Shown here one piece after another: positions 1 through 64,000 of a DNA stretch of 64,000 bases. The DNA is from Lysobacter solisilvae (GTDB lineage: Bacteria > Pseudomonadota > Gammaproteobacteria > Xanthomonadales > Xanthomonadaceae): positions 1,736,001-1,800,000 of the forward strand of contig NZ_CP071518.1 of assembly GCF_016613535.2 (NCBI RefSeq). Reading direction: 5' to 3'. The stretch's first letter is position 1, and each line of letters opens with the position of its first letter. Position numbers and translations under genes: made by a program. The notes under the pieces are model-generated. The model was not told the origin of the DNA and did no database searches. It saw only the letters and a program-made list of their open reading frames with translations.

Positions 1-1431
1 GGCCTGCACATCCGTGAGCAGGATCAGCGCATCGATCCGCACTTCCTTCCACTCGGCATTGGCCGGATCCTCGGCGGCGTTGCGGCTCATGCCGGCCACC
101 TGCTGCGCATAGAAGCCCTCCGCGTCCGCGAGCTTTCCCTGTCTTGCCGACATCAGGCCCAGCCACGCCGCGGTATTGGCGTCCTCGTAGCGCAGCTTCA
201 GGTCGCGCGGGCGCTGCCGCAGCCATTTGCGGTACAGCTCGCGCTTGGCGCGCATCTCGCGTTCGGCGTCCGCGAACCGGCCCAGGCGCTCGTCGAGCAC
301 GGCCAGGTTGTGGTGGCCATAGGCCACTTCGCGTTGCCAGTCGAAGTTGTCCGGATCCATCGCCGCCAGCTTCAGCGCGCTGTCCTTGTACTTGCGGAAC
401 CAGACGCCGGTGTCGTCGTGGCGGCCCTGCTCCAGGGCCACGAAGCCGATCCAGTATTCGGCCTGCGCCAGGTCGAACAGGCGCTGCCCGTTGTCCGGCG
501 CGCGCTGGTACAGCGCGGTGCTGCGTGCGTGCGCCTCGCGGAAGGCGGACATGGCGGCGTCGTGGTTGCCTTCTCCCAGCCGCACTTCGCCGATGCCGGT
601 GAGCGAACGGGCCTGCTCTTCCAGCGCGCGGTCGCTGAGGTCGCGGGGATCGAGCGTGGCGAAGTAGCCGGTGGCCTTGTCATCGACCGAACGCATGAGG
701 TCGAGCCGGCCCACGGTCGTCAACTTCTCGCGCAGGTCGCCCAGCATGAAACCCAGGATGTCCTCGGCCTGCGCCTGCCGGCGCTGGGCGTCGTTGCGCG
801 CGACCCAGGCCGTGGCGGCCAGGGCCAGGGCCATGGCCATGCCCGCCAGGGACGCGGCGGCGACCATCGACCACTTGCGCTGCCGCCGTTGCGCCTCGCG
901 ACGGGCAAGGCTGTCGTAGCCGATGCCGAGCAGGCCGGCGACGAGCTTGAGGAAGGCGCGTTCGCGGCCGTCGCCCTCGCGGCGGGCATCGGCGGCCAGC
1001 GGTTCGACCGGACGACCATCGCTGCCGGGCGCCAGCGCCGCGGGCGGGAAGCACTGCTGCGCGGGGTCGGCGCTGCCGGGTTCACCGGCCACGACGAAGC
1101 ACAGCACGCGATCGTCGCGGCCGCCGGCGCGGAAGGCTTCGACCTCCGCGTTGACCCAGCGCGATTGCGCCGCCGAGGGCGAACACACGACGATCAGCGC
1201 CGCCGAATCGTCCAGCGCGCCGCGGATGCTGCTGCCCAGGTCGCCGGAGCTGGGCAGCTCGTCGCGATCGCGGAAGAAGGTGCCCAGCCGGGCCGTGATC
1301 TGGCCGTGCGCGCCTTGCGTGCCCACCAGCCGCGATGGCACGCGATAGGTTTCCAGCCGGCGCAGCAGCCAGCGCGCCCATTCGGCATCGGCGTGGCTGT
1401 AGCTGAGGAAGGCGCGGAAACGCGTGGGCAT
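1..1431 (-). CDS. TIR domain - transmembrane - TPR protein (C-terminus beyond window)
   Basis: The frame is open from an ATG at 1431 down to base 1 (477 codons), so the C-terminus is missing. Residues about 4-118 read as a TIR domain: FLSYSHADAEWARWLL at the start, FFRDRDELP (loop), then SPSAAQSRWVNAEVEAF, whose Glu96 sits where TIR NADases keep their catalytic Glu. A hydrophobic segment at about 189-210 is a single membrane span. After it come helical repeats with TPR character (for example IGEVRLGEGNHDAAMSAFRE and HHNLAVLDERLGRFADAERE). TIR proteins of this form either cleave NAD or act as scaffolds; which applies here is not visible. The next gene downstream is a SLOG plus 2TM protein on the same strand. 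TIR and TPR calls are firm; function is inferred. Confidence 0.85.
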   Translation of the reverse strand, partial: MPTRFRAFLSYSHADAEWARWLLRRLETYRVPSRLVGTQGAHGQITARLGTFFRDRDELPSSGDLGSSIRGALDDSAALIVVCSPSAAQSRWVNAEVEAFRAGGRDDRVLCFVVAGEPGSADPAQQCFPPAALAPGSDGRPVEPLAADARREGDGRERAFLKLVAGLLGIGYDSLARREAQRRQRKWSMVAAASLAGMAMALALAATAWVARNDAQRRQAQAEDILGFMLGDLREKLTTVGRLDLMRSVDDKATGYFATLDPRDLSDRALEEQARSLTGIGEVRLGEGNHDAAMSAFREAHARSTALYQRAPDNGQRLFDLAQAEYWIGFVALEQGRHDDTGVWFRKYKDSALKLAAMDPDNFDWQREVAYGHHNLAVLDERLGRFADAEREMRAKRELYRKWLRQRPRDLKLRYEDANTAAWLGLMSARQGKLADAEGFYAQQVAGMSRNAAEDPANAEWKEVRIDALILLTDVQA

Positions 1432-1537
1432 GTGAGCTCCGGTCCATCCGGAACAACGCCCGCGGGTCCGGGGGGCGGTCAGGCGAAGGCCACACCCGGA
1501 TGGGGGTCGGAGCGATTCGTCCGTGCAGAACGGCCGA

Positions 1538-1607
1538 GCCGGTCGATCAGGGCCGGTCTATCAAAGCCGGTCGATCAAGGCCGATCGATCAAGGCCGACC
1601 GATCAAG
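1538..1607. repeat. five tandem copies of a 14-bp unit
   Basis: Five consecutive 14-base units, GCCGGTCGATCAAG with 1-3 changes each, begin at 1538, 1552, 1566, 1580 and 1594. Degenerate material (GGATCGGTCAAAGCCG) continues to about 1640, just inside the end of the SLOG/2TM gene. The array lies between the stop of that gene (1630) and the start of the TIR gene (1431), so it is in the intergenic region of the pair. Each unit contains the GATC-rich core CGATCAAG; whether it binds a protein or merely slips is unknown. Confidence 0.85.
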
Positions 1608-1629
1608 GCCGTCGTCCACAGCGGATCGG

Positions 1630-3312
1630 TCAAAGCCGCGAATGTTCCAGCGGCCGCTCGCGGTGCATGAGCGTCCATTCGGCGTGTTCGGCCAGCGCCG
1701 CCTCGCCGAGGGTGCGCAGGACCTGCTGCTGCTCGCCCACCCCCCGACTGCTGTTGAGCCGGCGCCGGGCCGCGCCGAAGATGCGCAGCATGTAGCGGTA
1801 CTGCTTGATCAGTTCCTTGTCCGCCTTCTTGTAGGCATAGGCCTCGTGCACCGCCGCCGCCACCGACACGATGCCCATGGTCGACACCAGGATGTGCTGC
1901 AGGTGCGGGTCGAACCAGCGCGAGAAGAACGCCAGCACGGCGCTGAGGCCCACGCCGATCCACAGGCACCACAGGCCGGCGAGCTCCGCCCGGCGATGCA
2001 GTCCGGCGCGCCGCGCCGCCGCGACCTCGAAGTAGCGCAGCTGGCCATCGGATTGCGTGGTGCCGATCCACTCGCGCACCACGGCCGCCACCTCGGGTTC
2101 GCCCGCGGGTCGCAGGAGGCCTTCGAGGCTGCCGCTGCGCATGACGTTGCGGATCCAGCCCAGCTCCGCGTCCTGCTTGTGCATGAAGTTGTCGTGCGCG
2201 AAGGACGGCGAATGCAGGTCGGCGATGCCCGCGCGCCGCCAGAACGACTGCACGCGCAGCCCTTCGGCCAATGCGCGGTAGTCCAGGTACTTGCGCTGCC
2301 ATTCGCGGCGCCGCGACACCGACACCACGCCCATGCCCGCCAGGAAGAAGACCAGGAACAGGTTGATGATCAGCTGGTGCGTCGCGACGTGCGTGTACAG
2401 GAAGAACGCGAAGCCCATCGCCGCGGCCAGCAGGTAGACGACCTTCAGCACCCGGTTGACGCGGCGCTGGTAGGTACGCGCCAGCCAGTCGGCGGTGACG
2501 AACATCGCGTGGATCGGGCAGTCCGGGCCATCGGCCACGCCGGGGCGTTCCGCGGCAATCGCGTCGGCGTATTTGCGGCAATCGGCATTGAAGGCGGCCT
2601 GGCGGCTGTACATCCGGTCGAACGTCGCCGGCATGGCCGCCTGCGCCACCACGGCGTCCTCGGCGGTGAGCCACAGCCCCTGGGTGGACGCGGGTTCGAC
2701 GTCCCCGTCGCGTCGCGTGGGCAGGTGGTAGACCACGGTTTCCTCGTCCAGCCCAAGCAGGGCCAGGGTGGTCCCGCGCCGACGCTCGATCGCGCCCGGC
2801 AGTTCGCCGTGCAGGTGGAAGCGCACGATCTGCGCGGTGCCGCCGAGACGGTCGGATTCCAGGCCATCCCAGAGCGCGAGCAGCACGTGGCAATGGCTGG
2901 AGATGAAGATGCCGGCCTGTGCGTACTGGCGGTCCCGCGCCGGACCGCGCACCGCCACGTCCGCCAGCGTCACGCCCGAGCGCAGGGGCAGCGGAACCAG
3001 TTCGGCCTGCTGCAGTTGCCGTTCGAACAACGCCAGGTTGTCGGCGGATGCGAAATCCTCGCGGTACAGCTCGACCGGCAACGGCAGCGGCGCGACCACG
3101 CGCAGGCCCAGCTCGAACGCGACCTGCGCGACCAACTGGTCGCTGCCCTCGGCGAGCGAGGACAACAGCATCACGGGCAGCTGCGGATAGCGGGCCGCCA
3201 GGTCGAGGAAGAAGGCCCGTACCTGCGCCTGGAGCGGGGCGATCGCGGAGGGATGCAGGTGCCGATGCCCGGTGATGCCGACCAGCAGGTGGGTCGCGTC
3301 GAGAGCAGGCAT
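1630..3312 (-). CDS. SLOG-like nucleotide-sensor domain fused to SLATT-like transmembrane pairs
   Basis: About 560 residues. The N-terminal half has SLOG/LOG-fold landmarks: THLLVGITGHRHL near the start, LLSSLAEGSDQLVAQVAFEL, then YAQAGIFISSHCHVLLALWD and GGTAQIVRFHL. SLOG domains bind nucleotide-derived ligands. The C-terminal half has two hydrophobic pairs: one around residues 300-345 (VYLLAAAMGFAFFLY, LIINLFLVFFLAGMGVV) and another near 455-505. Charged helices lie between them, as in SLATT-type 2TM effectors. The ATG at 3312 is preferred because GITGHR then falls close to the N-terminus; an in-frame ATG at 3339 would add nine residues. It is cotranscribable with the TIR gene downstream (about 200 bp gap with a tandem repeat). 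Domain calls are by motif only; a nucleotide-gated membrane effector is an inference. Confidence 0.7.
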   Translation of the reverse strand: MPALDATHLLVGITGHRHLHPSAIAPLQAQVRAFFLDLAARYPQLPVMLLSSLAEGSDQLVAQVAFELGLRVVAPLPLPVELYREDFASADNLALFERQLQQAELVPLPLRSGVTLADVAVRGPARDRQYAQAGIFISSHCHVLLALWDGLESDRLGGTAQIVRFHLHGELPGAIERRRGTTLALLGLDEETVVYHLPTRRDGDVEPASTQGLWLTAEDAVVAQAAMPATFDRMYSRQAAFNADCRKYADAIAAERPGVADGPDCPIHAMFVTADWLARTYQRRVNRVLKVVYLLAAAMGFAFFLYTHVATHQLIINLFLVFFLAGMGVVSVSRRREWQRKYLDYRALAEGLRVQSFWRRAGIADLHSPSFAHDNFMHKQDAELGWIRNVMRSGSLEGLLRPAGEPEVAAVVREWIGTTQSDGQLRYFEVAAARRAGLHRRAELAGLWCLWIGVGLSAVLAFFSRWFDPHLQHILVSTMGIVSVAAAVHEAYAYKKADKELIKQYRYMLRIFGAARRRLNSSRGVGEQQQVLRTLGEAALAEHAEWTLMHRERPLEHSRL

Positions 3313-3443
3313 GCGGTGTCCAACGCCGACGGCACGCACGCCGCGGGTACTCAGTGGCGAACGCGAGAGCGCTGGGGCTCAGGCCATGAGGCGGGGGAGG
3401 GGCGATCGCGGACAGCGATCGCGCCAGGCAGGCAGGGGCCGCG

Positions 3444-3935
3444 TCAGCGCCTGGGCAGGCGGACCAGGCGCGTGCGGGAGGCCAAGTCGTGCCAGGTCGA
3501 CTTCGCAGGCGTGAACCAGGCCCACCAGAAGCCGAGGCCACCCAGCAGCAATGACAACGTGCCCACGGCGTAACGGGTCCACAACTGGGACCACGCCGGC
3601 ACCCCCGCATCGCGCGAGACCAGCCGCAGCCGCCACGGACGCATGCCCAGGGTCTGGCCGCCGCGGCGCCAGCTCACCGTCGCGTACAGGCCGGCGATGA
3701 CCCAGCACGCCAGCCACAGCAGCCATGCCAGTAGCGAGAACGGCGGGATGTTCTGGCGCGGGTCGTGATGCCCGAGGAAGGTGAAGCCCACGGTGAACAC
3801 CACCGAGACCAGCATCCACAGCGCCAGCGCGGGCCACAGATCGTAGAAGAGCGCGAGCAGGCGCCACGCGATGAGCGGCTCGGGCGGGGTATCGGCGGCG
3901 GCGGCGGGCGCGGCGGGCGGGGCGTCGGAGGTCAT
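3444..3935 (-). CDS. RDD family membrane protein
   Basis: 163 residues from the ATG at 3935. After a Pro/Ala-rich start, the RDD pattern appears: [21 protein letters not shown] (first span, Arg and Asp in the usual places), then spans around [20 protein letters not shown] and a C-terminal hydrophobic stretch. The loop [15 protein letters not shown] matches the GQTLGK-R-LRVV segment of the family. RDD proteins are small three-span inner-membrane proteins of mostly unknown role. The gene is divergent from xerD with only about 26 bp between start codons. A longer reading starting upstream would run into xerD antisense and is not credible. Confidence 0.85.
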
Positions 3936-3961
3936 CGCGCCAGCATATAAGCTTTGGCACG

Positions 3962-4915
3962 ATGAGCCCGCGCACTGCTGCCGACCGCCGCCAGAGCACC
4001 ATGACCCTGCCGCCCGTGCCGGATGCGGACGCGCGCGACATCGGCCAGTTCCTGGATGCGATCTGGGCCCACCAGGGCCTGGCGCGGCAGAGCCTGGACA
4101 GCTACCGGCGCGACCTGGAAGGCTTCGCGCGCTGGCGCGAGGGCCGCGGCGGCGGGCTGGCCGGCGCCGACCGGGCCGCCCTGTTCGACTACCTGGCCTG
4201 GCGCAGCCAGCAGGGCTATGCGCCCCGCAGCACCGCGCGCCTGCTGTCGGCGCTGCGGGCCTTCTTCGCCCATCGCATCCGCACCGGCGCGCGCGCCGAC
4301 GATCCGACCGCACTGCTCGACCCGCCACGGCTGCCGCGCAGCCTGCCCAAGGCGCTGGCCGAGAGCGAAATCGAGGCCCTGCTGGCGGCTCCCGACACTG
4401 ACAGCCCGCTGGGCCTGCGTGACCGGGCGATGCTGGAGCTGATGTACGCCTGCGGCCTGCGCGTGAGCGAGCTGGTGAACCTGCCCTCGACTGCCGTGAA
4501 CCTGCGCCAGGGCGCCCTGCGCGTCACCGGCAAGGGCAGCAAGGAACGCCTGGTGCCCTTGGGCGAGGAGGCCCAGCACTGGCTGGAGCGCTACCTGTCC
4601 ACCGCCCGTCCCCAGTTGGCCGGCGCACGCGCCCTGGCGCCGCTGTTCCTGAATGCGACCGGGGAGGCGCCTACCCGGCAGCAGTTCTGGCGCCTGGTCA
4701 AGCGCTACGCGGGCGCGGCGGGGATCGAGCCGGCCCGGATCAGCCCTCACGGGCTGCGCCACAGCTTCGCCACCCACCTGCTCAACCACGGTGCCGACCT
4801 GCGCGCGCTGCAGTTGCTGCTCGGCCACGGGTCCCTGTCCACGACGCAGATCTACACACTGGTCGCGCGCGAGCACCTCAAGCAGTTGCACGCCCGCCAC
4901 CATCCGAGAGGGTGA
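3962..4915 (+). CDS. xerD: site-specific tyrosine recombinase XerD
   Basis: Up to 317 residues; an internal ATG at 4001 (304 residues) may be the true start, as XerD is usually about 300 aa. With XerC it resolves chromosome dimers at dif under FtsK control. The N-terminal core-binding domain ([15 protein letters not shown]) is followed by the catalytic domain with the full RKHRHY set: GLRVSEL (Arg at codon 4460), [37 protein letters not shown] (Tyr at codon 4853). The neighbour dsbC reproduces the xerD-dsbC order known in gammaproteobacteria. It lacks the extra helix typical of integron integrases, so it is not the integrase of the cassette array at 37-43 kb. Confidence 0.93.
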
Positions 4916-5026
4916 GACGGCCCTTCGTGCGCCGGGTCGCTTCCCGGTGTCGCCCTGCGTGCCACAATCGGGAACCTGCCGAACCTTCCGGCACTCCAAT
5001 TTCCGGACTTCCACGCTAGGACCCCC

Positions 5027-5914
5027 ATGAAGCGCATCGTCTTCGCCCTGCTGGGCGCCATCAGTATTTCCGCCTGCGCCCAGGCCCCGCAGCCCAATGC
5101 GGCGGCACAGGCGCCCGGCGCCCAGGCCGCATCGGCCAAGGGCCCCATGGTCAGCGCCGCGTCCGCGACGGGCGCGAAGGCGACGGCCGGCACGCCCGAA
5201 GCCCGGGCCATCGAGGCCGTGCGCCGGCTGAATCCCAAGATCGTCGTCGACCGCGTCGGCCCCTCGCCGATGAAGGGCTTCCAGGAAGTGGTGGTGCAGG
5301 GCCAGATGGCCTACGTCAGCGATGACGGCCGCTACCTGTTCCTGCCTGGCCCGCAGGGCGCGCTGTACGACACGGTCGAACAGACCAACGTCAGCGAGCT
5401 GTCGATGGCCAGGACGCGCAAGGAACTGCTCAAGACGGTGCCGGTCAGCGAACGCATCGTGTTCGCGCCGGCCAACCCGAAGCACACCGTGGCGGTGTTC
5501 ACCGACGTGGAATGCGGCTACTGCAAGAAGTTCCACAGCGAGATCGCCGAGTACAACCGCCAGGGCATCGCCGTGCAGTACCTCGCCTTCCCGCGCATGG
5601 GCCTGGGCAGCGAAGACCACAAGAAGATGATTTCGGTGTGGTGCTCGTCCGACCGCCGCAAGGCGCTCACCAACGCCAAGGCCGAAGTCGCCATTCCGTC
5701 GAAGGACTGCAAGAACAGCGTGACGATGCAGTACGACGTCGGCCAGCGCGCCGGCCTCACCGGCACGCCGATGATCATCGCCGAGGACGGCACCACGGTC
5801 GGCGGCTACCTGCCCCCGGCCGAACTGCGCCAGGCGCTGGACAAGCTGGCCACCGGCAAGCAGGCCCCGGCCGCGTCCACCGCCGCCGACCCGGTAGCCG
5901 CCACGGGCGGCTGA
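5027..5914 (+). CDS. dsbC: thiol:disulfide interchange protein DsbC family
   Basis: 295 residues. A hydrophobic N-terminus ends in SISAC, a plausible lipobox, so it may be a periplasm-facing lipoprotein. A low-complexity Ala/Gln linker follows, then the DsbC dimerisation domain ([20 protein letters not shown]). The thioredoxin-fold domain has the active site ECGYCKKFH (Cys163 and Cys166) and a cis-Pro loop [11 protein letters not shown]. DsbC isomerises wrong disulfides in exported proteins. The many cysteine-bearing secreted proteins encoded nearby are the kind of client it serves. It lies about 110 bp after xerD and ends before a strong terminator. Confidence 0.93.
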
Positions 5915-5952
5915 AGCCGGGGCCGGGCGCACGGCGCCCGGGGTCCACCGCG

Positions 5953-5979
5953 AAAGGCCGCGCCCAGCGCGGCCTTTTT
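5953..5979 (+). terminator. Rho-independent terminator after dsbC
   Basis: A perfect 10-bp stem AAGGCCGCGC / GCGCGGCCTT (5954-5963 and 5967-5976) with a 3-base loop runs directly into a T-tract, 39 bp after the dsbC stop. Confidence 0.9.
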
Positions 5980-6080
5980 CATGGCGCGATCGTTCGGCGA
6001 ACCCGCCTGCGTACGCCCCGGGCGGCTGCGGTCCGCCCGCCCGCCCGGACCTCCATGGGCGTCCGGCCGGCAGGGGCGGC

Positions 6081-6086
6081 TACAAT
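6081..6086 (+). promoter_or_regulatory. possible -10 element of purL
   Basis: TACAAT lies 31 bases upstream of the purL start and after the dsbC terminator. No convincing -35 is seen 16-18 bp upstream, so this is only a candidate. Confidence 0.3.
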
Positions 6087-6116
6087 AGCCGGCCCGTACC
6101 CCACGGTTCCCCGGAC

Positions 6117-9100
6117 ATGATGGTCCTCGAGGGCGCTGCCGCCCTGTCTTCGTTCCGCCGCGAACGCCTGCAATCCCGTCTCCAAGCCGTCCATCCCGAC
6201 CTGCGCCTGCTCGGCGCGTGGTGGACCTACTGGGTGCTCCCCGACACCGACGCCGCTCCCGACCGCGCGACCCTCGCCCGGATCCTGCAGGGCGGCTTCG
6301 AGGAGGCCCCGCGCGAAACCGGCGCCGTCTCCCGCTACGTCACGCCGCGCCTGGGCACGCTGTCGCCCTGGGCCAGCAAGGCCACCGAGCTGCTGCGTGG
6401 CGCCGGACAGCCGGTCCGGCGCGTCGAGCGCGGCCTGCGCTACGACCTGGCGGGCTGGCCCACCGACGCGGCGACCCAGGGCGCCCTGGCGCGCCTGCTG
6501 CACGACCCGATGACCCAGTCGCTGCTGGATGCCCGCGACGACGCGGCGCTGCTGTTCGCCACGCCCGCGCGCGGCGAGCTCGAGCGGATCGCGCTGGCGG
6601 ATCTGGAGCAGGCCAACGCGCGGCTGGGCCTGGCGCTGGCACAGGACGAAATCGCCTATCTGCGCGAGCGATACGGCGCGTTGGGCCGGCAGCCGTCGGA
6701 CGTGGAGCTGATGATGTTCGCGCAGGCGAACTCCGAGCACTGCCGGCACAAGATCTTCAACGCCAGCTGGACGATCGACGGACGCGAGCAGCCGAACTCG
6801 TTGTTCAAGATGATCAAGAACACCCACGCCACGACGCCGCAGCACACGCTTTCGGCCTACAGCGACAACGCCGCGGTGGTGGAAGGCTATCCGGCGCGCC
6901 GCTTCCGTCCGGCGCCGGACTCGCACGCCTACCGCAGCGAGTCCGAAGTGCCTTCGGCGTTCTGCATCAAGGTCGAGACGCACAACCACCCCACCGCGAT
7001 CGCACCGTTCCCTGGCGCGAGCACCGGCAACGGCGGCGAGATCCGCGACGAAGGCGCCACCGGCCGCGGCGGTCGTCCGAAGGCCGGCCTGTGCGGGTTC
7101 TCCGTGTCGCACCTGCGCATCCCCACGCTGCCCCAGCCCTGGGAGACCGACCGCGCGCTCAACCCGCGCATGGCGCCCGCGCTGGAGATCATGCTGGACG
7201 GCCCGCTGGGCGGCGCCGCGTTCAACAACGAATTCGGCCGTCCGAACCTGGTGGGCTACTTCCGCAGCTTCGAGCTGGGCGAGGGTGCCCACGCGCGTGC
7301 GTACGACAAGCCGATCATGCTCGCCGGCGGCCTGGGCGCGATCGACCGCGTGCAGGTCGACAAGCACCCGCTGCGTCCGGGCGATGCGGTGATCGTGCTC
7401 GGCGGCCCGGCGATGCTGATCGGCTTGGGCGGCGGCGCCGCCAGCTCGGTGGCCTCCGGCGAGAGCGCCGAGGAGCTCGACTTCGCCAGCGTGCAGCGCG
7501 ACAACCCGGAGATGGAGCGCCGCTGCCAGGAAGTGCTCGACCGCTGCGTCGCACTGGGCGAGGACAATCCCATCGCCAGCGCCCATGACGTCGGCGCGGG
7601 CGGCCTGTCCAACGCCATTCCGGAGCTGCTGCACGACTCCAGCGTCGGCGGCGTGATCGACCTGGCACGCGTGCCCAGCGACGACCCCTCGCTGTCGCCG
7701 ATGCAGCTGTGGTGCAATGAATCCCAGGAGCGCTACGTGCTGGGCCTGCCGGCCGAGCGCGTCGCGCAGTTCGCCGCGCTGTGCGAGCGCGAGCGTTGCC
7801 CGTTCGCGGTGGTGGGTTACGCCACGGCCGAGGAACACCTGGTCGTCGGCTACGGCGCCACCGTGGCCAACGCCCGCGAGAGCGGTCGCGACTGGCCGAT
7901 CGACCTGCCGATGGACCTGCTGTTCGGCAAGGCGCCGAAGATGCACCGCGACACCCGCCGTCCGCCCGCGGCCCCGTGGCCCGCGCTGGACTGGCAGGGA
8001 CTGGACCTGCACGAGGCCGCGCTGCGCGTGCTGGCCCATCCGACCGTCGCGGCCAAGCAGTTCCTGGTCACCATCGGCGACCGCACCGTCGGCGGACTCA
8101 CCGCGCGCGACCAGCTGGTCGGTCCGTGGCAGATGCCGGTGGCCGACTGCGCGATCACGCTCTCGGGTTTCGAGGGTTTCGTCGGCGAGGCGATGGCGAT
8201 CGGCGAACGCACGCCGCTGGCCCTGCTCGACGCCGCCGCCGCCGCGCGCATGGCCGTGGGCGAGGCGATCACCAACCTGGTCGCCGCGCCCATCGACGCG
8301 CTGGACCGCATCAAGCTGTCGGCCAACTGGATGGCCGCGGCCGGGCACCCGGGCGAGGACGCCCGCCTGTTCGACGCGGTCAAGGCGGTCGGCATGGAAC
8401 TGTGCCCGCAGCTGGAGCTGAGCATTCCGGTGGGCAAGGATTCGCTGTCGATGCAGGCGCAGTGGCACGCCGACGGCGAGGCCCACAAGTCGGTGTCGCC
8501 GGTATCGCTGATCGTCACCGCATTCGCGCCGGTCACCGACGTGCGCGAACAGCTCACGCCGCAGCTGGAGCGGGAAGAGGAATCGGAGCTGTGGCTGATC
8601 GGACTGGGCGCGGGCAAGCAGCGCCTGGGTGGTTCGGTGCTGGCGCAGGTGTATCCGCAGGCTGGCGCCACCATGACCAGCGAAGGCGTCATGCCGGCCT
8701 TCGCCGGCCGTTCCGCCGACCCCGACGACGCGGCCGTGCCGGACCTGGACGACCCGCAACGCCTGCGTGCGTTCTTCGAACTGATCCGCGACGCGCGGGT
8801 GCACGGCCTGTTGCGCGCGTACCACGACCGCAGCGACGGCGGCGCGCTGGCCGCGCTGTGCGAGATGGCCTTTGCCTCGCACGTGGGCCTGGACATCGAT
8901 CTGGACGGCTGGGGCGATGACCGCAGCGCCGACGCGCTGCGCACCCTGTTCAACGAGGAACTGGGCGCGGTGGTGCAGGTCGCCTCGGAGGACCGTGCCG
9001 AGTTCGCCGACCTGGTCGCGCGCCACGGGTTGATCGATTGCGCGCAGCGCATCGCCCGGCCGACCAGCGCCCCGGTGATCCGGGTGCGGCAGGAAGGCCA

Positions 9101-10079
9101 AGTGCTGGCGCAGTGGCGATGGGACGAGCTGTTCGACGCGTGGTGGTCCACCACCCACGCGATGCAGAAGCTGCGCGACAACCCCGAATGCGCCGACGAG
9201 GAACGCGCCGCCGCGCGTGATTTCGGCGCTCCGGGCCTGCGTCCCAAGCTGGGTTTCGACGCGACGCAGGACGTGGCCGCGCCGTACCTCAACCTCGCGG
9301 TGCGTCCGAAGGTGGCGATCCTGCGCGAGCAGGGCGTCAACAGCCAGATCGAAACCGCGTTCGCATTCGACCGCGCCGGCTTCCAGGCGTTCGACGTGCA
9401 CATGAGCGACCTCATCCACGGGCGCTTCAAGCTCGATGACTTCACCGGCTTCGTGGCGTGTGGCGGCTTCAGCTACGGCGACGTGCTGGGCGCCGGGCGC
9501 GGCTGGGCGACGTCCGTGCTGGAACGCAGCGCCCTGCGCGAGGCGTTCGCCGCGTTCTTCCAGCGCAGCGACAGCTTCGCGCTGGGCGTGTGCAACGGTT
9601 GCCAGATGCTGTCGCAGCTCAAGGACCTGATCCCGGGCGCGGAGCACTTCCCGCAGTTCCTGCGCAATCGCAGCGAGCAGTACGAAGGCCGCCTGGCGCT
9701 GCTGGAAGTCGCCGACTCGCCGTCGCTGTTCCTGCGCGGCATGGCCGGATCGCGCATTCCGGTGGCGGTGGCCCACGGCGAAGGCCGTGCGAGCTTCGAT
9801 GCCACCGGCGATGCCTCGCGCGTGGCGATCGCCCTGCGCTACATCGAAGGCGATGGCACGCCCGCGACCCGGTACCCCGCCAATCCGAACGGCTCGTCGC
9901 ATTCGATCGCAGGCCTGAGCAGCGACGACGGCCGCGTGACCATCCTGATGCCGCATCCCGAGCGCACGCTGCGCAATGCGAACTTCAGCTGGGCGCCGCG
10001 CGACTGGCGGCAGGCCACCGGCACGGATGAATCCCCGTGGCAGCGGATGTTCGCCAACGCGCGGGCCTGGGTGGACTGA
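6117..10079 (+). CDS. purL: phosphoribosylformylglycinamidine synthase (one-chain PurL)
   Basis: 1320 residues, the full length of the proteobacterial one-chain enzyme. It makes FGAM from FGAR, glutamine and ATP in purine synthesis. The order is as expected: N-terminal PurS-like domain, linker ([18 protein letters not shown]), two AIRS-type ATP-binding halves ([48 protein letters not shown]) and a C-terminal glutamine amidotransferase. The amidotransferase has nucleophile Cys1159 in [12 protein letters not shown] and the His1280/Glu1282 pair in MPHPERT. The start codons ATG-ATG at 6117/6120 are both usable. The gene stands alone between two terminators. The long antisense frame across it is coding shadow. 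Confidence 0.98.
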
Positions 10080-10194
10080 TCCTCACCGCGCGCCTGGCCC
10101 GGCAGGGCGGCGCGCCGTCGGGCGATCCGCCGGCGACAGTGCCTACCGGGCGCAGGGGGACAACACGTCCGCCTGCCACCCGGTTTCAAAACAA

Positions 10195-10225
10195 CGACGG
10201 CCCGCGCTGGCGGGCCGTCGCTTTT
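10195..10225. terminator. bidirectional terminator between purL and the beta-helix array
   Basis: An 11-bp perfect stem CGACGGCCCGC / GCGGGCCGTCG (10195-10205, 10210-10220) with a GCTG loop is followed by CTTTT on the plus strand and preceded by CAAAACAA, a T-rich run on the minus strand. It can end purL and also the convergent gene at 10247. Confidence 0.85.
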
Positions 10226-10246
10226 ACAGTCGGTGACCGGCGCCGA

Positions 10247-11113
10247 TCAGGGAATCTCGACGTTGGCCTCGCCGTAGCAGTTGGCCACAGCCGTGTCGAA
10301 TCCGCTGACCACGTTGCGCACCGCCGCGCCCACGGACGTGCCGCAGAGCACGCCGGTCGACCCGGCGCGACCGCTGCCGTTGAGCGTGTTCTCCACCACC
10401 GTGACGCGGCCGCTGGCCTGGTTGCGGATCGCCTGCTCGACGCCGGTGCCGGTGGCCGCGACGCCGCGCACGCGGTTGCCGCTGACGGTGCCGGCCTGGT
10501 TGAGATAGGTGTAGATGCCCGAGGCATTGCCATTGCCGCCCGCGTCGCCGGTCGGGACCACGCCGTTGACCGTGTTGTCGATGACGTCCACGTCGTAGGC
10601 CGTCGCGATGCCCACCGCGTAGGTCAGGTAAGTCGGATGGGTGGAACCGCCGGTGGTGAGCACGGTGTTGCCGCGGGCGACGGACCCGTCGCCGACCAGG
10701 TTGATGCCCTGGAAGGTCATGCCGTTGAGCGTGTTGTCCTCCACCACGTGGCCGCCGCCGGTGAGGTTGATGCCCACGCGGAAGCCGCGGATGTTGCACC
10801 GGCGCACCGTCACGCCCTGGCGGTCGGCGGAGGTGCTCACGCCGTGGCTGTCGGTGCCGGTGCCGGCCTGCAGGCCGCCCAGCTTGAAGCCGTTGCAGTC
10901 GATGGTGATGTTGTTGTTCGCCACCGTGATGGCCGCCACGTCGGTCAGTCCGGTCGACAGGTCCTTGCGCAGGCACCACACGCCCTGGGTCGAGATCGTC
11001 GCCGGGACCGAGTCGATGAAGCCGGTGCAGTTGTCGTAGCTCTCGGCAGCCTGGGCGGCGTGGGGAGCGAGCAGGACGGCCAGGCCGAGCATGGCCAGAA
11101 AGCGGTGGGTCAT
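10247..11113 (-). CDS. secreted right-handed beta-helix protein, paralogue 1
   Basis: 288 residues with a clear Sec signal peptide (cut after AAQA). The family plan seen in all nine copies begins with AESYDNCTGFIDS and QGVWCLRKDLST. A ladder of short repeats rich in N, G, I and V follows (NNITIDCNGFKLGG, RRCNIRGF, GGHVVEDN, GDGSVARGN, VDVIDNTV, SGNRVRG). The end is a conserved Cys near the C-terminus (VANCYGEAN). The ladder is typical of NosD/pectate-lyase type parallel beta-helices (inference). The paired N-terminal cysteines probably form a disulfide. No catalytic site is recognised. A strong SD (GGGAGAA) precedes the ATG. The gene ends against the purL terminator. Function is unknown. Confidence 0.85.
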   Translation of the reverse strand: MTHRFLAMLGLAVLLAPHAAQAAESYDNCTGFIDSVPATISTQGVWCLRKDLSTGLTDVAAITVANNNITIDCNGFKLGGLQAGTGTDSHGVSTSADRQGVTVRRCNIRGFRVGINLTGGGHVVEDNTLNGMTFQGINLVGDGSVARGNTVLTTGGSTHPTYLTYAVGIATAYDVDVIDNTVNGVVPTGDAGGNGNASGIYTYLNQAGTVSGNRVRGVAATGTGVEQAIRNQASGRVTVVENTLNGSGRAGSTGVLCGTSVGAAVRNVVSGFDTAVANCYGEANVEIP

Positions 11114-11298
11114 TCGTGTTCTCCCGGTGGCGCGAGGGTCGCGCAGCCTGCGGACCGCAACGGCCCGCGCTCGGCGCCCCGCGCCGGTGCAGTGGCCGGT
11201 CGCGGGTCGCCATAGGGCTTATCGGCCCGGGAACGGGAGTCTTGATGGGGGCGGGCGGGATCGCAGGGGCACTGGCCGTGATCGCACCCGCCTGGCCG

Positions 11299-12180
11299 TC
11301 ACTTCATGACGTTGCCGCCCTCGTCGGCGCAACCGGCGATCGACGTTTCGAAGGCGTAGACCGTGTTGCCGATGGCGCCATCGGTGGTCCCCGGACACGC
11401 CAGCCCGGTGCTGCCCGGGCCGACGACGTGGTTGTTCCGCACGCTGTTGTAGTTGCCCGTGGCCAGCAGGATCGCGTAGGCCCCGCCCGTCGGGCCCACC
11501 GAAACCAGGCCGCGCACGCGGTTGTGCTCGACCGTGCCGCCGGTGGAATTATCGGCGCGGATGCCGAAGGCGTTGCCGTTGCCCGAGCCATCGACGCCGG
11601 GCAGCACGCCGACGACGGTGTTGTCGACGATGTCGATGTCGCCGGTGGTGATGATCGCGTTCGCGCTGCCGACGGTCACCGTGGTGCCGCCGGTGTCGCG
11701 CACCAGGTTGCGGCGCACGACCGAGCCGTCGCCGTCGACGCGGATGCCGGTGCGCGTGTTGTTGTCCAGGCGGTTGTCCTCGACCACGTGGCCGCCGGGG
11801 CCGCTGACCAGGTAGATCCCGCGATAGAAGCCGCGCACGCTGCAGTGGCGTACCACGACGTTGGAGCGCCCGACCGCGTGGATGCCGATGGCCATCGTGG
11901 CCGTGCCGGCGGACAGGCCGCCCAGCTTGAAATCGTTGCAGTCGATGGTGACGTTGTTGGTGTTGATGGTGATCGCGGCGCCGGAGGTCAGCGCGGTCGA
12001 CGCGTCGTGGCGCAGGCACCACGTGCCCTGGCTGGAGATTTCCACCGGCAGCGAGTCGATGAAGCCGGTGCAGTTCTCGTAGCTCTCGGCGGCGGTCACG
12101 GGTGCCGCCCACGCCAGGGCCAGCGCCGCCAGGGCGAATGGGCGCAGGGCGCGCGGGAACGGCAGGCGATTGCGGATCAT
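11299..12180 (-). CDS. secreted right-handed beta-helix protein, paralogue 2
   Basis: 293 residues from the ATG at 12180; the open frame continues upstream but the signal peptide begins here. The mature part opens AESYENCTGFIDSLP and keeps QGTWCLRHD, NNVTIDCNDFKLGG, RHCSVRGFYRGIYL, GGHVVEDNRLDNN and the C-terminal Cys in SIAGCADEGGN. It has its own SD (GGGAAA). It is 185 bp from paralogue 1 and is separated from the other seven copies by the glycosyl/sulfotransferase island. Its start is back to back with the frameshifted glycosyltransferase at 12303, leaving about 120 bp for two divergent promoters. Confidence 0.85.
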   Translation of the reverse strand: MIRNRLPFPRALRPFALAALALAWAAPVTAAESYENCTGFIDSLPVEISSQGTWCLRHDASTALTSGAAITINTNNVTIDCNDFKLGGLSAGTATMAIGIHAVGRSNVVVRHCSVRGFYRGIYLVSGPGGHVVEDNRLDNNTRTGIRVDGDGSVVRRNLVRDTGGTTVTVGSANAIITTGDIDIVDNTVVGVLPGVDGSGNGNAFGIRADNSTGGTVEHNRVRGLVSVGPTGGAYAILLATGNYNSVRNNHVVGPGSTGLACPGTTDGAIGNTVYAFETSIAGCADEGGNVMK

Positions 12181-12302
12181 GGAGTTTCCCGGGCTGATGA
12201 CGGACCGGCGCAGCTTAGCCGGAAGACGGCTTCGGCGTTGCCCCGGGCGAGCGTTTACGATAGGCACGCCCGCAGGTGCGGCGCGACGGGGAAGACAGCG
12301 AC

Positions 12303-13200
12303 TTGACCGGTCCATTGCTATCGATCGTGGTGATCTGCCACAACATGCGCCGGGAAGCGCCGCGGACGCTGCATTCGCTGTCGCGTGGCTACCAGTTGGG
12401 CGTCGAGGAGCTGGACTACGAAGTGCTGGTGGTCGACAACGGCTCCGACCAGCCGCTCCAGGCCGACCAGGTGCGCGCCTTCGGCCCGCAGTTCGACTAC
12501 CTGTTCCATCCCACCACCTCGCCCTCGCCGGTGCCGGCCATCAACGCGGCCGTGCGCCGCACGCGCGGCCAGTTCGTGGTGATCTGCATCGATGGCGCGC
12601 GCATCCTCTCGCCGGGCATGCTGCGTTTCATCGCCCTGGGCACGCGGCTGGCGCCGCAGCCGGTGGTCGGTGCGCTGGCCTGGCACCTGGGCCAGAAGAT
12701 CCAGAAGGTGGCCATGCTCGAGGGCTACGACCGCGACGTCGAGGACGCGCTGCTGGCCGGCTCGGGCTGGGAGACCGATGGCTACCGCCTGTTCGAGGTG
12801 TCGTGCCCTGGCCAACTCGTCGGGCAACGGCTGGTTCCAGCCGATCTCCGAATGCAACTGCGTGACCGTATCGCGCGCGATGTTCGACGCGCTGGAGGGC
12901 TTCGACGAACGTTTCGTCCTCCCCGGCGGCGGCCTGGCCAACCTGGATTTCTACAAGCGCGCCTGCGAAGCGCCGGGCGCCCAGCTGGTCACCCTGCTGG
13001 GCGAGGGCACGTTCCACCAGTTCCACGGCGGCGCCGCGACCAACGCGCGGCCCGAGGTCCATCCGGGCGAGCGTTTCCGCCAGGAGTACGAACAGCTGCG
13101 CGGCCGGCCCTACGCCAAGCCGACCGTGCGTCCCATCTACCTGGGCAGCCTGCCGCGCCAGGCGCTGCCCTTCCTGCGCCTGTCCGCCGAGCGCGCCTGA
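12303..13200 (+). pseudogene. GT2-type glycosyltransferase with a one-base frameshift
   Basis: Two frames make one protein. From a TTG at 12303 (SD GGGGAAG eight bases upstream; GTG at 12276 is the alternative) the first frame gives GPLLSIVVICHNMRREAPRT, YEVLVVDNGSDQPL and VICIDGARILSPGM. This is the GT-A nucleotide-sugar half of a family 2 glycosyltransferase. At about 12801-12810 the sense passes to the next frame, which continues ALANSSGNGWFQPISECNC, FDALEGFDERFVLPGGGLAN and a C-terminus ending at 13200. One extra base in the short C-tract (TGCCCTGG) explains it. It may be true inactivation or a sequencing error. The next gene, a sulfotransferase, follows after 21 bp. Confidence 0.8.
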
Positions 13201-13221
13201 CCCTCTCCTTTTCCGCTAGCC

Positions 13222-14073
13222 ATGACCCAATCGATTCCTTCCGATCCCGCTCCCCGGCGTTCCGCCGACAATCCCGACGTCGCCGGCGCGGCCCCACCGC
13301 TGGCCGATATCACCGCCCCCATCGTGATCGCCGGCCGCGGCGGCAGCGGTACGCGCCTGTTCTCCGTCGTCCTGCAGCAGCTGGGGGTGTTCCTCGGCAA
13401 CCGGCTCAACCGCAGCGACGACTCGGTCGAATGGGTGGAAACCATCTACCGCCTCGGCGTGCATCGCCTGGCGACCGGCGCCAGCGCGGCCGATGCCGTC
13501 GACGCACTGCGTGCGTGCGCGGCTGGCGTGCTCGCGCAGGCGCCGGACGAGGTCTCGCTGTGGGGCTGGAAACTGCCCGAGACCATGCTGATCCTGCCGG
13601 ACGCCGCGCAGGCCTTCGCGGCGGCGCGCTTCGTGCACGTCGTGCGCCACCCGCTCGACACGTGCCTGCGGCGCACCCACATGACCTCGCGCATCGACAA
13701 TCCGATCGGCGAGGCCACGCTGCGCGCGGCCTATCGCCAGCTGGGCTGGGAGCGCGATCCGGCGGCCGATCCCGACCACATCCGCAACGCCGCCTCCTGG
13801 GCCTACCAGCTGGCCGATGCCCAGGCCTTCTTCGCCCGTCTGCCTCCCGGCCGTGGCCTGACGCTGCGCTACGAATCGCTCTGCGACGAGCCCGACGCGA
13901 CCGCCGCGCAGATGGCCGCGTTCGTGGGCGTCGCACCCAGGCCGGTGGCGCTGCGGGTGGACGACGCGCGCCGGCGCCTGTGGTCGCCGGGCGACGAACG
14001 CATCGATGAGGTCTGGGCCGTGTGCGGCGCACTGGCCGAGGCGCACGGCTATACACGGGACGGCGGCGCATGA
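13222..14073 (+). CDS. sulfotransferase family protein 1
   Basis: 283 residues. PIVIAGRGGSGTRLFSVVLQ is the 5'-phosphosulfate loop for the donor PAPS, and FVHVVRHPLDTCLRR is the 3'-phosphate-binding strand and loop (Arg and Ser/Thr class). WGWKLPETMLILPD, the usual W-KEP-like acceptor-side motif, lies between them. The enzyme should move sulfate from PAPS to a hydroxyl, probably of a glycan given the glycosyltransferases on both sides; the acceptor is unknown. Its stop overlaps the start of the next sulfotransferase (ATGA), so the two are translationally coupled. No signal peptide: cytoplasmic. Confidence 0.88.
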   Translation: MTQSIPSDPAPRRSADNPDVAGAAPPLADITAPIVIAGRGGSGTRLFSVVLQQLGVFLGNRLNRSDDSVEWVETIYRLGVHRLATGASAADAVDALRACAAGVLAQAPDEVSLWGWKLPETMLILPDAAQAFAAARFVHVVRHPLDTCLRRTHMTSRIDNPIGEATLRAAYRQLGWERDPAADPDHIRNAASWAYQLADAQAFFARLPPGRGLTLRYESLCDEPDATAAQMAAFVGVAPRPVALRVDDARRRLWSPGDERIDEVWAVCGALAEAHGYTRDGGA

Positions 14074-14879
14074 GCAGTGGCCCGCGTTACGTCCTGGTGC
14101 TGGGTTGCCAGCGCAGCGGCACGACGCTGATGGGACAGATGCTCGGCGCCCATCCCGACGCCTTGCTGATCGACGAGGACGAGGGCGCTTACAAGCTGGT
14201 CAATGCGCTGGTGCAGGGCGATCCCGTCGAGCCCGTGTTCGACGAGTTCGCCCCGCGCGCCCTGCGCAAGTACGCCGATGCCCGCCAGCGCGAGGGCCGC
14301 GCGCCGACGCACGTGGTGCTCAAGGCGCCCAATGCCACCTTCCATCCGCAGGCGCTGGCCCGCAGCGCGCAGCCACTGGCCTGCGTGTTCGCGCTGCGCG
14401 ACGTGCGCGAAGTGGCGCACTCGATGGCGAGCCTGCAGGCGGTGCCCTTCCTCGAGAACCAGCGCCGCAAGCTCGAGCAGGCGCCGGAGATGGCGGACCG
14501 CTTCGCGTCGCAGATCCGGCGCCTGGCCGATCCGACGCTGCCCGCTTCGCTCGGCCACGCGATCATCTGGACGCTGAAGTCGGGCCTCTACCGTGACTTC
14601 TGCACCCCGCCGCTGGACGCGCTGCCGGTGCGCTACGACCGCCTCGTGGAAGACCCCGCCGGCTGGCTGGCGCGGATGCAGGCCCATGTCGGCCTGCCGC
14701 AGGCGCCGCATGCCCACCACGAAGTGATGCAGGGCCTGGCCGTGGGCGACACACAGCGCGGCCGGGCAGTGGACGGCGACTCGCGCGGAAAGTGGAAGGA
14801 CGCCTTCACCGCGCAGGAACTGGACGCGATCCAAGCCGAGGCGGGGCCGCTGATGGCCGAACTGGGCCTGCCCTGGTAA
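14070..14879 (+). CDS. sulfotransferase family protein 2
   Basis: 269 residues. It starts at the ATG of an ATGA overlap with the previous gene. YVLVLGCQRSGTTLMGQML is the PAPS 5'-loop; THVVLKAPNATFHP and ACVFALRDVREVAHSMAS supply the 3'-phosphate site. The sequence is clearly different from sulfotransferase 1, so the pair probably modifies different positions or acceptors rather than being a recent duplication. The gene is convergent with the glycosyltransferase at 14955 across a 75-bp gap. Confidence 0.88.
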   Translation: MSSGPRYVLVLGCQRSGTTLMGQMLGAHPDALLIDEDEGAYKLVNALVQGDPVEPVFDEFAPRALRKYADARQREGRAPTHVVLKAPNATFHPQALARSAQPLACVFALRDVREVAHSMASLQAVPFLENQRRKLEQAPEMADRFASQIRRLADPTLPASLGHAIIWTLKSGLYRDFCTPPLDALPVRYDRLVEDPAGWLARMQAHVGLPQAPHAHHEVMQGLAVGDTQRGRAVDGDSRGKWKDAFTAQELDAIQAEAGPLMAELGLPW

Positions 14880-14954
14880 GGCTGCGGCGCGCGCCGCACT
14901 GCCCGTTCCCATCTCGCGAAGGCTCGTGACGCGCGCCGGCCACGGCGACGCGGG

Positions 14955-16019
14955 TTACAGCATCGCGACGATTTCGCCCGCCGCACGCAGCGGCCCGGAC
15001 TGCAGGTCGAACGCGTGGGCCCGGGCGCATTCGCCCATGGCCTGCGCCCGGCGTTCGAACGCCTGCAACTGCGCGGCACCGCCCTGCGGGTCCAGCAGCA
15101 GGCCCAAGCCCGCGGCCTGGATGCGTTCCCCGAGCAGCCGATGATTGTGGTGGCCCGGCCACACCAGCACCGGCACGCCCTGCGCGAGCGCCAGCCAGGT
15201 CGATCCCGCACCGCCGTGGGTCAGCGCGACGCGGCAATGGGCGAGCAGGGCGGGCAGGGGCACCACGCCGACGTCGAGCGTCCGGCCATCGAGGCGTACG
15301 CCCTGGCTGTCCACCTGCACGACGTGGCGCGCGCCGCAGGCACGGGCCAGCGCCTGGGGAAACCCCGCCGGCAACGGTGTGCCGGTGGAGCCGGTGGCGA
15401 TCAGCGCCACGTCGCGCAGGCCGGCCAGGGCGTCGGGCAGCGGTCCATCCGGTGCCCAGGCGCAGGCGCCGGTCAGGCGATGGTGGACCGGCAGCGCGGC
15501 GTCGACGTCCAGGATCCAGTCCGGATCGGCCAGCAGGACGCGGTCGGCCTCGAACAGCGCGGCGGCGTTCGCCAGCGGTGGCAGCCCGCGCGCCTGGCGC
15601 CGCGCATTCCACGACGCGCCGTGCTCACGCCACTGCAGGTCCTGGTGCGTGGCCTGCGTGGCGTGGGCGAGAAAGGCGTTGGTCAGGTACACGCTGGGCA
15701 GGCCCGGCTCGCCGATGGCCAGCCGCCAGGGAACGCTGGCGCAATCCAGGCACAGGGCGTCGTAACGGTGTTCGACCAGCTGCGCCGCGACCGCGTCCGC
15801 GAACGCCTCGAACTGCGCCGGTGTGTGGCCGGTATCGATCGTGTCGAATTCGGGGGCCAGCAGCCGTGCGTGGAAGCCGTGCCGGTCGGCGCCGATGAAG
15901 CGGCTGCCAACGCCGTGCGCGTCGCGCAGGGCGCGCGCCACCACCAGCGCACGCGCGGCATGTCCCAGTGCCGGCCCGACCACCCACAGCACCCGGCGCC
16001 CGCGCGGGGCGACGCTCAA
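14955..16019 (-). CDS. GT1/UGT-like glycosyltransferase
   Basis: 354 residues with GT-B shape. The N-terminal strand-loop RVLWVVGPALGHAARAL is the acceptor-side glycine loop. The C-terminal donor signature reads VALTHGGAGSTWLALAQGVP followed by VLVWPGHHNHRLLGERI, close to the UGT/MurG-type motif (HxG-G-T-E/L-Al..GVP..). GTSTGTP-like residues (ALIATGSTGTPLP) mark the domain hinge. It probably glycosylates a lipid or small acceptor. Its start ATG overlaps the stop of the upstream sulfotransferase (16016-16019), so it is the last gene of a lipoprotein, sulfotransferase, glycosyltransferase operon. Confidence 0.82.
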   Translation of the reverse strand: MSVAPRGRRVLWVVGPALGHAARALVVARALRDAHGVGSRFIGADRHGFHARLLAPEFDTIDTGHTPAQFEAFADAVAAQLVEHRYDALCLDCASVPWRLAIGEPGLPSVYLTNAFLAHATQATHQDLQWREHGASWNARRQARGLPPLANAAALFEADRVLLADPDWILDVDAALPVHHRLTGACAWAPDGPLPDALAGLRDVALIATGSTGTPLPAGFPQALARACGARHVVQVDSQGVRLDGRTLDVGVVPLPALLAHCRVALTHGGAGSTWLALAQGVPVLVWPGHHNHRLLGERIQAAGLGLLLDPQGGAAQLQAFERRAQAMGECARAHAFDLQSGPLRAAGEIVAML

Positions 16020-16924
16020 GGCGCTGACGCTCGGGGGTCGGCCGGTCCGGGGCTTTCCCCCGGGGCCGCCGGGTCATGCACGGCGTAGCCGAGCGAACTG
16101 ACGAAGTCCAGGTCGTCCGGATCGAACTCGGCCAGGCACTGGCCGGCGTGGCGCGAGCGAGGGGGGTGCTGCACTTCGTCCAGCACCGCGGCCATCGCGG
16201 TCGGATCGCACTCCAGGAAGCGGCACAGCGCCTGCGTCTGCCCGACGGGGTCGTGGCACAGCAGGTCGTAGTCGAGCCAGTACATGCGCTGCGGGTTCGC
16301 CGCGTGTAGGGCACGCATGTGGGCGTGCACGCGGCACCAGTAGGCAAGCGAACGCGCGGGGGTGACGGGGCCCGGCCCGCCGAGCACGTGCTTCCCCCAC
16401 AACTGGAGCTGGTTCTGGTTGGCGCTGAAGGCCATGTCGATGCCGTGCCGCACCACGTGCACGTAGCGCAGCGTCGGCAGCCGCCGCCACAGGCGCTCGA
16501 TCACGACGTGGGTATTGGGTTCCTTCCAGCCCCAGCGGCGCGGCGCGACGGGCTTCGCGTGCATCGTGCCCGCGGCGATCAGGGTACGCGCGCGGGCTTC
16601 CATCCATTGCGCGCTGTGCTGCGGCGAGCGGTCGATGCGCGCCAGGGCCTGCAGCCATTCGACGGTGTCCGCATCGAAGCGGGCCACCCCCGACAGGACG
16701 TCGGCGAGCACGCGGACGAGGGCGTCGAACTCGGCGTCGTCGCACTGCAGGATGTCCGCGCGCTTGAACAGCAGCGTGAACCACAGCGTGTCGGACGCAT
16801 CGTTGAGGTCTTCGCCGGTATGGATCCCGGCGGCCTGCAACAGGCGCGCGACGATGCGGGTGCCGCTGCCCCCGACACCGCCGACCGCCACCGGCGGCGC
16901 GAGCGCCGCCGGGATTTGCGTCAT
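16016..16924 (-). CDS. sulfotransferase family protein 3
   Basis: 302 residues from the ATG at 16924. PVAVGGVGGSGTRIVARLLQ is the PAPS 5'-phosphosulfate loop; WGWKEPNTHVVIERLW and LRYVHVVRHGIDMAFSAN carry the remaining donor-binding residues. It most resembles sulfotransferase 1 in its GxGGSGTR loop and WGWK motif. The upstream lipoprotein ends six bases before this start and the downstream glycosyltransferase overlaps by four bases. This tight packing argues for one transcript and a joint product, presumably a sulfated glycan. Confidence 0.86.
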   Translation of the reverse strand: MTQIPAALAPPVAVGGVGGSGTRIVARLLQAAGIHTGEDLNDASDTLWFTLLFKRADILQCDDAEFDALVRVLADVLSGVARFDADTVEWLQALARIDRSPQHSAQWMEARARTLIAAGTMHAKPVAPRRWGWKEPNTHVVIERLWRRLPTLRYVHVVRHGIDMAFSANQNQLQLWGKHVLGGPGPVTPARSLAYWCRVHAHMRALHAANPQRMYWLDYDLLCHDPVGQTQALCRFLECDPTAMAAVLDEVQHPPRSRHAGQCLAEFDPDDLDFVSSLGYAVHDPAAPGESPGPADPRASAP

Positions 16925-16929
16925 GACAT

Positions 16930-17463
16930 TCACTGAACCTCGAAGGTCACCGTGCGCTCGGTCTTGCCGTTCACCGCCAGCTCGATCGAGTTCTTGCCGG
17001 ACGGCCAGCCATCGGGCTTGCTCAGGCTGATCACCGTGCGCTTGGTGCCGGGCTGGTCCACGCGCATGCCGTAGTCGGCCAGCACGGTGCCGTCGGCCGT
17101 CATCCACTTGGCGTAGATGGTGTATTCCTTGGCCGAACCGCTGGTTTCCACTTCGGCGTAGACGGTGTCCTTGGGACCGAACTTTTCGGTCGGGGCGCCG
17201 AGGGTGTGCTTCTCGGTGTCACCCGAGCTGCTCAGGCGCACGTTGACGACCTTGGCGTCCACCGGCGTCTTGTCGCGCTCGGGCATGGCCAGGTCCGGGC
17301 GCTCGGGGCCGCCCTCGGTGGCCATCGGATCGGCGGGCTGGGCGGGCGGCTGCTCGGCGGTCGGCGTGGCGGCGGCGTCGGGCTTGGCGGTTTCGGGGGC
17401 CGTGGGCTTGCAGGCGGCCAGCGCCAGGGCCAGGGCGGTGATGCAGATAAGGCGAGAAGTCAA
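16930..17463 (-). CDS. lipoprotein with C-terminal Ig-like domain
   Basis: 177 residues. The start is a TTG at 17463, chosen because GAGGGA stands seven bases upstream and because it directly precedes a lipoprotein signal (LICITALALALAAC). A Pro/Ala/Thr linker follows, then a beta-rich domain (KDTVYAEVETSG, EYTIYAKWMTADG, GWPSGKNSIELAVNGK) that looks like an immunoglobulin-type or CARDB-like fold. It is an envelope lipoprotein of unknown role. It is the first gene of the sulfotransferase/GT operon, so it may help present or export the sulfated product (inference). Confidence 0.75.
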   Translation of the reverse strand: MTSRLICITALALALAACKPTAPETAKPDAAATPTAEQPPAQPADPMATEGGPERPDLAMPERDKTPVDAKVVNVRLSSSGDTEKHTLGAPTEKFGPKDTVYAEVETSGSAKEYTIYAKWMTADGTVLADYGMRVDQPGTKRTVISLSKPDGWPSGKNSIELAVNGKTERTVTFEVQ

Positions 17464-17580
17464 GGTGGTTCCCTCAGGTCGTTCGAAAGGAGTCGGTCCA
17501 GGATGGGCCCGCCGCGCAATGCACTGCGGACCGGCGCGGTGAAGGATATCCGGGAGGCGGGTGCGACGCAGCATGGCGTT

Positions 17581-18468
17581 TCAGTCGGCGAAATTGCCGC
17601 CTCCATCCACGCAGGTGTCGTAGGCGCTGGTGGAATAGTTGCGCACCCGGTTGGACAGGCAGACCGGGCGATGGGGGTCGGCATTGACGTCGATGCCGAT
17701 ACCGGCGGTCGGGACCGGATTGACCAGCACGTTGCCCTCGACCACGGTCAGGAAGCCCACGTCGCTCTTGATCCCCACCGCGCCGCCGCCATTGGGCAGC
17801 ACGCCGGTGATGAAGTTCCCCCGCACCAGTCCCGACGTGCCGTTGAACAGCAGGCCCTGGGCGAAGCCTTCCGCGTCCGGGCTGCCGGCCACGCCGTTGA
17901 CCATGTTGTCGACGACCTGGATGGCGTCGCCCTGCACGATCAGGCCGGTCACGTCGCCCTGCGCGGCGCCGCCGGTCTCGCTGATGCGGTTGTTGCGGAC
18001 GATGCTGCCGTCGCCATCCACCCAGAGGCCGACCGCGCTGGAGTTGTCGATGCGGTTGTCCTCGACCACGTGCCCGACGCCGCCGGACACATGGATGCCG
18101 GCCCAGAAGCCGCGCAGCATGCAGTTGCGCACGGTCAGGTTGCTGCGCAGCTTGGCGGAAATGCCCTTGGTCTGCGTTGCCGGTCCGGCCGACATGCCGC
18201 CCAGCTTGAAGTCGTTGCAGTCGATGGTGATGTTGTTGGCCTCCACCGTGATCAGCGCTCCACTGGCCACCGACGAGCCCAGGTCCTTGCGCAGGCACCA
18301 CGTCCCGCGCGAGGAGATCGAGGTGGGTACCGAATCGATGAAGCCGGTGCAGTTGTCGTAACTCTCGGCCGCCTGCGCCGTCGCCGCGGGCAGCGCCAGG
18401 GCAAGGAGCATGCAGGCGAGCAGGCCGCGGGAGGGCAGGTGTGCGGACGGGACGGGCGTGCGGTTCAT
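17581..18468 (-). CDS. secreted right-handed beta-helix protein, paralogue 3
   Basis: 295 residues; the signal peptide ends near ATAQA. The mature start is AESYDNCTGFIDSVP, then RGTWCLRKDLGSS, NNITIDCNDFKLGG, NCMLRGFWAGIHV and GVGHVVEDNRIDNS, ending in DTCVDGGGNFAD with the family's late Cys. SD GGAGAG precedes the ATG. It heads the second block of the array (seven copies, 17.6-24.7 kb) on the far side of the sulfotransferase island and lies 117 bp upstream of that island's lipoprotein gene on the same strand. Read-through into the island is therefore possible. Confidence 0.85.
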   Translation of the reverse strand: MNRTPVPSAHLPSRGLLACMLLALALPAATAQAAESYDNCTGFIDSVPTSISSRGTWCLRKDLGSSVASGALITVEANNITIDCNDFKLGGMSAGPATQTKGISAKLRSNLTVRNCMLRGFWAGIHVSGGVGHVVEDNRIDNSSAVGLWVDGDGSIVRNNRISETGGAAQGDVTGLIVQGDAIQVVDNMVNGVAGSPDAEGFAQGLLFNGTSGLVRGNFITGVLPNGGGAVGIKSDVGFLTVVEGNVLVNPVPTAGIGIDVNADPHRPVCLSNRVRNYSTSAYDTCVDGGGNFAD

Positions 18469-18635
18469 GGCGGACTCTCCGGCGGGATATGGCCGCTTCC
18501 ATGCGCAGGCGCGATGCGGCAGGCCATCCGGGCGCCACCGCAGTCAGGGCATTGGAAGCCCGCGGCGGTAGCGGCTGCGTGAGAGTTGCCGGGTCGCCGG
18601 CGGGCCACCGCGCCCCGGGCGCGCCGTGCGTGGAA

Positions 18636-18664
18636 ACGAAAACGGCAGCCCGGAGGCTGCCGTC
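18636..18664 (-). terminator. terminator after beta-helix paralogue 4
   Basis: A perfect 9-bp stem ACGGCAGCC / GGCTGCCGT (18642-18650, 18655-18663) with loop CGGA. On the minus strand it is followed by TTTTCGTTT. It sits 52 bp after the stop of the gene at 18716, so at least this paralogue ends its own transcript. Confidence 0.85.
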
Positions 18665-18715
18665 GTCGCGTGCCGCTGAACCGGTCAGCTGCCCGGTCGG
18701 TCAGCTGCCGGGCGG

Positions 18716-19573
18716 TCAGTTGCCCAGCACGTTGCCGCCGTCGTCGTCGCAGCCGGACAGGCCGGTGGCGAAGGCCGCGATGGTGTTGTCCTTGGCGGTA
18801 CTGGCGGTGTCGTCGCAGCTGATCGCGATGCCGTCGCCCACGCCAATGACCTGGTTGTCGGTGACGATCAGGCGGCTGATGTCCTCGCCGGCGATGCCGT
18901 GGGACTCGCCGGAGCCGTCGCTCAGCACATTGCGGATGCGGTTGCCGGTGATGCTGGCGCCGGTCGCGCCGTTGGCACGGATGCCGAAGCCGCTGCCGTT
19001 GGAACCCGCGCGCGGCGCCACGGTATCGATCGTGTTGTCGATGACGTCGGTGTCCAGGCTGGTCTCGATGCCGAGCACGTCGCCGGTCTGGGTCGAGCCG
19101 CCGGTGCTGAGCACCAGGTTGCGGCGCACCACGCCACCGGCCCCGGAAACCTGGATGCCGATCGAGGTGTTGCCCTCGAAGCGGTTGTCCTCGACCAGCG
19201 GGGCGCCTTCGCCGACCTTGGCGCCGATGAGGAAGCCGCGGATGTTGCAGTTGCGGACGACCGCATTGGGCTTGTCGAGCACGTTGATGCCCACGGCCTG
19301 CGTGCCGTCGCCGGCCGCCAGGCCGCCGATCTTGTAGCCGTTGCAGTCGATGGTGACGTTCGCGGTGTTGACGGCGATGGCGTCGCCGCTGGTCATGGCG
19401 GTGCTCAGGTCCTTGCGCAGGCACCAGGTGCCCTGCGAGGAAATGTTGGTCGGGATGGAGTCGATGAAGCCGGTGCAGTTGTCGAAGGCCTCGGCGGCCA
19501 GCGCCGAATGGCTCAGGGGCAGCAGGCCGGCCAGCGCCAGCAGGGCGCGGAAGGTGCGGGTGTTCATGGTCAT
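18716..19573 (-). CDS. secreted right-handed beta-helix protein, paralogue 4
   Basis: 285 residues from the ATG at 19573 (SD AGGA four bases away; ATG at 19567 is also possible). The signal peptide ends SALA. The mature part opens AEAFDNCTGFIDS, with Phe where most copies have Tyr. It keeps QGTWCLRKDLSTAMTSG, NCNIRGFLIGAKV and a C-terminal SGCDDDGGN. It is the copy with its own visible terminator, separating it from paralogue 3. Confidence 0.85.
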   Translation of the reverse strand: MTMNTRTFRALLALAGLLPLSHSALAAEAFDNCTGFIDSIPTNISSQGTWCLRKDLSTAMTSGDAIAVNTANVTIDCNGYKIGGLAAGDGTQAVGINVLDKPNAVVRNCNIRGFLIGAKVGEGAPLVEDNRFEGNTSIGIQVSGAGGVVRRNLVLSTGGSTQTGDVLGIETSLDTDVIDNTIDTVAPRAGSNGSGFGIRANGATGASITGNRIRNVLSDGSGESHGIAGEDISRLIVTDNQVIGVGDGIAISCDDTASTAKDNTIAAFATGLSGCDDDGGNVLGN

Positions 19574-19661
19574 GTGGTCCTGATCGTGTGCGATGCCGGC
19601 GGCGCGGGTTGCGCGGCTGCGCGGCGGGCGGAAACGTGCCTGTTGGGATCTGGCCTGGGCC

Positions 19662-20519
19662 TTAGAGCTTGACGACGTCGCTGCCGTCGTCCGAGCACTG
19701 GGAGACACCGGTCTGGAACCCGTTGATCACGTTGTCGCGCGTGATGCCGGCATCGTCCGCGCAGGCGATGCCGAACAGGCTGCTGCCGGTGCCGTCGCCG
19801 ATGACGTGGTTGGCCTTCATCACCACCCGGGAGGACACCGCGTTGAAGATGCCGAAGGTGCTGCCCGCACCCAGGACGGTCAGATTGCGGATGCGGTTGC
19901 CGCGGATGCTGCCACTGGTGTTGTCCGAGGCGGAGATGCCGTAGGCCTCGCGGTCGGCACCGCTGGCCACGAACACCGAGGACACCGTGTTGTCGATCAC
20001 GTCCACGTCCATGGCGGTGACGATGCCGGCCGCCGTGGTGGAGATCGTGGAGCCGCCGGTGTCGGCGATCAGGTTGCGGCGGATCACCGAGCCGTCGCCT
20101 TCCAGGTACACGCCGGTGCCGGTGTTGCTGTTGAAGCGGTTGTCCTCGATCACGTGGCCGCCGCCGGACAGGGCCGCGCCGATGTAGAAGCCACGCACGT
20201 TGCAGTTGCGGACCACCGCGTTGAGGCGGCCGTCGGCCAGGATGCCCGTGGTCTTGGTCGCCGCGCCGGCCGACAGGCCGCCCACCTTGAAGTGGTTGCA
20301 GTCGATGGTGACGTTGTTGGTGGCGATGGTGATCGCCGCGCCGCTGGTCAACGCGGTGCTGACGTCCTGCCGAAGGCACCAGACCCCCTAGGTGCCGATC
20401 GAGACGGGCAGCGCGTCGATGAAGCCGGCGCAGTTGTCATAGCTTTCGGCGGCCGAGGCCTTGCCGGCCAGGCCGCAGGACAACAGCAGTGCAGTTGCAA
20501 ACAGATGGTGCAGTTTCAT
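19662..20519 (-). pseudogene. beta-helix paralogue 5, interrupted by an amber codon
   Basis: In-frame from the ATG at 20519 (signal peptide MKLHHLFATALLLSC) to 19664, except for one TAG at 20388-20390. All other copies have the CAG of QGVWC or a neighbour there. After the stop the frame continues normally (GVWCLRQDVSTALTSG) through the whole helix to QCSDDGSDVV. Only this one codon is wrong, so the disruption is recent, suppressed, or a sequence error. A downstream ATG (20351) could start a 229-residue product, but it would lack the signal peptide. Confidence 0.85.
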
Positions 20520-20578
20520 GGTGGTGGCGTCCCCACGCCGGGAAAGATCCACAAGCATACCGCCGTCACAGTCCGTTG

Positions 20579-20628
20579 CGTTCGTCGGTCGCTTATAACC
20601 GTTCGTCGGTCCCGGCCCGGTCGGTCCA
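20579..20628. promoter_or_regulatory. phased direct repeats upstream of paralogue 5 (gap 20520-20841)
   Basis: CGTTCGTCGGTC occurs at 20579-20590 and 20600-20611, exactly 21 bp apart (two helix turns), with a looser copy (CCCGGTCGGTCC) at 20617-20628. Between the perfect copies lies CTTATAA, which reads TTATAAG on the minus strand. The rest of the 322-bp gap holds only a GC-rich palindrome (GCGCCTGC-AG-CAGGCGC near 20806) that may end paralogue 6. Candidate operator; no regulator is identified. Confidence 0.35.
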
Positions 20629-20841
20629 TACGCGTTGGAATGGAAGGAGACCGCTGGCGACGGAGAGATGGCGCCCGGGCCGGGCGCCCTCCCGGGGAAG
20701 AACTGCAGGCGAATCAGGGACCGGTTGCCCGGGCCGATGACGCTCCGCCCGGCCGGACCAGCGCACCGCCGAGCGCCAGCCTGCTGCATCGCGGACAGTC
20801 GCGATCGCGCGCCTGCAGCAGGCGCACGCGCGGTCCGCGGA

Positions 20842-21711
20842 TCACGGCTCCAGCGTGTTCCCGCCGGCGTCGGTGCAAGCCACCAGCGGGTCGGCGAAGC
20901 CATCGATCACGTTGTCCCGGGCCCGTCCGGTCCCTTCCTCGCAGCTGATGCCGACGCCCGTCCCGGCGCCGACCAGCTGGTTGTCGACGAAGCTCACGCG
21001 CCAGGCGTCGCGGCTGTGGATCCCGTAACTGACGCCCGCGCCAGCGTGGACCAGGCCGCGGACGCGGTTGCCGCGCACGCTGGCGCCTGTGCTGTCGTGC
21101 ACCACGATGCCGTACGCGCTCGCCTCGCCCTCGGTCCCGGGCGTCGGCTCCACGCCGCTGACCGCGTTGTCGAGGATGTCGACCGTGCCCCAGGTCGAGA
21201 TGCCCACGGCCGAGGCCAGCAGGCTGGTCGAGCCGCCGGTGTCGCGCACGATGTTCCGCCGCACGATCGATTCGTCGACCAGCGCCAGGGAGATGCCGCT
21301 GTAGGTGTTGGCCTCCAGCCGGTTGTCCTCGAACAGGTGGCCGCCGCCGCCGATGAAGGAAATGCCGTCGCGGAACCCGCGGATGTTGCAGCGGCGCACC
21401 GTGGTGTTGAGCTTGCCCTGGGCTTCGATGCCACGCATGTTGGTGCCGGCGCCCCCGCCGAGCCCACCGAGCTTGAAGTCGTTGCAGTCGATGGTGACGT
21501 TGTTGGCGGTGATGTTGATCGCCACGCCGGACGTCATCGCGGTGGACAGGTCCTTGCGCAGGCACCACACGCCCTGGCTGGACACGGTGGTCGGCACCGA
21601 ATCGATGAAGCCGGCGCAGTTGTCGTAGCTTTCGGCGGCGCCTGCAGTGGGCGCGGCGAGGGCCAGGCAGGCAAGGGCGAGCAGGGTCGTGGCGTGGCGG
21701 GTGTTGATCAT
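20842..21711 (-). CDS. secreted right-handed beta-helix protein, paralogue 6
   Basis: 289 residues. The signal peptide is MINTRHATTLLALACLALAA, cut after AGA. The mature part is AESYDNCAGFIDSVP, then QGVWCLRKDLSTAMTSG, NNVTIDCNDFKLGG, RRCNIRGFRDGIS, GGHLFEDNRLEAN, VRRNIVRDTGGS and VACTDAGGN near the end. It is intact and close to the family consensus. It lies between the two broken copies (5 and 7), so gene conversion between neighbours would be possible. Confidence 0.85.
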   Translation of the reverse strand: MINTRHATTLLALACLALAAPTAGAAESYDNCAGFIDSVPTTVSSQGVWCLRKDLSTAMTSGVAINITANNVTIDCNDFKLGGLGGGAGTNMRGIEAQGKLNTTVRRCNIRGFRDGISFIGGGGHLFEDNRLEANTYSGISLALVDESIVRRNIVRDTGGSTSLLASAVGISTWGTVDILDNAVSGVEPTPGTEGEASAYGIVVHDSTGASVRGNRVRGLVHAGAGVSYGIHSRDAWRVSFVDNQLVGAGTGVGISCEEGTGRARDNVIDGFADPLVACTDAGGNTLEP

Positions 21712-21893
21712 CGTGGCGCCTCCAGGGCGCGGCGGGGTCGAAGGATCCGGGTCGTGCGGCCCGGCCAGGAGTTGCTCATCCCGGCAGGGCGCCGACGCGC
21801 GCGCCCCACCTACGCGCAGGCGGGGCGCGGCGATCCTACATGAACGCCGCGCGGGTTCCGGGTCGGTCCGGCGCCGCCGCCGCGGCCGTCAAC

Positions 21894-22737
21894 TCACCAC
21901 CAGTCGTTGCCGCCGGAGTTGCGGCAGGCGTTCATGCCCGTCCCGAAGCCGGTGATCGTGTTGCCGGCGCAGAAGGTATCGGTGGCGCCGAAGCCCATGA
22001 TCCCGATGCCCGCCTGGGCCGGTTGATTGGCGATGCGGTTGTCCGCCACCGCCACGCGGGTCACGTTGACGAAGATGCCGTAGGTGAGGCCGCCGCTGCC
22101 CGGCACCAGTTCGCGCACCTGGTTGCCGCGCACCTCGGTGCCGGCGCCGAACGCGGAGATGCCCGTCGTGGTGCCGCCGGCGACCGCGGAGAACGCGCCC
22201 ACCACGGTGTTGTCGATGATGTCGCCCTCCGCGACGATCGCCGCGGTGGAATAGGGTCCGCCGCCGGTGTCGAACACGCGGTTGCGCTGCACCAGGTTGG
22301 CCGTGTTGGTGCCGTAGCGGATCGCCAGCGCGGTGCCCAGGTTCTGGTCGAAGCGGTTGTCCTCGACCACGTGCCCGCCGCCGCCCGACAGGAACAGGCC
22401 GATGAAGAAGCCGCGGATGTTGCAGTGACGCACCGTGGCATTGAGGCGATCGCTGGCATACACGCCCCATGCGGTGGACGCCGGGCCCGCGGCCAGTCCG
22501 CCCAGCTTGAACCCGTTGCAGTCGAGGGTGACGTTGTTGGCCGCGATGACGACGGCATTGCCACTGGTCATCGCCGTGCTCAGGTCCCTGCGCATGCACC
22601 ACACCCTGCTGGGAGATGTAGGCCGGCAGCGATTCGATGAAGCCGGTGCAGTTGTCGTAGCTCTCGGCGGCGGCTGCGGGACGCGCGTGCAGCGCGAGGA
22701 GCAGGCCCAGGGCGGCGAGCAGGTGGCGGATCGTCAT
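21894..22737 (-). pseudogene. beta-helix paralogue 7, frameshifted by a 2-base deletion
   Basis: From the ATG at 22737 the signal peptide and AESYDNCTGFIESLPAYI are in one frame as far as QQGV; from there the sense continues in another frame as WCMRRDLSTAMTSG and on to the C-terminus ACRNSGGNDWW at 21894. The intact copies read GGT GTG TGG TGC; here the DNA is GGTGTGGTGC (about 22597-22608), so one TG of a GTGTG run is missing. This lies within five codons of the amber codon in paralogue 5. Everything else is well preserved. Confidence 0.85.
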
Positions 22738-22956
22738 GGAAGCTCCGGAGAGAAGAAGGGACTCGGCGCGGAATGTGGCCGCGCCTCCCGCTCTTTTACG
22801 CGCTTGCGCCCCCATTCCGGCCGCGGCGTGCCGGTGGCGCGCGCCCCGGAGGCGTTCGTCCGGCTGGACGGTCGCCGCCCCGGCGGGGAAGCACGGGCCC
22901 ATCGTCAACGCGAGCCCTGCGACGCTACGGCGGGCCCGACACGCGCCCGATACCGC

Positions 22957-23826
22957 TCAGGGCACCGCCACGTTGCCGAAACTCTGCGTGCACCCGCTGT
23001 ACGACGTCGCGTAGCCGCTGACCACGTTGCGGCTGCACGCCATCTCCACCCCGGACGCGCGGATGCCGATGCCCGCGCTGCCGCCGGTGCCGGCGACCGT
23101 GTTGTCCACCACGGTGGCCGGCCAAGACGGCACGAACGCGACGGCCGCGATGCCGGACGCGTTGGCGTCGCCCATCACGCCGAGCACGCTGTTGCCGCGG
23201 GCCTCCAGGGCGTAGGCCCTCAGCTTGATGCCGACGACCTCCACCGGCGAGGGGCCGGCCACGAACACGTTGTCCACCCGGTTGCCGCTGATGTCCGCTT
23301 CGGCCGTGATCCCGTAGGCGACGGCCTCGCGCGCGTGTCCGCCCGTGTCGAACACGTCGTTCCGGCGGACGCGGTGGTCCGCCCCCGTGGTGGCGATGCC
23401 GGCCACCAGGTTCTGGTCGAGCCGGTTGTCCTCGACCAGGTGCCGCTGCCCGCTCAGGTTGATCCCGGTGTGGAAGCCGCGCAGGCTGCAATGGCGCACG
23501 GTGATGTTGCTGGTGCGTTCGTTGGCGAAGATGCCGACCGCCATCGAAGCCGGCCCGGCGGCCATGCCGCCGATCTTCAGGTCGTTGCAGTCGATCACGA
23601 CGTCGTTGGCCGCCACCGTGACCGCGGCCCCGCTCGTGATCGCGGTGGACAGGTTGGACCGCAGGCACCAGATGCCGGGTGCGCTGATGGTGGCCGGCAG
23701 CGCGTCGACGAAGCCGGTGCACGAATCCAGGGACTCGGCTGCGGCCGCGGCGAGAGGCAGGGTCGCGCATGCGAACAGGGCAATGCTGCGGGCAAACGCA
23801 TTCGTTCTGGCGTCTGTGGTTTTCAT
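22957..23826 (-). CDS. secreted right-handed beta-helix protein, paralogue 8
   Basis: 289 residues from the ATG at 23826, which overlaps the TGA of paralogue 9 (ATGA), so its translation is coupled to that gene. The signal peptide is followed by AESLDSCTGFVDALP and PGIWCLRSNLSTAITSG, a more divergent N-terminus. The helix ladder (VIDCNDLKIGG, RHCSLRGFHTGINL, RHLVEDNRLDQN) and the late Cys (SGCTQSFGN) are kept. Confidence 0.83.
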   Translation of the reverse strand: MKTTDARTNAFARSIALFACATLPLAAAAAESLDSCTGFVDALPATISAPGIWCLRSNLSTAITSGAAVTVAANDVVIDCNDLKIGGMAAGPASMAVGIFANERTSNITVRHCSLRGFHTGINLSGQRHLVEDNRLDQNLVAGIATTGADHRVRRNDVFDTGGHAREAVAYGITAEADISGNRVDNVFVAGPSPVEVVGIKLRAYALEARGNSVLGVMGDANASGIAAVAFVPSWPATVVDNTVAGTGGSAGIGIRASGVEMACSRNVVSGYATSYSGCTQSFGNVAVP

Positions 23827-24650
23827 TGCAGCAGGTTCTCCGGCGCGTAAGCGCAACCTTCCAGGGGGATCCGCCATCGGGTCAGCGTATTGCCACGGCA
23901 CAGCGCGCCGGGTTCGGCCCGGATGCCGTGGATATTCCACGACGATCCCATAAGGCGGTTGTCCATGGCGATCTGGTTGGCAGCACCCAGCCAGAGGCCG
24001 ACGCTGTATCCGTCAGCAGACTGGCTGACCCTCCGCACCAGGTTGCCCCGCGCTTTCGAGCCAACCCCCAGGAGCTCGATCCCGATGCCGGCATAGTCTT
24101 CGTAACCTGCCCACACTCCGGACACGGTGTTGTCGACGGCGTCGCCCGCCACCAGGATGCCAACGGCGTTCGTGACGTCATCGCCGGATCCGGTATCGGT
24201 CACCAGGTTGCGCTGCACGAGGTTGTGCGCACCGTCGACACCGATGCCGAGGACGCCGGAACGCTCGATCCGGTTGTCTTCCACGCGGTGGGCGCCGCCG
24301 TCGATGCCGGTGGCCAGGACGCCGATATAGAACCCTCGCACGGTGCAGTGGCGCACCGTTGCGTTAAGGCGGTCGGTAATGCGCACGCCGTAAATGGCCC
24401 GGTCGGTCGAGATGACCGCGTGGTCGTTGCAGTCGAGGGTCACGTTGTTGGCCGCGATGGTGATGGCGGCGCCGGACGTGAGCGCCGTGGACAGGTTGCG
24501 GTCCAGGCACCACACGCCCTGCGTGGCGATCGTGGCCGGCAGCGAAGTGACGAAGCCGGTGCAGCCGCTGCGGCTTTCGGCCGCATGGGCGGACGGCCAG
24601 GGCGACACCAGGCCACCGAGTACCAGCAGCACAAGTACGGGTCGGTTCAT
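23823..24650 (-). CDS. secreted right-handed beta-helix protein, paralogue 9
   Basis: 275 residues, the shortest and most divergent copy. The signal peptide is MNRPVLVLLVLGGL to AHA, then AESRSGCTGFVTSLP, QGVWCLDRNLSTALTSG, NNVTLDCNDHAVI and a C-terminal EGCAYAPEN. It is the first gene of a two-gene unit with paralogue 8 (four-base overlap). Its start faces the T2SS operon (gspE on the opposite strand, 228 bp away). This links the array physically to a secretion system suited to folded, disulfide-containing proteins. Confidence 0.83.
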   Translation of the reverse strand: MNRPVLVLLVLGGLVSPWPSAHAAESRSGCTGFVTSLPATIATQGVWCLDRNLSTALTSGAAITIAANNVTLDCNDHAVISTDRAIYGVRITDRLNATVRHCTVRGFYIGVLATGIDGGAHRVEDNRIERSGVLGIGVDGAHNLVQRNLVTDTGSGDDVTNAVGILVAGDAVDNTVSGVWAGYEDYAGIGIELLGVGSKARGNLVRRVSQSADGYSVGLWLGAANQIAMDNRLMGSSWNIHGIRAEPGALCRGNTLTRWRIPLEGCAYAPENLLQ

Positions 24651-24878
24651 TGCGCCCCCTGACGCGGATCCGGACTGGCGAATCTATCGGGTCGGTGGCG
24701 GGCTGTCGCGGTCCGGACCATTCAGCAAAGTCAGCGGCCCAAGTGCCGTGACCCGCGGCTGGGACGATCTGACCATGACGCATACGGCGGTCACCCCGGC
24801 CGCCGGCCTGCCGCCCCCGCACCCGGGCTGATAAAGTCCCGGTCTTGCCGAATCGGGCGTGCTGCCGGGCTGGATCGC
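24651..24878. other. divergent intergenic region, beta-helix array / T2SS operon
   Basis: 228 bp that must hold the promoters of both the paralogue 9-8 unit (minus) and gspE (plus). No clear -10/-35 pair or operator is visible by eye; short open frames here have no coding character. Confidence 0.5.
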
Positions 24879-26597
24879 GTGAACGCAGTAGTCAACGACA
24901 CCACCATCGACCCCGGCGCGGACGAGCGCATCGTCAACGCGCTGCTGGAAAAGGGCCGCCTCAAGGAGGCCGACCTCGGCCGCGCGCGCCGCCTGCAGGA
25001 AGAGTCCGGCGGCAGCCTGCTGGGCCTGCTGTCGCGGCTGGGCCTGGTCTCCGAGCGCGACCACGCCGAGACCGTCGCCGCCGTGCTCGACCTGCCGCTG
25101 GTCAGCGCCAAGGACGCCCCCGAGCTGCCGCCCGAAGGCGTCAGCCTCACCCTGCGCTTCATGAAACAGTTCCATGTCTGCCCGGTCGCCGAGACCGAGC
25201 GCAGCGTGGACGTGCTGATGGCCGACCCGCAGGACAGCTACACCCTCGACGCCGTGCGCCTGGCCACCGGCCGCGAGGTCCACCCACGGGTGGCCCTGCG
25301 CTCGGAGATCGAGGACCTGATCGAACGCTGGTTCGGCCAGGGCCGCAGCGCGATGGGCGCGATCGTGGAGACCGCCGAAGGCGAGGGCAGCGGCGAGTTC
25401 GAGGACGTCGAGCACCTGCGCGACCTGGCCTCCGAGGCGCCGGTCATCCGCCTGGTCAACCTGGTCATCCAGCGCGCGGTCGAACTGCGCGCCTCCGACA
25501 TCCACATCGAGCCCTTCGAGAACCGCCTGAAGGTGCGCTACCGCATCGACGGCGTGCTGGAAGAAGGCGAGAGCCCGCCGGCCAACCTCACCGCGGCGGT
25601 GATCTCGCGCATCAAGATCATGGCCAAGCTCAACATCGCCGAGCGCCGCCTGCCGCAGGACGGCCGCATCATGCTGCGCGTGCAGGGCAAGGAACTGGAC
25701 TTGCGCGTGTCCACCGTGCCCACCTCGCACGGCGAATCGGTGGTGATGCGCCTGCTCGACCGCGAGACGGTCGTGTTCGATTTCCACAAGCTGGGCTTCA
25801 CCGACAACTTCCTGCCGCAGTTCCAGCACGTGCTCGACCAGCCGCACGGCATCCTGCTGGTTACCGGCCCTACCGGTTCGGGCAAGACCACCACGCTCTA
25901 CACCGCGCTGTCCAAGCTCAACACCCCCGACGTCAAGATCATCACCGTCGAGGATCCGGTCGAATACCAGATCGAAGGCATCAACCAGATCCAGGCCAAG
26001 CCGCAGATCGGCCTGGACTTCACGCACGCGCTGCGGTCGATCGTCCGCCAGGACCCGGACATCATCATGATCGGCGAAATGCGCGACCTGGAGACCTGCC
26101 GCATCGCGATCCAGTCCGCGCTCACCGGCCACCTGGTGCTGTCCACGCTGCACACCAACAACGCCGCTGGCGGCATCACCCGCCTGCTCGACATGGGCGT
26201 GGAGGACTACCTGCTGACCTCCACCATCAACGGCATCCTCGCCCAGCGCCTGGTGCGCCGCCTGGAGCCGACGCACGCCGAGCAGTACCCGGCCTCGCCG
26301 GAGGAGATCGAGAAATTCGGCCTGCGCCGCTACCAGCCCGAGGGCGAGATCTTCCTCTACCGCCCGCGCGGCTCGGCCCTCGCCCCGACCGGCTACCTGG
26401 GCCGCACCACGATCATGGAATTCCTCGTCATGAACGACGAACTGCGCCGCGCCGTCATGCGCCACGCCGGCATGGGCGAGATCGAACAGATCGCCCGCCA
26501 GGGCGGCATGCGCACCATGTACGAGGACGGCATCATCAAGGCGATGATGGGCGAGACGACCATCGAGGAAGTGCTGCGGGTGACGGAGGATGCGTAA
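24879..26597 (+). CDS. gspE: type II secretion ATPase GspE (XpsE)
   Basis: 572 residues from a GTG. It is the cytoplasmic motor of T2SS. The N-terminal GspE domains (ERIVNALLEKGRLKEADLGRA, ETVAAVLDLPLVSAKD) bind GspL. The C-terminal ATPase has Walker A GPTGSGKTTTLYTAL (about residues 328-342), the Asp box (VEDPVEYQIEG), Walker B (RQDPDIIMIGEMRD) and the His box (TGHLVLSTLHTNNA). The zinc CxxC pair usual between the His box and the C-terminus is missing: LVRRLEPTHAEQYPASPEE is followed by no Cys. It begins the xps-order operon, but gspF follows only after 630 bp because of an insertion. Confidence 0.95.
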   Translation: MNAVVNDTTIDPGADERIVNALLEKGRLKEADLGRARRLQEESGGSLLGLLSRLGLVSERDHAETVAAVLDLPLVSAKDAPELPPEGVSLTLRFMKQFHVCPVAETERSVDVLMADPQDSYTLDAVRLATGREVHPRVALRSEIEDLIERWFGQGRSAMGAIVETAEGEGSGEFEDVEHLRDLASEAPVIRLVNLVIQRAVELRASDIHIEPFENRLKVRYRIDGVLEEGESPPANLTAAVISRIKIMAKLNIAERRLPQDGRIMLRVQGKELDLRVSTVPTSHGESVVMRLLDRETVVFDFHKLGFTDNFLPQFQHVLDQPHGILLVTGPTGSGKTTTLYTALSKLNTPDVKIITVEDPVEYQIEGINQIQAKPQIGLDFTHALRSIVRQDPDIIMIGEMRDLETCRIAIQSALTGHLVLSTLHTNNAAGGITRLLDMGVEDYLLTSTINGILAQRLVRRLEPTHAEQYPASPEEIEKFGLRRYQPEGEIFLYRPRGSALAPTGYLGRTTIMEFLVMNDELRRAVMRHAGMGEIEQIARQGGMRTMYEDGIIKAMMGETTIEEVLRVTEDA

Positions 26598-26623
26598 GGA
26601 CGGGCTTCGTCATTCCTCCTTGA

Positions 26624-26782
26624 TCGCGAGGCTCTGAAGCAGGAAATCCAAATAATGAATCGTCATTCCCGCGAAGGCGGGAATCCAGCGCCTTGGAGCC
26701 CACTGTGTCGCGAGGTTCTGAAACTCGGATCAAGTAACAAATCGTCATTCCCGCGAACGCGGGAAGCCAGCGCCTTGGAGCC
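26624..26782. repeat. two direct copies of a ~77-bp unit, each with a REP hairpin
   Basis: Units at 26624-26700 and 26708-26782 both run from TCGCGAGG(C/T)TCTGAA to CGCCTTGGAGCC. Both contain the REP hairpin CGTCATTCCCGCGAA(G/C)GCGGGAA (26661-26690 and 26743-26772), a palindrome common in this bacterial family. They sit immediately 5' of the GIY-YIG gene, inside what should be the gspE-gspF junction. Confidence 0.88.
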
Positions 26783-26787
26783 TTGTC

Positions 26788-27081
26788 ATGGAACGACAGC
26801 CCGCGGTGTACGTCCTGGCCAATGGCCGGAACGGCACCCTGTACATCGGAGTCACAAGCGACCTGGTCGCCAGGGTCTGGCAACATCGCAACCACGTGGT
26901 TGACGGCTTCACGAAGCAGCACGGCATCGGTGCGCTGGTGTGGTACGAACTGCACGCTACGATGGATTCAGCCATAACGCGGGAAAAAAGGCTCAAGAAG
27001 TGGCGCCGGGCGTGGAAGATTGACCTGGTTGAACAGACCAATCCATATTGGCGCGATCTTTGGCCGGACATCGTTGGTTAG
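26788..27081 (+). CDS. GIY-YIG domain protein (UPF0213/YhbQ-like)
   Basis: 97 residues, the full length of the minimal single-domain family. The first strand reads VYVLANGRNGTLYIGVTSDL (GIY-YIG as VYV..LYIG), followed by the catalytic-type Arg in VARVWQHRNH and the Glu of ITREKRLKKW; NPYWRDLW closes it. Family members are nuclease-fold proteins, mostly of unknown role. It is bounded by REP hairpins on both sides and splits the T2SS operon, so it looks like part of an inserted unit. An ATG five bases after the repeat is the only good start. Confidence 0.85.
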   Translation: MERQPAVYVLANGRNGTLYIGVTSDLVARVWQHRNHVVDGFTKQHGIGALVWYELHATMDSAITREKRLKKWRRAWKIDLVEQTNPYWRDLWPDIVG

Positions 27082-27089
27082 ACGGAAGT

Positions 27090-27119
27090 CGCTGGATTCC
27101 CGCGTTCGCGGGAATGACG
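27090..27119. repeat. REP hairpin in inverted orientation 3' of the GIY-YIG gene
   Basis: CGCTGGATTCCCGCGTTCGC continuing to GGGAATGACG is the reverse complement of the two REPs at 26661 and 26743. The GIY-YIG gene is thus enclosed by inverted REP copies, eight bases from its stop codon. Confidence 0.9.
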
Positions 27120-27227
27120 AGCAAAGAGGAAGGGCATTCGTGCCGGAGCAGTCCCGAGCTGAAGAACTCCCGAGCCAAGTCACTCCGAGCCAGACGCCAA
27201 GCCAGCACAACCCCACCCCGGACCCCC

Positions 27228-28445
27228 ATGCCCCTCTACCACTACCAGGCCCTCAACTCCCGCGGTGAACTGCTCGACGGCCAGATGGAGGCCGCCAGCA
27301 ACGCCGAGGTGGTCGCGCGGCTGCAGGAACAGGGGCATCTGCCGGTCGAGGCGCGGCTGGCAAGCGAGGGTGGGGGGGCGCCGTTCTGGAAGAGCCTGTT
27401 CAAGCCCAAGCCCTTCGCCGGCGCGCGGCTGGTGCAGTTCACCCAGCAGCTGGCGACCCTGCTCGGCGCCGGACAGCCGCTGGACCGCGCGCTGGGCATC
27501 CTGCTCGAGCTGCCCGAGGACGAAGCCTCCAAGCGCACCATCACCGACGTGCGCGACGCCGTGCGCGGCGGCAGCGCGCTGTCGACGGCGCTGGAGCGCC
27601 AGCACGGGATGTTCTCGCGGCTCTACATCAACATGATCCGCGCCGGCGAGGCCGGCGGCACGCTGCACGAGACACTCTCGCGCCTGGCCGAGTACCTCGA
27701 GCGCGCCCGCGCGCTGCAGGGCAAGGTCGTCAACGCGCTGATCTACCCGATCATCCTGCTGGTGATGGTCGGCCTGAGCCTGCTGTTCCTGCTGGGCTAC
27801 GTGGTGCCGCAGTTCGCCGGCATGTACGAAAGCCTGGACGCCGAGCTGCCCCTGTTCACCAGCCTGGTGCTGGGCGTGGGCCTGTTCGTGCGCGATTTCT
27901 GGATCATCCTGCTGGTGATCCCGGCCCTGCTGGCGTGGTGGTTCGACCGCAAGCGCCGCGACCCGGTGTTCCGCGAGAAGTTCGACGCCTGGCTGCTGCA
28001 GCGCAAGCTGGTCGGCCCGCTGGTGGCCAAGGTCGAGACCGCCCGCCTGGCCCGCACCCTGGGCACGCTGGTCCGCAACGGCGTGCCGCTGCTGACCGCC
28101 CTGGGCATCGGCCGCAACGTGCTGGGGAACCGGGTGCTGGCGGCCGATGTCGAAACCGCTGCCACCGAGGTCAAGAACGGCGTCGCGCTGTCCACGGCGC
28201 TGGCCCGGGGCAAGCGGTTCCCGCGCCTGGCCCTGCAGATGATCTCGGTGGGCGAGGAGTCGGGCGCCATGGATACCATGCTGCTCAAGACCGCCGACAC
28301 CTTCGATGCGGAAACCAGTCAGGCGCTGGACCGCATGCTGGCCGCGATGGTGCCCGTGATCACCCTGATCCTGGCCAGCGTCGTCGGCATGGTCATCCTG
28401 GCTGTGCTGTCCCCGATCTACGACCTCACCAATTCGATAGGTTGA
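27228..28445 (+). CDS. gspF: type II secretion inner-membrane platform protein GspF
   Basis: 405 residues from the ATG at 27228; the frame is open further upstream, but MPLYHYQALNSRGELLDG is the standard GspF N-terminus. There are two T2SSF domains (LVQFTQQLATLLGAGQPLDRAL; VETARLARTLGTLVRNGVPLLTAL) and three membrane spans (about 170-192, 220-240, 375-397). It is the polytopic platform that couples GspE to pseudopilus growth. It is followed four bases later by gspG. Confidence 0.95.
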   Translation: MPLYHYQALNSRGELLDGQMEAASNAEVVARLQEQGHLPVEARLASEGGGAPFWKSLFKPKPFAGARLVQFTQQLATLLGAGQPLDRALGILLELPEDEASKRTITDVRDAVRGGSALSTALERQHGMFSRLYINMIRAGEAGGTLHETLSRLAEYLERARALQGKVVNALIYPIILLVMVGLSLLFLLGYVVPQFAGMYESLDAELPLFTSLVLGVGLFVRDFWIILLVIPALLAWWFDRKRRDPVFREKFDAWLLQRKLVGPLVAKVETARLARTLGTLVRNGVPLLTALGIGRNVLGNRVLAADVETAATEVKNGVALSTALARGKRFPRLALQMISVGEESGAMDTMLLKTADTFDAETSQALDRMLAAMVPVITLILASVVGMVILAVLSPIYDLTNSIG

Positions 28446-28449
28446 TCCC

Positions 28450-28893
28450 ATGAAAGCAATGAAGTTCAAGCGTTCGTTCAAGCCCGTGGCCGCCCGCGCC
28501 GCGCAGCGTGGTTTCAGCCTGATCGAGATCATCATCGTGGTGGTGCTGATCGGCGGCATCGTGGCCTTCGCCGCATCCAAGATCATGGGCGGCAAGGACA
28601 GCGCCAACGTCAAGCTCGCCCGGAGCCAAGTGCAGACCATCGCGCAGAAGATCGAGCAGTTCGAGATGGACACCGGCCGCATCCCGAACACGCTGGAGGA
28701 ACTGGTCACCGCGCCCGGCGACGCCTCCGGCTGGCTCGGCCCGTACTACAAGGCCGGCGACCTCAAGGATCCGTGGGGCACGCCGTTCGAGTACCGCACG
28801 CCCGGCACCAATGGCCCCTTCGACCTGAAGAGCCTGGGCGCCGACAAGAAGTCCGGCGGCACCAGCGTCGACGCCGACATCGTCTTCGAATGA
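28450..28893 (+). CDS. gspG: major pseudopilin GspG
   Basis: 147 residues. A basic leader is cut by prepilin peptidase at AQRG|FSLIEIIIVVVLIGGI (Glu at +5). The C-terminal GspG domain has the calcium-loop region LKDPWGTPFEYRTPGTNGPF and SLGADKKSGG. It builds the T2SS pseudopilus shaft. The stop overlaps the probable gspH start. Confidence 0.96.
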   Translation: MKAMKFKRSFKPVAARAAQRGFSLIEIIIVVVLIGGIVAFAASKIMGGKDSANVKLARSQVQTIAQKIEQFEMDTGRIPNTLEELVTAPGDASGWLGPYYKAGDLKDPWGTPFEYRTPGTNGPFDLKSLGADKKSGGTSVDADIVFE

Positions 28894-29402
28894 CCGCACC
28901 CGCGCCGGCGCGGGCCGCCGGCGCCGATGCGATCGCACGTCCCGCCATGAAGCACCGCCACCACGGGTTCACGCTGCTGGAGATGCTCGTGGTGATCACG
29001 CTGATCGCCGCGGCGACGCTGCTCGCCACGGGCATCGTCACCGGCGGGCTGTCCGGCATCCAGCTGCGCAGCCAGGCCAAGACCCTGGTCGCGCAGCTGC
29101 GCTACACCCGCGCGCAGGCCATCGCCACCGGCCGCCCGCAGCGCTTCACCATCGATCCGCAGGCGCGCACGTGGACCGCTCCCAACGACCGCGACGGCGA
29201 GATCCCCGAGAAGATGACCATCGTCTTCACCGGCGCGCGCGAAGTGCAGCCGCGCCGCGGCGAGGGCGCGATCATGTTCTTCGCCGACGGCGCCTCCACC
29301 GGCGGCCGCGTGCAGCTGAGCGTCGAGAAGCAGGCCTGGAACATCGACGTCACCTGGCTCACCGGCGAAGTGAAGCTGCGCCGCGGCGAGGTGACCCGAT
29401 GA
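28890..29402 (+). CDS. gspH: minor pseudopilin GspH
   Basis: 170 residues if begun at the ATGA overlap with gspG; an in-frame ATG at 28947 would give a shorter leader (MKHRHHG) nearer the usual length. The prepilin site is HHG|FTLLEMLVVITLIAAATLL, then the GspH beta domain (RYTRAQAIATGRPQRFTIDP, EGAIMFFADGASTGGRVQLS). It is a minor component at the pseudopilus tip region. The stop overlaps gspI by four bases. Confidence 0.92.
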   Translation: MTAPAPARAAGADAIARPAMKHRHHGFTLLEMLVVITLIAAATLLATGIVTGGLSGIQLRSQAKTLVAQLRYTRAQAIATGRPQRFTIDPQARTWTAPNDRDGEIPEKMTIVFTGAREVQPRRGEGAIMFFADGASTGGRVQLSVEKQAWNIDVTWLTGEVKLRRGEVTR

Positions 29403-29860
29403 CCGCGCGCCGCCCCATGTCCCACCGCCACGCGCCGGGCCCGGTCCCGCGCCAGCGCGGCTTCACCCTGCTCGAGGTGATCGTCGCCTTCGCGCTGCTG
29501 GCCGCCGCGCTGACGCTGCTGCTGGGAACGCTGTCCGGCGCCGCCCGGCAGGTGCGCTACGCCGCCGACTCCGGCACCGCCGCGCTGCACGCGCAGTCGC
29601 TGCTGGCGCAGCTGGGCGTGGGCGAAACGCTGGGCACCGGCCGCGACAACGGCGACTTCGACAACGGCCGCTACCGCTGGGAACTGGACGTCCATCCGTG
29701 GAAGGACCCGACCCAGCCGGCCAACACCCCGCAGGACCTGTCCGCGCCGCGCATCGTCGAGGTCCAGCTGCTGGTGACCTGGGGCGACGCCCGCCCCAGC
29801 CAGCGCCTGCTGCTGCGCTCGCTGCGCATGCTGCCGCCCAACGTGGACGCCGAACTGTGA
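29399..29860 (+). CDS. gspI: minor pseudopilin GspI (XpsI)
   Basis: 153 residues. The leader ends RQRG|FTLLEVIVAFALLAAALTL, a canonical prepilin site. The short globular domain (RYRWELDVHPWKDPTQP, PRIVEVQLLVTWGDARPSQ) is typical of GspI, which nucleates the I-J-K tip complex. The start is an ATGA overlap with gspH. Confidence 0.9.
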   Translation: MTARRPMSHRHAPGPVPRQRGFTLLEVIVAFALLAAALTLLLGTLSGAARQVRYAADSGTAALHAQSLLAQLGVGETLGTGRDNGDFDNGRYRWELDVHPWKDPTQPANTPQDLSAPRIVEVQLLVTWGDARPSQRLLLRSLRMLPPNVDAEL

Positions 29861-30531
29861 GCGCGCGCGTCCACCGCCGCACCGCCGCACGCACCGCGCG
29901 CGGCTTCACCCTGATCGAGATCGTGCTGGCCACGATGCTGCTGGCGATGGGCCTGGCGCTGGCCTTCGCCACCATCGGCGCGGCCACCAAGACCACGCAG
30001 CGCGGCGAGGCCATCGCCTCCAACAACGAGCGCGTGCGGGCGGTGGAAAGTTTCCTGCGCCGCCGGCTCGTCGGCGCGCGCCCCGTGCCCTACACCTTCG
30101 ACCAGACCTCCGGCCTGGCCAAGCGTTTCGAGGGCGAGCCCGACCGCATGAAGTTCGTCGCCGACCTGCCCGACTACCTGGGACGCGGCGGCCCCTACCT
30201 GCATGAATTCATCATCGAGCGCGACGGCGAGCACCTGCGCCTGAGCCTGTCACTGAGCATGGTGCTGGCCGGACAGGTGGTCGAGGAAACCGACCCGCGT
30301 CCGCCGGAAATGCTGGCCGGCAACCTGCAGTCGGCACGCTTCCGCTACCGCGCGCTGTCCGCCGAAGGCGGGCTGGGCGAGTGGCAGGAACGCTGGGAGA
30401 ACGTCGACCAGATGCCGCTGCTGGTGGAAGTCACCCTGACCGACGTCGGCGGCCGCCCGTGGCCGCCGATGGTCGTCGCGCTGCCGCTGGCCACCAGCGT
30501 CGTGGGCACCGCGCCCCCGGACATGCTGTGA
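29857..30531 (+). CDS. gspJ: minor pseudopilin GspJ
   Basis: 224 residues from a GTG that overlaps the gspI stop (GTGA). The prepilin site is ARG|FTLIEIVLATMLLAMGL, followed by the GspJ domain (VRAVESFLRRRLVGARPV, LAGNLQSARFRYRALS). It is part of the tip complex with GspI and GspK. Confidence 0.9.
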   Translation: MSARVHRRTAARTARGFTLIEIVLATMLLAMGLALAFATIGAATKTTQRGEAIASNNERVRAVESFLRRRLVGARPVPYTFDQTSGLAKRFEGEPDRMKFVADLPDYLGRGGPYLHEFIIERDGEHLRLSLSLSMVLAGQVVEETDPRPPEMLAGNLQSARFRYRALSAEGGLGEWQERWENVDQMPLLVEVTLTDVGGRPWPPMVVALPLATSVVGTAPPDML

Positions 30532-31433
30532 GCGGCGCCGTCGCCACCGCAGGTCGCTTCCGCCGCCGCGCCCGCGCGCGCGGCGCCGCGCTGCTGCTGG
30601 TGCTGTGGCTGATCGCGCTGCTGGCCGCGCTGGTCGGCGCGTTCGCCCTGATCGCCGGCACCGAGCACCTGCAGGGCCGCGTGCTGGTGCGCGGCATGGT
30701 GGCCGAGAACGCCGCCCGCGCCGGTCTGGAATACGCGCTCACCCGCGTGGCCGCCAGCGACCCGCGCCGCCAGTGGCTGCCTGACGGCCGCGCCCATCCG
30801 TGGCGTTACGGCGGCGCCGACATCCAGGTCAAGCTGGTCGACGAGAACGGCAAGATCGACCTCAACCAGGCCGACATGACCCTGCTGACGACCTTCCTGC
30901 AGGGGTTCGAGATCGAACAGCAGCAGGCGATGCAGCTGGCCGCCGCGATCATGGACTGGCGCGACCCGGACAACCTCAGCCAGCCCGCCGGTGGCGGCGA
31001 GGACGACGACTACGCCGCCGCGGGGCTGCCCTACGGCGCCAAGGACGCCGAGTTCGAGAGCGTCGCCGAGCTCGAGCAGGTGATCGGCTTCACCCCCAAG
31101 CTCTATGCCCGCATCGAGCCCTACCTGACGGTGTTCAGCGGCCGCGCGCGCCCGGACCCCGCCTTCGCGGCGGCCCCGGTGCTGAACGCGATGGGTTTGG
31201 ACGGCCGGCAGGTCGTCGCCCTGCGCGAGCGCTGGAATCCGGCCTCCGGCCAGCCGCCGCCGGCCTTGCCCGACGGCGGTTCGCTCGTGGGCGGCAGTAG
31301 CGGCACGTATAGTATTGAGAGCCGCGCACGGCTGCCCGACCGCCGCGAAGCGGTGCTCAGGGCGGTGGTGCGTGCAGGCGGCACGGTGCCGGGCACGTCC
31401 TACACACCGTTGCGGTGGCAAGCCGGTGACTGA
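30528..31433 (+). CDS. gspK: minor pseudopilin GspK
   Basis: 301 residues from a GTG overlapping the gspJ stop. The N-terminal helix RGAALLLVLWLIALLAALVG follows Arg-Gly but lacks the Glu+5 found in the other pseudopilins, as is known for GspK. The large saposin-like insert is present (LVDENGKIDLNQADMTLLTT, ADMTLL..AAAIMDWRDPDN, EFESVAELEQVIGFTP). It caps the pseudopilus. The operon then breaks for about 460 bp of repeat-bearing DNA before gspL. Confidence 0.92.
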   Translation: MSGAVATAGRFRRRARARGAALLLVLWLIALLAALVGAFALIAGTEHLQGRVLVRGMVAENAARAGLEYALTRVAASDPRRQWLPDGRAHPWRYGGADIQVKLVDENGKIDLNQADMTLLTTFLQGFEIEQQQAMQLAAAIMDWRDPDNLSQPAGGGEDDDYAAAGLPYGAKDAEFESVAELEQVIGFTPKLYARIEPYLTVFSGRARPDPAFAAAPVLNAMGLDGRQVVALRERWNPASGQPPPALPDGGSLVGGSSGTYSIESRARLPDRREAVLRAVVRAGGTVPGTSYTPLRWQAGD

Positions 31434-31700
31434 CCGGTCCACCGGCGCGGCCACGGACGGCACGATGGCGAAGGGATGCGCAGGCGCGAGGCGCGGGTGC
31501 ATGATCCGCCAGGGGCTGATCCAGCAAAGGATGTACCGGCCGGCCGCCGTCGTGGCGACCACGGGGCACGCCACGGCCTTCGGGTCCGGCGCCCGGCGTC
31601 ATGGCGGGGCAGGGTGCGGCGGACACGCGTGCCGGAAGGCGGCGTGCCGCGAACAGGCAGGCGGTGAAAACGCGTGCGGCAGGCATGCACGCGGCGGGAG

Positions 31701-31790
31701 TGCACGCGGTACCGGTGCATGCGGTAGAAGGGCATGCGGTAGAAGGGCATGCGGTAGAAGTGCATGCGGTAGAAGTGCATGCAGCACAAA
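31701..31790. repeat. six tandem 15-bp units between gspK and gspL (gap 31434-31892)
   Basis: Units of (T/G)GCATGCGGTAGAAG start at 31716, 31731, 31746 and 31761, flanked by degenerate copies at 31701 (TGCACGCGGTACCGG) and 31776 (TGCATGCAGCACAAA). More decayed GCATGC/GCGTGC-type material extends back to about 31620. Because the unit is a multiple of three, every frame stays open and gives repeat peptides such as HAVEGHAVEG, but no start with coding character is seen. The rest of the gap holds no recognisable gene. Confidence 0.88.
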
Positions 31791-31892
31791 TGCACGGACC
31801 CGACGGGCATCGCAGGATGCGCGCGGTCCGGGAATCATCCGACCGGTCCGCACCCGCGGCCCGGCCAGCCAGGAGAAGCCAGCATCGCCACC

Positions 31893-33071
31893 GTGAATCC
31901 CACTGCCCCCACGCGGCTGCAGGACCGGCTCGGCCGGTTCCGCTCGCGCCTGGGAGGCACCTCACGCGGGCCGGGCGGCTTCCTGGCGTGGTGGGGGCGC
32001 GCGCTGGCCGCGTGGCTGCCGCCGCAGGTGCGCCAGCTGCTGGGCATGGACCGCGGCCGCCTGCTGCTGCAGGTGGAAGGCGACAGCCTGCTGCTGCGCC
32101 TGCAACGCGGCGACGAGATCGCCGACCTGGGCACCGTGCCCACCCTGTCCGAACTGGTGGGCACCGACGCCGACGCCAACGGCCGCGACCTGCTCGCCCC
32201 CGTCCTGGGCCCGCGCCTGTCCGACCTGCCGCGCTGGCTGCTGCTGCCCGCCGCCACCTCGCTGCGCCGCCGGATGCCGCTGCCAGCCGCCGCCGCCGAG
32301 CGCCTGCGCGACGTGGTCGGCTTCGAGATCGAACGCCAGACCCCCTTCACCATCGACGCCGTCGCCTTCGACGCCCGCGTCGTCAACCGGCGCGAGGCCG
32401 ACGGCCCGATCGACGCCGAGCTCGTCGCCGTGCCGCGCACCGCCCTGGCCCCGCAGCTGGCCGCCCTCGGCCCGCTCGCCCCGCACCTTGCCGGCATCGA
32501 CGTGGCCGCCACCGACGGCACGCCGCTGCAGGTCAACCTGCTCGATCCCGCCCTGCGCCGCCGCACGCGCGACCCCTGGGCGCTGTGGAATTTCGTCCTG
32601 GCCGCCGTGGCCGTGCTCGCCATCGCGCTGGCGCTCTACCAGGTCCTGCTCAACCGCCGCTTCGCCGCCGAGATGCTCGAGGCCAAGGTGAAGGAACAGA
32701 CCGCCCCGGCCCAGGCCGCCGCGGCGCAGTACCAGGAACTCACGGCCCTCATCGAGGGACAGAAGTTCCTGCAGCGCAAGCGCAGCGAGACGCCGACCGC
32801 GGTGGAAGTCATCGACGAGCTCAGCCGCCGCCTGCCCGACGGCACCTTCCTGGAGAAACTGGCCATCGAGGAGAACCGCCTCACCCTGATCGGCCTGAGC
32901 AACGAGGCGCCGGCGCTGATCGGCCGCCTGCAGGACTCGCCGCTGTGGCGCAACCCGGCCCTGGCCGGCGCGCTGCAGACCGATCCGACCACGCACAAGG
33001 ACCGCTTCACGCTCACCGCCGAAGTCGGCCCGGAACCGAAGGAGGGCGCCCGTGCAGGTTCCGGTCAGTAA
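31893..33071 (+). CDS. gspL: type II secretion protein GspL (XpsL)
   Basis: 392 residues from a GTG at 31893 (AGGAGAAG lies 14 bases upstream, a long spacer); the open frame begins earlier but runs into the 15-bp repeats. The cytoplasmic actin-like part (LLQVEGDSLLLRLQRGDEI, VVGFEIERQTPFTIDAVAFD) is followed by one span (WNFVLAAVAVLAIALALYQV) and a periplasmic ferredoxin-like domain (VEVIDELSRRLPDGTFLEKL). It anchors GspE to the membrane and pairs with GspM. It overlaps gspM by 20 bp. Confidence 0.9.
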   Translation: MNPTAPTRLQDRLGRFRSRLGGTSRGPGGFLAWWGRALAAWLPPQVRQLLGMDRGRLLLQVEGDSLLLRLQRGDEIADLGTVPTLSELVGTDADANGRDLLAPVLGPRLSDLPRWLLLPAATSLRRRMPLPAAAAERLRDVVGFEIERQTPFTIDAVAFDARVVNRREADGPIDAELVAVPRTALAPQLAALGPLAPHLAGIDVAATDGTPLQVNLLDPALRRRTRDPWALWNFVLAAVAVLAIALALYQVLLNRRFAAEMLEAKVKEQTAPAQAAAAQYQELTALIEGQKFLQRKRSETPTAVEVIDELSRRLPDGTFLEKLAIEENRLTLIGLSNEAPALIGRLQDSPLWRNPALAGALQTDPTTHKDRFTLTAEVGPEPKEGARAGSGQ

Positions 33072-33738
33072 GCGCGATCGCTGGCTCGCCCTGGGCCTGC
33101 TGCTGGGTTTGGTGCTGCTCGGTTATTTCATGCTGGTCCACCCGTGGTGGACGGTGCCGATGCAGGAAACCGACGCCCAGATCGAGAACCTGCAGGAGCG
33201 CGAACTGCGCCTGCGCATGCAGGTCCGGCAGGCGCCGCAGGTGCGCCAGCGCCTGGAGGCCGCGCGCGCCCAGCTGCAGAACACCCCCGGCTTCCTGCCC
33301 GAGCGCAGCGCCGAACTGGCCACCGCCTCGCTGGTGCAGCGCCTGGAGACCGTCGTCGCCCAGGCCAGCCCCGGCAAGCGCAGCTGCGAGATCTCCAACC
33401 GCTCGCCGCTGCAGGAGTCCGGTCGCGAGACCGTCTACGAGAAGGTCACCGTGCAGGTCCGCCTGCGCTGCGGCACGCCCGAACTCACCAGCGTGCTGCA
33501 CGCACTGGAAGGCGGCACCCCGCGCCTGTTCGTCAACAACCTCAACGTGCTCGGCCAGCGCGTCTTCTTCAACCCGGGCGAAGGCTCCTCGCAGGGCGGG
33601 CTGGACATCAGCTTCGACCTGTCCGGCTACCTGCAGCCCGCGGCCGGCAGCGCCGCCGCCGCGCGTCCGGCGGGCGCCCGCGCGCCGGCCGGCATGACGA
33701 CCGACACCAGCATGCCCGAGGTCGACAATGCGCTTTGA
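33052..33738 (+). CDS. gspM: type II secretion protein GspM (XpsM)
   Basis: 228 residues from a GTG inside the end of gspL. A short cytoplasmic start is followed by one span (WLALGLLLGLVLLGYFMLVH), a coiled region (TDAQIENLQERELRLRMQVR) and a periplasmic ferredoxin-like domain (YEKVTVQVRLRCGTPELTSV). It stabilises GspL. It overlaps the next gene by 11 bp. Confidence 0.9.
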   Translation: MQVPVSKRDRWLALGLLLGLVLLGYFMLVHPWWTVPMQETDAQIENLQERELRLRMQVRQAPQVRQRLEAARAQLQNTPGFLPERSAELATASLVQRLETVVAQASPGKRSCEISNRSPLQESGRETVYEKVTVQVRLRCGTPELTSVLHALEGGTPRLFVNNLNVLGQRVFFNPGEGSSQGGLDISFDLSGYLQPAAGSAAAARPAGARAPAGMTTDTSMPEVDNAL

Positions 33739-34528
33739 CAGTGCCGGCCCCCGCACCTGGCTGCTGGCGGCCACCGCCTTGTGGGCGGTCGTCGTGCTCC
33801 TGCTCGCGCTGGCCGGCATGGGCCAGAAATACCCGCTGCTGCCCGACGACGACAGCCTGCTGCGCCGCCTGCCCACGCTGCCCAAGCCGGTGCCCGAGCG
33901 CCTGGGCCCGCTGGGCCAGTACGCCGAAACCGCCAGCCGCCCGCTGTTCGCCGACGACCGCCGCCCGCATCCGTTCTCGCTGCAGCCCGAAGGCACCGAG
34001 ACCCAGGCCAAGGCCTTCGACTACGTGCTGACCAGCGTGCTGATCACGCCGGCCTTCAAGATGGCCATCCTGAAGGCGCCCGACGGCAACACCGCGCCGC
34101 TGCGCGTGCGCCTGGGCGAGGCGCACGAGTCGCTGCCCGGCTGGATGCTGCAGACGCTCAACCCGCGCAGCGCCGTGTTCGTCGGCCCCGAAGGCGAGCG
34201 CACCCTGGAGCTGGGCGTGTTCGACGGCGTCGGCGGCGAAGCGCCGACCGTGGCCAGCACCGGCCCGGGACCGAACAGCAGCACCGTCCCCACCGACGCG
34301 ATGACCGAACCGCCGGCGCCGCCGATCCCGGCCGTGGCCGAGGCCAACGCCCCGATCACGACCCCGGCCGATCCCGCCGCCCCGCGTCCCTCGCCGCCGC
34401 AGAGCGAGCAGGCGCAGATGGACGCCATCCGCAAACGCATCGAGGCCCGCCGCGCGCAACTGCGGCAGGAAGCCCTGCAGGAGCAGCAGCAGCTGCGCCG
34501 GCAGAACCAGAAACCGCCGGTCAAGTAG
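33728..34528 (+). CDS. gspN: XpsN/GspC-like T2SS inner-membrane linker
   Basis: 266 residues. There is one N-terminal span (WLLAATALWAVVVLLLALAG), then a homology-region-like domain (SRPLFADDRRPHPF; VLTSVLITPAFKMAILKAPD; ESLPGWMLQTLNPRSAVFVG) as in GspC/XpsN. A Pro/Ala linker and a charged C-terminal coiled segment rich in Q and R (RKRIEARRAQLRQEALQEQ) follow. It links the inner-membrane platform to the secretin GspD, encoded nine bases downstream. Confidence 0.85.
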   Translation: MRFDSAGPRTWLLAATALWAVVVLLLALAGMGQKYPLLPDDDSLLRRLPTLPKPVPERLGPLGQYAETASRPLFADDRRPHPFSLQPEGTETQAKAFDYVLTSVLITPAFKMAILKAPDGNTAPLRVRLGEAHESLPGWMLQTLNPRSAVFVGPEGERTLELGVFDGVGGEAPTVASTGPGPNSSTVPTDAMTEPPAPPIPAVAEANAPITTPADPAAPRPSPPQSEQAQMDAIRKRIEARRAQLRQEALQEQQQLRRQNQKPPVK

Positions 34529-34537
34529 AGTCCCTGC

Positions 34538-36865
34538 ATGAATTCCCACCCGATCCCTCCGACCGGTAGCGTCTCCATGGCTTCGCGTACCACCCTTTCG
34601 CGTCCCGCCTCGCGCCGCATCGATCTCAACACCCTGGCCCAGCGCGCGATCGCCAGCGCCGTCCTGCTCGCGCTTGCCGCCTGCAGCACCGCGCCGGTGG
34701 CCGACATCCGCCGCGACGCCAATCCCCAGGCCCTCAAGACCCAGGCCGGCACCTCCTCGGCCGATGAAGTCGTGCTGCCGGCCCGCGACGGCGTCCAACC
34801 CCTGCCCGACACCGAGCAGGGCCCCCGCCCGCAGATCCGCCGCGGCACCGGCCAGGTGATCAACCAGCAGGCCGCCTCCGCGCCGCCGCCCGCGCTGCCC
34901 ACCACCGGCGGCGGCGCCACCTTCAACTTCGAAGGCGAATCGCTGCACGCCGTGGTCAAGGCCATCCTGGGCGACATGCTCGGCCAGAACTACGTCATCG
35001 CCCCGGGCGTGCAGGGCACCGTCACCCTGGGCACGCCCAAGCCGGTCAGCCCGGCCGAGGCGCTCAACCTGCTGGAGATGGTCCTGGGCTGGAACAACGC
35101 CCGCCTGATCTACACCGGCGGCCGCTACAACGTCGTGCCCGCCGACCAGGCCCTGGCCAGCGGCGCCGTCGCCCCGCGCACCGGCGCGCCGTCGCTGGCG
35201 CGCGGCTACGAAGTCCGCGCCGTCCCGCTGCGCTACATCTCGGCCACCGAGATGGAGAAGGTGCTCAAGCCTTACGCGCGTCCCAACGCCGTGGTCAGCG
35301 TCGACAACGCCCGCAACATCATCAACCTGGCCGGCACCCGCGCCGAGCTCGAGAACTACCTGCGCACCGTCGAGATCTTCGACGTCGACTGGCTCTCGGG
35401 CATGTCGGTGGGCGTGTTCCCCCTGACCACGGGCAAGGCCAACAAGGTCGTCGCCGACCTGGAAAAGGTCTTCGGCGAATCGTCCAAGTCGCCCGTCGCC
35501 GGCATGTTCCGCTTCATGCCGCTGGACGGCGCCAACGCCGTGCTGGTGATCACACCGCAGGCCGCCTACCTGGACGACATCCAGGAATGGCTCGAGCGCA
35601 TCGACGGGGCCGGCGGCGACGTCCAGCTGTACTCCTACGAGCTCAAGTACATCAAGGCCAAGGACCTGGCCGATCGCCTGGCCGAAGTGTTCGGTGGCAG
35701 CCGCAGCGGCGGCAGCAGCAGCGGCAATGGCCAGGTGTCGATGATGCCGGGCCTGGAGTCGGTGGAACTGCGCGACACCGGCAACGGCAGCGCGGCCGAC
35801 ATCAAGGGCGGCAGCGGCGACAGCGGCAGCGGCGACAGCGGCATGTCGGGCACCGGCGAAGGCATGTCGCTGGGTGGCGGCAACGGCAACGCGGGCTCCG
35901 GCAACGGCACGGTCACGCTGGAAGTGAACGGCGACCGCGTCGGCGTGTCCGCCGTGCAGGAAACCAACTCGATCCTCGTGCGCAGCTCGCCCGGCGCTTG
36001 GAAGTCGATCAAGGATGTGATCGCCAAGCTCGACGTCATGCCCTTGCAGGTGCAGATCGAAGCGCAGGTCGTCGAGGTCACTCTGTCGGGTCACTTGAAA
36101 TACGGCGTCAGCTGGTTCTTCGAGAACGCGGTGGACGCCACGCGCGTCAATGGCGGCGCGGGACTTCCCGACGCCACCGCGCGGTCGTTCTGGGGAGACA
36201 TCGCCGGCTCCATTACCAACAACGGCATCGGCTGGACCTTCCTGGGTCGGAATGCAGCCGCCATCGTGAGCGCACTGGACCAGGTCGGGGACCTGCAGAC
36301 GCTGCAGGCGCCTTCGGTCCTGGTACGCAACAACGTCGAAGCGACGTTGAATGTCGGCGCCAGGATTCCAATCTCGTCGGTGACCTTCAATCCCAACCAG
36401 GGCACCGAGGGCACGGTCAGCCAGGTGCAATACCTGGATACCGGTACGATCCTGAAAGTCCGTCCCCGCGTAAGTCGCGACGGGATGGTCTTCATGGAAA
36501 TCGTCCAGGAGATCAGTACCCCGGGCATCGTCCCGGACGTCAACGGCAACGTCCGCATCGACTCGAGCAAGCTCAAGACCGAGGCCGCCGTGCAGAGCGG
36601 TGACACGATCATGCTGGCCGGCCTCATCAACGACTCCGCCAGCAAGGACGCCGACGGCGTGCCCGGGCTGAGCCGGATCCCGGTGATCGGCGCGCTGTTC
36701 GGCACCCAGGAAACCAATACGATCCGCAAGGAAACGGTCATCCTGATCACGCCCACCGTCGTGCGCAATCCGCAGGAAGCGCGCGACCTCACCGACGAAT
36801 ACGGCCAGCGCTTCCGCGCGATGCAGCCGCTGCAGCAGAAGCCGCGGGATCCGCGCAAGCAATAG
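34538..36865 (+). CDS. gspD: type II secretion secretin GspD (XpsD), lipoprotein type
   Basis: 775 residues. The signal has a lipobox (LLALAACSTAPV), as in Xanthomonas XpsD. N0 domain: GGATFNFEGESLHAVVKAIL; N1-N3 domains follow (YEVRAVPLRYISATEMEKVL; YELKYIKAKDLADRLAEVF). A long Gly/Ser/Asn linker sits inside N3 (about 390-455). The secretin core (VQIEAQVVEVTLSGHLKYGV; VPGLSRIPVIGALFGTQETN; KETVILITPTVVRN) completes the outer-membrane pore. It ends the operon. Confidence 0.96.
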   Translation: MNSHPIPPTGSVSMASRTTLSRPASRRIDLNTLAQRAIASAVLLALAACSTAPVADIRRDANPQALKTQAGTSSADEVVLPARDGVQPLPDTEQGPRPQIRRGTGQVINQQAASAPPPALPTTGGGATFNFEGESLHAVVKAILGDMLGQNYVIAPGVQGTVTLGTPKPVSPAEALNLLEMVLGWNNARLIYTGGRYNVVPADQALASGAVAPRTGAPSLARGYEVRAVPLRYISATEMEKVLKPYARPNAVVSVDNARNIINLAGTRAELENYLRTVEIFDVDWLSGMSVGVFPLTTGKANKVVADLEKVFGESSKSPVAGMFRFMPLDGANAVLVITPQAAYLDDIQEWLERIDGAGGDVQLYSYELKYIKAKDLADRLAEVFGGSRSGGSSSGNGQVSMMPGLESVELRDTGNGSAADIKGGSGDSGSGDSGMSGTGEGMSLGGGNGNAGSGNGTVTLEVNGDRVGVSAVQETNSILVRSSPGAWKSIKDVIAKLDVMPLQVQIEAQVVEVTLSGHLKYGVSWFFENAVDATRVNGGAGLPDATARSFWGDIAGSITNNGIGWTFLGRNAAAIVSALDQVGDLQTLQAPSVLVRNNVEATLNVGARIPISSVTFNPNQGTEGTVSQVQYLDTGTILKVRPRVSRDGMVFMEIVQEISTPGIVPDVNGNVRIDSSKLKTEAAVQSGDTIMLAGLINDSASKDADGVPGLSRIPVIGALFGTQETNTIRKETVILITPTVVRNPQEARDLTDEYGQRFRAMQPLQQKPRDPRKQ

Positions 36866-36873
36866 TGCCGCGA

Positions 36874-36901
36874 GGCCGGACACTCCCGCGAGTGTCCGGC
36901 C
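36874..36901 (+). terminator. hairpin after gspD
   Basis: A perfect 12-bp stem GGCCGGACACTC / GAGTGTCCGGCC with a 4-base loop, nine bases after the gspD stop. No T-tract follows, so it may act as a weak terminator or as a 3'-end stabiliser. Confidence 0.6.
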
Positions 36902-36993
36902 ATCGGCGCGCGTGTGCGCTGGCCTGGCTGGCTCTCCGGTGCTGCGCGCAGCATCGACAATCGCCAAGGGGCGCGGCATAACGGCGGTGGATT

Positions 36994-37299
36994 GTGGAAA
37001 AACTGGCGATCTTCTTGAGTGCTGTCGTTGTCTTGAGTGGCTGCACGTCCACCGCCCTGCGACGGTGCGACGAGTTGGCACTCGATTCCGGCTGGTCTCG
37101 CTCGCAACCGCCGGTCAATAGCCGGGAATTGCTTGGCCTGACGAAACCGCTAGCTCCAGAGTCTCGGCAAGCTTGGTACTCCAGCGGGGCTCAGTTTCGC
37201 GTGTGCAATTACCATGAGTGGAGCGATGTCGTGTATGACTTCACAAAAGTCGATGGAGCTTGGCGAGCTGAGGTCCATGCTTTTGGCTGGCGTGAGTAG
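36994..37299 (+). CDS. small lipoprotein at the head of the cassette array
   Basis: 101 residues from a GTG at 36994. Its signal MEKLAIFLSAVVVLSGC has a lipobox. The mature part (YSSGAQFRVCNYHEWSDVVY and DFTKVDGAWRAEVHAFGWRE) has no family I recognise. Its stop is followed by a weak attC-like half (CGCTTGGCTCAGGCGTCAG), so it may be the first, boundary-worn cassette. Base composition is clearly lower in GC than gspD before it. Confidence 0.65.
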   Translation: MEKLAIFLSAVVVLSGCTSTALRRCDELALDSGWSRSQPPVNSRELLGLTKPLAPESRQAWYSSGAQFRVCNYHEWSDVVYDFTKVDGAWRAEVHAFGWRE

Positions 37300-37332
37300 T
37301 TCGCCACGCTTGGCTCAGGCGTCAGCTGGCAC

Positions 37333-37713
37333 GTGAAGTATCCACTCACCATTGGTGCTCTTGTTCTCATTGGCCTCTATGTCATTGGCAGTGCCGCCTA
37401 TCAGGTGGCGAACAATGAGCAGTGCCCGGTCGCTGTTGAGTACACACTCCAGAAAGCGGACGAATCCAGTGCCGCCAGGCTCAAGCGAGAGACGGAGCGC
37501 TTCGCCAAGAAATCTGGTTACAGGTTCATGGGCTCGAGTTTGGAAGGGACGCTGACCACCTACGCAATAACCGACGAAGACCGCGCTATCGTTAACTTCA
37601 ATGACGCAACAGAACAGAACATAACGGTATCGTTCTACGACTGTAGGACGGGTGGGGATGGCTCGGCGACTGGCTATGCATGGCTTCAAGAAGTCGGAAG
37701 GAAGTACTTGTGA
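37333..37713 (+). CDS. cassette protein, membrane-anchored, unknown
   Basis: 126 residues from a GTG. One N-terminal span (YPLTIGALVLIGLYVIGSAA) is followed by a soluble domain with two cysteines (EQCPVAVEY, FYDCRTGG). No family is recognised. The attC at 37721 follows the stop by a few bases, as expected for a one-gene cassette. Confidence 0.7.
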   Translation: MKYPLTIGALVLIGLYVIGSAAYQVANNEQCPVAVEYTLQKADESSAARLKRETERFAKKSGYRFMGSSLEGTLTTYAITDEDRAIVNFNDATEQNITVSFYDCRTGGDGSATGYAWLQEVGRKYL

Positions 37714-37720
37714 CACCTAT

Positions 37721-37784
37721 GCCACCTAACAATTCTTTCAAGCCCAAGCCGCTTCGCGGCTCGGCTTGATTCAGCCGTCAGGCC
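37721..37784 (+). repeat. attC site
   Basis: Runs from CACCTAACAATTCTTTCAAG through the palindrome AAGCCGCTTCGCGGCTCGGCTT to GATTCAGCCGTCAGGC. R'' CCTAAC is good; the R' end (GTCAGGC) has one departure from GTTRRRY. Confidence 0.85.
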
Positions 37785-37788
37785 CTAG

Positions 37789-38241
37789 ATGAGCGATATC
37801 TTGATTCCAATCGTAGGCATTCTCGCCACCCTGCTGGGCCTGATGTTCCTCGTCGGCTGTTTCGTGCGGGTGGATTCGCAGCGCTTCCTGGAGCGCGCGG
37901 GCGGTGATCCAAGCAAGATCCACAGGCTGGAGACGCTCCAGGACGCGTGGTCCACGATTGGCAAGCTGCGGCAATTCGTCGCCTCGTCAGCTGCGCTTCT
38001 GATATTTGGCGTCGGCCTTCTTGCTGTCTGGGGTAATCCTGCTCTCGGTAAGTACTACTGGGTCGTCCCAGCCATACTGCTCGCCAACTTGGGTTTGATT
38101 CTGCTGGTTCGTAGGGATGCTGTGCGTTCGCTTAATCCACTCCTGCCCGGACACGCCGAAGTGCTAAAGGTCCTCAAGCAGAGCATCCGCATGTGCATTT
38201 CCTTCAGTGTCGTGTTCCTGGTGCTCGTAGCCAGGGGCTGA
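37789..38241 (+). CDS. cassette protein, four-span membrane protein
   Basis: 150 residues. Hydrophobic segments at about 5-25, 65-83, 91-108 and 133-148, with a charged loop (RVDSQRFLERAGGDPSKIHR) after the first, suggest an integral inner-membrane protein. No known family is recognised. It starts five bases after the preceding attC and ends inside the next. Confidence 0.72.
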   Translation: MSDILIPIVGILATLLGLMFLVGCFVRVDSQRFLERAGGDPSKIHRLETLQDAWSTIGKLRQFVASSAALLIFGVGLLAVWGNPALGKYYWVVPAILLANLGLILLVRRDAVRSLNPLLPGHAEVLKVLKQSIRMCISFSVVFLVLVARG

Positions 38242-38290
38242 CAATTCATTCGAGCCGAAGCCGCTTCGCGACTCGGCTGATTCGTTAGCG
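38237..38290 (+). repeat. attC site
   Basis: CTGACAATTCATTCGAGCCG, then the palindrome GAAGCCGCTTCGCGACTCGGC, ending GATTCGTTAGCG. GTTAG marks the R' crossover end. Confidence 0.88.
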
Positions 38291-38305
38291 ATTTCAGGGT
38301 TTGCC

Positions 38306-38686
38306 ATGTCTTCTGCCGAGTTCACGCGACTGCTGGCGCATCACCTTGGCGAGTACCCCTACATGCTGATTGTCACCGCAGGCCTGGTCCTTGCAGCTTT
38401 TCGCTGGAAACGTACCTGGCCAATGCGATTTGCAACCTTCGGTCTTGGGTTGGTGCTCGTGCACTCCTTGTTGCAAATGGGTTTGCGCCACCTTGGCAAC
38501 ACAAGCACTTATGGCCGCTACTTGGACGCCGACGCTCACGCTTGGCTTGCGCATTACGGTGGCCCAGGCGTTGAGTTCGTCGGCTGGTTGCTCGTTGTAG
38601 TGGCACTGCATCAGTTGCTTCGACCTGGCTCCTCGGCAGTGGCCAACAATTCATTCAAGTCAAAGCAGCTTCGTGGCTCAGCTTGA
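38306..38686 (+). CDS. cassette membrane protein with attC-encoded tail
   Basis: 126 residues with hydrophobic segments at about 18-32, 40-57 and 92-106. No family is recognised. The last 14 residues, ANNSFKSKQLRGSA, are translated from the attC itself, so this cassette has no stop before the recombination site. The same tail type recurs in two other cassettes here. Confidence 0.72.
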   Translation: MSSAEFTRLLAHHLGEYPYMLIVTAGLVLAAFRWKRTWPMRFATFGLGLVLVHSLLQMGLRHLGNTSTYGRYLDADAHAWLAHYGGPGVEFVGWLLVVVALHQLLRPGSSAVANNSFKSKQLRGSA

Positions 38687-38700
38687 TTCAGGCACTAGCG
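38641..38700 (+). repeat. attC site overlapping the preceding gene's 3' end
   Basis: GGCCAACAATTCATTCAAGT, then CAAAGCAGCTTCGTGGCTCAGCTTG and ATTCAGGCACTAGCG. It has the R''/L'' and L'/R' layout with a CACTAG variant of the R' end. Confidence 0.88.
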
Positions 38701-38715
38701 CCAAGGACCGATCCC

Positions 38716-39147
38716 ATGCAGTCAAAATTGAATCTGATGTTGCTTGTGTTGGCCGGTGCCATGACCACCGGATGCGCGTCGAGCCTGGTAACGAACGTAG
38801 GCACGCCGGTGTCGGCGTCCGCCTACAACAAGGCAATGGCAGACCAAGGGCGGGCGTACTACTGCGGGAATGGAAAATGCGACGTGCCGCCTTCGCTGAT
38901 CAGGGCAACCGCGCCTCACTATCCGGCAGGGGCGTTGGCAGCGGGCCGCACCGGGTGGGCGTCCGTGCTGTTTGACATAGAAGCCACCGGCGACATCTCG
39001 AACGTCCGACTGGAATCGGCGAGCGCCCCCGAGTTTGGCGAGGCGGCACTCGCGGCGATCCACACATGGAAGTACAAGCCAGCCAGGCTCAAGGGCAAGC
39101 CCGTCAAGATCGGCTCGGTGCGGCAGCCGATACCGTTCACGCTCTGA
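38716..39147 (+). CDS. lipoprotein with TonB C-terminal-like domain
   Basis: 143 residues from the ATG at 38716. The signal MQSKLNLMLLVLAGAMTTGC has a lipobox. The C-terminal 70 residues (TAPHYPAGALAAGRTGWASV; LFDIEATGDISNVRLESASA; EAALAAIHTWKYKPARLKGK) match the TonB C-terminal fold (P.YP..A...G..G.V.V.F.I...G...). As a free lipoprotein it cannot use ExbBD, so it may be a decoy or periplasmic binding module. Only 18 bp separate it from the next gene, with no attC. Confidence 0.78.
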   Translation: MQSKLNLMLLVLAGAMTTGCASSLVTNVGTPVSASAYNKAMADQGRAYYCGNGKCDVPPSLIRATAPHYPAGALAAGRTGWASVLFDIEATGDISNVRLESASAPEFGEAALAAIHTWKYKPARLKGKPVKIGSVRQPIPFTL

Positions 39148-39165
39148 AGTCCGGCTCTAGAACGC

Positions 39166-39522
39166 ATGTCAGTTTATTCAGTTGTGATGATCTCCAGCGC
39201 GGTGATCTGCTTTGCGTTTGTAGCGCTCGGCAGCTGGTTGCTGCGGTCCCTCGTGCGCATACGTGCAAGCAGGGCCTTGTTCGCGGCAGTTGTCGCGTTT
39301 CCGCTGTGGATTCCTTGCTCGGCAGCAATAGGCCAGCTTCTCGATGCCTATTACCATCCGCCCAGCGCCCTGGAAATCATCAGTGCCTTCGCCACCATAA
39401 ACGCCGTCGCGGTATCTGTGTTTGCAGTAGTCGCAGCCGTTTCCTTCTGGCTGGTGGTTCGCCAAATGAATCAGCGGGCCAACAATTCATTCAAGCCGGA
39501 TCCGCTTGGCGGCCGGGCATAG
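39166..39522 (+). CDS. cassette membrane protein with attC-encoded tail
   Basis: 118 residues, three hydrophobic segments (about 5-25, 37-56, 72-97), unknown family. The tail ANNSFKPDPLGGRA is read from the attC at 39476. Because no attC lies between it and the TonB-like gene, these two may be one two-gene cassette or the intervening site was deleted. Confidence 0.7.
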   Translation: MSVYSVVMISSAVICFAFVALGSWLLRSLVRIRASRALFAAVVAFPLWIPCSAAIGQLLDAYYHPPSALEIISAFATINAVAVSVFAVVAAVSFWLVVRQMNQRANNSFKPDPLGGRA

Positions 39523-39536
39523 TTCAGGCGTTAGAG
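39476..39536 (+). repeat. attC site
   Basis: GGGCCAACAATTCATTCAAG, CCGGATCCGCTTGGCGGCCGG and CATAGTTCAGGCGTTAGAG. It has the most complete R' end in the array (GTTAGAG) and overlaps the preceding stop codon. Confidence 0.9.
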
Positions 39537-39537
39537 G

Positions 39538-39978
39538 ATGGAAATGGCCGCACCGCAGATCAAGCGACCCATGCGTCTCTGGGTAGCTTCCCTGATGAAT
39601 ATCCTGGTCGGCTGCCTCAGCCTGGCCATGCTTGTCTTCCTCAAGACCTCGTCGCGCGTCCCAGCGGAGATACACCTCTCAGCGATTGCCACCGCAACGG
39701 CAGCAACCACCGCTGGCTTCCTCGTCTTCGCATCGGTAATGGCCCTGCTCGGCAAGCCACGCTGGCGCCGCCTGATGCTTCTGGCGGCCGTGAGCTTCTA
39801 CGGCAGCATCATGGTTCAGAATGCACTTCTTCTCGCTCAGGCGGAGGACAGCCTGGTTCCCGCTAGCAAGCTGACATCCCATCTAATCCGCAGTGGTCTC
39901 GAGGTCGCTATCAACCTCTGGGCGTTACTCAGCCCAAGAACGCGGCAGTACTTTGATCGTGAGTTGGCTGCGCCATGA
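39538..39978 (+). CDS. cassette protein, four-span membrane protein
   Basis: 146 residues (a second ATG two codons in is also possible). Spans at about 14-36, 47-70, 79-99 and 117-132. The sequence MRLWVASLMNILVGCLSLAM begins the first. No family is recognised. It starts one base after an attC and ends seven bases inside the next. Confidence 0.7.
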   Translation: MEMAAPQIKRPMRLWVASLMNILVGCLSLAMLVFLKTSSRVPAEIHLSAIATATAATTAGFLVFASVMALLGKPRWRRLMLLAAVSFYGSIMVQNALLLAQAEDSLVPASKLTSHLIRSGLEVAINLWALLSPRTRQYFDRELAAP

Positions 39979-40032
39979 AAAACAGTTCATGCCAAGGACG
40001 CTGTGCGGCTCGGCTCAACTCAGGCATTGGAC
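39971..40032 (+). repeat. degenerate attC site
   Basis: AAAAACAGTTCATGCCAAGG, ACGCTGTGCGGCTCGGCT and CAACTCAGGCATTGGAC. The palindrome and flanks are recognisable but the R' end is ATTGGAC instead of GTTRRRY. Confidence 0.7.
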
Positions 40033-40059
40033 CTAACAAGAAGCCTCATCGGAAGTGAC

Positions 40060-40680
40060 GTGACTCGATCAACGGTACTCATTGCAATGGTGGTCTGCCT
40101 GGGATGTGCGCACACGGCTGCCGAGGATCACACCCAGACAAGTGACGTCTCCGAAATCTATGCGCAGTTCCTTGGCGACTGGACAGGCAAGGACAAGGAC
40201 CCGCTGAGTGTTTCGCTTTCGGCCGACGCCCCCTCCGCGGACGAAATGAAGGAAATCGCCGAGTGCGTGGACAACGGCGCAAGCACGCATTGGGTGCGCC
40301 CCGAGCCAATTGCCGACCTCAGTGGCCTCGTTGGGAAGCTTCCCTATGTGCGTATGGTTGATCCCAGCCAATGGAGTCCGCAGGATCCAGGTGAGCTCAT
40401 CGCGAGAGGGCAGTCCATTGAGTCAGCCGTCGAGAGTGGCTACGCCCACGGGTTGATGACATTTTCTGCCATAACTTTCGATCAGTCTGGCCAGAAGGCC
40501 GCCTTTGCTTATTCATTTGATTGCGGCCGCCTGTGCGGGCATGGCGGTACGGTCATCTTTGTTCGGACGCAAGGCGGTTGGGTCGAGAGCGCTAAGCAGT
40601 GCGGCGCTTGGATCTCGCACCATCCCGATGTCAGGCCCGGCAATTCATTCAAGACGTCGCCGCTTCGCAACTCGGCTTGA
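40060..40680 (+). CDS. cassette lipoprotein with attC-encoded tail
   Basis: 206 residues from a GTG at 40060 (GGAAG eight bases upstream), giving a lipoprotein signal TRSTVLIAMVVCLGC. The mature domain includes DWTGKDKDPLSVSL, ITFDQSGQKAAFAYSFDCGR and GGTVIFVRTQGGW. It resembles small periplasmic proteins of unknown role. The C-terminus PGNSFKTSPLRNSA comes from the attC at 40634. Confidence 0.7.
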   Translation: MTRSTVLIAMVVCLGCAHTAAEDHTQTSDVSEIYAQFLGDWTGKDKDPLSVSLSADAPSADEMKEIAECVDNGASTHWVRPEPIADLSGLVGKLPYVRMVDPSQWSPQDPGELIARGQSIESAVESGYAHGLMTFSAITFDQSGQKAAFAYSFDCGRLCGHGGTVIFVRTQGGWVESAKQCGAWISHHPDVRPGNSFKTSPLRNSA

Positions 40681-40682
40681 CC
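40634..40682 (+). repeat. attC site, 3' end worn
   Basis: GGCCCGGCAATTCATTCAAG then ACGTCGCCGCTTCGCAACTCGGC and TTGACCCC. The R' GTTRRRY end is missing, so it may no longer recombine. Confidence 0.78.
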
Positions 40683-40717
40683 CCTCGAAGCTCCCCCATC
40701 AAGGAAAGGAATCCCAC

Positions 40718-41524
40718 ATGGCTCGACTCTTGCTGCTTGCCCTGCTAGCCGTGTCATTCAATGCGAGCGCCATCGTCATTCGGGACGACGTGGACGACTC
40801 GAAGTATCGGGTTGCGGCATCTGATTTTCCCGCGCTCGTTGATCTGCCTGGCGAGGGGCATGGCGTGCTGATTGCCCCGCAGTGGGTGATCACCGCCGCC
40901 CACGCCGTCACGTGGCAACCCGGGATCAAGCAGGTCACCATCAATGGAACACCCAGGGACGTTGAGCGGCTCGAGATCCATCCAGGCTACAAAAAGCCGC
41001 CGCAGGACCTGCTTGACCAGGCGCTCGCCACTTGGGATTGGACGCTTTTCAGGGTGCTGCTCTCGTCATCGGATGACGTGGCGCTTCTCAAGCTGGCGCA
41101 ACCGGTGGCTGACGTTTCCCCTGTCGCGATCCGCAACGGCGAAGACGAGTTCGGCCAGGTCGTCATGTTCCTTGGAAAAGGCGCTACGGGCACCGGCGTG
41201 ACCGGGTACGACTTCAGTGACCCTCACCGCATCGAGCTTCGCCGGGCGTACAACCGGATCACCAGCGCCCATGGCCGCTGGCTCTGCTACATGTTCGATC
41301 AGCCGTCGGAAGCGCTGCCGCTCGAGGGCGGGTCGGGGAGCGGCGACAGCGGCGGGCCCATCCTTGTCCAGGCGGGCCAGGACTGGTTGTTGACCGGACT
41401 GACGTCGTGGGCCGATCCTCAAAGCACCCTAAGGACGCCCGGGCGGTATGGCCAGGTCAGTTGCAATGTCCGCCTGAGCCACTACAGGGATTGGATTGAA
41501 AGCGTCAGCGCCGCGCAGCCATGA
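40718..41524 (+). CDS. secreted trypsin-like (S1) serine protease
   Basis: 268 residues, strong SD (AAGGAAAGG) before ATG 40718; signal peptide MARLLLLALLAVSFNASA. The catalytic triad is visible: His62 in WVITAAHAV, Asp in DDVALLKLAQPV, and Ser in GSGSGDSGGPILV, with the S1 C-terminal pattern (WLLTGLTSWA). No propeptide beyond a short acidic stretch (RDDVDDSK) is seen. It is unusually large and well defined for a cassette gene. It sits between two worn attC sites, so it may be a cassette or a later insertion. Confidence 0.88.
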   Translation: MARLLLLALLAVSFNASAIVIRDDVDDSKYRVAASDFPALVDLPGEGHGVLIAPQWVITAAHAVTWQPGIKQVTINGTPRDVERLEIHPGYKKPPQDLLDQALATWDWTLFRVLLSSSDDVALLKLAQPVADVSPVAIRNGEDEFGQVVMFLGKGATGTGVTGYDFSDPHRIELRRAYNRITSAHGRWLCYMFDQPSEALPLEGGSGSGDSGGPILVQAGQDWLLTGLTSWADPQSTLRTPGRYGQVSCNVRLSHYRDWIESVSAAQP

Positions 41525-41568
41525 GCGGGGCTGACCAAGCCGCTTCCTGGCCCGGCTTGATTCCAAGA
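41518..41568 (+). repeat. degenerate attC remnant
   Basis: GCCATGAGCGGGGCTGACCA, then AGCCGCTTCCTGGCCCGGCTTG and ATTCCAAGAAC. The central palindrome survives; both simple ends are lost, the 3' side replaced by the REP at 41569. Confidence 0.6.
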
Positions 41569-41590
41569 ACGGGGTCAGAGACCCTTATCT
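41569..41590 (+). repeat. REP of the RAYT type inside the cassette array
   Basis: ACGGGGTCAGAGACC followed by CTTATCT differs by one base from the left terminal REP of the RAYT element at 49784-49805, including preceding AAGA. This shows that the local transposase's REP has been copied into an attC junction. Confidence 0.85.
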
Positions 41591-41650
41591 ACGCTAGTCC
41601 CCACGACTTGGGCCCTCGCACATCGCGGCGCCTGAATTTCAGGAGTTCAG

Positions 41651-42058
41651 GTGTCAGCCCGAATGGACAGTCGACAGGAATTTCTAACCGAGTTTCTTTC
41701 CGCGCTCGGCGCGAGGGAGATCCGGAACCTGTGTGTCACACCAGCGTCCGTTTCCGGCACGGTGGTCTACGATCCGAGCGATCCGGAAGAGCAGCAGGAC
41801 TTCCGTTGGCCTGTTCCGGAGAACGCAGCACCTTCGCCGGCAGTGGTCCGCCTGGCCGGCCTCATTCGCCGGGCTCGCCTGCTCCACGGTGACAGGTTGA
41901 CGCCATCGCGCCAGGAGCTTCTTGCACGCTTCAACGCTGGCCAGGATTGGGTGTGCCCGCCCGATCAGTTCACGGCTATCCTTGAGGAGCTTCTGCAAGT
42001 CCAGGTGCCGATGCTTGATGAGGGCGTCGAGAGTGACTACTACTTCATGCACGAGTAG
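41651..42058 (+). CDS. cassette protein, soluble, unknown
   Basis: 135 residues from a GTG at 41651 (CAGGAG five bases before); ATG at 41663 is the alternative. No signal peptide or span. It is acidic, with segments FLTEFLSALGAREIRNLCVT, RRARLLHGDRLTPSRQELLA and WVCPPDQFTAILEELLQVQV. No family is recognised. Confidence 0.68.
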   Translation: MSARMDSRQEFLTEFLSALGAREIRNLCVTPASVSGTVVYDPSDPEEQQDFRWPVPENAAPSPAVVRLAGLIRRARLLHGDRLTPSRQELLARFNAGQDWVCPPDQFTAILEELLQVQVPMLDEGVESDYYFMHE

Positions 42059-42059
42059 T

Positions 42060-42118
42060 GGCATGGGATTTTCGAAACCCAATGGCTGCGCGACCGGCTG
42101 CGGGCTAATCAGGCGTAA
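42060..42118 (+). repeat. degenerate attC remnant
   Basis: Ends in GGCTGCGCGACCGGCTGCGG then GCTAATCAGGCGTAAGGCG, which resembles the L'/R' half (CAGGCGTTAGGC with one T lost). The 5' half is not recognisable. Confidence 0.55.
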
Positions 42119-42124
42119 GGCGAC

Positions 42125-42646
42125 ATGACACATTCCCGGACTCTGACGTGCGTTCTACTCGCCATCTCCCTGGCCGCCACCTCCCTTGCCTCCGCCGAAG
42201 ACCTCGCCGGAAGCCGTCTCACCTATTCCGGGCTGGGGCCGCTGAGGATTGGCATGACCCTCCAGGACGCAAAGCGAGTCGGCCTGGAAATTGCCGTCAT
42301 TGAGCAGTTCTCGGATCTCGAGACGTGCGGTTTGGCCAGGGTGGTCGGCGGCGACGACATCCTGCTGCTGTTTGAAGACAATCGCATCGCCAGGATCGAG
42401 TCGCATCGCGACAGGTTCTCGACCTTCAGTGGCGCCAAGGTGGGTGATTCCGAGGCTCGGATCAGTGAGATCTATGGCGCCAGGCTCAAGGTCGAGCCGC
42501 ACCAGTACGACCCGGATGGTCACTATCTGATCGTCACTTCGAGTGATGGGAAATCCGCGATGGTTTTTGAGACGGACGGGAATCGGGTGACTGACATGAG
42601 GGCTGGCCTGCTGCCGGCGGTGCGGTATGTCGAGCACTGCCTGTGA
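42125..42646 (+). CDS. cassette protein, secreted, unknown
   Basis: 173 residues with a signal peptide ending SLASA. The mature part (LTYSGLGPLRIGMTLQDAKR; GDDILLLFEDNRIARIESHR; ARISEIYGARLKVEPHQYDP) resembles small periplasmic proteins with the GPLRIGMT..EA pattern found across Xanthomonadaceae. Role unknown. An attC follows the stop. Confidence 0.72.
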   Translation: MTHSRTLTCVLLAISLAATSLASAEDLAGSRLTYSGLGPLRIGMTLQDAKRVGLEIAVIEQFSDLETCGLARVVGGDDILLLFEDNRIARIESHRDRFSTFSGAKVGDSEARISEIYGARLKVEPHQYDPDGHYLIVTSSDGKSAMVFETDGNRVTDMRAGLLPAVRYVEHCL

Positions 42647-42656
42647 CCCACCGTCA

Positions 42657-42720
42657 GGTGCCGGAGCCTTCATTCAAGCCCAGGCCGCTTCGGCGTCCGG
42701 GCTGATCCAGGTCCTTGTTC
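42657..42720 (+). repeat. attC site
   Basis: GTGCCGGAGCCTTCATTCAAG, CCCAGGCCGCTTCGGCGTCC and GGGCTGATCCAGGTCCTTG. TTCATTCAAG and the palindrome are preserved; both ends are variant. Confidence 0.72.
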
Positions 42721-42722
42721 GG

Positions 42723-43141
42723 ATGTTGAGAGTCCTCGCGATATCGGTATCGTTCTGTTGACCGGCTGCTCCCGGCAAGCTGATGGCTTTCCGATCTCCA
42801 AAGCCAGTGGACCTTGCGAGAGCGAGGTGTCCAAGCCCCAGCGGATCTCCATAAGTGCCTTGCTCGCCCACCCGGAGCGCCATGAGGGCAAGCCGGTGAC
42901 GGTCGTTGGCTTCTACCATGGCTCGTTCGAGCACTCCGCAATCTACCTGGCGCAGGCGGACTTTCAGCACCATGTGCGCGCCCATGGAATCTGGGTGGCC
43001 AACCGCATTCCGGACTCGCTGAGTGATCGGTACGTCGAGCTCGACGGAATCTTTACGTCCTCACGAGGCCATCTTGGCCAGTGGCCGGGCACCATTTGCG
43101 GCATCAGCAGGGCAGTTGCCGCGGGGGCAGATGCGCCCTGA
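42723..43141 (+). pseudogene. cassette lipoprotein with frameshifted signal peptide
   Basis: An ATG at 42723 encodes MLRVLAISVSF and then stops (TGT TGA). In the next frame the sense goes on as LTGCSRQADG, exactly the lipobox a lipoprotein signal should have, followed by ISISALLAHPERHEGKPVTV and VGFYHGSFEHSAIYLAQADF, an OB-like domain. Restoring one base near 42753-42757 (TTCTG to TTCCTG) rejoins them. A TTG at 42758 could give a 127-residue unsecreted product. Confidence 0.75.
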
Positions 43142-43195
43142 CACTTCATTCAAATCGAAGCCGCTTCCAGACTCGGCCAATCGGGGCGTCTGTCG
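43139..43195 (+). repeat. attC site
   Basis: CTGACACTTCATTCAAATCG, AAGCCGCTTCCAGACTCGGC and CAATCGGGGCGTCTG. A clear 5' half; the 3' end is GCGTCTG. Confidence 0.78.
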
Positions 43196-43205
43196 CCGGG
43201 ATTGC

Positions 43206-43262
43206 GGCCGAACTATTCAATAAGCTGAGCGGCTTCGCGACGCCGCTTGGTTGAGGTGTTCC
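43206..43262 (+). repeat. attC-like site directly after another
   Basis: GGCCGAACTATTCAATAAGC, TGAGCGGCTTCGCGACGCCGC and TTGGTTGAGGTGTT. It starts only about 10 bases after the previous site, leaving an empty cassette. Confidence 0.7.
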
Positions 43263-43273
43263 AAGGAGACGTC

Positions 43274-43726
43274 ATGACGGTCAAGCGCATGGATAACGTA
43301 GGCATCGTGGTGGAAGACATCGGTGCCGCCATCGAGTTCTTCGTGGAGCTCGGCCTGACCCTCGAAGGCCGCATGCCCATCGAAGGCGAATGGGCCGGCC
43401 GGGTCACCGGACTGCGCGGCCAGCGCGTGGAAATCGCCATGACGCGCACCCCCGACGTTCACAGCCGTCTCGAACTCTCGCGCTTCGACGCGCCCGCCAT
43501 TGCTTCGGATCACCGCACGGACCCAGTGAACGCACTGGGCTACCTGCGCGCCATGTTCGCCGTCGAGGACATCGACGACACTCTCGCCCGGCTCACGAAG
43601 CTCGGTGCGTCGCTGGTCGGTGAAGTCGTCGATTACGAAGGGATCTATCGGCTCTGCTACATCCGTGGTCCGGAGGGAGTGCTGATCGGTCTTGCCCAAG
43701 AGATTGCGCAGCAGACTTCCCGATGA
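43274..43726 (+). CDS. VOC-fold (glyoxalase/bleomycin-resistance type) protein
   Basis: 150 residues from the ATG at 43274 (AGGAG six bases upstream). Paired beta-alpha-beta modules are visible: MDNVGIVVEDIGAAIEFFVE with GLTLEGR, and GYLRAMFAVEDIDDTLARLT with GASLVGEV. The C-terminal strand RLCYIRGPEGVLIGLAQEI carries the usual metal-ligand Glu. His or Gln ligands are not obvious, so substrate is open; family members include lyases, dioxygenases and drug-binding proteins. It is probably the last cassette of the array. Confidence 0.85.
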   Translation: MTVKRMDNVGIVVEDIGAAIEFFVELGLTLEGRMPIEGEWAGRVTGLRGQRVEIAMTRTPDVHSRLELSRFDAPAIASDHRTDPVNALGYLRAMFAVEDIDDTLARLTKLGASLVGEVVDYEGIYRLCYIRGPEGVLIGLAQEIAQQTSR

Positions 43727-43739
43727 GCACGGAACAAAA

Positions 43740-43830
43740 CGGGATGGAGATCAGCTCCGTCCCTCTATTCCCCAGGCTCGTAGGAAGGGCATCTGATCGA
43801 CCGGGACATACCGGTCTCTCACCCGGTTCC
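43740..43830 (+). repeat. decayed copy of the RAYT element's right flank
   Basis: GGGATGGAG..CAGC, CCCAGG(C)TCGTAGGAA(G)GGCA and ACATACCGGTCTCTCACCCGG align in order with 50517-50634 (CCCAGGATCGTAGGAATGGC, AGATAACGGTCTCTGACCCC). The transposase gene itself is gone. The remaining 170 bp before the Rhs gene show nothing recognisable. Confidence 0.7.
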
Positions 43831-44004
43831 TATTGCTCACGATCACCGATCACTGTCGAGATCTGCCGCCGCCAGGGTTGGGCCTGCCAAATGAACTGGC
43901 CAGCAGCCGGTGCGGCTGCAAATATCTGAAGTGCATCCCAAACCCAGAAGGCCCTGTAACATGGGCGAGCGGGGCGGCAGGGGGCCGCCCGAGTTGGGGA
44001 ATTC

Positions 44005-47000
44005 ATGAAGTTCTTGTCCGGCGCGGCTAACCGCGGCCGCGTGCTGTGCACGCTTTTCGCAATCTCGGCCACCTTGGCCTTAGCTCCCAAGCCCGCTCAG
44101 GCCCAGATGAGTTGGGGTGAGGAGTACGCCCGTCGAGTACGCGCGACGGAACAGGTCTCCCCATTGGGCGATGACGCCTTCGGCGACAGCATCAGCTTGT
44201 ATAACGGCACCGTCTCTTTCAAGGCGACCGACATCTCCCTGCCGGGCAACAACGCCCTGCCGGTTCGGCTGAGCCGCTACTACGATCCGCAAGACGTGTC
44301 GCTGCCGCATTTTCTGGGCACCTGGGACCTGGATATTCCGCACATCAGCGCAGTGGCGCCGAGCGGACACAACGGCGGCTTTCCTGTGCCGCAAAGCTAT
44401 ACGTCGTCAGGTGTGGAATGGCAGAACGAGACGTACTGGAGCGGCAATCGCTTGAACATGGGCGGGAGTGGCAGTGATCTGCTGACCGGCGCGCTGAACG
44501 ACCCGAAGCGTTCATTCCCCAGCTTCCTGACCAGCGATGCAGTGCACACCAAAGACGGCTGGTATTTCTCGGCCATCCCGGTCCGTAACGGCGCGGGCTA
44601 CGGATACAAGGGATACGCGCCCGACGGCACCATCTATACGTTCGACTGGATGCTCGAACGCGACTATTCGGCGATCAGCCATCCCACGCGCACCATCAAT
44701 GGCTCCGCGCCCATCCTGTACCGCAAGAAGATCGTGGTGTTCGTCAGCAAGATCGAGGACCGCTTCGGTAATTGGGTCAAGTACGAGTGGGACGAGGATC
44801 AAGGTGAAGAGGGCCGCCTCAACCGCATCCATTCCAGCGACGGGCGCGAGATCGTGCTCACCATGGTGCTCAAGGGCACGACCAACTACGACCGCAAGAT
44901 CTGGGGCCTGACGTCGGCAACGGCTGCAGGACGCACCTGGTCGTATGACGGCGAGAACGTCACGAATCCTGATCTCACAAGGTGGACGTACAGGCGAGAG
45001 GGGCATCGCCTCGACACGATTTCGTACGAGCGGATCGATCCGCCCGTGGGCACGGGCGGCACTGGCGGCTACATCATCGAGGAGGAGGTCGCCTGCTCGC
45101 CGGCCCAGAAGTTCGAAGCGGGGCAACTGACGAAGTACTTCGTGACGCATCCCTCCGGCGCACAGGCCGAATACACCCTTAAACCCATGCGACACGGGCG
45201 GACGAATGTCCCCTTCTTCTGCGACGGTGGAAATCCGCAGGCCGAGCAGATCGGCGGGCGCAACGGGTACGCGACCTACCACGACGTGTGGTCGCTGCAG
45301 AGCAAGAAGGTCACGGGCGTGGGCCTGGACTCGATGGACTATGCCTATTCCTACGAGGGTCTGGCTCAAGGGTATGAGCCGCCGGAAAACCCTAATTGGT
45401 TTCCGTACAACGAGCCGGGCTGGATCGCGGCGAACGTCCGACCCCTTCCCAATCGCAAAACCGTCACGGTTGTCCAGCCTGACGGAACCAAGCAGATTCA
45501 TACCTTTGGCAAGGACTACGGCGTCGACGATGGGTTCCTGCTCCAGGTGCAGACCCTCAAGGACAACGTGGTCTACCGGACGGTGACCCATGGCTACGTC
45601 ACCGAGGCCGAAGCACTGGCGCTGCCGTTTCCCGAGAACATGGGCTTCAGCGGTGTGCGCTTCGCCGACAAATTGCCGTACGCCAACCGGCCGATGAAGT
45701 CCACTACGATCGTCCAGGACTCCCAGAGCTGGACGTCGGCAGTTGCGTCCACCTGCAACGGCAACAACACCCTCTGCTTTGACCGCCTCGCTCGATCCAC
45801 CGTCGAGATGAAGTACAACTCGATGGGCTCGACCCGAAGCGACGCGACCGAGTACTACGACCGCACAGACCTGTGGGTGCTGGGGCAGGTGCTACGCACT
45901 TTGAGTGTGGCCGGCGGAAAGACCATCGAGAATGTGCAGACCGACTACGACACCGGCAATGCACTGCCGTTGGCTACGTACGGGCCTTGCCTTTTTCCCG
46001 ATGGCGCTTCTTCCTGCGCAGGCAAGCGGACCGGCCAGATGACCTATCGGTTCGATCCCAAGGGCGTCGAAGGTAGCCAGAATGCGACGCTGGCCACCGT
46101 GGCCGACGGCCGCGGAAACGTCACCACACTCACGGAATGGATGCGCGGTATCCCGCAGAAAATTCAGCACCCGGCGACACCGGGCGCGAGCGCCATCGAT
46201 TCCATCGAGCAGGCCCTCGTGAATGCCGATGGCACATTGGCCTGGGTGGAAGACGAGCTGGATAACCGCACCTGCTACACGTACGTCGCCGGACGCCTGG
46301 ACAAGGTGACCTACCCGTCGGAAGCCACGGCCGGGACGTGTGACGAGAGCAAGTGGCTGTCCACGACATTCAAGCTCGAGCTGTCGACAACGGCGGCCTA
46401 TGGGCTGCCCGCCGGACACTGGCGCGCCATACGATCAGCACGGGCAATGCGCGCAAGATCGTCTATCTGGATACGTTCTGGCGCCCCGTCGTCGAGGAGG
46501 CCTTCGACAACGCCACCGCGTCGACCACGCGCAGCGTCAGCGCAAAGCGCTACGACCTCGGCGGCCAGCCGGTTTTCCAGTCCTACCCGCAGCGCACCCT
46601 ATCGAATTATTCGACGGTCACGACGGGCACACGCACCACTTACGACGCCCTGGACCGCGTGGTCCGAGTGGACATGGATTCGGAGCTTCCGCCGGAACCG
46701 CCCGCCACGCAAGGCGCCGTCCTGACCACGCTCACCGACTACTCCAACGGTGAAGTGAAGGTCACCAATCCGCGCAACGTCGTCACCACCACGCGGTTCA
46801 TGAGCTTCGACAAGCCGTCCACCGAGATGCCGGTCGAGATCCAACATGCGGAAGGCGTGGTCACCGTCATCGGGCGCGATCCCTTCGGCCTGCCCACGTC
46901 CCTTACCCGCAAGAACGCAGCCGGCACCGTGTCGTCGACCCGTTGGTATTCCTACGACAGTTACCGGCGCCTTTGCCGCACTCTGGAGCCGGAAACCGGG

Positions 47001-49089
47001 TCCACGCTGACGGGATGGGATGACAATGGCAACCCGGCCTGGAGTGCGTCCGGACTGTCGTCCTCCACGCCCTGCGATTTCACCGGCACGGCTGCCACAA
47101 CGCTCGCGCGCAAGGTCAGCCGCGAGTACGACGCCCGTAACCGCGTGATCGGCCTCAGCTTCCCCGACGGCCGCGGCAACCAGGCCTGGACCTATACCGC
47201 CGATGGCCTGCCGGCCACGATCACCACCTACAACGGGCAGGGCAACACCGAGCCGGTGATCAACGCCTACGCCTACAACGGCCGTCGGCAGTTGGCCGGC
47301 GAGAGCGTCAGCCAGCCCGGCCGCTACACCTGGAACCTGGGCTACGGCTACAACAGCTACGGCTATCAGTCGGTCAGCCTGACCCAGCCCAGCGGAGAAG
47401 TGATCAGCTTCGCGCCCAATGCGCTGGGCCAGACCATGCAGGTGACCGGGTTGGTGAACTACGCCACCGGCGTGAGTTACCACCCCAACGGCGCGATCGC
47501 ACAGTTCACGTATGGCAACGGCATCGTGCACACGATGACGCAGAACGTCCGCGGGCTGCCGTCCCTCAGTGCCGACCAGCGGCCATCGGACAGCAAGTGG
47601 GTGCACCGCGATGCGTATGAATATGACCAAGTCGGCAATGTCATGGCCATCATGGATTCGGCCACCGATCGCATCGATGCGATGGGCAGCGGCGACCGCA
47701 GCATGTCCTACGACGGACTGGATCGCCTGCTGACGGCGACTTCGTCGTGGTTCAACGGCGCCAGCACCGGGAACACTGCGCGCTACACCTACGATGTCCT
47801 GGACAATCTGACTCGGGCGACCCTTCGGGGCCGGGACGAGTACTACTGCTACGACGGGCGCCAACAACTGACCAGCGTCCGTACCGGGGGGTGCCCGGGC
47901 GGTGGTGCCATGACCCATGTCTTGGAGTACGGCATCCAAGGCAACTTGTCGAACAAGGATGGCGTGGCTTACATGTTCGATTTCGGAAACCGACTCCGTT
48001 CGGTGTCGGGCAAGGAGAGCTACCGCTACGACGGCCACGGCCGGCGCGTTCAGGCCACCTCGACCGCGGGCCTGGGTGACATCCTGTCTCAGTACGGACA
48101 GGACGGCGTGCTGCGCTATCAGCAGGATTTCCGGCGTGATGTGGTGTTCAACCACGTTTACCTGGCCGGCAGCCTGATCGCCACGCGCGAGACGGTGATG
48201 GGCACTTCGACTAACATCATCAAGTACCAGCACACCGATGCGCTGGGGAGCCCCGTGGTGATCACCGATGCGGGCGGAAACATTATCGAACGCAGCAAAT
48301 TTGAGCCGTACGGGTTGCTGATTAACCGGCCGCTGCAGAATGGGCCGGGGTATACGGGGCATGTGAGCGACAAGGAGACAGGGCTCTCGTACATGCAGCA
48401 GCGGTATTACGACCCGGGCATCGGAAGGATGCTCTCGGTCGATCCTGTTACCGCAAATCCGAATACAGGCGCGAAGTTCAATCGCTATGCGTACGGACTC
48501 AACAACCCTTATCGGTTTACTGATCCGGATGGGCGAGACGATCTCGACATGTTCGCTCTAACCGACCCGCTTCGCGTTCCAGCGCTGCGCTTTAGCATGC
48601 CTGGTTGGTTTACCGTAATGGGTCACGGTGGTTATGCGGGCACTACTGAATATGCCTTAAGGAATGACGCGGGCAAGCTGGTTCCGTTTACGGGACCGCG
48701 ACTCAATGCCGAATATACTGCCAATGCCATTAAGCAGGCGGGGTTTGAAAATTGGAAGTATGGCGGCGTGTTTTTTGGGGCACTGCCAAGGCGGAACTAT
48801 TGCAACTGAGGTAGCGCAAAGACTGAATGCTCCTGTAATGGCTACAACCGGATTTGTTTATACCCAAGGCAACAACAAGGGCGGGGACATCACTTACCGG
48901 GCATACAACGCGGAGAATAGCGATGGCAGCCCCGCTGGTGGTCGAACTACCTTCAATGTCTATAGTCCCAATGGTGCTGTGAGCGCCAGGTACTCTGAAA
49001 TTGTTCAGAAGAAGGATGGTTCGGTTTGGGGTAGACAGGCAGTGGCTGGGACAGGTTCTCGAATTCCAAAGATGGAGAAACTCAAGTGA
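44005..49089 (+). pseudogene. Rhs/YD-repeat protein 1, broken by two frameshifts
   Basis: The signal peptide (LFAISATLALAPKPAQA) is followed by the same N-terminal domain as Rhs 2 at 53598 (MSWGEEYARRVRATEQ; FKATDISLPGNNALPVRL). YD repeats end in the Rhs core (YMQQRYYDPGIGRMLSVDP). Frame 1 runs to about 46421. There TGGCGC-GC-CAT has two extra bases compared with GHWRRTVRTG of Rhs 2, and the sense moves to another frame until 48770. A T6-G4 run (48771-48780) then shifts it again, from KYGGVFFG to HCQGGTIATEVAQRL and RLNAPVMATTGFVYTQ, the variable C-terminal toxin region, ending 49089. Without repair, 906 residues could be made from the first part. Confidence 0.85.
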
Positions 49090-49487
49090 AGGCGAAGTTG
49101 CTCCTATTTTTTTTGCTTGTTTTGCCGGGCACTCCAGCTTTTTCCTCGCCGACGGTTCCGGCGAGGAAGTGCCATATCGACGATAGCGCCAACTACCAAA
49201 TTGGCGGCGATGTTGCCAAATACGTAAAGGCCGCTATAGAGGGAGATCTTCGCGCAGCCCAGGCGATCGTGTCTTACTTCCGTTCGGTGTCCGAACACGC
49301 GAAGGCTGATTCAACGGTCGGCTGTCAATTTAGAGTTTGGAAAGAGATTGCTGCGGCGAATGGGGATGGTCAGTCGGCCTACGAATTGGCAATTGGGGCC
49401 GATCGTAATGATTGGTATTCCTGCGGGCGATCAAAGTATTGGGCGTCGTTTTTTTATCAGGCGATTTACCGTGCTGCCAAAGAATGA
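49086..49487 (+). CDS. probable exported immunity protein of Rhs 1
   Basis: 133 residues from a GTG overlapping the Rhs stop (GTGA). The signal peptide is KLLLFFLLVLPGTPAFS. The mature part (VKAAIEGDLRAAQAIVSYFR; IAAANGDGQSAYELAIGADR) has short helical repeats reminiscent of Sel1. After AAKE the frame stops, but the next frame continues NDRSADLDFKLAQMKRVLDK to 49560, so it too may be frameshifted near 49478-49487 and originally about 158 residues. Position directly behind a toxin-bearing Rhs gene suggests immunity; a periplasmic target is inferred from the signal peptide. Confidence 0.65.
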   Translation: MKAKLLLFFLLVLPGTPAFSSPTVPARKCHIDDSANYQIGGDVAKYVKAAIEGDLRAAQAIVSYFRSVSEHAKADSTVGCQFRVWKEIAAANGDGQSAYELAIGADRNDWYSCGRSKYWASFFYQAIYRAAKE

Positions 49488-49634
49488 TCGCTCCGCCGAT
49501 TTGGATTTCAAGCTTGCGCAAATGAAGCGTGTTTTGGATAAGGGTTGTCCAGGCCTTTGAAGGCGCGAACCAAAGAGACAGATTTAAGGGGGATCTAAGG
49601 AGGCGGAGGCAGTTGATCCGATCCCAGAAGGCAT

Positions 49635-49660
49635 AAGGCCCGCAGCGATGCGGGCCTTGT
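49635..49660 (+). terminator. hairpin terminator after the Rhs 1 module
   Basis: A perfect 10-bp stem AAGGCCCGCA / TGCGGGCCTT with GCGA loop, followed by GTACTTTG. It closes the Rhs 1/immunity unit 75 bp past the extended immunity frame. Confidence 0.7.
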
Positions 49661-49783
49661 ACTTTGTGCATGAGTTGAAGGATTCGCGATCGGCTTGCGC
49701 CAGCACCGCTCGATGACTTGCATGTCGAACTGCTGGCGTGCGCGCGGTAGTTGGGTGATGCGATCCATCTGCGTTGCCGAAGA

Positions 49784-49805
49784 ACGGGGTCAGAGACCGT
49801 TATCT
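49784..49805. repeat. left terminal REP of the RAYT element
   Basis: ACGGGGTCAGAGACCGTTAT, ending CT, is the exact inverse of 50609-50630. The RAYT stop codon and its last codons lie inside it. Confidence 0.92.
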
Positions 49806-50506
49806 ATGGCCCCGCGATGACCTGCCTTGCAGGGCCTATGGGCCGGCCGAACCTGGAGTGGTCGTCCAAGGATCGCTTCAATCCGCGCTTGGAACCGCGC
49901 AGTGCCTAGCGCCTTCTGCTGTTGGGTGTATTGCCGGATCTCTTCGGCCCGCCCCGAGGCGAGCTCGCTGTCGAACAGCGCGCGGTAGGCTTCGTGCAGT
50001 CCGGGTCCCTGGGGCCCGAGTGCGAGATATTCGGGATGTGGCCTGATCAGGCGATCGGGCTCGCCCCAGGCGTTGCAGCGATGACTGGACCAGCGGTAGT
50101 CCGCGGGACTTTGCACCATGCCCGCGCGCACTGGATTTAGCTCGATGTAGCGATAGCACGCCAGCGCGTATTCCTGGCTATCCACCAGGCAGGATTTGTA
50201 CCGTCCTTCCCAGAGCGCGCCGCTTCGCCGGTACCGCGCGTTGATATAGGTCACGTAGTTGCGACCGAGCGTCTGCATCACCCGACTGCCGGCTTTTTCT
50301 GCGGCAGGTGTCAGCAGCAGATGCACATGGTTGGTCATCAGCACGTAGGCATGCACGGCGCACGGATGTTTCAGGCACGCCTCGTGGAGCAGCGCCAGGT
50401 ATGCCAGGTAGTCATCGTCGCGGTAGAAGCAGGGTTGACGATCATTGCCGCGCTGCACGATGTGCTGTGGAATGCCGGCGATGTCCGGGCGAGGTGGTCG
50501 TGGCAT
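49790..50506 (-). CDS. REP-associated tyrosine transposase (RAYT, Y1 family)
   Basis: 238 residues. The N-terminus PRPPRPDIAGIPQHIVQRGN is typical of RAYTs. The HUH pair is in LMTNHVHLLLTP. The nucleophile Tyr region is GRNYVTYINARYRRSGALWE, with GRYKSCLVDSQEYALACYRY and IELNPVRAGMVQSPADYRWS after it. Such single-copy transposases bind and mobilise or maintain REP sequences and do not usually move as IS elements. The gene lies between perfect inverted 22-bp REPs (49784 and 50609), and its C-terminal codons read into the left one. A related REP is at 41569 and a decayed end at 43771. Confidence 0.92.
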   Translation of the reverse strand: MPRPPRPDIAGIPQHIVQRGNDRQPCFYRDDDYLAYLALLHEACLKHPCAVHAYVLMTNHVHLLLTPAAEKAGSRVMQTLGRNYVTYINARYRRSGALWEGRYKSCLVDSQEYALACYRYIELNPVRAGMVQSPADYRWSSHRCNAWGEPDRLIRPHPEYLALGPQGPGLHEAYRALFDSELASGRAEEIRQYTQQQKALGTARFQARIEAILGRPLQVRPAHRPCKAGHRGAIDNGL

Positions 50507-50608
50507 GCTGAAGCCCCAGGGATGGAGTCGTCAGCCTGCAGCTACTCATGCAGTGAATCGTCGGGTGCCGGCTCCCAGGATCGTAGGAATGGCACCTGTT
50601 CAACTGTG

Positions 50609-50630
50609 AGATAACGGTCTCTGACCCCGT
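50609..50630. repeat. right terminal REP of the RAYT element
   Basis: AGATAACGGTCTCTGACCCC followed by GT is the perfect inverted partner of 49784-49805, about 100 bp upstream of the RAYT start. Confidence 0.92.
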
Positions 50631-50695
50631 TTTTCAGACAACGAGGCATTAGCTGACCAGTGGGTAGGCGAAGTATGGCCAGGAGTGAGCTTCTA

Positions 50696-51268
50696 ATGAT
50701 CAAGCGCGCGTCTTTAGTTGCACTGTTGCTCTGCAGCAATTCATCGATTGCGGCGCTCCCGCAGTATGCCCGACTAACGATTCTAGATCGTGGTTTTGAA
50801 GACCGATGGCCCGTCGCAACTTCCTTCTATGTAGATGAAAGCAAACACGAAATCATCTTCGGCGATTCCGCGATCATTCTGGAGCCATGCGACTCTTCTT
50901 GGCGATGCCTTGAGACGCCGTTCATGACCTTTGCTGTTCCGACGAATTGCTCAATGATCTCCAGTTCGGGACGGTGGGTTTATAAAGACCTCAGCTATCG
51001 CATTTCGACCGTACTGAACCCCGACGAAACAGATGTGGCCAGCTTGCGCTATGCCGTAGAAGTTCGGAACGCGGATGATGAGCGTGTCGCCACCGCCATT
51101 TACTCCAGCGGCCGAGGGCTGCTGCTGATTGGAATGATAAGAAGCGACCACGGGACCAGCAGATTGGACCACTATTCGCTCGTGTCCGAGCATGGCGCGC
51201 TCTCCGGTGGGTGTCCCATTAAGTGGGGGCCTAGATCAAAGGAGATCAAAGGGGACGGAGGTAATTAA
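50696..51268 (+). CDS. secreted protein, unknown
   Basis: 190 residues from the ATG at 50696 (AGGAG ten bases upstream); in-frame starts at 50675 and 50660 would bury the signal peptide (MIKRASLVALLLCSNSSIAA). The mature part has four cysteines (LEPCDSSWRCLETP, VPTNCSMISS, SGGCPIKWG) and beta-type strands. No family is recognised. The last dozen residues (RSKEIKGDGGN) are read from GATCAAAGGGGACGGAGG, which looks like a REP-type repeat, so the original C-terminus may have been replaced. Confidence 0.7.
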   Translation: MIKRASLVALLLCSNSSIAALPQYARLTILDRGFEDRWPVATSFYVDESKHEIIFGDSAIILEPCDSSWRCLETPFMTFAVPTNCSMISSSGRWVYKDLSYRISTVLNPDETDVASLRYAVEVRNADDERVATAIYSSGRGLLLIGMIRSDHGTSRLDHYSLVSEHGALSGGCPIKWGPRSKEIKGDGGN

Positions 51269-51341
51269 GCCAGCCCCGCAATGACAGGTGGTGGGCCTGC
51301 CCCGTGCGCCCCACACCCCATCTAAGTCAAACTCCGGCCAC

Positions 51342-52181
51342 ATGGCCGAATCCGAACCACCCATCATCATCATCCCCGTGGGCGTCGACGACGACGCCCT
51401 CGACGCCTGTCTCGCCGCCCTCGACGCCCACACGCCCGCCGGTACGCGGGTGTGGCTGGCCGACGACGCGCAGGCCGGGCCGCGCGGGCAGGAGCTGATC
51501 CGCCGCTGGCTGGCGGCCACCGCGCTGCACGCTGACTGCACCCGCCGCCAGCGCCCGGTGGGGGAGGTGGCCCACCTGGACGAAGTGCTGCGCGCCTGCG
51601 CCGACTGCGACGTGATCGTGCTGGCCAGCGACGCCCAGCCGCTGCCCGGCTGGTACGCGCGCCTGACCCACAGCCTGCGCGCCGACGGCGCCATCGCCTC
51701 GGTCACCCCGTGGTGCAACGCCGGCGAGACCGTCTCGTGGCCGCGCATCGGCGAGATCAACGCCGTCCCCGCCGACCCCGCGCAGCTGGCCCGCGCCGCC
51801 GCCGCCATGCCCGGCCACCACGCCGAACTGCCCAACGCGCTGACCCACGCCGTCGTCCTGCGAGGCAGCGCCCGCCAGCGCGCCGGCGGCCTGGACACCA
51901 CCAGCTACCAGTCCTGGTACGCCGCCCTGATCGACCTGTCCCTGCGCCTGTCCGGCCTGGGCTGGCGCAACGTGCTGTGCGAAACCGCCTTCGTCGCCCG
52001 CCAGGGTGAAGGCGGCCCCGCCGACGGCGACCTCGACGCCCTGGCCGCCCGCTGGCCCGCCTGGCACGCCCGCGTCGCCCACTTCCTGATGGACGACCCC
52101 CTGCACGCCACCCGCGCCCAGCTGGCCACGCTGCAGTCCACCCTCGGCCCCCCGGAGGCGCAGGGTGATCTGTTCGCCTGA
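51342..52181 (+). CDS. GT2-like glycosyltransferase (divergent)
   Basis: 279 residues from ATG 51342. It has a GT-A-like layout: IIIIPVGVDDDALDACLAAL, then VWLADDAQAGPRGQELIRRW, then CDVIVLASDAQPLPGWYARL (in place of the usual DxD region), and LDLSLRLSGLGWRNVLCETA. It resembles the glycosyltransferase-like partners that sit next to true GT2 enzymes in O-antigen/rhamnan loci. The full GT2 at 52413 is downstream after a repeat-filled gap. Activity is uncertain because the acidic metal motif is weak. Confidence 0.72.
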   Translation: MAESEPPIIIIPVGVDDDALDACLAALDAHTPAGTRVWLADDAQAGPRGQELIRRWLAATALHADCTRRQRPVGEVAHLDEVLRACADCDVIVLASDAQPLPGWYARLTHSLRADGAIASVTPWCNAGETVSWPRIGEINAVPADPAQLARAAAAMPGHHAELPNALTHAVVLRGSARQRAGGLDTTSYQSWYAALIDLSLRLSGLGWRNVLCETAFVARQGEGGPADGDLDALAARWPAWHARVAHFLMDDPLHATRAQLATLQSTLGPPEAQGDLFA

Positions 52182-52188
52182 GGCGTCT

Positions 52189-52345
52189 TCCCCCGCCCGC
52201 GCATCCGCCCCTTCCCCCGCTCGCGGATCCGCCCCTTCCCCCGCTGGCGGGGGAAGGCCGGGATGGGGGCCGCAGATCGCCGCGCACCAATCCGCCCCTT
52301 CCCCCGCTCGCGGGAGAAGGCCGGGATGGGGGCCGCCGGTCGCCG
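52189..52345. repeat. short CCCCTTCCCCCGC hairpin repeats
   Basis: Four copies of ATCCGCCCCTTCCCCCGC-type sequence (about 52203, 52229, 52290 and the degenerate start at 52189). Two of them fold back on GGGGGAAGGCCGGGATGGGG (52247-52270) and on GGGAGAAGGCCGGGATGGGG (52311-52334). These fill the spacer between the two glycosyltransferases and look like another REP family; they could act as an attenuator between the genes. Confidence 0.8.
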
Positions 52346-52412
52346 CGAACCCCACCCCGCCGATCGCCAGATACTCTCCTCCATCACCCCTGACCACCCC
52401 GCGTCGCCCTAC

Positions 52413-53342
52413 ATGACCACCCCCCCGACGCCCGCCGCGCCCACCACCCCCGCGCCCCCCCACGCGCCCGCGCACGATATCGCCGTCCTCATCGTCACCC
52501 ACCACAGCGCCGAGACCATCGAGGACTGCCTCACCCGCGTCTGCGCCGCCGACGGCGTCGCCGCCATCCGCGTGGTCGACAACGGCTCCGAAGACGGCAC
52601 CCTGGAAATCATCCAGCGCGTCGCCGCCCGCGACGCCCGCCTGCGCTTCATCGCCAACCCCGACAACCCCGGCTTCGCCGTCGCCTGCAACCAGGGCGCC
52701 GCCGACCTGCCCACCGACGGCCCCGCCGCCCACGCCACGCCCTGGCTGGCCTTCGTCAACCCCGACTGCCTGATCGAGCCCGACACCCTGGCGCGCCTGC
52801 GCAACCACGCCCTGCGCACCGGCGGCGACGCCCTGGTCGGCGCCGACCTGGTCGGCGAGGACGGCCAGCGCGACGCCGCCGCCCGCCGCCGCGACCCCGA
52901 CTTCGGCGCCATGCTGCACGGCCTGCTGCGCGCCCGCCCCGCCGCCACCCGCCTGGGCCTGCCGGTCGACGACCACCGCGCCCTGCAACCGGTCGAAGCG
53001 ATCTCCGGCGCCCTGATGCTGCTGCCGCGCGCGCTGTTCCAGACACTCGACGGCTTCGACCCCGGCTACCGCCTGCACGCCGAGGACCTCGACCTGTGCC
53101 GCCGCGCCCGCGCCACCGGCGCCACCGTCGCGGTGGCCAACGACGTGCGCGTGCTGCACGTGCGCGGCGTCTCCAGCCGCGTCCGCCCGGTGTTCGTGGA
53201 ATGGCACAAGCACCGCGGCCTGTGGCGCTACTTCCGCAAGTTCGAAGCCGCCCGCCGCGGCGTGCTCACGCGCCTGGGGGTGTGGGCGCTGGTGTGGGGG
53301 CGGTTTCCGGTGGCGGTGGTGAGGGCTTGGGGGCGGGGGTAG
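52413..53342 (+). CDS. GT2 family glycosyltransferase (rhamnosyltransferase-like)
   Basis: 309 residues from ATG 52413 after the repeats. Motifs in order: IAVLIVTHHSAETIEDCLTR, VVDNGSEDGTLEII, NPDNPGFAVACNQGAADLPT, WLAFVNPDCLIEPDTLARLR (NPD as the metal motif), EAISGALMLLPRALFQTLDG, and YRLHAEDLDLCRRARATGA (ED acid). This is the standard pattern of GT2 rhamnosyl- or related transferases in surface polysaccharide synthesis. The start has a Pro/Thr-rich lead of about 25 residues, probably unstructured. Confidence 0.88.
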   Translation: MTTPPTPAAPTTPAPPHAPAHDIAVLIVTHHSAETIEDCLTRVCAADGVAAIRVVDNGSEDGTLEIIQRVAARDARLRFIANPDNPGFAVACNQGAADLPTDGPAAHATPWLAFVNPDCLIEPDTLARLRNHALRTGGDALVGADLVGEDGQRDAAARRRDPDFGAMLHGLLRARPAATRLGLPVDDHRALQPVEAISGALMLLPRALFQTLDGFDPGYRLHAEDLDLCRRARATGATVAVANDVRVLHVRGVSSRVRPVFVEWHKHRGLWRYFRKFEAARRGVLTRLGVWALVWGRFPVAVVRAWGRG

Positions 53343-53597
53343 GGGTTAGGCCTTTCGGGCGCTGCGAGTGCAGGCGCTTTGGGCGTCGGGAATCCGCGTT
53401 TGCCGGCGGTAGGAAAACGCCTCGGGTATCGGTAGGAAAGCGCGCCGGGCTGGGTGGGAATTCCACTGTGTATCAGGGGCGGGGTCTGACACATTTCGAT
53501 ACAAAAATCTGATGGACACGCGCAGCGGCCGGCACCTAGCATCAAGGTGAACCCCAAGGAAATGGGGCCCGGAAAATCACGATAGAAAAGGATTTCT
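53343..53597. other. intergenic region before Rhs 2
   Basis: 255 bp. CGGTAGGAAA(A)CGC occurs twice (about 53405 and 53428). An AT-richer stretch near 53490-53515 (TTTCGATACAAAAATCTGAT) is the likeliest promoter zone of Rhs 2. No ORF with coding character. Confidence 0.45.
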
Positions 53598-56500
53598 ATG
53601 AATATTCGGACGCGCAGTCTGTTGGTGCAGTGTGGTGCGTGGTTGGTCTTGATGTTGGCGGCGGCATTGCTGTCAAAGCCTGCAAAGGCGCAAATGAACT
53701 GGGGCGAGGAATACGCGCGACGGGTCAGGGCTACCGAACTCGCCGCTCCCTTGGGGGATGACGCCTTCGGGGACAAGATCAACCTCTACAACGGTACGGT
53801 GTCCTTCCGCGCTACCGACATCTCCATTCCAGGCAACAACGCGCTTCCGGTGCGACTGGAACGACATTACGAGCCCCAAGACGTCTCGCTTCCACGATTC
53901 CTGGGCGTCTGGGATCTGGACATTCCCCACATCGCCGATGTTGCCCCCGCCAACTACCACGGAGGGTTTCCCGTCCCGGCCACCTGGAGTAACGGCTCCA
54001 TGGAGTTTCGCCGGGACTGGTATTCCAGCGGGGCTCGATTGTCCGCCAACGGCGGAGGCGGCGACATCCTCCAAGGCGCGGAAGATCCCAAGCGCGTATT
54101 TCCGGCAGCAATGTCCATCAATACGCCCCGTACAAAGGACGGCTGGTACATCGCGACAATTCCGCACGCCCGAAACGGAGAGGGATTCGGCTACATCGCG
54201 CATGCTCCGGACGGTACGAAATACACCTTCGACTGGCTGATCGAGCGCGATTACTCCGCCATCGCTCACCCGTGGCGGACAGTAAACCTGCCGCAAACCA
54301 ACATCCTCTATCGCAAGAAGATCCTGCTTTTTGTCAGCAAGATCGAGGATCGTTTCGGCAACTGGGTGAAATACGACTGGGAGGGCGAACGACTAACTCG
54401 TATCCATTCTAATGACGGCCGTGAGATCACGCTGCGCATGGAGATCACCAACCAGACCAATTACGGGCGAAATGTCTGGAGCCTGATGTCGGCAACCGCA
54501 GCCGGAAGGACCTGGACCTACAACGGAGGTCCGGACGTCATCAATCCTGATGGCAGTCGCTGGAAGTATTTGCGCGAGGGTCATCGACTCGATGTGATCA
54601 GCTACGAGCGAATTCCCACGTCGCCCGTGGGCAGTTCCGGGCTTCGTCGAAACGATGAGGTTCCATGCTCTCCCGCGAATGTCATGGTCCAAAGCACCGT
54701 GAAGTACACGGTTAGTCATCCATCCGGTGCCATTGCGGAATTTGAGTTCCAACCGATGCGGCATGGGCGAACCCAAGTTCGTTACCAGTGCCTTAGCAAC
54801 GGGGCGCCGGACAATGAGACCTCGGACTCCTACCGAAACGATTACGCGACCTTTCACGATGTCTGGTCGGTGGTAAAGAAGCGAATCACTGGTCCCGCGT
54901 TGCCCGAGGCAGTCTACCGATACGACTACGCAGGACTCAGGCAGGGATATCAGGCTCAAGATGAAAGTCAGTTTCCCTTCGAACCTGGCTGGAACGCGCG
55001 GTTCGCGCCGGCATCGCCCAACCGAAAGGTCGTTACAGTTCATCAGCCCGACGGGACCGAACAGATCCATACGTTCGGGAAGGACTGGGACATCGATGAA
55101 GGCCAGTTGCTGAAAGTGGAGACGCGCAAGGACGGAGTCTCCGTTCGAGCCATCACTAACACTTACGTGTCGGCAAGCGAAGCAGCCGCGCTTCCATTTC
55201 CGGCTACGTATGGCCGTACCTTGATCCGAAATGGAGACCTGCTGCCGCACGCCAGTCGCCCGCTGAAATCCAAGATTACAGCTCAGGACGGGGCCACATT
55301 CAGTTGGACAGTTGCCAATACGTGCGGCGGCCTGCTCTGCTTCGATCGCCTCGGTCGCCCGACCGTCGTGGTGAAGGATAGCTCGCTCAACGCAGCGAGG
55401 GTCGATTCGACGACCTTCTACGACGACACTACTCTGTGGGTGCTCGGACAGGTCGCGCGCACTCACGTCTCGGGCGCTGGACTATCTGTTGAGACCGGAC
55501 GGACGGATTACAGCAGCCAAACGGCGCTCCCGGTCGCATCCTATGGCATGTGCACGTCTCCATGCCCCGGACTACTCCAGAACCTGCTTGCATACAGGTT
55601 GGATCTGCCGCTCGGAGACCCGCAGCGAGGAACACTAAAGTCCGTTACCGATGCGGCCGGGTCTGCCACCGAGCTCAATAGCTGGTTTCGTGGAACGCCC
55701 CAGGAGATCCACCATCCTCCAACCGGCGAATCTCCTGGTGGTGCCTTCGAGCGCGCGCTCGTTAACTCTGACGGTTCGTTGGCTTGGATAGAAGACGAGA
55801 ACGACTACCGCACTTGCTACACCTACGATGCCATCGGCCGGTTGGCATCAATTACCTACCCGTCGGAATCGGCCACGGGCACGTGTTCTGAGGGCAAATG
55901 GCTTCCAACCACCATGGAGTTCAAACCCATCCCGGCCTCCGAATACGGAATTCCCGGGGGGCATTGGCGGCGAACGGTCAGGACTGGAAACGCTACCGCC
56001 GTAACTTATTTTGACGGGCTCTGGCGCCCCGTGGTTACGGAGGAGTTCGACGCAGCGATGCCGGAAATGACCCGGACAGTCAGAACAAAGCGGTACGACA
56101 GTTTCGGGCAGCTTGCCTTCGAATCAAATCCAGTCCGCGAAATCAATGCGGTCACCGATCCAATTCCGGGAATTCGTCGCAGATACGACTCGTTGCAGAG
56201 ACTCCTTAGATCAGAGCAAGACTCAGAGCTCGGGGAGTTGGTGACGACAACCGAATATCTCGAAGGATATGTCGCGCGTCGAACGGACCCGAGGGGTGTA
56301 GTTAGCACTACGCGCTATCTGGCCTTCGACAATCCTGCAACTGATTGGCCTGTCGAGATTATCCAGGCGAACTCGAGGCTTGAGCAGGCCAATACAATCA
56401 TCTCGAGGGATGTATTGGGGGCAACCAAGGCAATTACCCGTCGCGATCCCCGGGGTGGCCCGAGCGCAACACGAACCTACGCGCTGGACAGCTTCCGGCG

Positions 56501-58634
56501 AATCTGTGGCGTAAGTCAGCCCGAAAGCGGAGTGGCACTAACAGGCTATGACCAGGTCGGAAACCCCGTCTGGAGCGCATCAGGCCTGCCTAACGGAACG
56601 CCGTGTGATCCAGAGGGTGACTCTGCAGAGATTCTAGAACGGAAGGTCAAAAAGACATTTGACAGGCGCGGACGGGCAACCCAGCTGCGCTTCCCGGACG
56701 GCAGGGGCGATCAGCGGTGGACGTACTCCCCAGACGGCCTAGTAACCCAGATAACAACCTTCAACTCGGCGGCATCCGGACAGCCCGTCGTCAACGCCTA
56801 CTCGTACAACCGACGCCGCCAGCTCACAGGCGAATCTGTCAGCCAGCCAGATCGGTACACCTGGAGCCTGGGTTACGGCTACAACGCGCTGGGTCACGCG
56901 TCGGTGAGCCTGACTCAGCCCAATGGAGAAGTGATTGATTACTCGCCCAATGCCTTGGGTCAGCCTACAAGGGTGCGTAGCGAGGAAGCTCTTTATGCGC
57001 GCGGAGTCGAATACCACCCCGGCGGCACGGTGAAGTCATTCACCTATGGCAACGGCATTTACTTTCAGGCTGACCTCAACGAACGCGGGCTGTTAGGACG
57101 GCTGGCATACACGCGAGTGGACGATGGCGTCGAAGTCGTAAACAACCGGTTGGTCTACGATTCCAACGGAAACACCGCCTTGATATCGGACGAGGCCTCG
57201 GTAGGGTACCAGCGTGGAACCCGCGTGATGACCTACGATGCATTGGGTCGCCTGATGTCAGGGCAGTCTCCAAGATTCACTGGAGTACCTGGAGGTCAGA
57301 TCAAATATACGTACGACTCGCTAGATAATCTCGTTCGAGTCGTAGCGCCTGGCAGGGACCATCACTACTGCTACGACACTGCTACATGGAAGCTCACCAA
57401 TGTCCGCAGCGTCGGATGCGCACCAGGTTCCGGGTCGACTGTGATCGGAATGGACTATGACGTACAGGGCAATCTGAAGAACAAGAATGGTCAATTGCTT
57501 GATTTCGACTATGGAAACCGGCTGAGAGCCTTTGCTAGCAAAGAGTTCTACCGGTACGACGGATACGGTAGGCGCGTGCAGGCAACGTCAGGCGCAGGAG
57601 AAATTCTCTCTCAATATGGGAACGATGGTGTGCTGCGTTACCAGCAGAACTTTCGTCTCGGTCAAGTGAGCAATTACATCTATTTGGGCTCTAGGCTAAT
57701 TGCAGAGCGGCGTGTGGGCATGGGCGGCACAGCATCAGTGACCTATTTTCAGCATACGGATCACTTAGGTAGCCCTGTGCTGATCACAAACCGGTTTGCG
57801 CAGCCTGTTCGCTGGAATGACTACGAACCATATGGGCTACCTGTTGGTCGAGATCATGCTGATACTCCAGGCTTCACTGGGCATGTGGAAGACAGTGCAT
57901 CTGAACTTCTCTATATGCAGCAGCGCTATTACGACCCGGCCATTGGGCGATTCTTAAGCCTCGATCCGGTGACGGCCAACGGCAACACCGGAGGCAACTT
58001 CAATCGGTACTGGTATGCCAATGACAATCCGTACCGATTCAAGGACCCGGATGGGCGAGAGGTATGCAAGATTGGCGGGCAATGCTTCGGCAATCCCTTC
58101 GAAAAGGATATGGAACGAAAGTATTCGTTGCAAGCAGCAGCAGGAACTGCCGCTGCGCACGCATCGAAAGTGCAAAATCGACGCCTACCAAACGGGGAGC
58201 CTCCGGCAGGTCCATTTGAACCTTCCGAAACCAAGGGGGAAGTTGTCGAAAATGGGATGGTGCAGAGAAATGAGGCCGTCAAATCAAACATCGCAACCCT
58301 GCGCGCAGCTATGGATATCAAAGGCCTTAAGGCGGTTCCCTTGATCGTGACAGGTGGTGAAAGCTATGTCGCCAAAGACGGAAGGGTTAGGTCCGTCACC
58401 GATGGCAGCCTTATACCTAATCGACTATCAACCTCAGCTCACAACGTCGAAAATGGGTCGCGCGCGATAGACTTGAGGGCGCCTTCAATGCCTCATGGCC
58501 AATTTATTCACATTGTCACCGAGTTTACTGAGTTTACAAACAATACCAACGATTACGCGGACATGCATGATCACTTGGGGTTGCCAAACCGGCCTGAGTT
58601 CAATTGTTCTTCTAGTGTCTGCACTGAACCATAG
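53598..58634 (+). CDS. Rhs/YD-repeat secreted protein 2 with M15-like C-terminal domain
   Basis: 1678 residues, intact. The signal peptide ends SKPAKA; the N-terminal domain (MNWGEEYARRVRATELAAPL, FRATDISIPGNNALPVRLER) is shared with Rhs 1. There are YD repeats throughout (for example RLTRIHSNDGREITLRM, WTYSPDGLVTQITTFNS). The Rhs core is at about residues 1440-1490 (YMQQRYYDPAIGRFLSLDP; FNRYWYANDNPYRFKDPDGR). The last 190 residues differ from Rhs 1: VPLIVTGGESYVAKDGRVRS and STSAHNVENGSRAIDLRAPS. The second recalls the SxHxxGxAxDL zinc motif of M15 D-Ala-D-Ala peptidases (His1615, Asp1625). A peptidoglycan-directed toxin is therefore suggested but unproven. An immunity candidate follows. Confidence 0.88.
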   Translation: MNIRTRSLLVQCGAWLVLMLAAALLSKPAKAQMNWGEEYARRVRATELAAPLGDDAFGDKINLYNGTVSFRATDISIPGNNALPVRLERHYEPQDVSLPRFLGVWDLDIPHIADVAPANYHGGFPVPATWSNGSMEFRRDWYSSGARLSANGGGGDILQGAEDPKRVFPAAMSINTPRTKDGWYIATIPHARNGEGFGYIAHAPDGTKYTFDWLIERDYSAIAHPWRTVNLPQTNILYRKKILLFVSKIEDRFGNWVKYDWEGERLTRIHSNDGREITLRMEITNQTNYGRNVWSLMSATAAGRTWTYNGGPDVINPDGSRWKYLREGHRLDVISYERIPTSPVGSSGLRRNDEVPCSPANVMVQSTVKYTVSHPSGAIAEFEFQPMRHGRTQVRYQCLSNGAPDNETSDSYRNDYATFHDVWSVVKKRITGPALPEAVYRYDYAGLRQGYQAQDESQFPFEPGWNARFAPASPNRKVVTVHQPDGTEQIHTFGKDWDIDEGQLLKVETRKDGVSVRAITNTYVSASEAAALPFPATYGRTLIRNGDLLPHASRPLKSKITAQDGATFSWTVANTCGGLLCFDRLGRPTVVVKDSSLNAARVDSTTFYDDTTLWVLGQVARTHVSGAGLSVETGRTDYSSQTALPVASYGMCTSPCPGLLQNLLAYRLDLPLGDPQRGTLKSVTDAAGSATELNSWFRGTPQEIHHPPTGESPGGAFERALVNSDGSLAWIEDENDYRTCYTYDAIGRLASITYPSESATGTCSEGKWLPTTMEFKPIPASEYGIPGGHWRRTVRTGNATAVTYFDGLWRPVVTEEFDAAMPEMTRTVRTKRYDSFGQLAFESNPVREINAVTDPIPGIRRRYDSLQRLLRSEQDSELGELVTTTEYLEGYVARRTDPRGVVSTTRYLAFDNPATDWPVEIIQANSRLEQANTIISRDVLGATKAITRRDPRGGPSATRTYALDSFRRICGVSQPESGVALTGYDQVGNPVWSASGLPNGTPCDPEGDSAEILERKVKKTFDRRGRATQLRFPDGRGDQRWTYSPDGLVTQITTFNSAASGQPVVNAYSYNRRRQLTGESVSQPDRYTWSLGYGYNALGHASVSLTQPNGEVIDYSPNALGQPTRVRSEEALYARGVEYHPGGTVKSFTYGNGIYFQADLNERGLLGRLAYTRVDDGVEVVNNRLVYDSNGNTALISDEASVGYQRGTRVMTYDALGRLMSGQSPRFTGVPGGQIKYTYDSLDNLVRVVAPGRDHHYCYDTATWKLTNVRSVGCAPGSGSTVIGMDYDVQGNLKNKNGQLLDFDYGNRLRAFASKEFYRYDGYGRRVQATSGAGEILSQYGNDGVLRYQQNFRLGQVSNYIYLGSRLIAERRVGMGGTASVTYFQHTDHLGSPVLITNRFAQPVRWNDYEPYGLPVGRDHADTPGFTGHVEDSASELLYMQQRYYDPAIGRFLSLDPVTANGNTGGNFNRYWYANDNPYRFKDPDGREVCKIGGQCFGNPFEKDMERKYSLQAAAGTAAAHASKVQNRRLPNGEPPAGPFEPSETKGEVVENGMVQRNEAVKSNIATLRAAMDIKGLKAVPLIVTGGESYVAKDGRVRSVTDGSLIPNRLSTSAHNVENGSRAIDLRAPSMPHGQFIHIVTEFTEFTNNTNDYADMHDHLGLPNRPEFNCSSSVCTEP

Positions 58635-58644
58635 GGGGCATCTT

Positions 58645-59157
58645 GTGAAGATGTTACTGGCACTGCTGATTCTATTAGCTGTAAAGCCCGCGATTGCTGA
58701 AGGCGTGCACACTGTTCCTGTCGATATTCGAGACCACTTCAAGAGTAGTGGCTGCTCAGAAATTACGGATTATTACTCGGAAAGCAGGGTGATTGAGAAG
58801 CCCTACATGTATCGTGTTAAATCAGTTATAGCGGGCAGGGAGGTCGATAATGACTATTCCTTTATTGCATGGTGCAGATCAAACAAGAAGGACAATGAAA
58901 CGCAGTACATCCTCGTGGGTCAGCTAGGAGGCGGGACGTGGCCTGGCGGATGCAAGTTGCCAATCCGCGAGTTTGATTATGCGGGTGGCTTGAGCGTCAA
59001 AGTAAGGAGTGTGGATTTGAGTGCGTTTACGGATCTTGCGCGCAGGAGTGTTGGTAAGAACTCAGCGCGTGGGCCTGTGATTCGCTCGGAAAGAGATGGC
59101 CTTGTCTACGAGGTTTTCTGTCATCGTAAATCATGGGTAAGGCGCAGTACTGATTGA
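58645..59157 (+). CDS. probable exported immunity protein of Rhs 2
   Basis: 170 residues from a GTG at 58645 (AGGGGG upstream), ten bases after the Rhs stop; signal peptide KMLLALLILLAVKPAIA. The mature domain has four cysteines (SSGCSEITDYY, IAWCRSNK, PGGCKLPIRE, EVFCHRKSW) and beta character. No known family. A signal peptide fits a toxin that acts in the periplasm, in agreement with the peptidase-like Rhs tip. Immunity role is inferred from position only. Confidence 0.7.
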   Translation: MKMLLALLILLAVKPAIAEGVHTVPVDIRDHFKSSGCSEITDYYSESRVIEKPYMYRVKSVIAGREVDNDYSFIAWCRSNKKDNETQYILVGQLGGGTWPGGCKLPIREFDYAGGLSVKVRSVDLSAFTDLARRSVGKNSARGPVIRSERDGLVYEVFCHRKSWVRRSTD

Positions 59158-59440
59158 GGACTATTAGTGGCGTTGACATTTCAGTATTTGGCGATTCTTG
59201 CATCGGTGGTAGCCGGGCCAGTGCGCTCTGAGGATTTGATCGCGACTCTGGCCGCCTACGCTGAATAGAAGTTTCGGTGGCCATTCCCGCGACCCCCGGT
59301 GGCCGGACGATCTCTGAAGTTGACGATGTCGGCCGTTTCATCGGACTAGCCGACGTGTGCTCCTCTCGAAGGATTCCGGTCGACGACGCGACCACCCGCC
59401 TGACGGGCAAGTCTGAACCGCGGCCGCGCGCTCGTGAAGT
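59158..59440. other. intergenic region, Rhs 2 module to lipoprotein gene
   Basis: 283 bp between convergent units. A start-to-stop frame across it (MAIPATPGGRTISEVDDVGR) could be a decayed gene fragment. No terminator hairpin with a T-tract is evident. Confidence 0.4.
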
Positions 59441-60508
59441 TTACGATCCAGAAGGCATCGCTATGCCCGCACAAAGCGCGTCCGAGGATTCGCCAGTAGG
59501 GTCTTCCCTGAGTGCAATGATGCAGGCCTCGAGTTTCTGTCGCTGCAGCTCGTTCAGTACTTTTTGCGTGTCTGACTGCGCTTCCTTCAATTCTGTGGAC
59601 TTGAATGCTTCGAAGAATGAGCCCAGGGCCGACACATAGGCGCGCAACAAATCTGCAGGAATCTTTAAGGCGGCGATGAGTTCACTGTCCGTTTGCTGCT
59701 TGTGCTTGGTTAATACGCCATCAGTGAATGTTGTGGTGTTGTCGGTCGAGGCAAACAGGGCGCGGGGAAGCTCAATGAAATACGTCGGAGATTCATCTGG
59801 CAACATCACGACCGCTTCCTTTACGACTCCTTCAAGCTCGGCGCGCACCACGTAGGGCATGTTCACCCTGTAGAAGTAGCCAGCCACCTTGGTGGGCACA
59901 GGGACTGCACCGGAGTCACCAGGCGGCGGCCTCCAACCAGCCCTTTGCAAGCTCACTTTGACATTGCAGTTCAGGGCGACCTGCAATTCGACGGTGCGCT
60001 CGCCAGACGGGTCAAGTTGAAACCTTCCTGCCTTGCCCATGTACGCGGTCAAGTTTGCCGTGCCGGTTGTGGGGCAGCGCTGCGGCTCCTCCTCAGTGGT
60101 TTCTCCGTCATCCGACGTGGCTATGGACGCCGCGTCCGCCGCAAGCGCCTTGATGAAGTCGTCGATCTGGCTGGTGTACTTCGCGGTTGTTGCCGACAAC
60201 AGACCCTGTTCGGTGACGTTGATCTCCGCGTCGGTTTGGCCGACGCCGTTGCGCCCGATCCGGGCGACATAGATGGGGCCGGCGGCATCTGCGAACGACG
60301 TGCCTTCTGTCACCGTCAGCACCGGCGACTTGCCCTCCTCGAAGGCGACACCAACGTTGATTCCGCGTTTGGGCAATCGGTACACCAGGCCATCATCCGA
60401 ATAGGTGGGCGGATTGCCGGCCTGATGCGAGCGGACGCTGGCGCATCCCGGCAATGCGATCGTGACGATAAGGCTGCACACCAGGTACGCCCATTCACTG
60501 CGCTTCAT
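59441..60508 (-). CDS. lipoprotein, third gene of the two-protease operon
   Basis: 355 residues from ATG 60508. Its signal WAYLVCSLIVTIALPGC has a lipobox. The mature part includes DGLVYRLPKRGINVGVAFEE, EINVTEQGLLSATTAKYTSQ, RTVELQVALNCNVKVSLQRA and a C-terminal helical section (LIAALKIPADLLRAYVSALG; SDTQKVLNELQRQKLEACII). No family is recognised. It follows the subtilase after 11 bp on the same strand, so it is co-transcribed. It could be a substrate, an inhibitor or an anchor for the proteases. Confidence 0.75.
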   Translation of the reverse strand: MKRSEWAYLVCSLIVTIALPGCASVRSHQAGNPPTYSDDGLVYRLPKRGINVGVAFEEGKSPVLTVTEGTSFADAAGPIYVARIGRNGVGQTDAEINVTEQGLLSATTAKYTSQIDDFIKALAADAASIATSDDGETTEEEPQRCPTTGTANLTAYMGKAGRFQLDPSGERTVELQVALNCNVKVSLQRAGWRPPPGDSGAVPVPTKVAGYFYRVNMPYVVRAELEGVVKEAVVMLPDESPTYFIELPRALFASTDNTTTFTDGVLTKHKQQTDSELIAALKIPADLLRAYVSALGSFFEAFKSTELKEAQSDTQKVLNELQRQKLEACIIALREDPTGESSDALCAGIAMPSGS

Positions 60509-60519
60509 GTCGAGTCCTC

Positions 60520-62541
60520 TCAACGTTCCTTGGAAGCGAAAACTACGTTCGCGATGTCCCCCATGGGGATGGTGACCTCCACAGGGCCGTGCCAGTCTTC
60601 GATTCCTGTTGCGGTCAACTTGTGCCTCGGCCGCATGACAACCTCTGCATTGGCTGCCACGATTGCCTTGCAAGGCGACTTCAGCTTGTCGTTATGCTGC
60701 TTACCTGAGAAAAGAAAGAATGGCGCGCCAGAACGCTTGATCGACCATAGCGTATCGGCGGATTGGTAGTCGGCCCCGCCGAACTTCGGCGGACACTGAA
60801 GCCCTTCGACACGGACGACATCCCCAAGCAAGGGGGATTGGCCGAGCCTCTGCACGTAGTCGTCAAATACATACATCGCGATTACCGGATTTACCTTGAC
60901 TCCGAAAGCGGTTGCGCCTCGATCTTCCGGCGCGAGCAGGTCGCCGCTCGCGACCAGGCGTGCCTTGAGGTCAAAGGGCATCGCGCGCGGCAACAAATGG
61001 CGGACCATTGAAGACACGAAAGTCACCAGAGGCGCCGCTTGCGAAGTTCCACTCAGTCGCGTGAGGGACATCGTGTTGTCCGTCCAGGACTCGATCATGC
61101 AGCCAGGCGCGGCGATGTCGACCTTGTCCCCGCGATTGCTGAAGCTTGCGATCCGCCCATTGCCATCCAACGCGGCGACGGTCACTACATTGACCACCGA
61201 CTCGCCACCAAGTATCGCCGGATAGATGCTTCGAAGTTCGACATCTCCACTGTCATTGCCTGCCGCGACGACGAAGAGCGACAGCTGATGAGATTGAAAC
61301 AGGGGTGGGAATGCCGTCCGCACGCCATCTGCGCGCGGATCGGATCCCACGCCATCGTAGGCCAAGCTCATGTTGACGATCCATGGTGTGGTCTCGATGA
61401 TTTCAGTGCCCAGGGCCTTTGGTGCGCCATCAAACGGAACGTTCGTCGCGTCTGCGACATTGAGGACGGTCAAGCGCAGTGAATCCTGCAAGAGAGGAAC
61501 CTTGCTTCGGTCGCGCGCCGGGAAGTCGGGACCACCCAGGATGATGCCCGCAACGTGCGTGCCGTGGCCATAGATGGCAGGATCCTGCGATGTACCTCTC
61601 ACAGTAATGGGCAAGCGCGTTTCGACTAGGTCGTAGGCCTTGGCAATGTTTCCATTCGGACTGCTACGGAAGAAGCTGGGGTCGAACGGACTGTTTGCAA
61701 AACTACCGCTGGGATCGGCGCCCATGAAGCCGTTGTCCACGATCATTACATCCACTTCCATGGTGGGCTTGGCATGGCTCTTGCTGTGCAGCAGCGCCCG
61801 CTCAATGCTTGGGCCGTCCAGGGCAGCGCTGGCCTGTGTGCACTTCAGATCCGCGTTGCTCGCCAGGCGTGCCTCAATCGGTACGATGAGACGGCCCCTG
61901 GAGGCCTCAACCGCCTCTACCCCTTTCGCAGCCTCAATGTCGCTTGCGAGCTGCACCGCGAGGTTCGCCGCGTCAGGTCCTGAGATCGTGAACTTCACAG
62001 GCTGGGTGATGTATTTCGGGCGGAGGACGTCCCCGCGGTGCAGGTCCGCGAGTTTGTCCAGCGGCATGCCGAAATATTCCACCAGTTGCTTGTCGTCGGG
62101 CTTTTTCCCCGTCAAGCGTTCGAATAGAGCCGCCGCGTTATCGCTTTCCCGTACGACGATCTCAACGGGCTTCCCGCTGCTCGTAGCGTCGTACACATAC
62201 AGGCACGCCGGAAACATGGTGGGCGCCATCGGATCATCTAGCGGCATGTCCAGACTTAGGCCGGACATCCCGTTGGCTTTCTCGAGCGCGGGGAGGTAGC
62301 CGTCCTGCACCGATCCGCAAACCCGCTCGATGACCTGTCTGATCGTGGCGCCGGAGGCTTTTTCATCGGGCGAGACTTCCCGTGCGTTGGCGCTCTCGGC
62401 GATTGCTTTGACCAAGTCCCGATCGATGCTTTTCTTCACCGCCCTGACCATGATTTTGTGAAAATCGAAGGGGCCGCCTGCGCTTGCATTTGGCGCGGTG
62501 CAGAGGGTAAGCACTAGGACCCATACGGAGCAGGATTTCAT
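60520..62541 (-). CDS. subtilisin-like (S8) serine protease
   Basis: 673 residues. The signal peptide ends NASA. A long N-terminal region (about 22-260) of unknown fold includes SISGPDAANLAVQLAS-like repeats and may be a propeptide. S8 domain: Asp269 in DVMIVDNGF, His326 in YGHGTHVAGII, oxyanion Asn429 in VVAAGNDSG and Ser500 in LSGTSQAAP. NGRIASFSNRGDKVDIAAPG precedes the Ser loop as usual. After about residue 560 comes a further C-terminal domain. The gene lies two bases after the trypsin-like protease and before the lipoprotein. It is periplasmic or secreted. Confidence 0.9.
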   Translation of the reverse strand: MKSCSVWVLVLTLCTAPNASAGGPFDFHKIMVRAVKKSIDRDLVKAIAESANAREVSPDEKASGATIRQVIERVCGSVQDGYLPALEKANGMSGLSLDMPLDDPMAPTMFPACLYVYDATSSGKPVEIVVRESDNAAALFERLTGKKPDDKQLVEYFGMPLDKLADLHRGDVLRPKYITQPVKFTISGPDAANLAVQLASDIEAAKGVEAVEASRGRLIVPIEARLASNADLKCTQASAALDGPSIERALLHSKSHAKPTMEVDVMIVDNGFMGADPSGSFANSPFDPSFFRSSPNGNIAKAYDLVETRLPITVRGTSQDPAIYGHGTHVAGIILGGPDFPARDRSKVPLLQDSLRLTVLNVADATNVPFDGAPKALGTEIIETTPWIVNMSLAYDGVGSDPRADGVRTAFPPLFQSHQLSLFVVAAGNDSGDVELRSIYPAILGGESVVNVVTVAALDGNGRIASFSNRGDKVDIAAPGCMIESWTDNTMSLTRLSGTSQAAPLVTFVSSMVRHLLPRAMPFDLKARLVASGDLLAPEDRGATAFGVKVNPVIAMYVFDDYVQRLGQSPLLGDVVRVEGLQCPPKFGGADYQSADTLWSIKRSGAPFFLFSGKQHNDKLKSPCKAIVAANAEVVMRPRHKLTATGIEDWHGPVEVTIPMGDIANVVFASKER

Positions 62542-62543
62542 GG

Positions 62544-63563
62544 CTAGCTCCTACACGGAAACGTGCCCGCATCGCGGGTCACGCCGCAAACAATCTTGGC
62601 GTGGTTCGCATTGCGACCCTGCCAATCCTTGACCCACTGGCGGAACGCGGCCGTGCCCGTTGCGGATATCTTGGACACGATGTGATCGGAGCGTCCGGTG
62701 GCGCCAGGCGCGATAGCGGAGTTGACGCCCACGATGCGTCGTGCCCCCTTCTGGTCGAGCTGCGAAGCGCCCACGAACATGGGTCCGCCTGAGTCCCCGG
62801 GACAAAGTGCCGGCGTCGGTTTTCCCCGGGAATCGATCAGGACATAAGCGCCGTCGCTCAGGCGGCGTGTCGGTGCTCGTGCGATGCTGGCGTCGCCGAT
62901 TCGCAGGATGTTGGCCGATGCGGTGGAGACGACCTTGCGATTGACGATACGGGTGTCTATGCACCCATAGCCGGTCAACAATACGCGGTCTTTGCGCGCC
63001 AGCGTGCTGGTTGTATCAAGCACTTCGACGCGCAAAGCGGCGATCGCTTGTGGTGCGTCTCCACGATAGTCGATGACGCACAACGCGTAGTCTTCTGCCC
63101 CACGTGGCGCCGACGCATCCTTGGCAGGTGGCCGCCTGACATACGCTGGATGCCGTTCGCAGGCCATCGGATAGCGACTGCCGAATCTTTTGAGCGCGGC
63201 CTCTCGCAGCTTGCCGCGCTTGTCTTCCACGCAATGGGCTGCTGTTAGCAGGATGTTCGGTCCAATCAACGCGCCCGAGCAGGAGGCCTCGCCAAACTTC
63301 GCGAAGACCAATGCGGGCCAATCGCTGCGAGTGACCTTGATCCCGTTGGAAAGCGTGAACCTGCCGGAAGGGAGGCGCTCGTCCGCGAGTACGAAAGAGA
63401 TGTCCTCGGCTGTTTCGGCGGTCGGCGCCGCGGCTGGAGCTAAGGTCAGTGCTTGATTGGTTCGACTAGCGGCCTGGCTACAAGCTACGCAGCCGGCGAG
63501 GAGCGCCGAACCAAAAGCCCGCTTCGCTGTTGCGATCGACCCGAACGCATTCGCCCGGCGCAT
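62544..63563 (-). CDS. trypsin-like (S1) serine protease, lipoprotein or signal-anchored
   Basis: 339 residues; an N-terminus with GSALLAGCVACSQ gives a lipobox (Cys25, Cys28 alternative). The catalytic triad is complete: His110 in ILLTAAHCVED, Asp158 in GAEDYALCVID, Ser258 in LCPGDSGGPMFVG. Paired cysteines around His110 and Ser258 are typical of S1. The core is preceded by a region with LPSGRFTLSNGIKVTRSDWP. It is the first gene of the operon, with two bases to the subtilase. S1 proteases often activate zymogens, so it could process the subtilase (inference). Confidence 0.88.
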   Translation of the reverse strand: MRRANAFGSIATAKRAFGSALLAGCVACSQAASRTNQALTLAPAAAPTAETAEDISFVLADERLPSGRFTLSNGIKVTRSDWPALVFAKFGEASCSGALIGPNILLTAAHCVEDKRGKLREAALKRFGSRYPMACERHPAYVRRPPAKDASAPRGAEDYALCVIDYRGDAPQAIAALRVEVLDTTSTLARKDRVLLTGYGCIDTRIVNRKVVSTASANILRIGDASIARAPTRRLSDGAYVLIDSRGKPTPALCPGDSGGPMFVGASQLDQKGARRIVGVNSAIAPGATGRSDHIVSKISATGTAAFRQWVKDWQGRNANHAKIVCGVTRDAGTFPCRS

Positions 63564-63745
63564 GGCATGCCTCCATTCTGCTTGGCCGAAGTCCCTGTCT
63601 ACCGCGGCATGCTGCTAGCAATGAGAAGAACGCGCCTTGCACTGACCTATCGGCCACCTTGCTTGGCTCATCCCCCGCATGGGGGAGTGAGCGCCGCGAG
63701 CATCGGAGCCTGTCTCGTTCGTAGAGATCTTTGCCGCAATCGGCG

Positions 63746-63771
63746 TTACCTCGGATGAGGTAAGACCTCAT
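63746..63771. promoter_or_regulatory. overlapping inverted repeats upstream of the protease operon (gap 63564-63846)
   Basis: TTACCTC-GGAT-GAGGTAA (63746-63763) and ATGAGGT-AAG-ACCTCAT (63755-63771) share the central half-site, giving three alternating AGGT half-sites in 26 bp. It lies 183 bp upstream of the trypsin-like gene start, between it and the partial gene at the window edge. No -10/-35 stands out. The rest of the 283-bp gap shows nothing else recognisable. Confidence 0.4.
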
Positions 63772-63846
63772 TTGCCGCGCGAACGTCGCGGTCGCTGGCC
63801 AGTGCGCAGCCCCTTGAGTATCGCAATTCAGAAGCAGCTTGCCTTC

Positions 63847-64000
63847 TCAATCCTTCCCCAACCTCCGATACACCCGCACCACCACCTCCTCCGCCACCAG
63901 CATCACCACCACCACGATGATCAGCGGGATGATCCCGTGCCAGCGGCCGTCGAAGTGGACGTTCTCGCCGAACAGGAAGGTGATCGCGTCGAGGATCACG
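63847..64000 (-). CDS. membrane protein C-terminus (gene extends past the window)
   Basis: The last 50 residues of a minus-strand frame, ending at a TGA at 63849-63847. A hydrophobic segment (GIIPLIIVVVVMLVAEEVVV) is followed by a basic tail (RVYRRLGKD). Only one span is visible. The family cannot be named from this piece. Confidence 0.65.
   Translation of the reverse strand, partial: VILDAITFLFGENVHFDGRWHGIIPLIIVVVVMLVAEEVVVRVYRRLGKD

Follow-up and report, generated by a model that had tools for sequence, protein, structure and literature searches.

Clusters of attC sites lacking an integrase (CALINs) were found about as often as complete integrons in a large survey (2961 and 2760, respectively; PMC9024848). 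The CALINs of the published survey have at least two attC sites with no integrase nearby, and hold almost six sites each. The CALIN described here, with eight scored sites, is the same in kind, but its host has eight more clusters and still keeps an intact integron. In Xanthomonas, according to the available part of PMC12444791, CALINs lie apart from intI in about half of the genomes; for species represented by more than ten genomes, seven chromosomal loci are given. For those situated away from ilvD, gspD is not among the loci named in that part of the source; the present host, moreover, is of the Lysobacter type and carries nine clusters in one genome. Lysobacter is included in the Xanthomonadales-like attC clade in the part of PMC8352920 available to us, and we place our sites beside that clade by resemblance only.

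The origin of CALINs has so far been argued mostly from surveys. The strain analysed here combines an intact integrase, an array of ~61 sites and nine clusters of graded quality, so that integration in trans and breakage of an array can be compared within one strain. At our locus, cassette genes, among them a protease with attC-linked relatives, have ended up adjoining core secretion genes.

Results

The CALIN splits the junction between gspD and a glycosyltransferase gene in this Lysobacter-type chromosome. The initial annotation of the 64 kb of DNA analysed (the window) had placed the array next to a type II secretion operon and, indeed, the array lies directly 3′ of the secretin gene gspD (34538..36865, + strand; TIGR02517, 514.5 bits), which forms the left host flank. 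The right flank is the glycosyltransferase gene GT1 (51288..52181, + strand; 75% identity to the GT1 of a congener), making the insertion between them ~14.4 kb in the window. Among relatives (the best 80 of 207), GT1 lies no more than 478 bp from the gspD match in 70 of 80, and none of these 80 gspD loci had an attC match at E≤0.1 with our model R3 (see below) under default filters. Two congener stretches searched with filters off gave at best 13.0 bits (E 0.11). On both sides of the insertion the host genes keep their ancestral order and strand (gspD, then GT1 and GT2), and therefore no inversion breakpoint is seen. The insertion also contains a broken Rhs gene, a RAYT and further ORFs, so a single event is not required. 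GC content is 0.56–0.64 over the array versus 0.70–0.75 at 30.0–36.0 kb; lower values were also found at the gspD end (0.65) and in the Rhs region (0.61–0.66). A search of plasmids with gspD gave no match.

To score the sites we used a home-built covariance model, R3, which is not the published attC model. Its 28 rows all come from the genome's own intI-linked array, and no window site was used in training. Rows were picked by a sequence word present at 52 places of that array with at most three mismatches; 45 of these were given an R′ end by rule (31 distinct sequences), the seven without an R′ end were dropped, and the final rows comprise 27 of the 31 distinct sequences plus one of them repeated with three flanking bases. 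A model with an automatic structure of eight pairs (R1) was set aside, and searches used R3 only. Scanning the whole window with filters off yielded eight attC matches, all on the + strand, between 37724 and 43194, with scores from 65.3 to 19.7 bits (E≤8.5e-4); the covariance check proposed in the initial annotation thus did not end in the refuting outcome that it had named, no site scored. The best match elsewhere in the window reached 12.1 bits, besides the antisense of site 1 (16.6 bits), and the R″ word matched five times at up to three mismatches versus 0.01 expected. The sites, earlier described as Xanthomonas-type, are of a type widespread in the family: R3 matches occur in 126 of 149 of its genomes. 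Rfam at its gathering threshold gave no match in the window or in the intI array, and we take this silence as no evidence against attC.

Site 1 (37724..37783; 65.3 bits) is the best preserved and folds on the bottom strand (z −4.2/−5.1), but its R′ is GTC, not GTT. R′ GTT is retained in site 2 (38236..38290; 53.1 bits) and, together with R″ AAC, in site 4 (39477..39536; 55.4 bits), while site 3 (38641..38700) scores 47.0 bits. The remaining four of the eight score below 30 bits and are degenerate: site 5 (39972..40032; 28.2 bits), site 6 (40635..40691; 19.7 bits), site 7 (42660..42719; 29.8 bits; folding z −2.3/−2.2) and site 8 (43136..43194; 23.4 bits). Local alignment to the consensus, with 1523 same-length window pieces from outside the array as background, added three + strand remnants: the truncated attC of cassette gene c8 (41537..41563; better than all 1523 pieces), one before c10 (42073..42121; alignment 31, reached by 2 of 1523) and one back to back with site 8 (43207..43264; R3 12.9 bits, E 0.19; its alignment over 43207–43260 beats all 1523). 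A further 3′ remnant on the + strand (37300..37325) is doubtful, its weak alignment of 21 being reached by 38 of 1523 pieces (R3 E 6.1). The earlier count of about twelve attC-like sites thus stands if fragments are included (eight clear sites, three remnants, one doubtful). No attC was seen in the c4–c5 gap, where the alignment score was unremarkable (reached by 458 of 1523), or after c12 at 43720–43900, where it was at background. A 27-bp RAYT-terminus copy (41565..41591, + strand; 96% to 49780–49806) abuts the truncated attC of c8, and a degenerate RAYT-terminus-like stretch lies 3′ of c12 (43771..43828, + strand; 81% over 58 bp to 50574–50631).

Read at fixed positions of the match, R′ GTT is present in 2/8 window sites versus 43/63 in the intI array, and R″ AAC in 3/8 versus 40/63. 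A bottom-strand hairpin at z≤−2 relative to shuffles was found for 2/8 and 42/63 sites, respectively; the single-strand folding that the initial annotation had looked to for support was therefore borne out for two window sites, the other six folding not clearly better than shuffles. Most of the window's attC sites are eroded, and the array is therefore best read as old and mostly frozen.

The array holds 13 small ORFs (c0–c12), all on the + strand. The first and least certain cassette is c0 (36994..37299), a 101-aa lipoprotein-like ORF by a lipobox heuristic, followed by the weak site; c1 (37333..37713; 126 aa) has a hydrophobic segment at its N-terminus and no Pfam match. A hydropathy rule marks as membrane-protein-like c2 (37789..38241; 150 aa), c3 (38306..38686; 126 aa), whose C-terminal tail enters an attC, c5 (39166..39522; 118 aa) and c6 (39538..39978; 146 aa). 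Between them, c4 (38716..39147) encodes a TonB C-terminal domain (PF03544, 7.7e-15) behind a lipoprotein-like start. Two exported-looking orphans, c7 (40060..40680; 206 aa) and c10 (42125..42646; 173 aa), have matches in 7 and 223 of 345 genomes, respectively, own included. A protease and a VOC protein had been predicted among the products and were confirmed by Pfam: c8 (40718..41524) is a trypsin-like serine protease (PF00089, 3.8e-13) with a signal-like start, and the last cassette, c12 (43274..43726), is VOC/glyoxalase-like (PF13669/PF00903). No Pfam domain was found in c9 (41651..42058; 135 aa) or in c11 (42737..43141), a 134-aa reading of its interval with an uncertain start codon (later start 42758). 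The cassette pattern of single small genes in the same orientation, each followed by an attC, holds except for c4/c5 and c12. Since c4 and c5 occupy the same interval, and c11 is separated from c12 by two adjoining sites, the earlier description of single small same-strand genes between sites was nearly right.

Annotation covered all 13 cassette proteins with Pfam, three (c4, c8 and c10) with NCBIfam and ten with PADLOC, which gave a single weak match (c6, E 0.0021). The hydropathy rule is crude: it flags 11/13 window ORFs, c12 surely wrongly, versus 22/60 intervals of the own array, where the longest ORF is on the opposite strand in 24/60. We thus do not claim that exported or membrane proteins are overrepresented. 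Promoters and terminators were not in excess in the array (1 and 4 found versus 1.7 and 6.0 in shuffles). A search of solved structures with c8 returned general trypsin-fold matches only, its plasmid matches (7 records) were all below 60% identity, and the large protein search with c7 returned two others besides c7 itself.

We searched for relatives of c7, c8, c10 and c12 near attC sites, and all four have relatives adjoining such sites in other genera. Those of c8 are attC-linked in four other genera, the attC lying ~10 bases past the match in 7/9 non-self loci read. For c7, an attC stands at the 3′ end in 3/6 non-self loci, in other genera; for c12, one lies within 120 bp in 3/9 non-self loci read. 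An attC adjoins c10 relatives in 2/11 non-self loci read, with none nearby in the other 9/11; its congener relative is an integron cassette, and it has a chromosomal paralogue at 1577450–1577875. Among 1325 ORFs of the genome's own intI array and satellites, no relative of the window cassettes was found, and descent from the own array is therefore conjectural. The one match to these ORFs, that of c5, disappeared once its attC-encoded tail was excluded.

The window was said to contain no intI, and this was borne out: the only TIGR02249 match above cut-off in the whole genome lies outside it, and the window's tyrosine recombinase (3962–4915) is XerD-like (366.8 bits, cut-off 329.6; TIGR02249 102.6 against a cut-off of 265). 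The term "integrase-less" thus fits the locus and not the genome, since an intact intI lies ~445 kb away at contig positions 1327755–1328696 (TIGR02249 496.7 bits, positions 1–314 of 315, no stop). It adjoins an array of ~61 attC sites at 1.33 Mb, a pairing of integrase and array that is absent from our locus. Across the whole genome, R3 scored 150 of 3679 candidates and gave 105 matches at E≤1. The intI array accounts for 63 of them and the window for 8; a further 33 belong to eight other clusters, and the last is a partial match of 22 bases. Counting the window's, nine satellite clusters result; in five of them the sites lie on the + strand of the contig, in the other four on the − strand. 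Their site quality is graded, from almost intact in the 3.16 Mb cluster (R′ GTT in 7/7 sites, one of them consensus-perfect at 91.1 bits) to heavily eroded. Searched with two patterns, the stretch from intI to the first attC showed no LexA box. For satellite orientation relative to replication, the skews of the examined stretches were small and mixed.

Discussion

The cluster is a CALIN: eight sites were recovered by a model holding none of them, and no integrase adjoins it. The above results argue strongly that the locus is a satellite cassette array, drawn from a Xanthomonadales-type integron pool, that entered the junction of gspD and the glycosyltransferase gene and has been decaying since. 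The cassettes would have been delivered by an IntI; most sites have lost hairpin folding and R-box motifs, and the cassette genes are now presumably inherited mostly vertically.

How the satellite arose is less certain. The reading we favour, tentatively and at somewhat short of even odds, is seeding in trans, with IntI recombining cassettes, one or more times, at an attG-like genomic site close to gspD, the same route having seeded the other satellites. Loot et al. 2024 is reportedly the work cited for integration at attG. Such integration is also on record in the available part of PMC12444791, and the intact intI in the same genome and the nine clusters, on both strands and graded in site quality, are consistent with it. 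Against it stand the absence of GTT from the + strand of the gspD–c0 gap (36866–36993), the lack of any cassette common to the own array, and the conserved positions of Xanthomonas CALINs, which PMC12444791, in its available part, sets against a wide spread of attG in E. coli. A possible though less probable origin is that a piece of an array was broken off by rearrangement, or came in together with the Rhs/RAYT segment as one block. The size and other content of the insertion fit this, as does site decay like that seen distally in the intI array, but the ancestral arrangement of gspD, GT1 and GT2 speaks against rearrangement, and nine separate clusters would need many such events. That chance hairpins or REP repeats were taken for attC is very improbable: a RAYT and repeats do lie nearby and 6/8 sites fold no better than shuffles at z≤−2, but the window background outside the array is at most ~12 bits and relatives of c8, c7 and c12 carry an attC at the same post-gene position.

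If seeding in trans is correct, the satellites might form a graded series, from the 3.16 Mb cluster to fossils like ours, produced by the genome's own active IntI at non-classical, attG-like genomic sites, with trans-integration followed by attC erosion as a regular route that fixes cassette genes chromosomally; we put this forward as a speculative extension. Erosion was perhaps aided here by the RAYT-type repeat abutting the truncated attC. CALINs as a kind are already known, and this is another member, whose graded satellite series is the most useful part.

Among the eight scored sites R′ GTT is kept solely at 38236 and 39477, and residual mobility, if any, would therefore be expected between those sites. 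Separately, the alignment of the remnant at 43207 also extends through GTT.

Cassettes and attC sites in the window

Directly downstream of gspD (T2SS secretin; 34538-36865), the window, at 1736001-1800000 of a single-contig genome of 3.93 Mb, carries 13 small ORFs (c0 to c12), all on the + strand, the last ending at 43726. For attC detection we made a covariance model of 60 positions and 19 pairs, R3, whose 28 rows all come from the array beside the genome's own integron integrase gene (intI), with no window site among them. R3 favours well-kept sites, because its rows were selected by means of a sequence word and sites that were incomplete were left out. With filters off over the whole 64-kb window, R3 found eight + strand attC sites between 37724 and 43194 (E≤8.5e-4); the antisense of site 1 scored 16.6 bits, a neighbouring remnant at 43207 scored 12.9 bits, and the remaining matches anywhere in the window reached at most 12.1 bits. 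Alignment of the consensus to every gene interval, compared with 1523 background pieces, revealed further remnants at 41537-41563, 42073-42121 and 43207-43260, while the c4-c5 interval and the stretch after c12 gave no notable match. The initial annotation's estimate of about twelve sites is thus borne out for the eight R3 sites and three remnants, but one site, 37300-37325, is doubtful, since 38 of the 1523 background pieces score equally well; its picture of single, same-strand genes between sites agrees with the 13 ORFs, except that no notable site separates c4 from c5.

The reading frames of c3, c5 and c7 enter attC sites (38641-38686, 39477-39522 and 40635-40680, respectively), which gives them a common attC-encoded C-terminal tail (NSFK...).

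A RAYT-type transposase gene (49790-50506, - strand; REP_Tyr_transpos 72.1 bits, under the cut-off of 80; Y1_Tnp 49.7, above the cut-off of 23) has inverted terminal repeats at 49772-49805 and 50609-50643. Further copies of its terminus lie in the cassette array: the truncated attC of c8 adjoins one (41565-41591), and the other, a degenerate RAYT-like stretch (43771-43828), follows c12, where an attC would be expected.

Insertion between gspD and GT1

From 207 confirmed relatives of gspD we compared the best 80. The glycosyltransferase gene GT1 begins no more than 478 bp past the gspD match in 70 of them; among the other ten, GT1 lies at 1.25 kb in one and had no match in nine (GT2 nearby in four, nothing recognised in 3-10 kb in four, 499 bp left in one). 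None of the 80 loci gave an R3 match at E≤0.1 with default filters; in two stretches from congeners, searched with filters off, the best match had E 0.11. In the window GT1 is at 51288 and GT2 at 52263, in the same order as in the relatives, so about 14.4 kb was inserted between gspD and GT1, in what may be one event or several. This stretch holds the cassettes, a broken Rhs gene (ORFs 44005-46725 and 46353-48809, in two reading frames), small ORFs, the RAYT gene and one more ORF. Two Rhs genes (44005-48809 and 53598-58634), 55% identical over 794 residues, the first broken across two reading frames, flank the glycosyltransferase pair.

The integrase and attC sites elsewhere

The array had been called integrase-less; the genome does hold one full-length integron integrase, at 1327755-1328696, outside the window (TIGR02249 496.7 bits, no stop). 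Run genome-wide, with 150 of 3679 candidates scored, R3 found at least 105 matches at E≤1. The intI array (1329-1364 kb) accounts for 63 of these, including two that are distal and weak, and the window for eight; a further 33 fall into eight other clusters (1.55, 2.05, 2.59, 2.63, 3.16, 3.33, 3.35 and 3.88 Mb), and one is a 22-base partial. At E≤0.1 there were at least 99 among the same scored candidates, 38 of them in the nine clusters, the window array included. The freshest satellite cluster (3164600-3167388), ~1.8 Mb from intI, has one consensus-perfect attC.

In one single-contig congener, at least 113 matches at E≤0.1 (150 of 3824 candidates scored) were split between its own intI array (101) and the rest of the genome (12, which include two clusters of two or more); the nine clusters of L. 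solisilvae exceed the number in this one congener compared. Across 149 family genomes, intI was above cut-off in 101, and R3 matches at E≤1e-4 occurred in 126 (at most 36 candidates scored in each, stricter filters). Two family genomes, with at least 36 and with 32 attC matches, had no intI above cut-off.

The intI array also contains, at 1329670-1337303, eleven copies of a 354-bp cassette, 94-100% identical, with no evident gene and no Rfam match. Gene-less cassettes with promoter activity have reportedly been found in Vibrionaceae (PMC11014356).

Decay of the window sites

Bottom-strand folds were scored against 60 dinucleotide shuffles. The single-strand folding expected of the window sites was found in two of eight (z≤-2), the other six lying above that value, against 42 of 63 sites in the intI array and four of seven in the 3.16 Mb cluster; the R' GTT is present in 2/8, 43/63 and 7/7, respectively. 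Folding against 200 shuffles gave the same picture for ten stretches of the window and two controls from the intI array (two window sites, z -4.2 and -2.3; controls, -5.5 and -6.5). In the window, c3-c5 lie between the two scored sites in which the R' GTT survives. R3 scores drop from proximal to distal along the intI array, and the window sites resemble its distal end.

We propose that an IntI brought the cassettes, which were joined at the gspD-GT1 junction. Most of the window sites have since lost R-box motifs and hairpins, so that the array is probably largely immobile now. We file it in a known class, the CALINs (attC clusters lacking integrase), to which this locus is newly added. CALINs are a defined class (PMC9024848), about half of Xanthomonas genomes carry them away from intI (PMC12444791), and attC sites of the Xanthomonadales-like kind have been described in taxa that include Lysobacter (PMC8352920); within the accessible parts of the literature on Lysobacter integrons, gene cassettes and attC, we found no description of this locus.

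Relatives of the cassette genes

Four of the 13 cassette proteins (c7, c8, c10 and c12) were searched in 345 family genomes, the own genome counted, and the loci of the best non-self matches were scored by R3 to ~1.5 kb either side. The trypsin-like c8 has relatives in 70 genomes (E≤1e-15), with an attC ~10 bases past the gene match in seven of nine loci (proteins 75-81% identical, four genera). Relatives of c7 occur in seven genomes, with an attC at the 3' end in three of six loci, one weak (21 bits), and those of the VOC protein c12 in 26 (E≤1e-15), with an attC within 120 bp in three of nine. For c10, with relatives in 223 genomes, an attC was found in two of 11 loci, one inside a congener's intI array. 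c10 belongs to a mainly chromosomal family, because the other nine loci gave no attC by R3 within ~1.5 kb either side and a second copy of the family lies in the own genome at 1577450.
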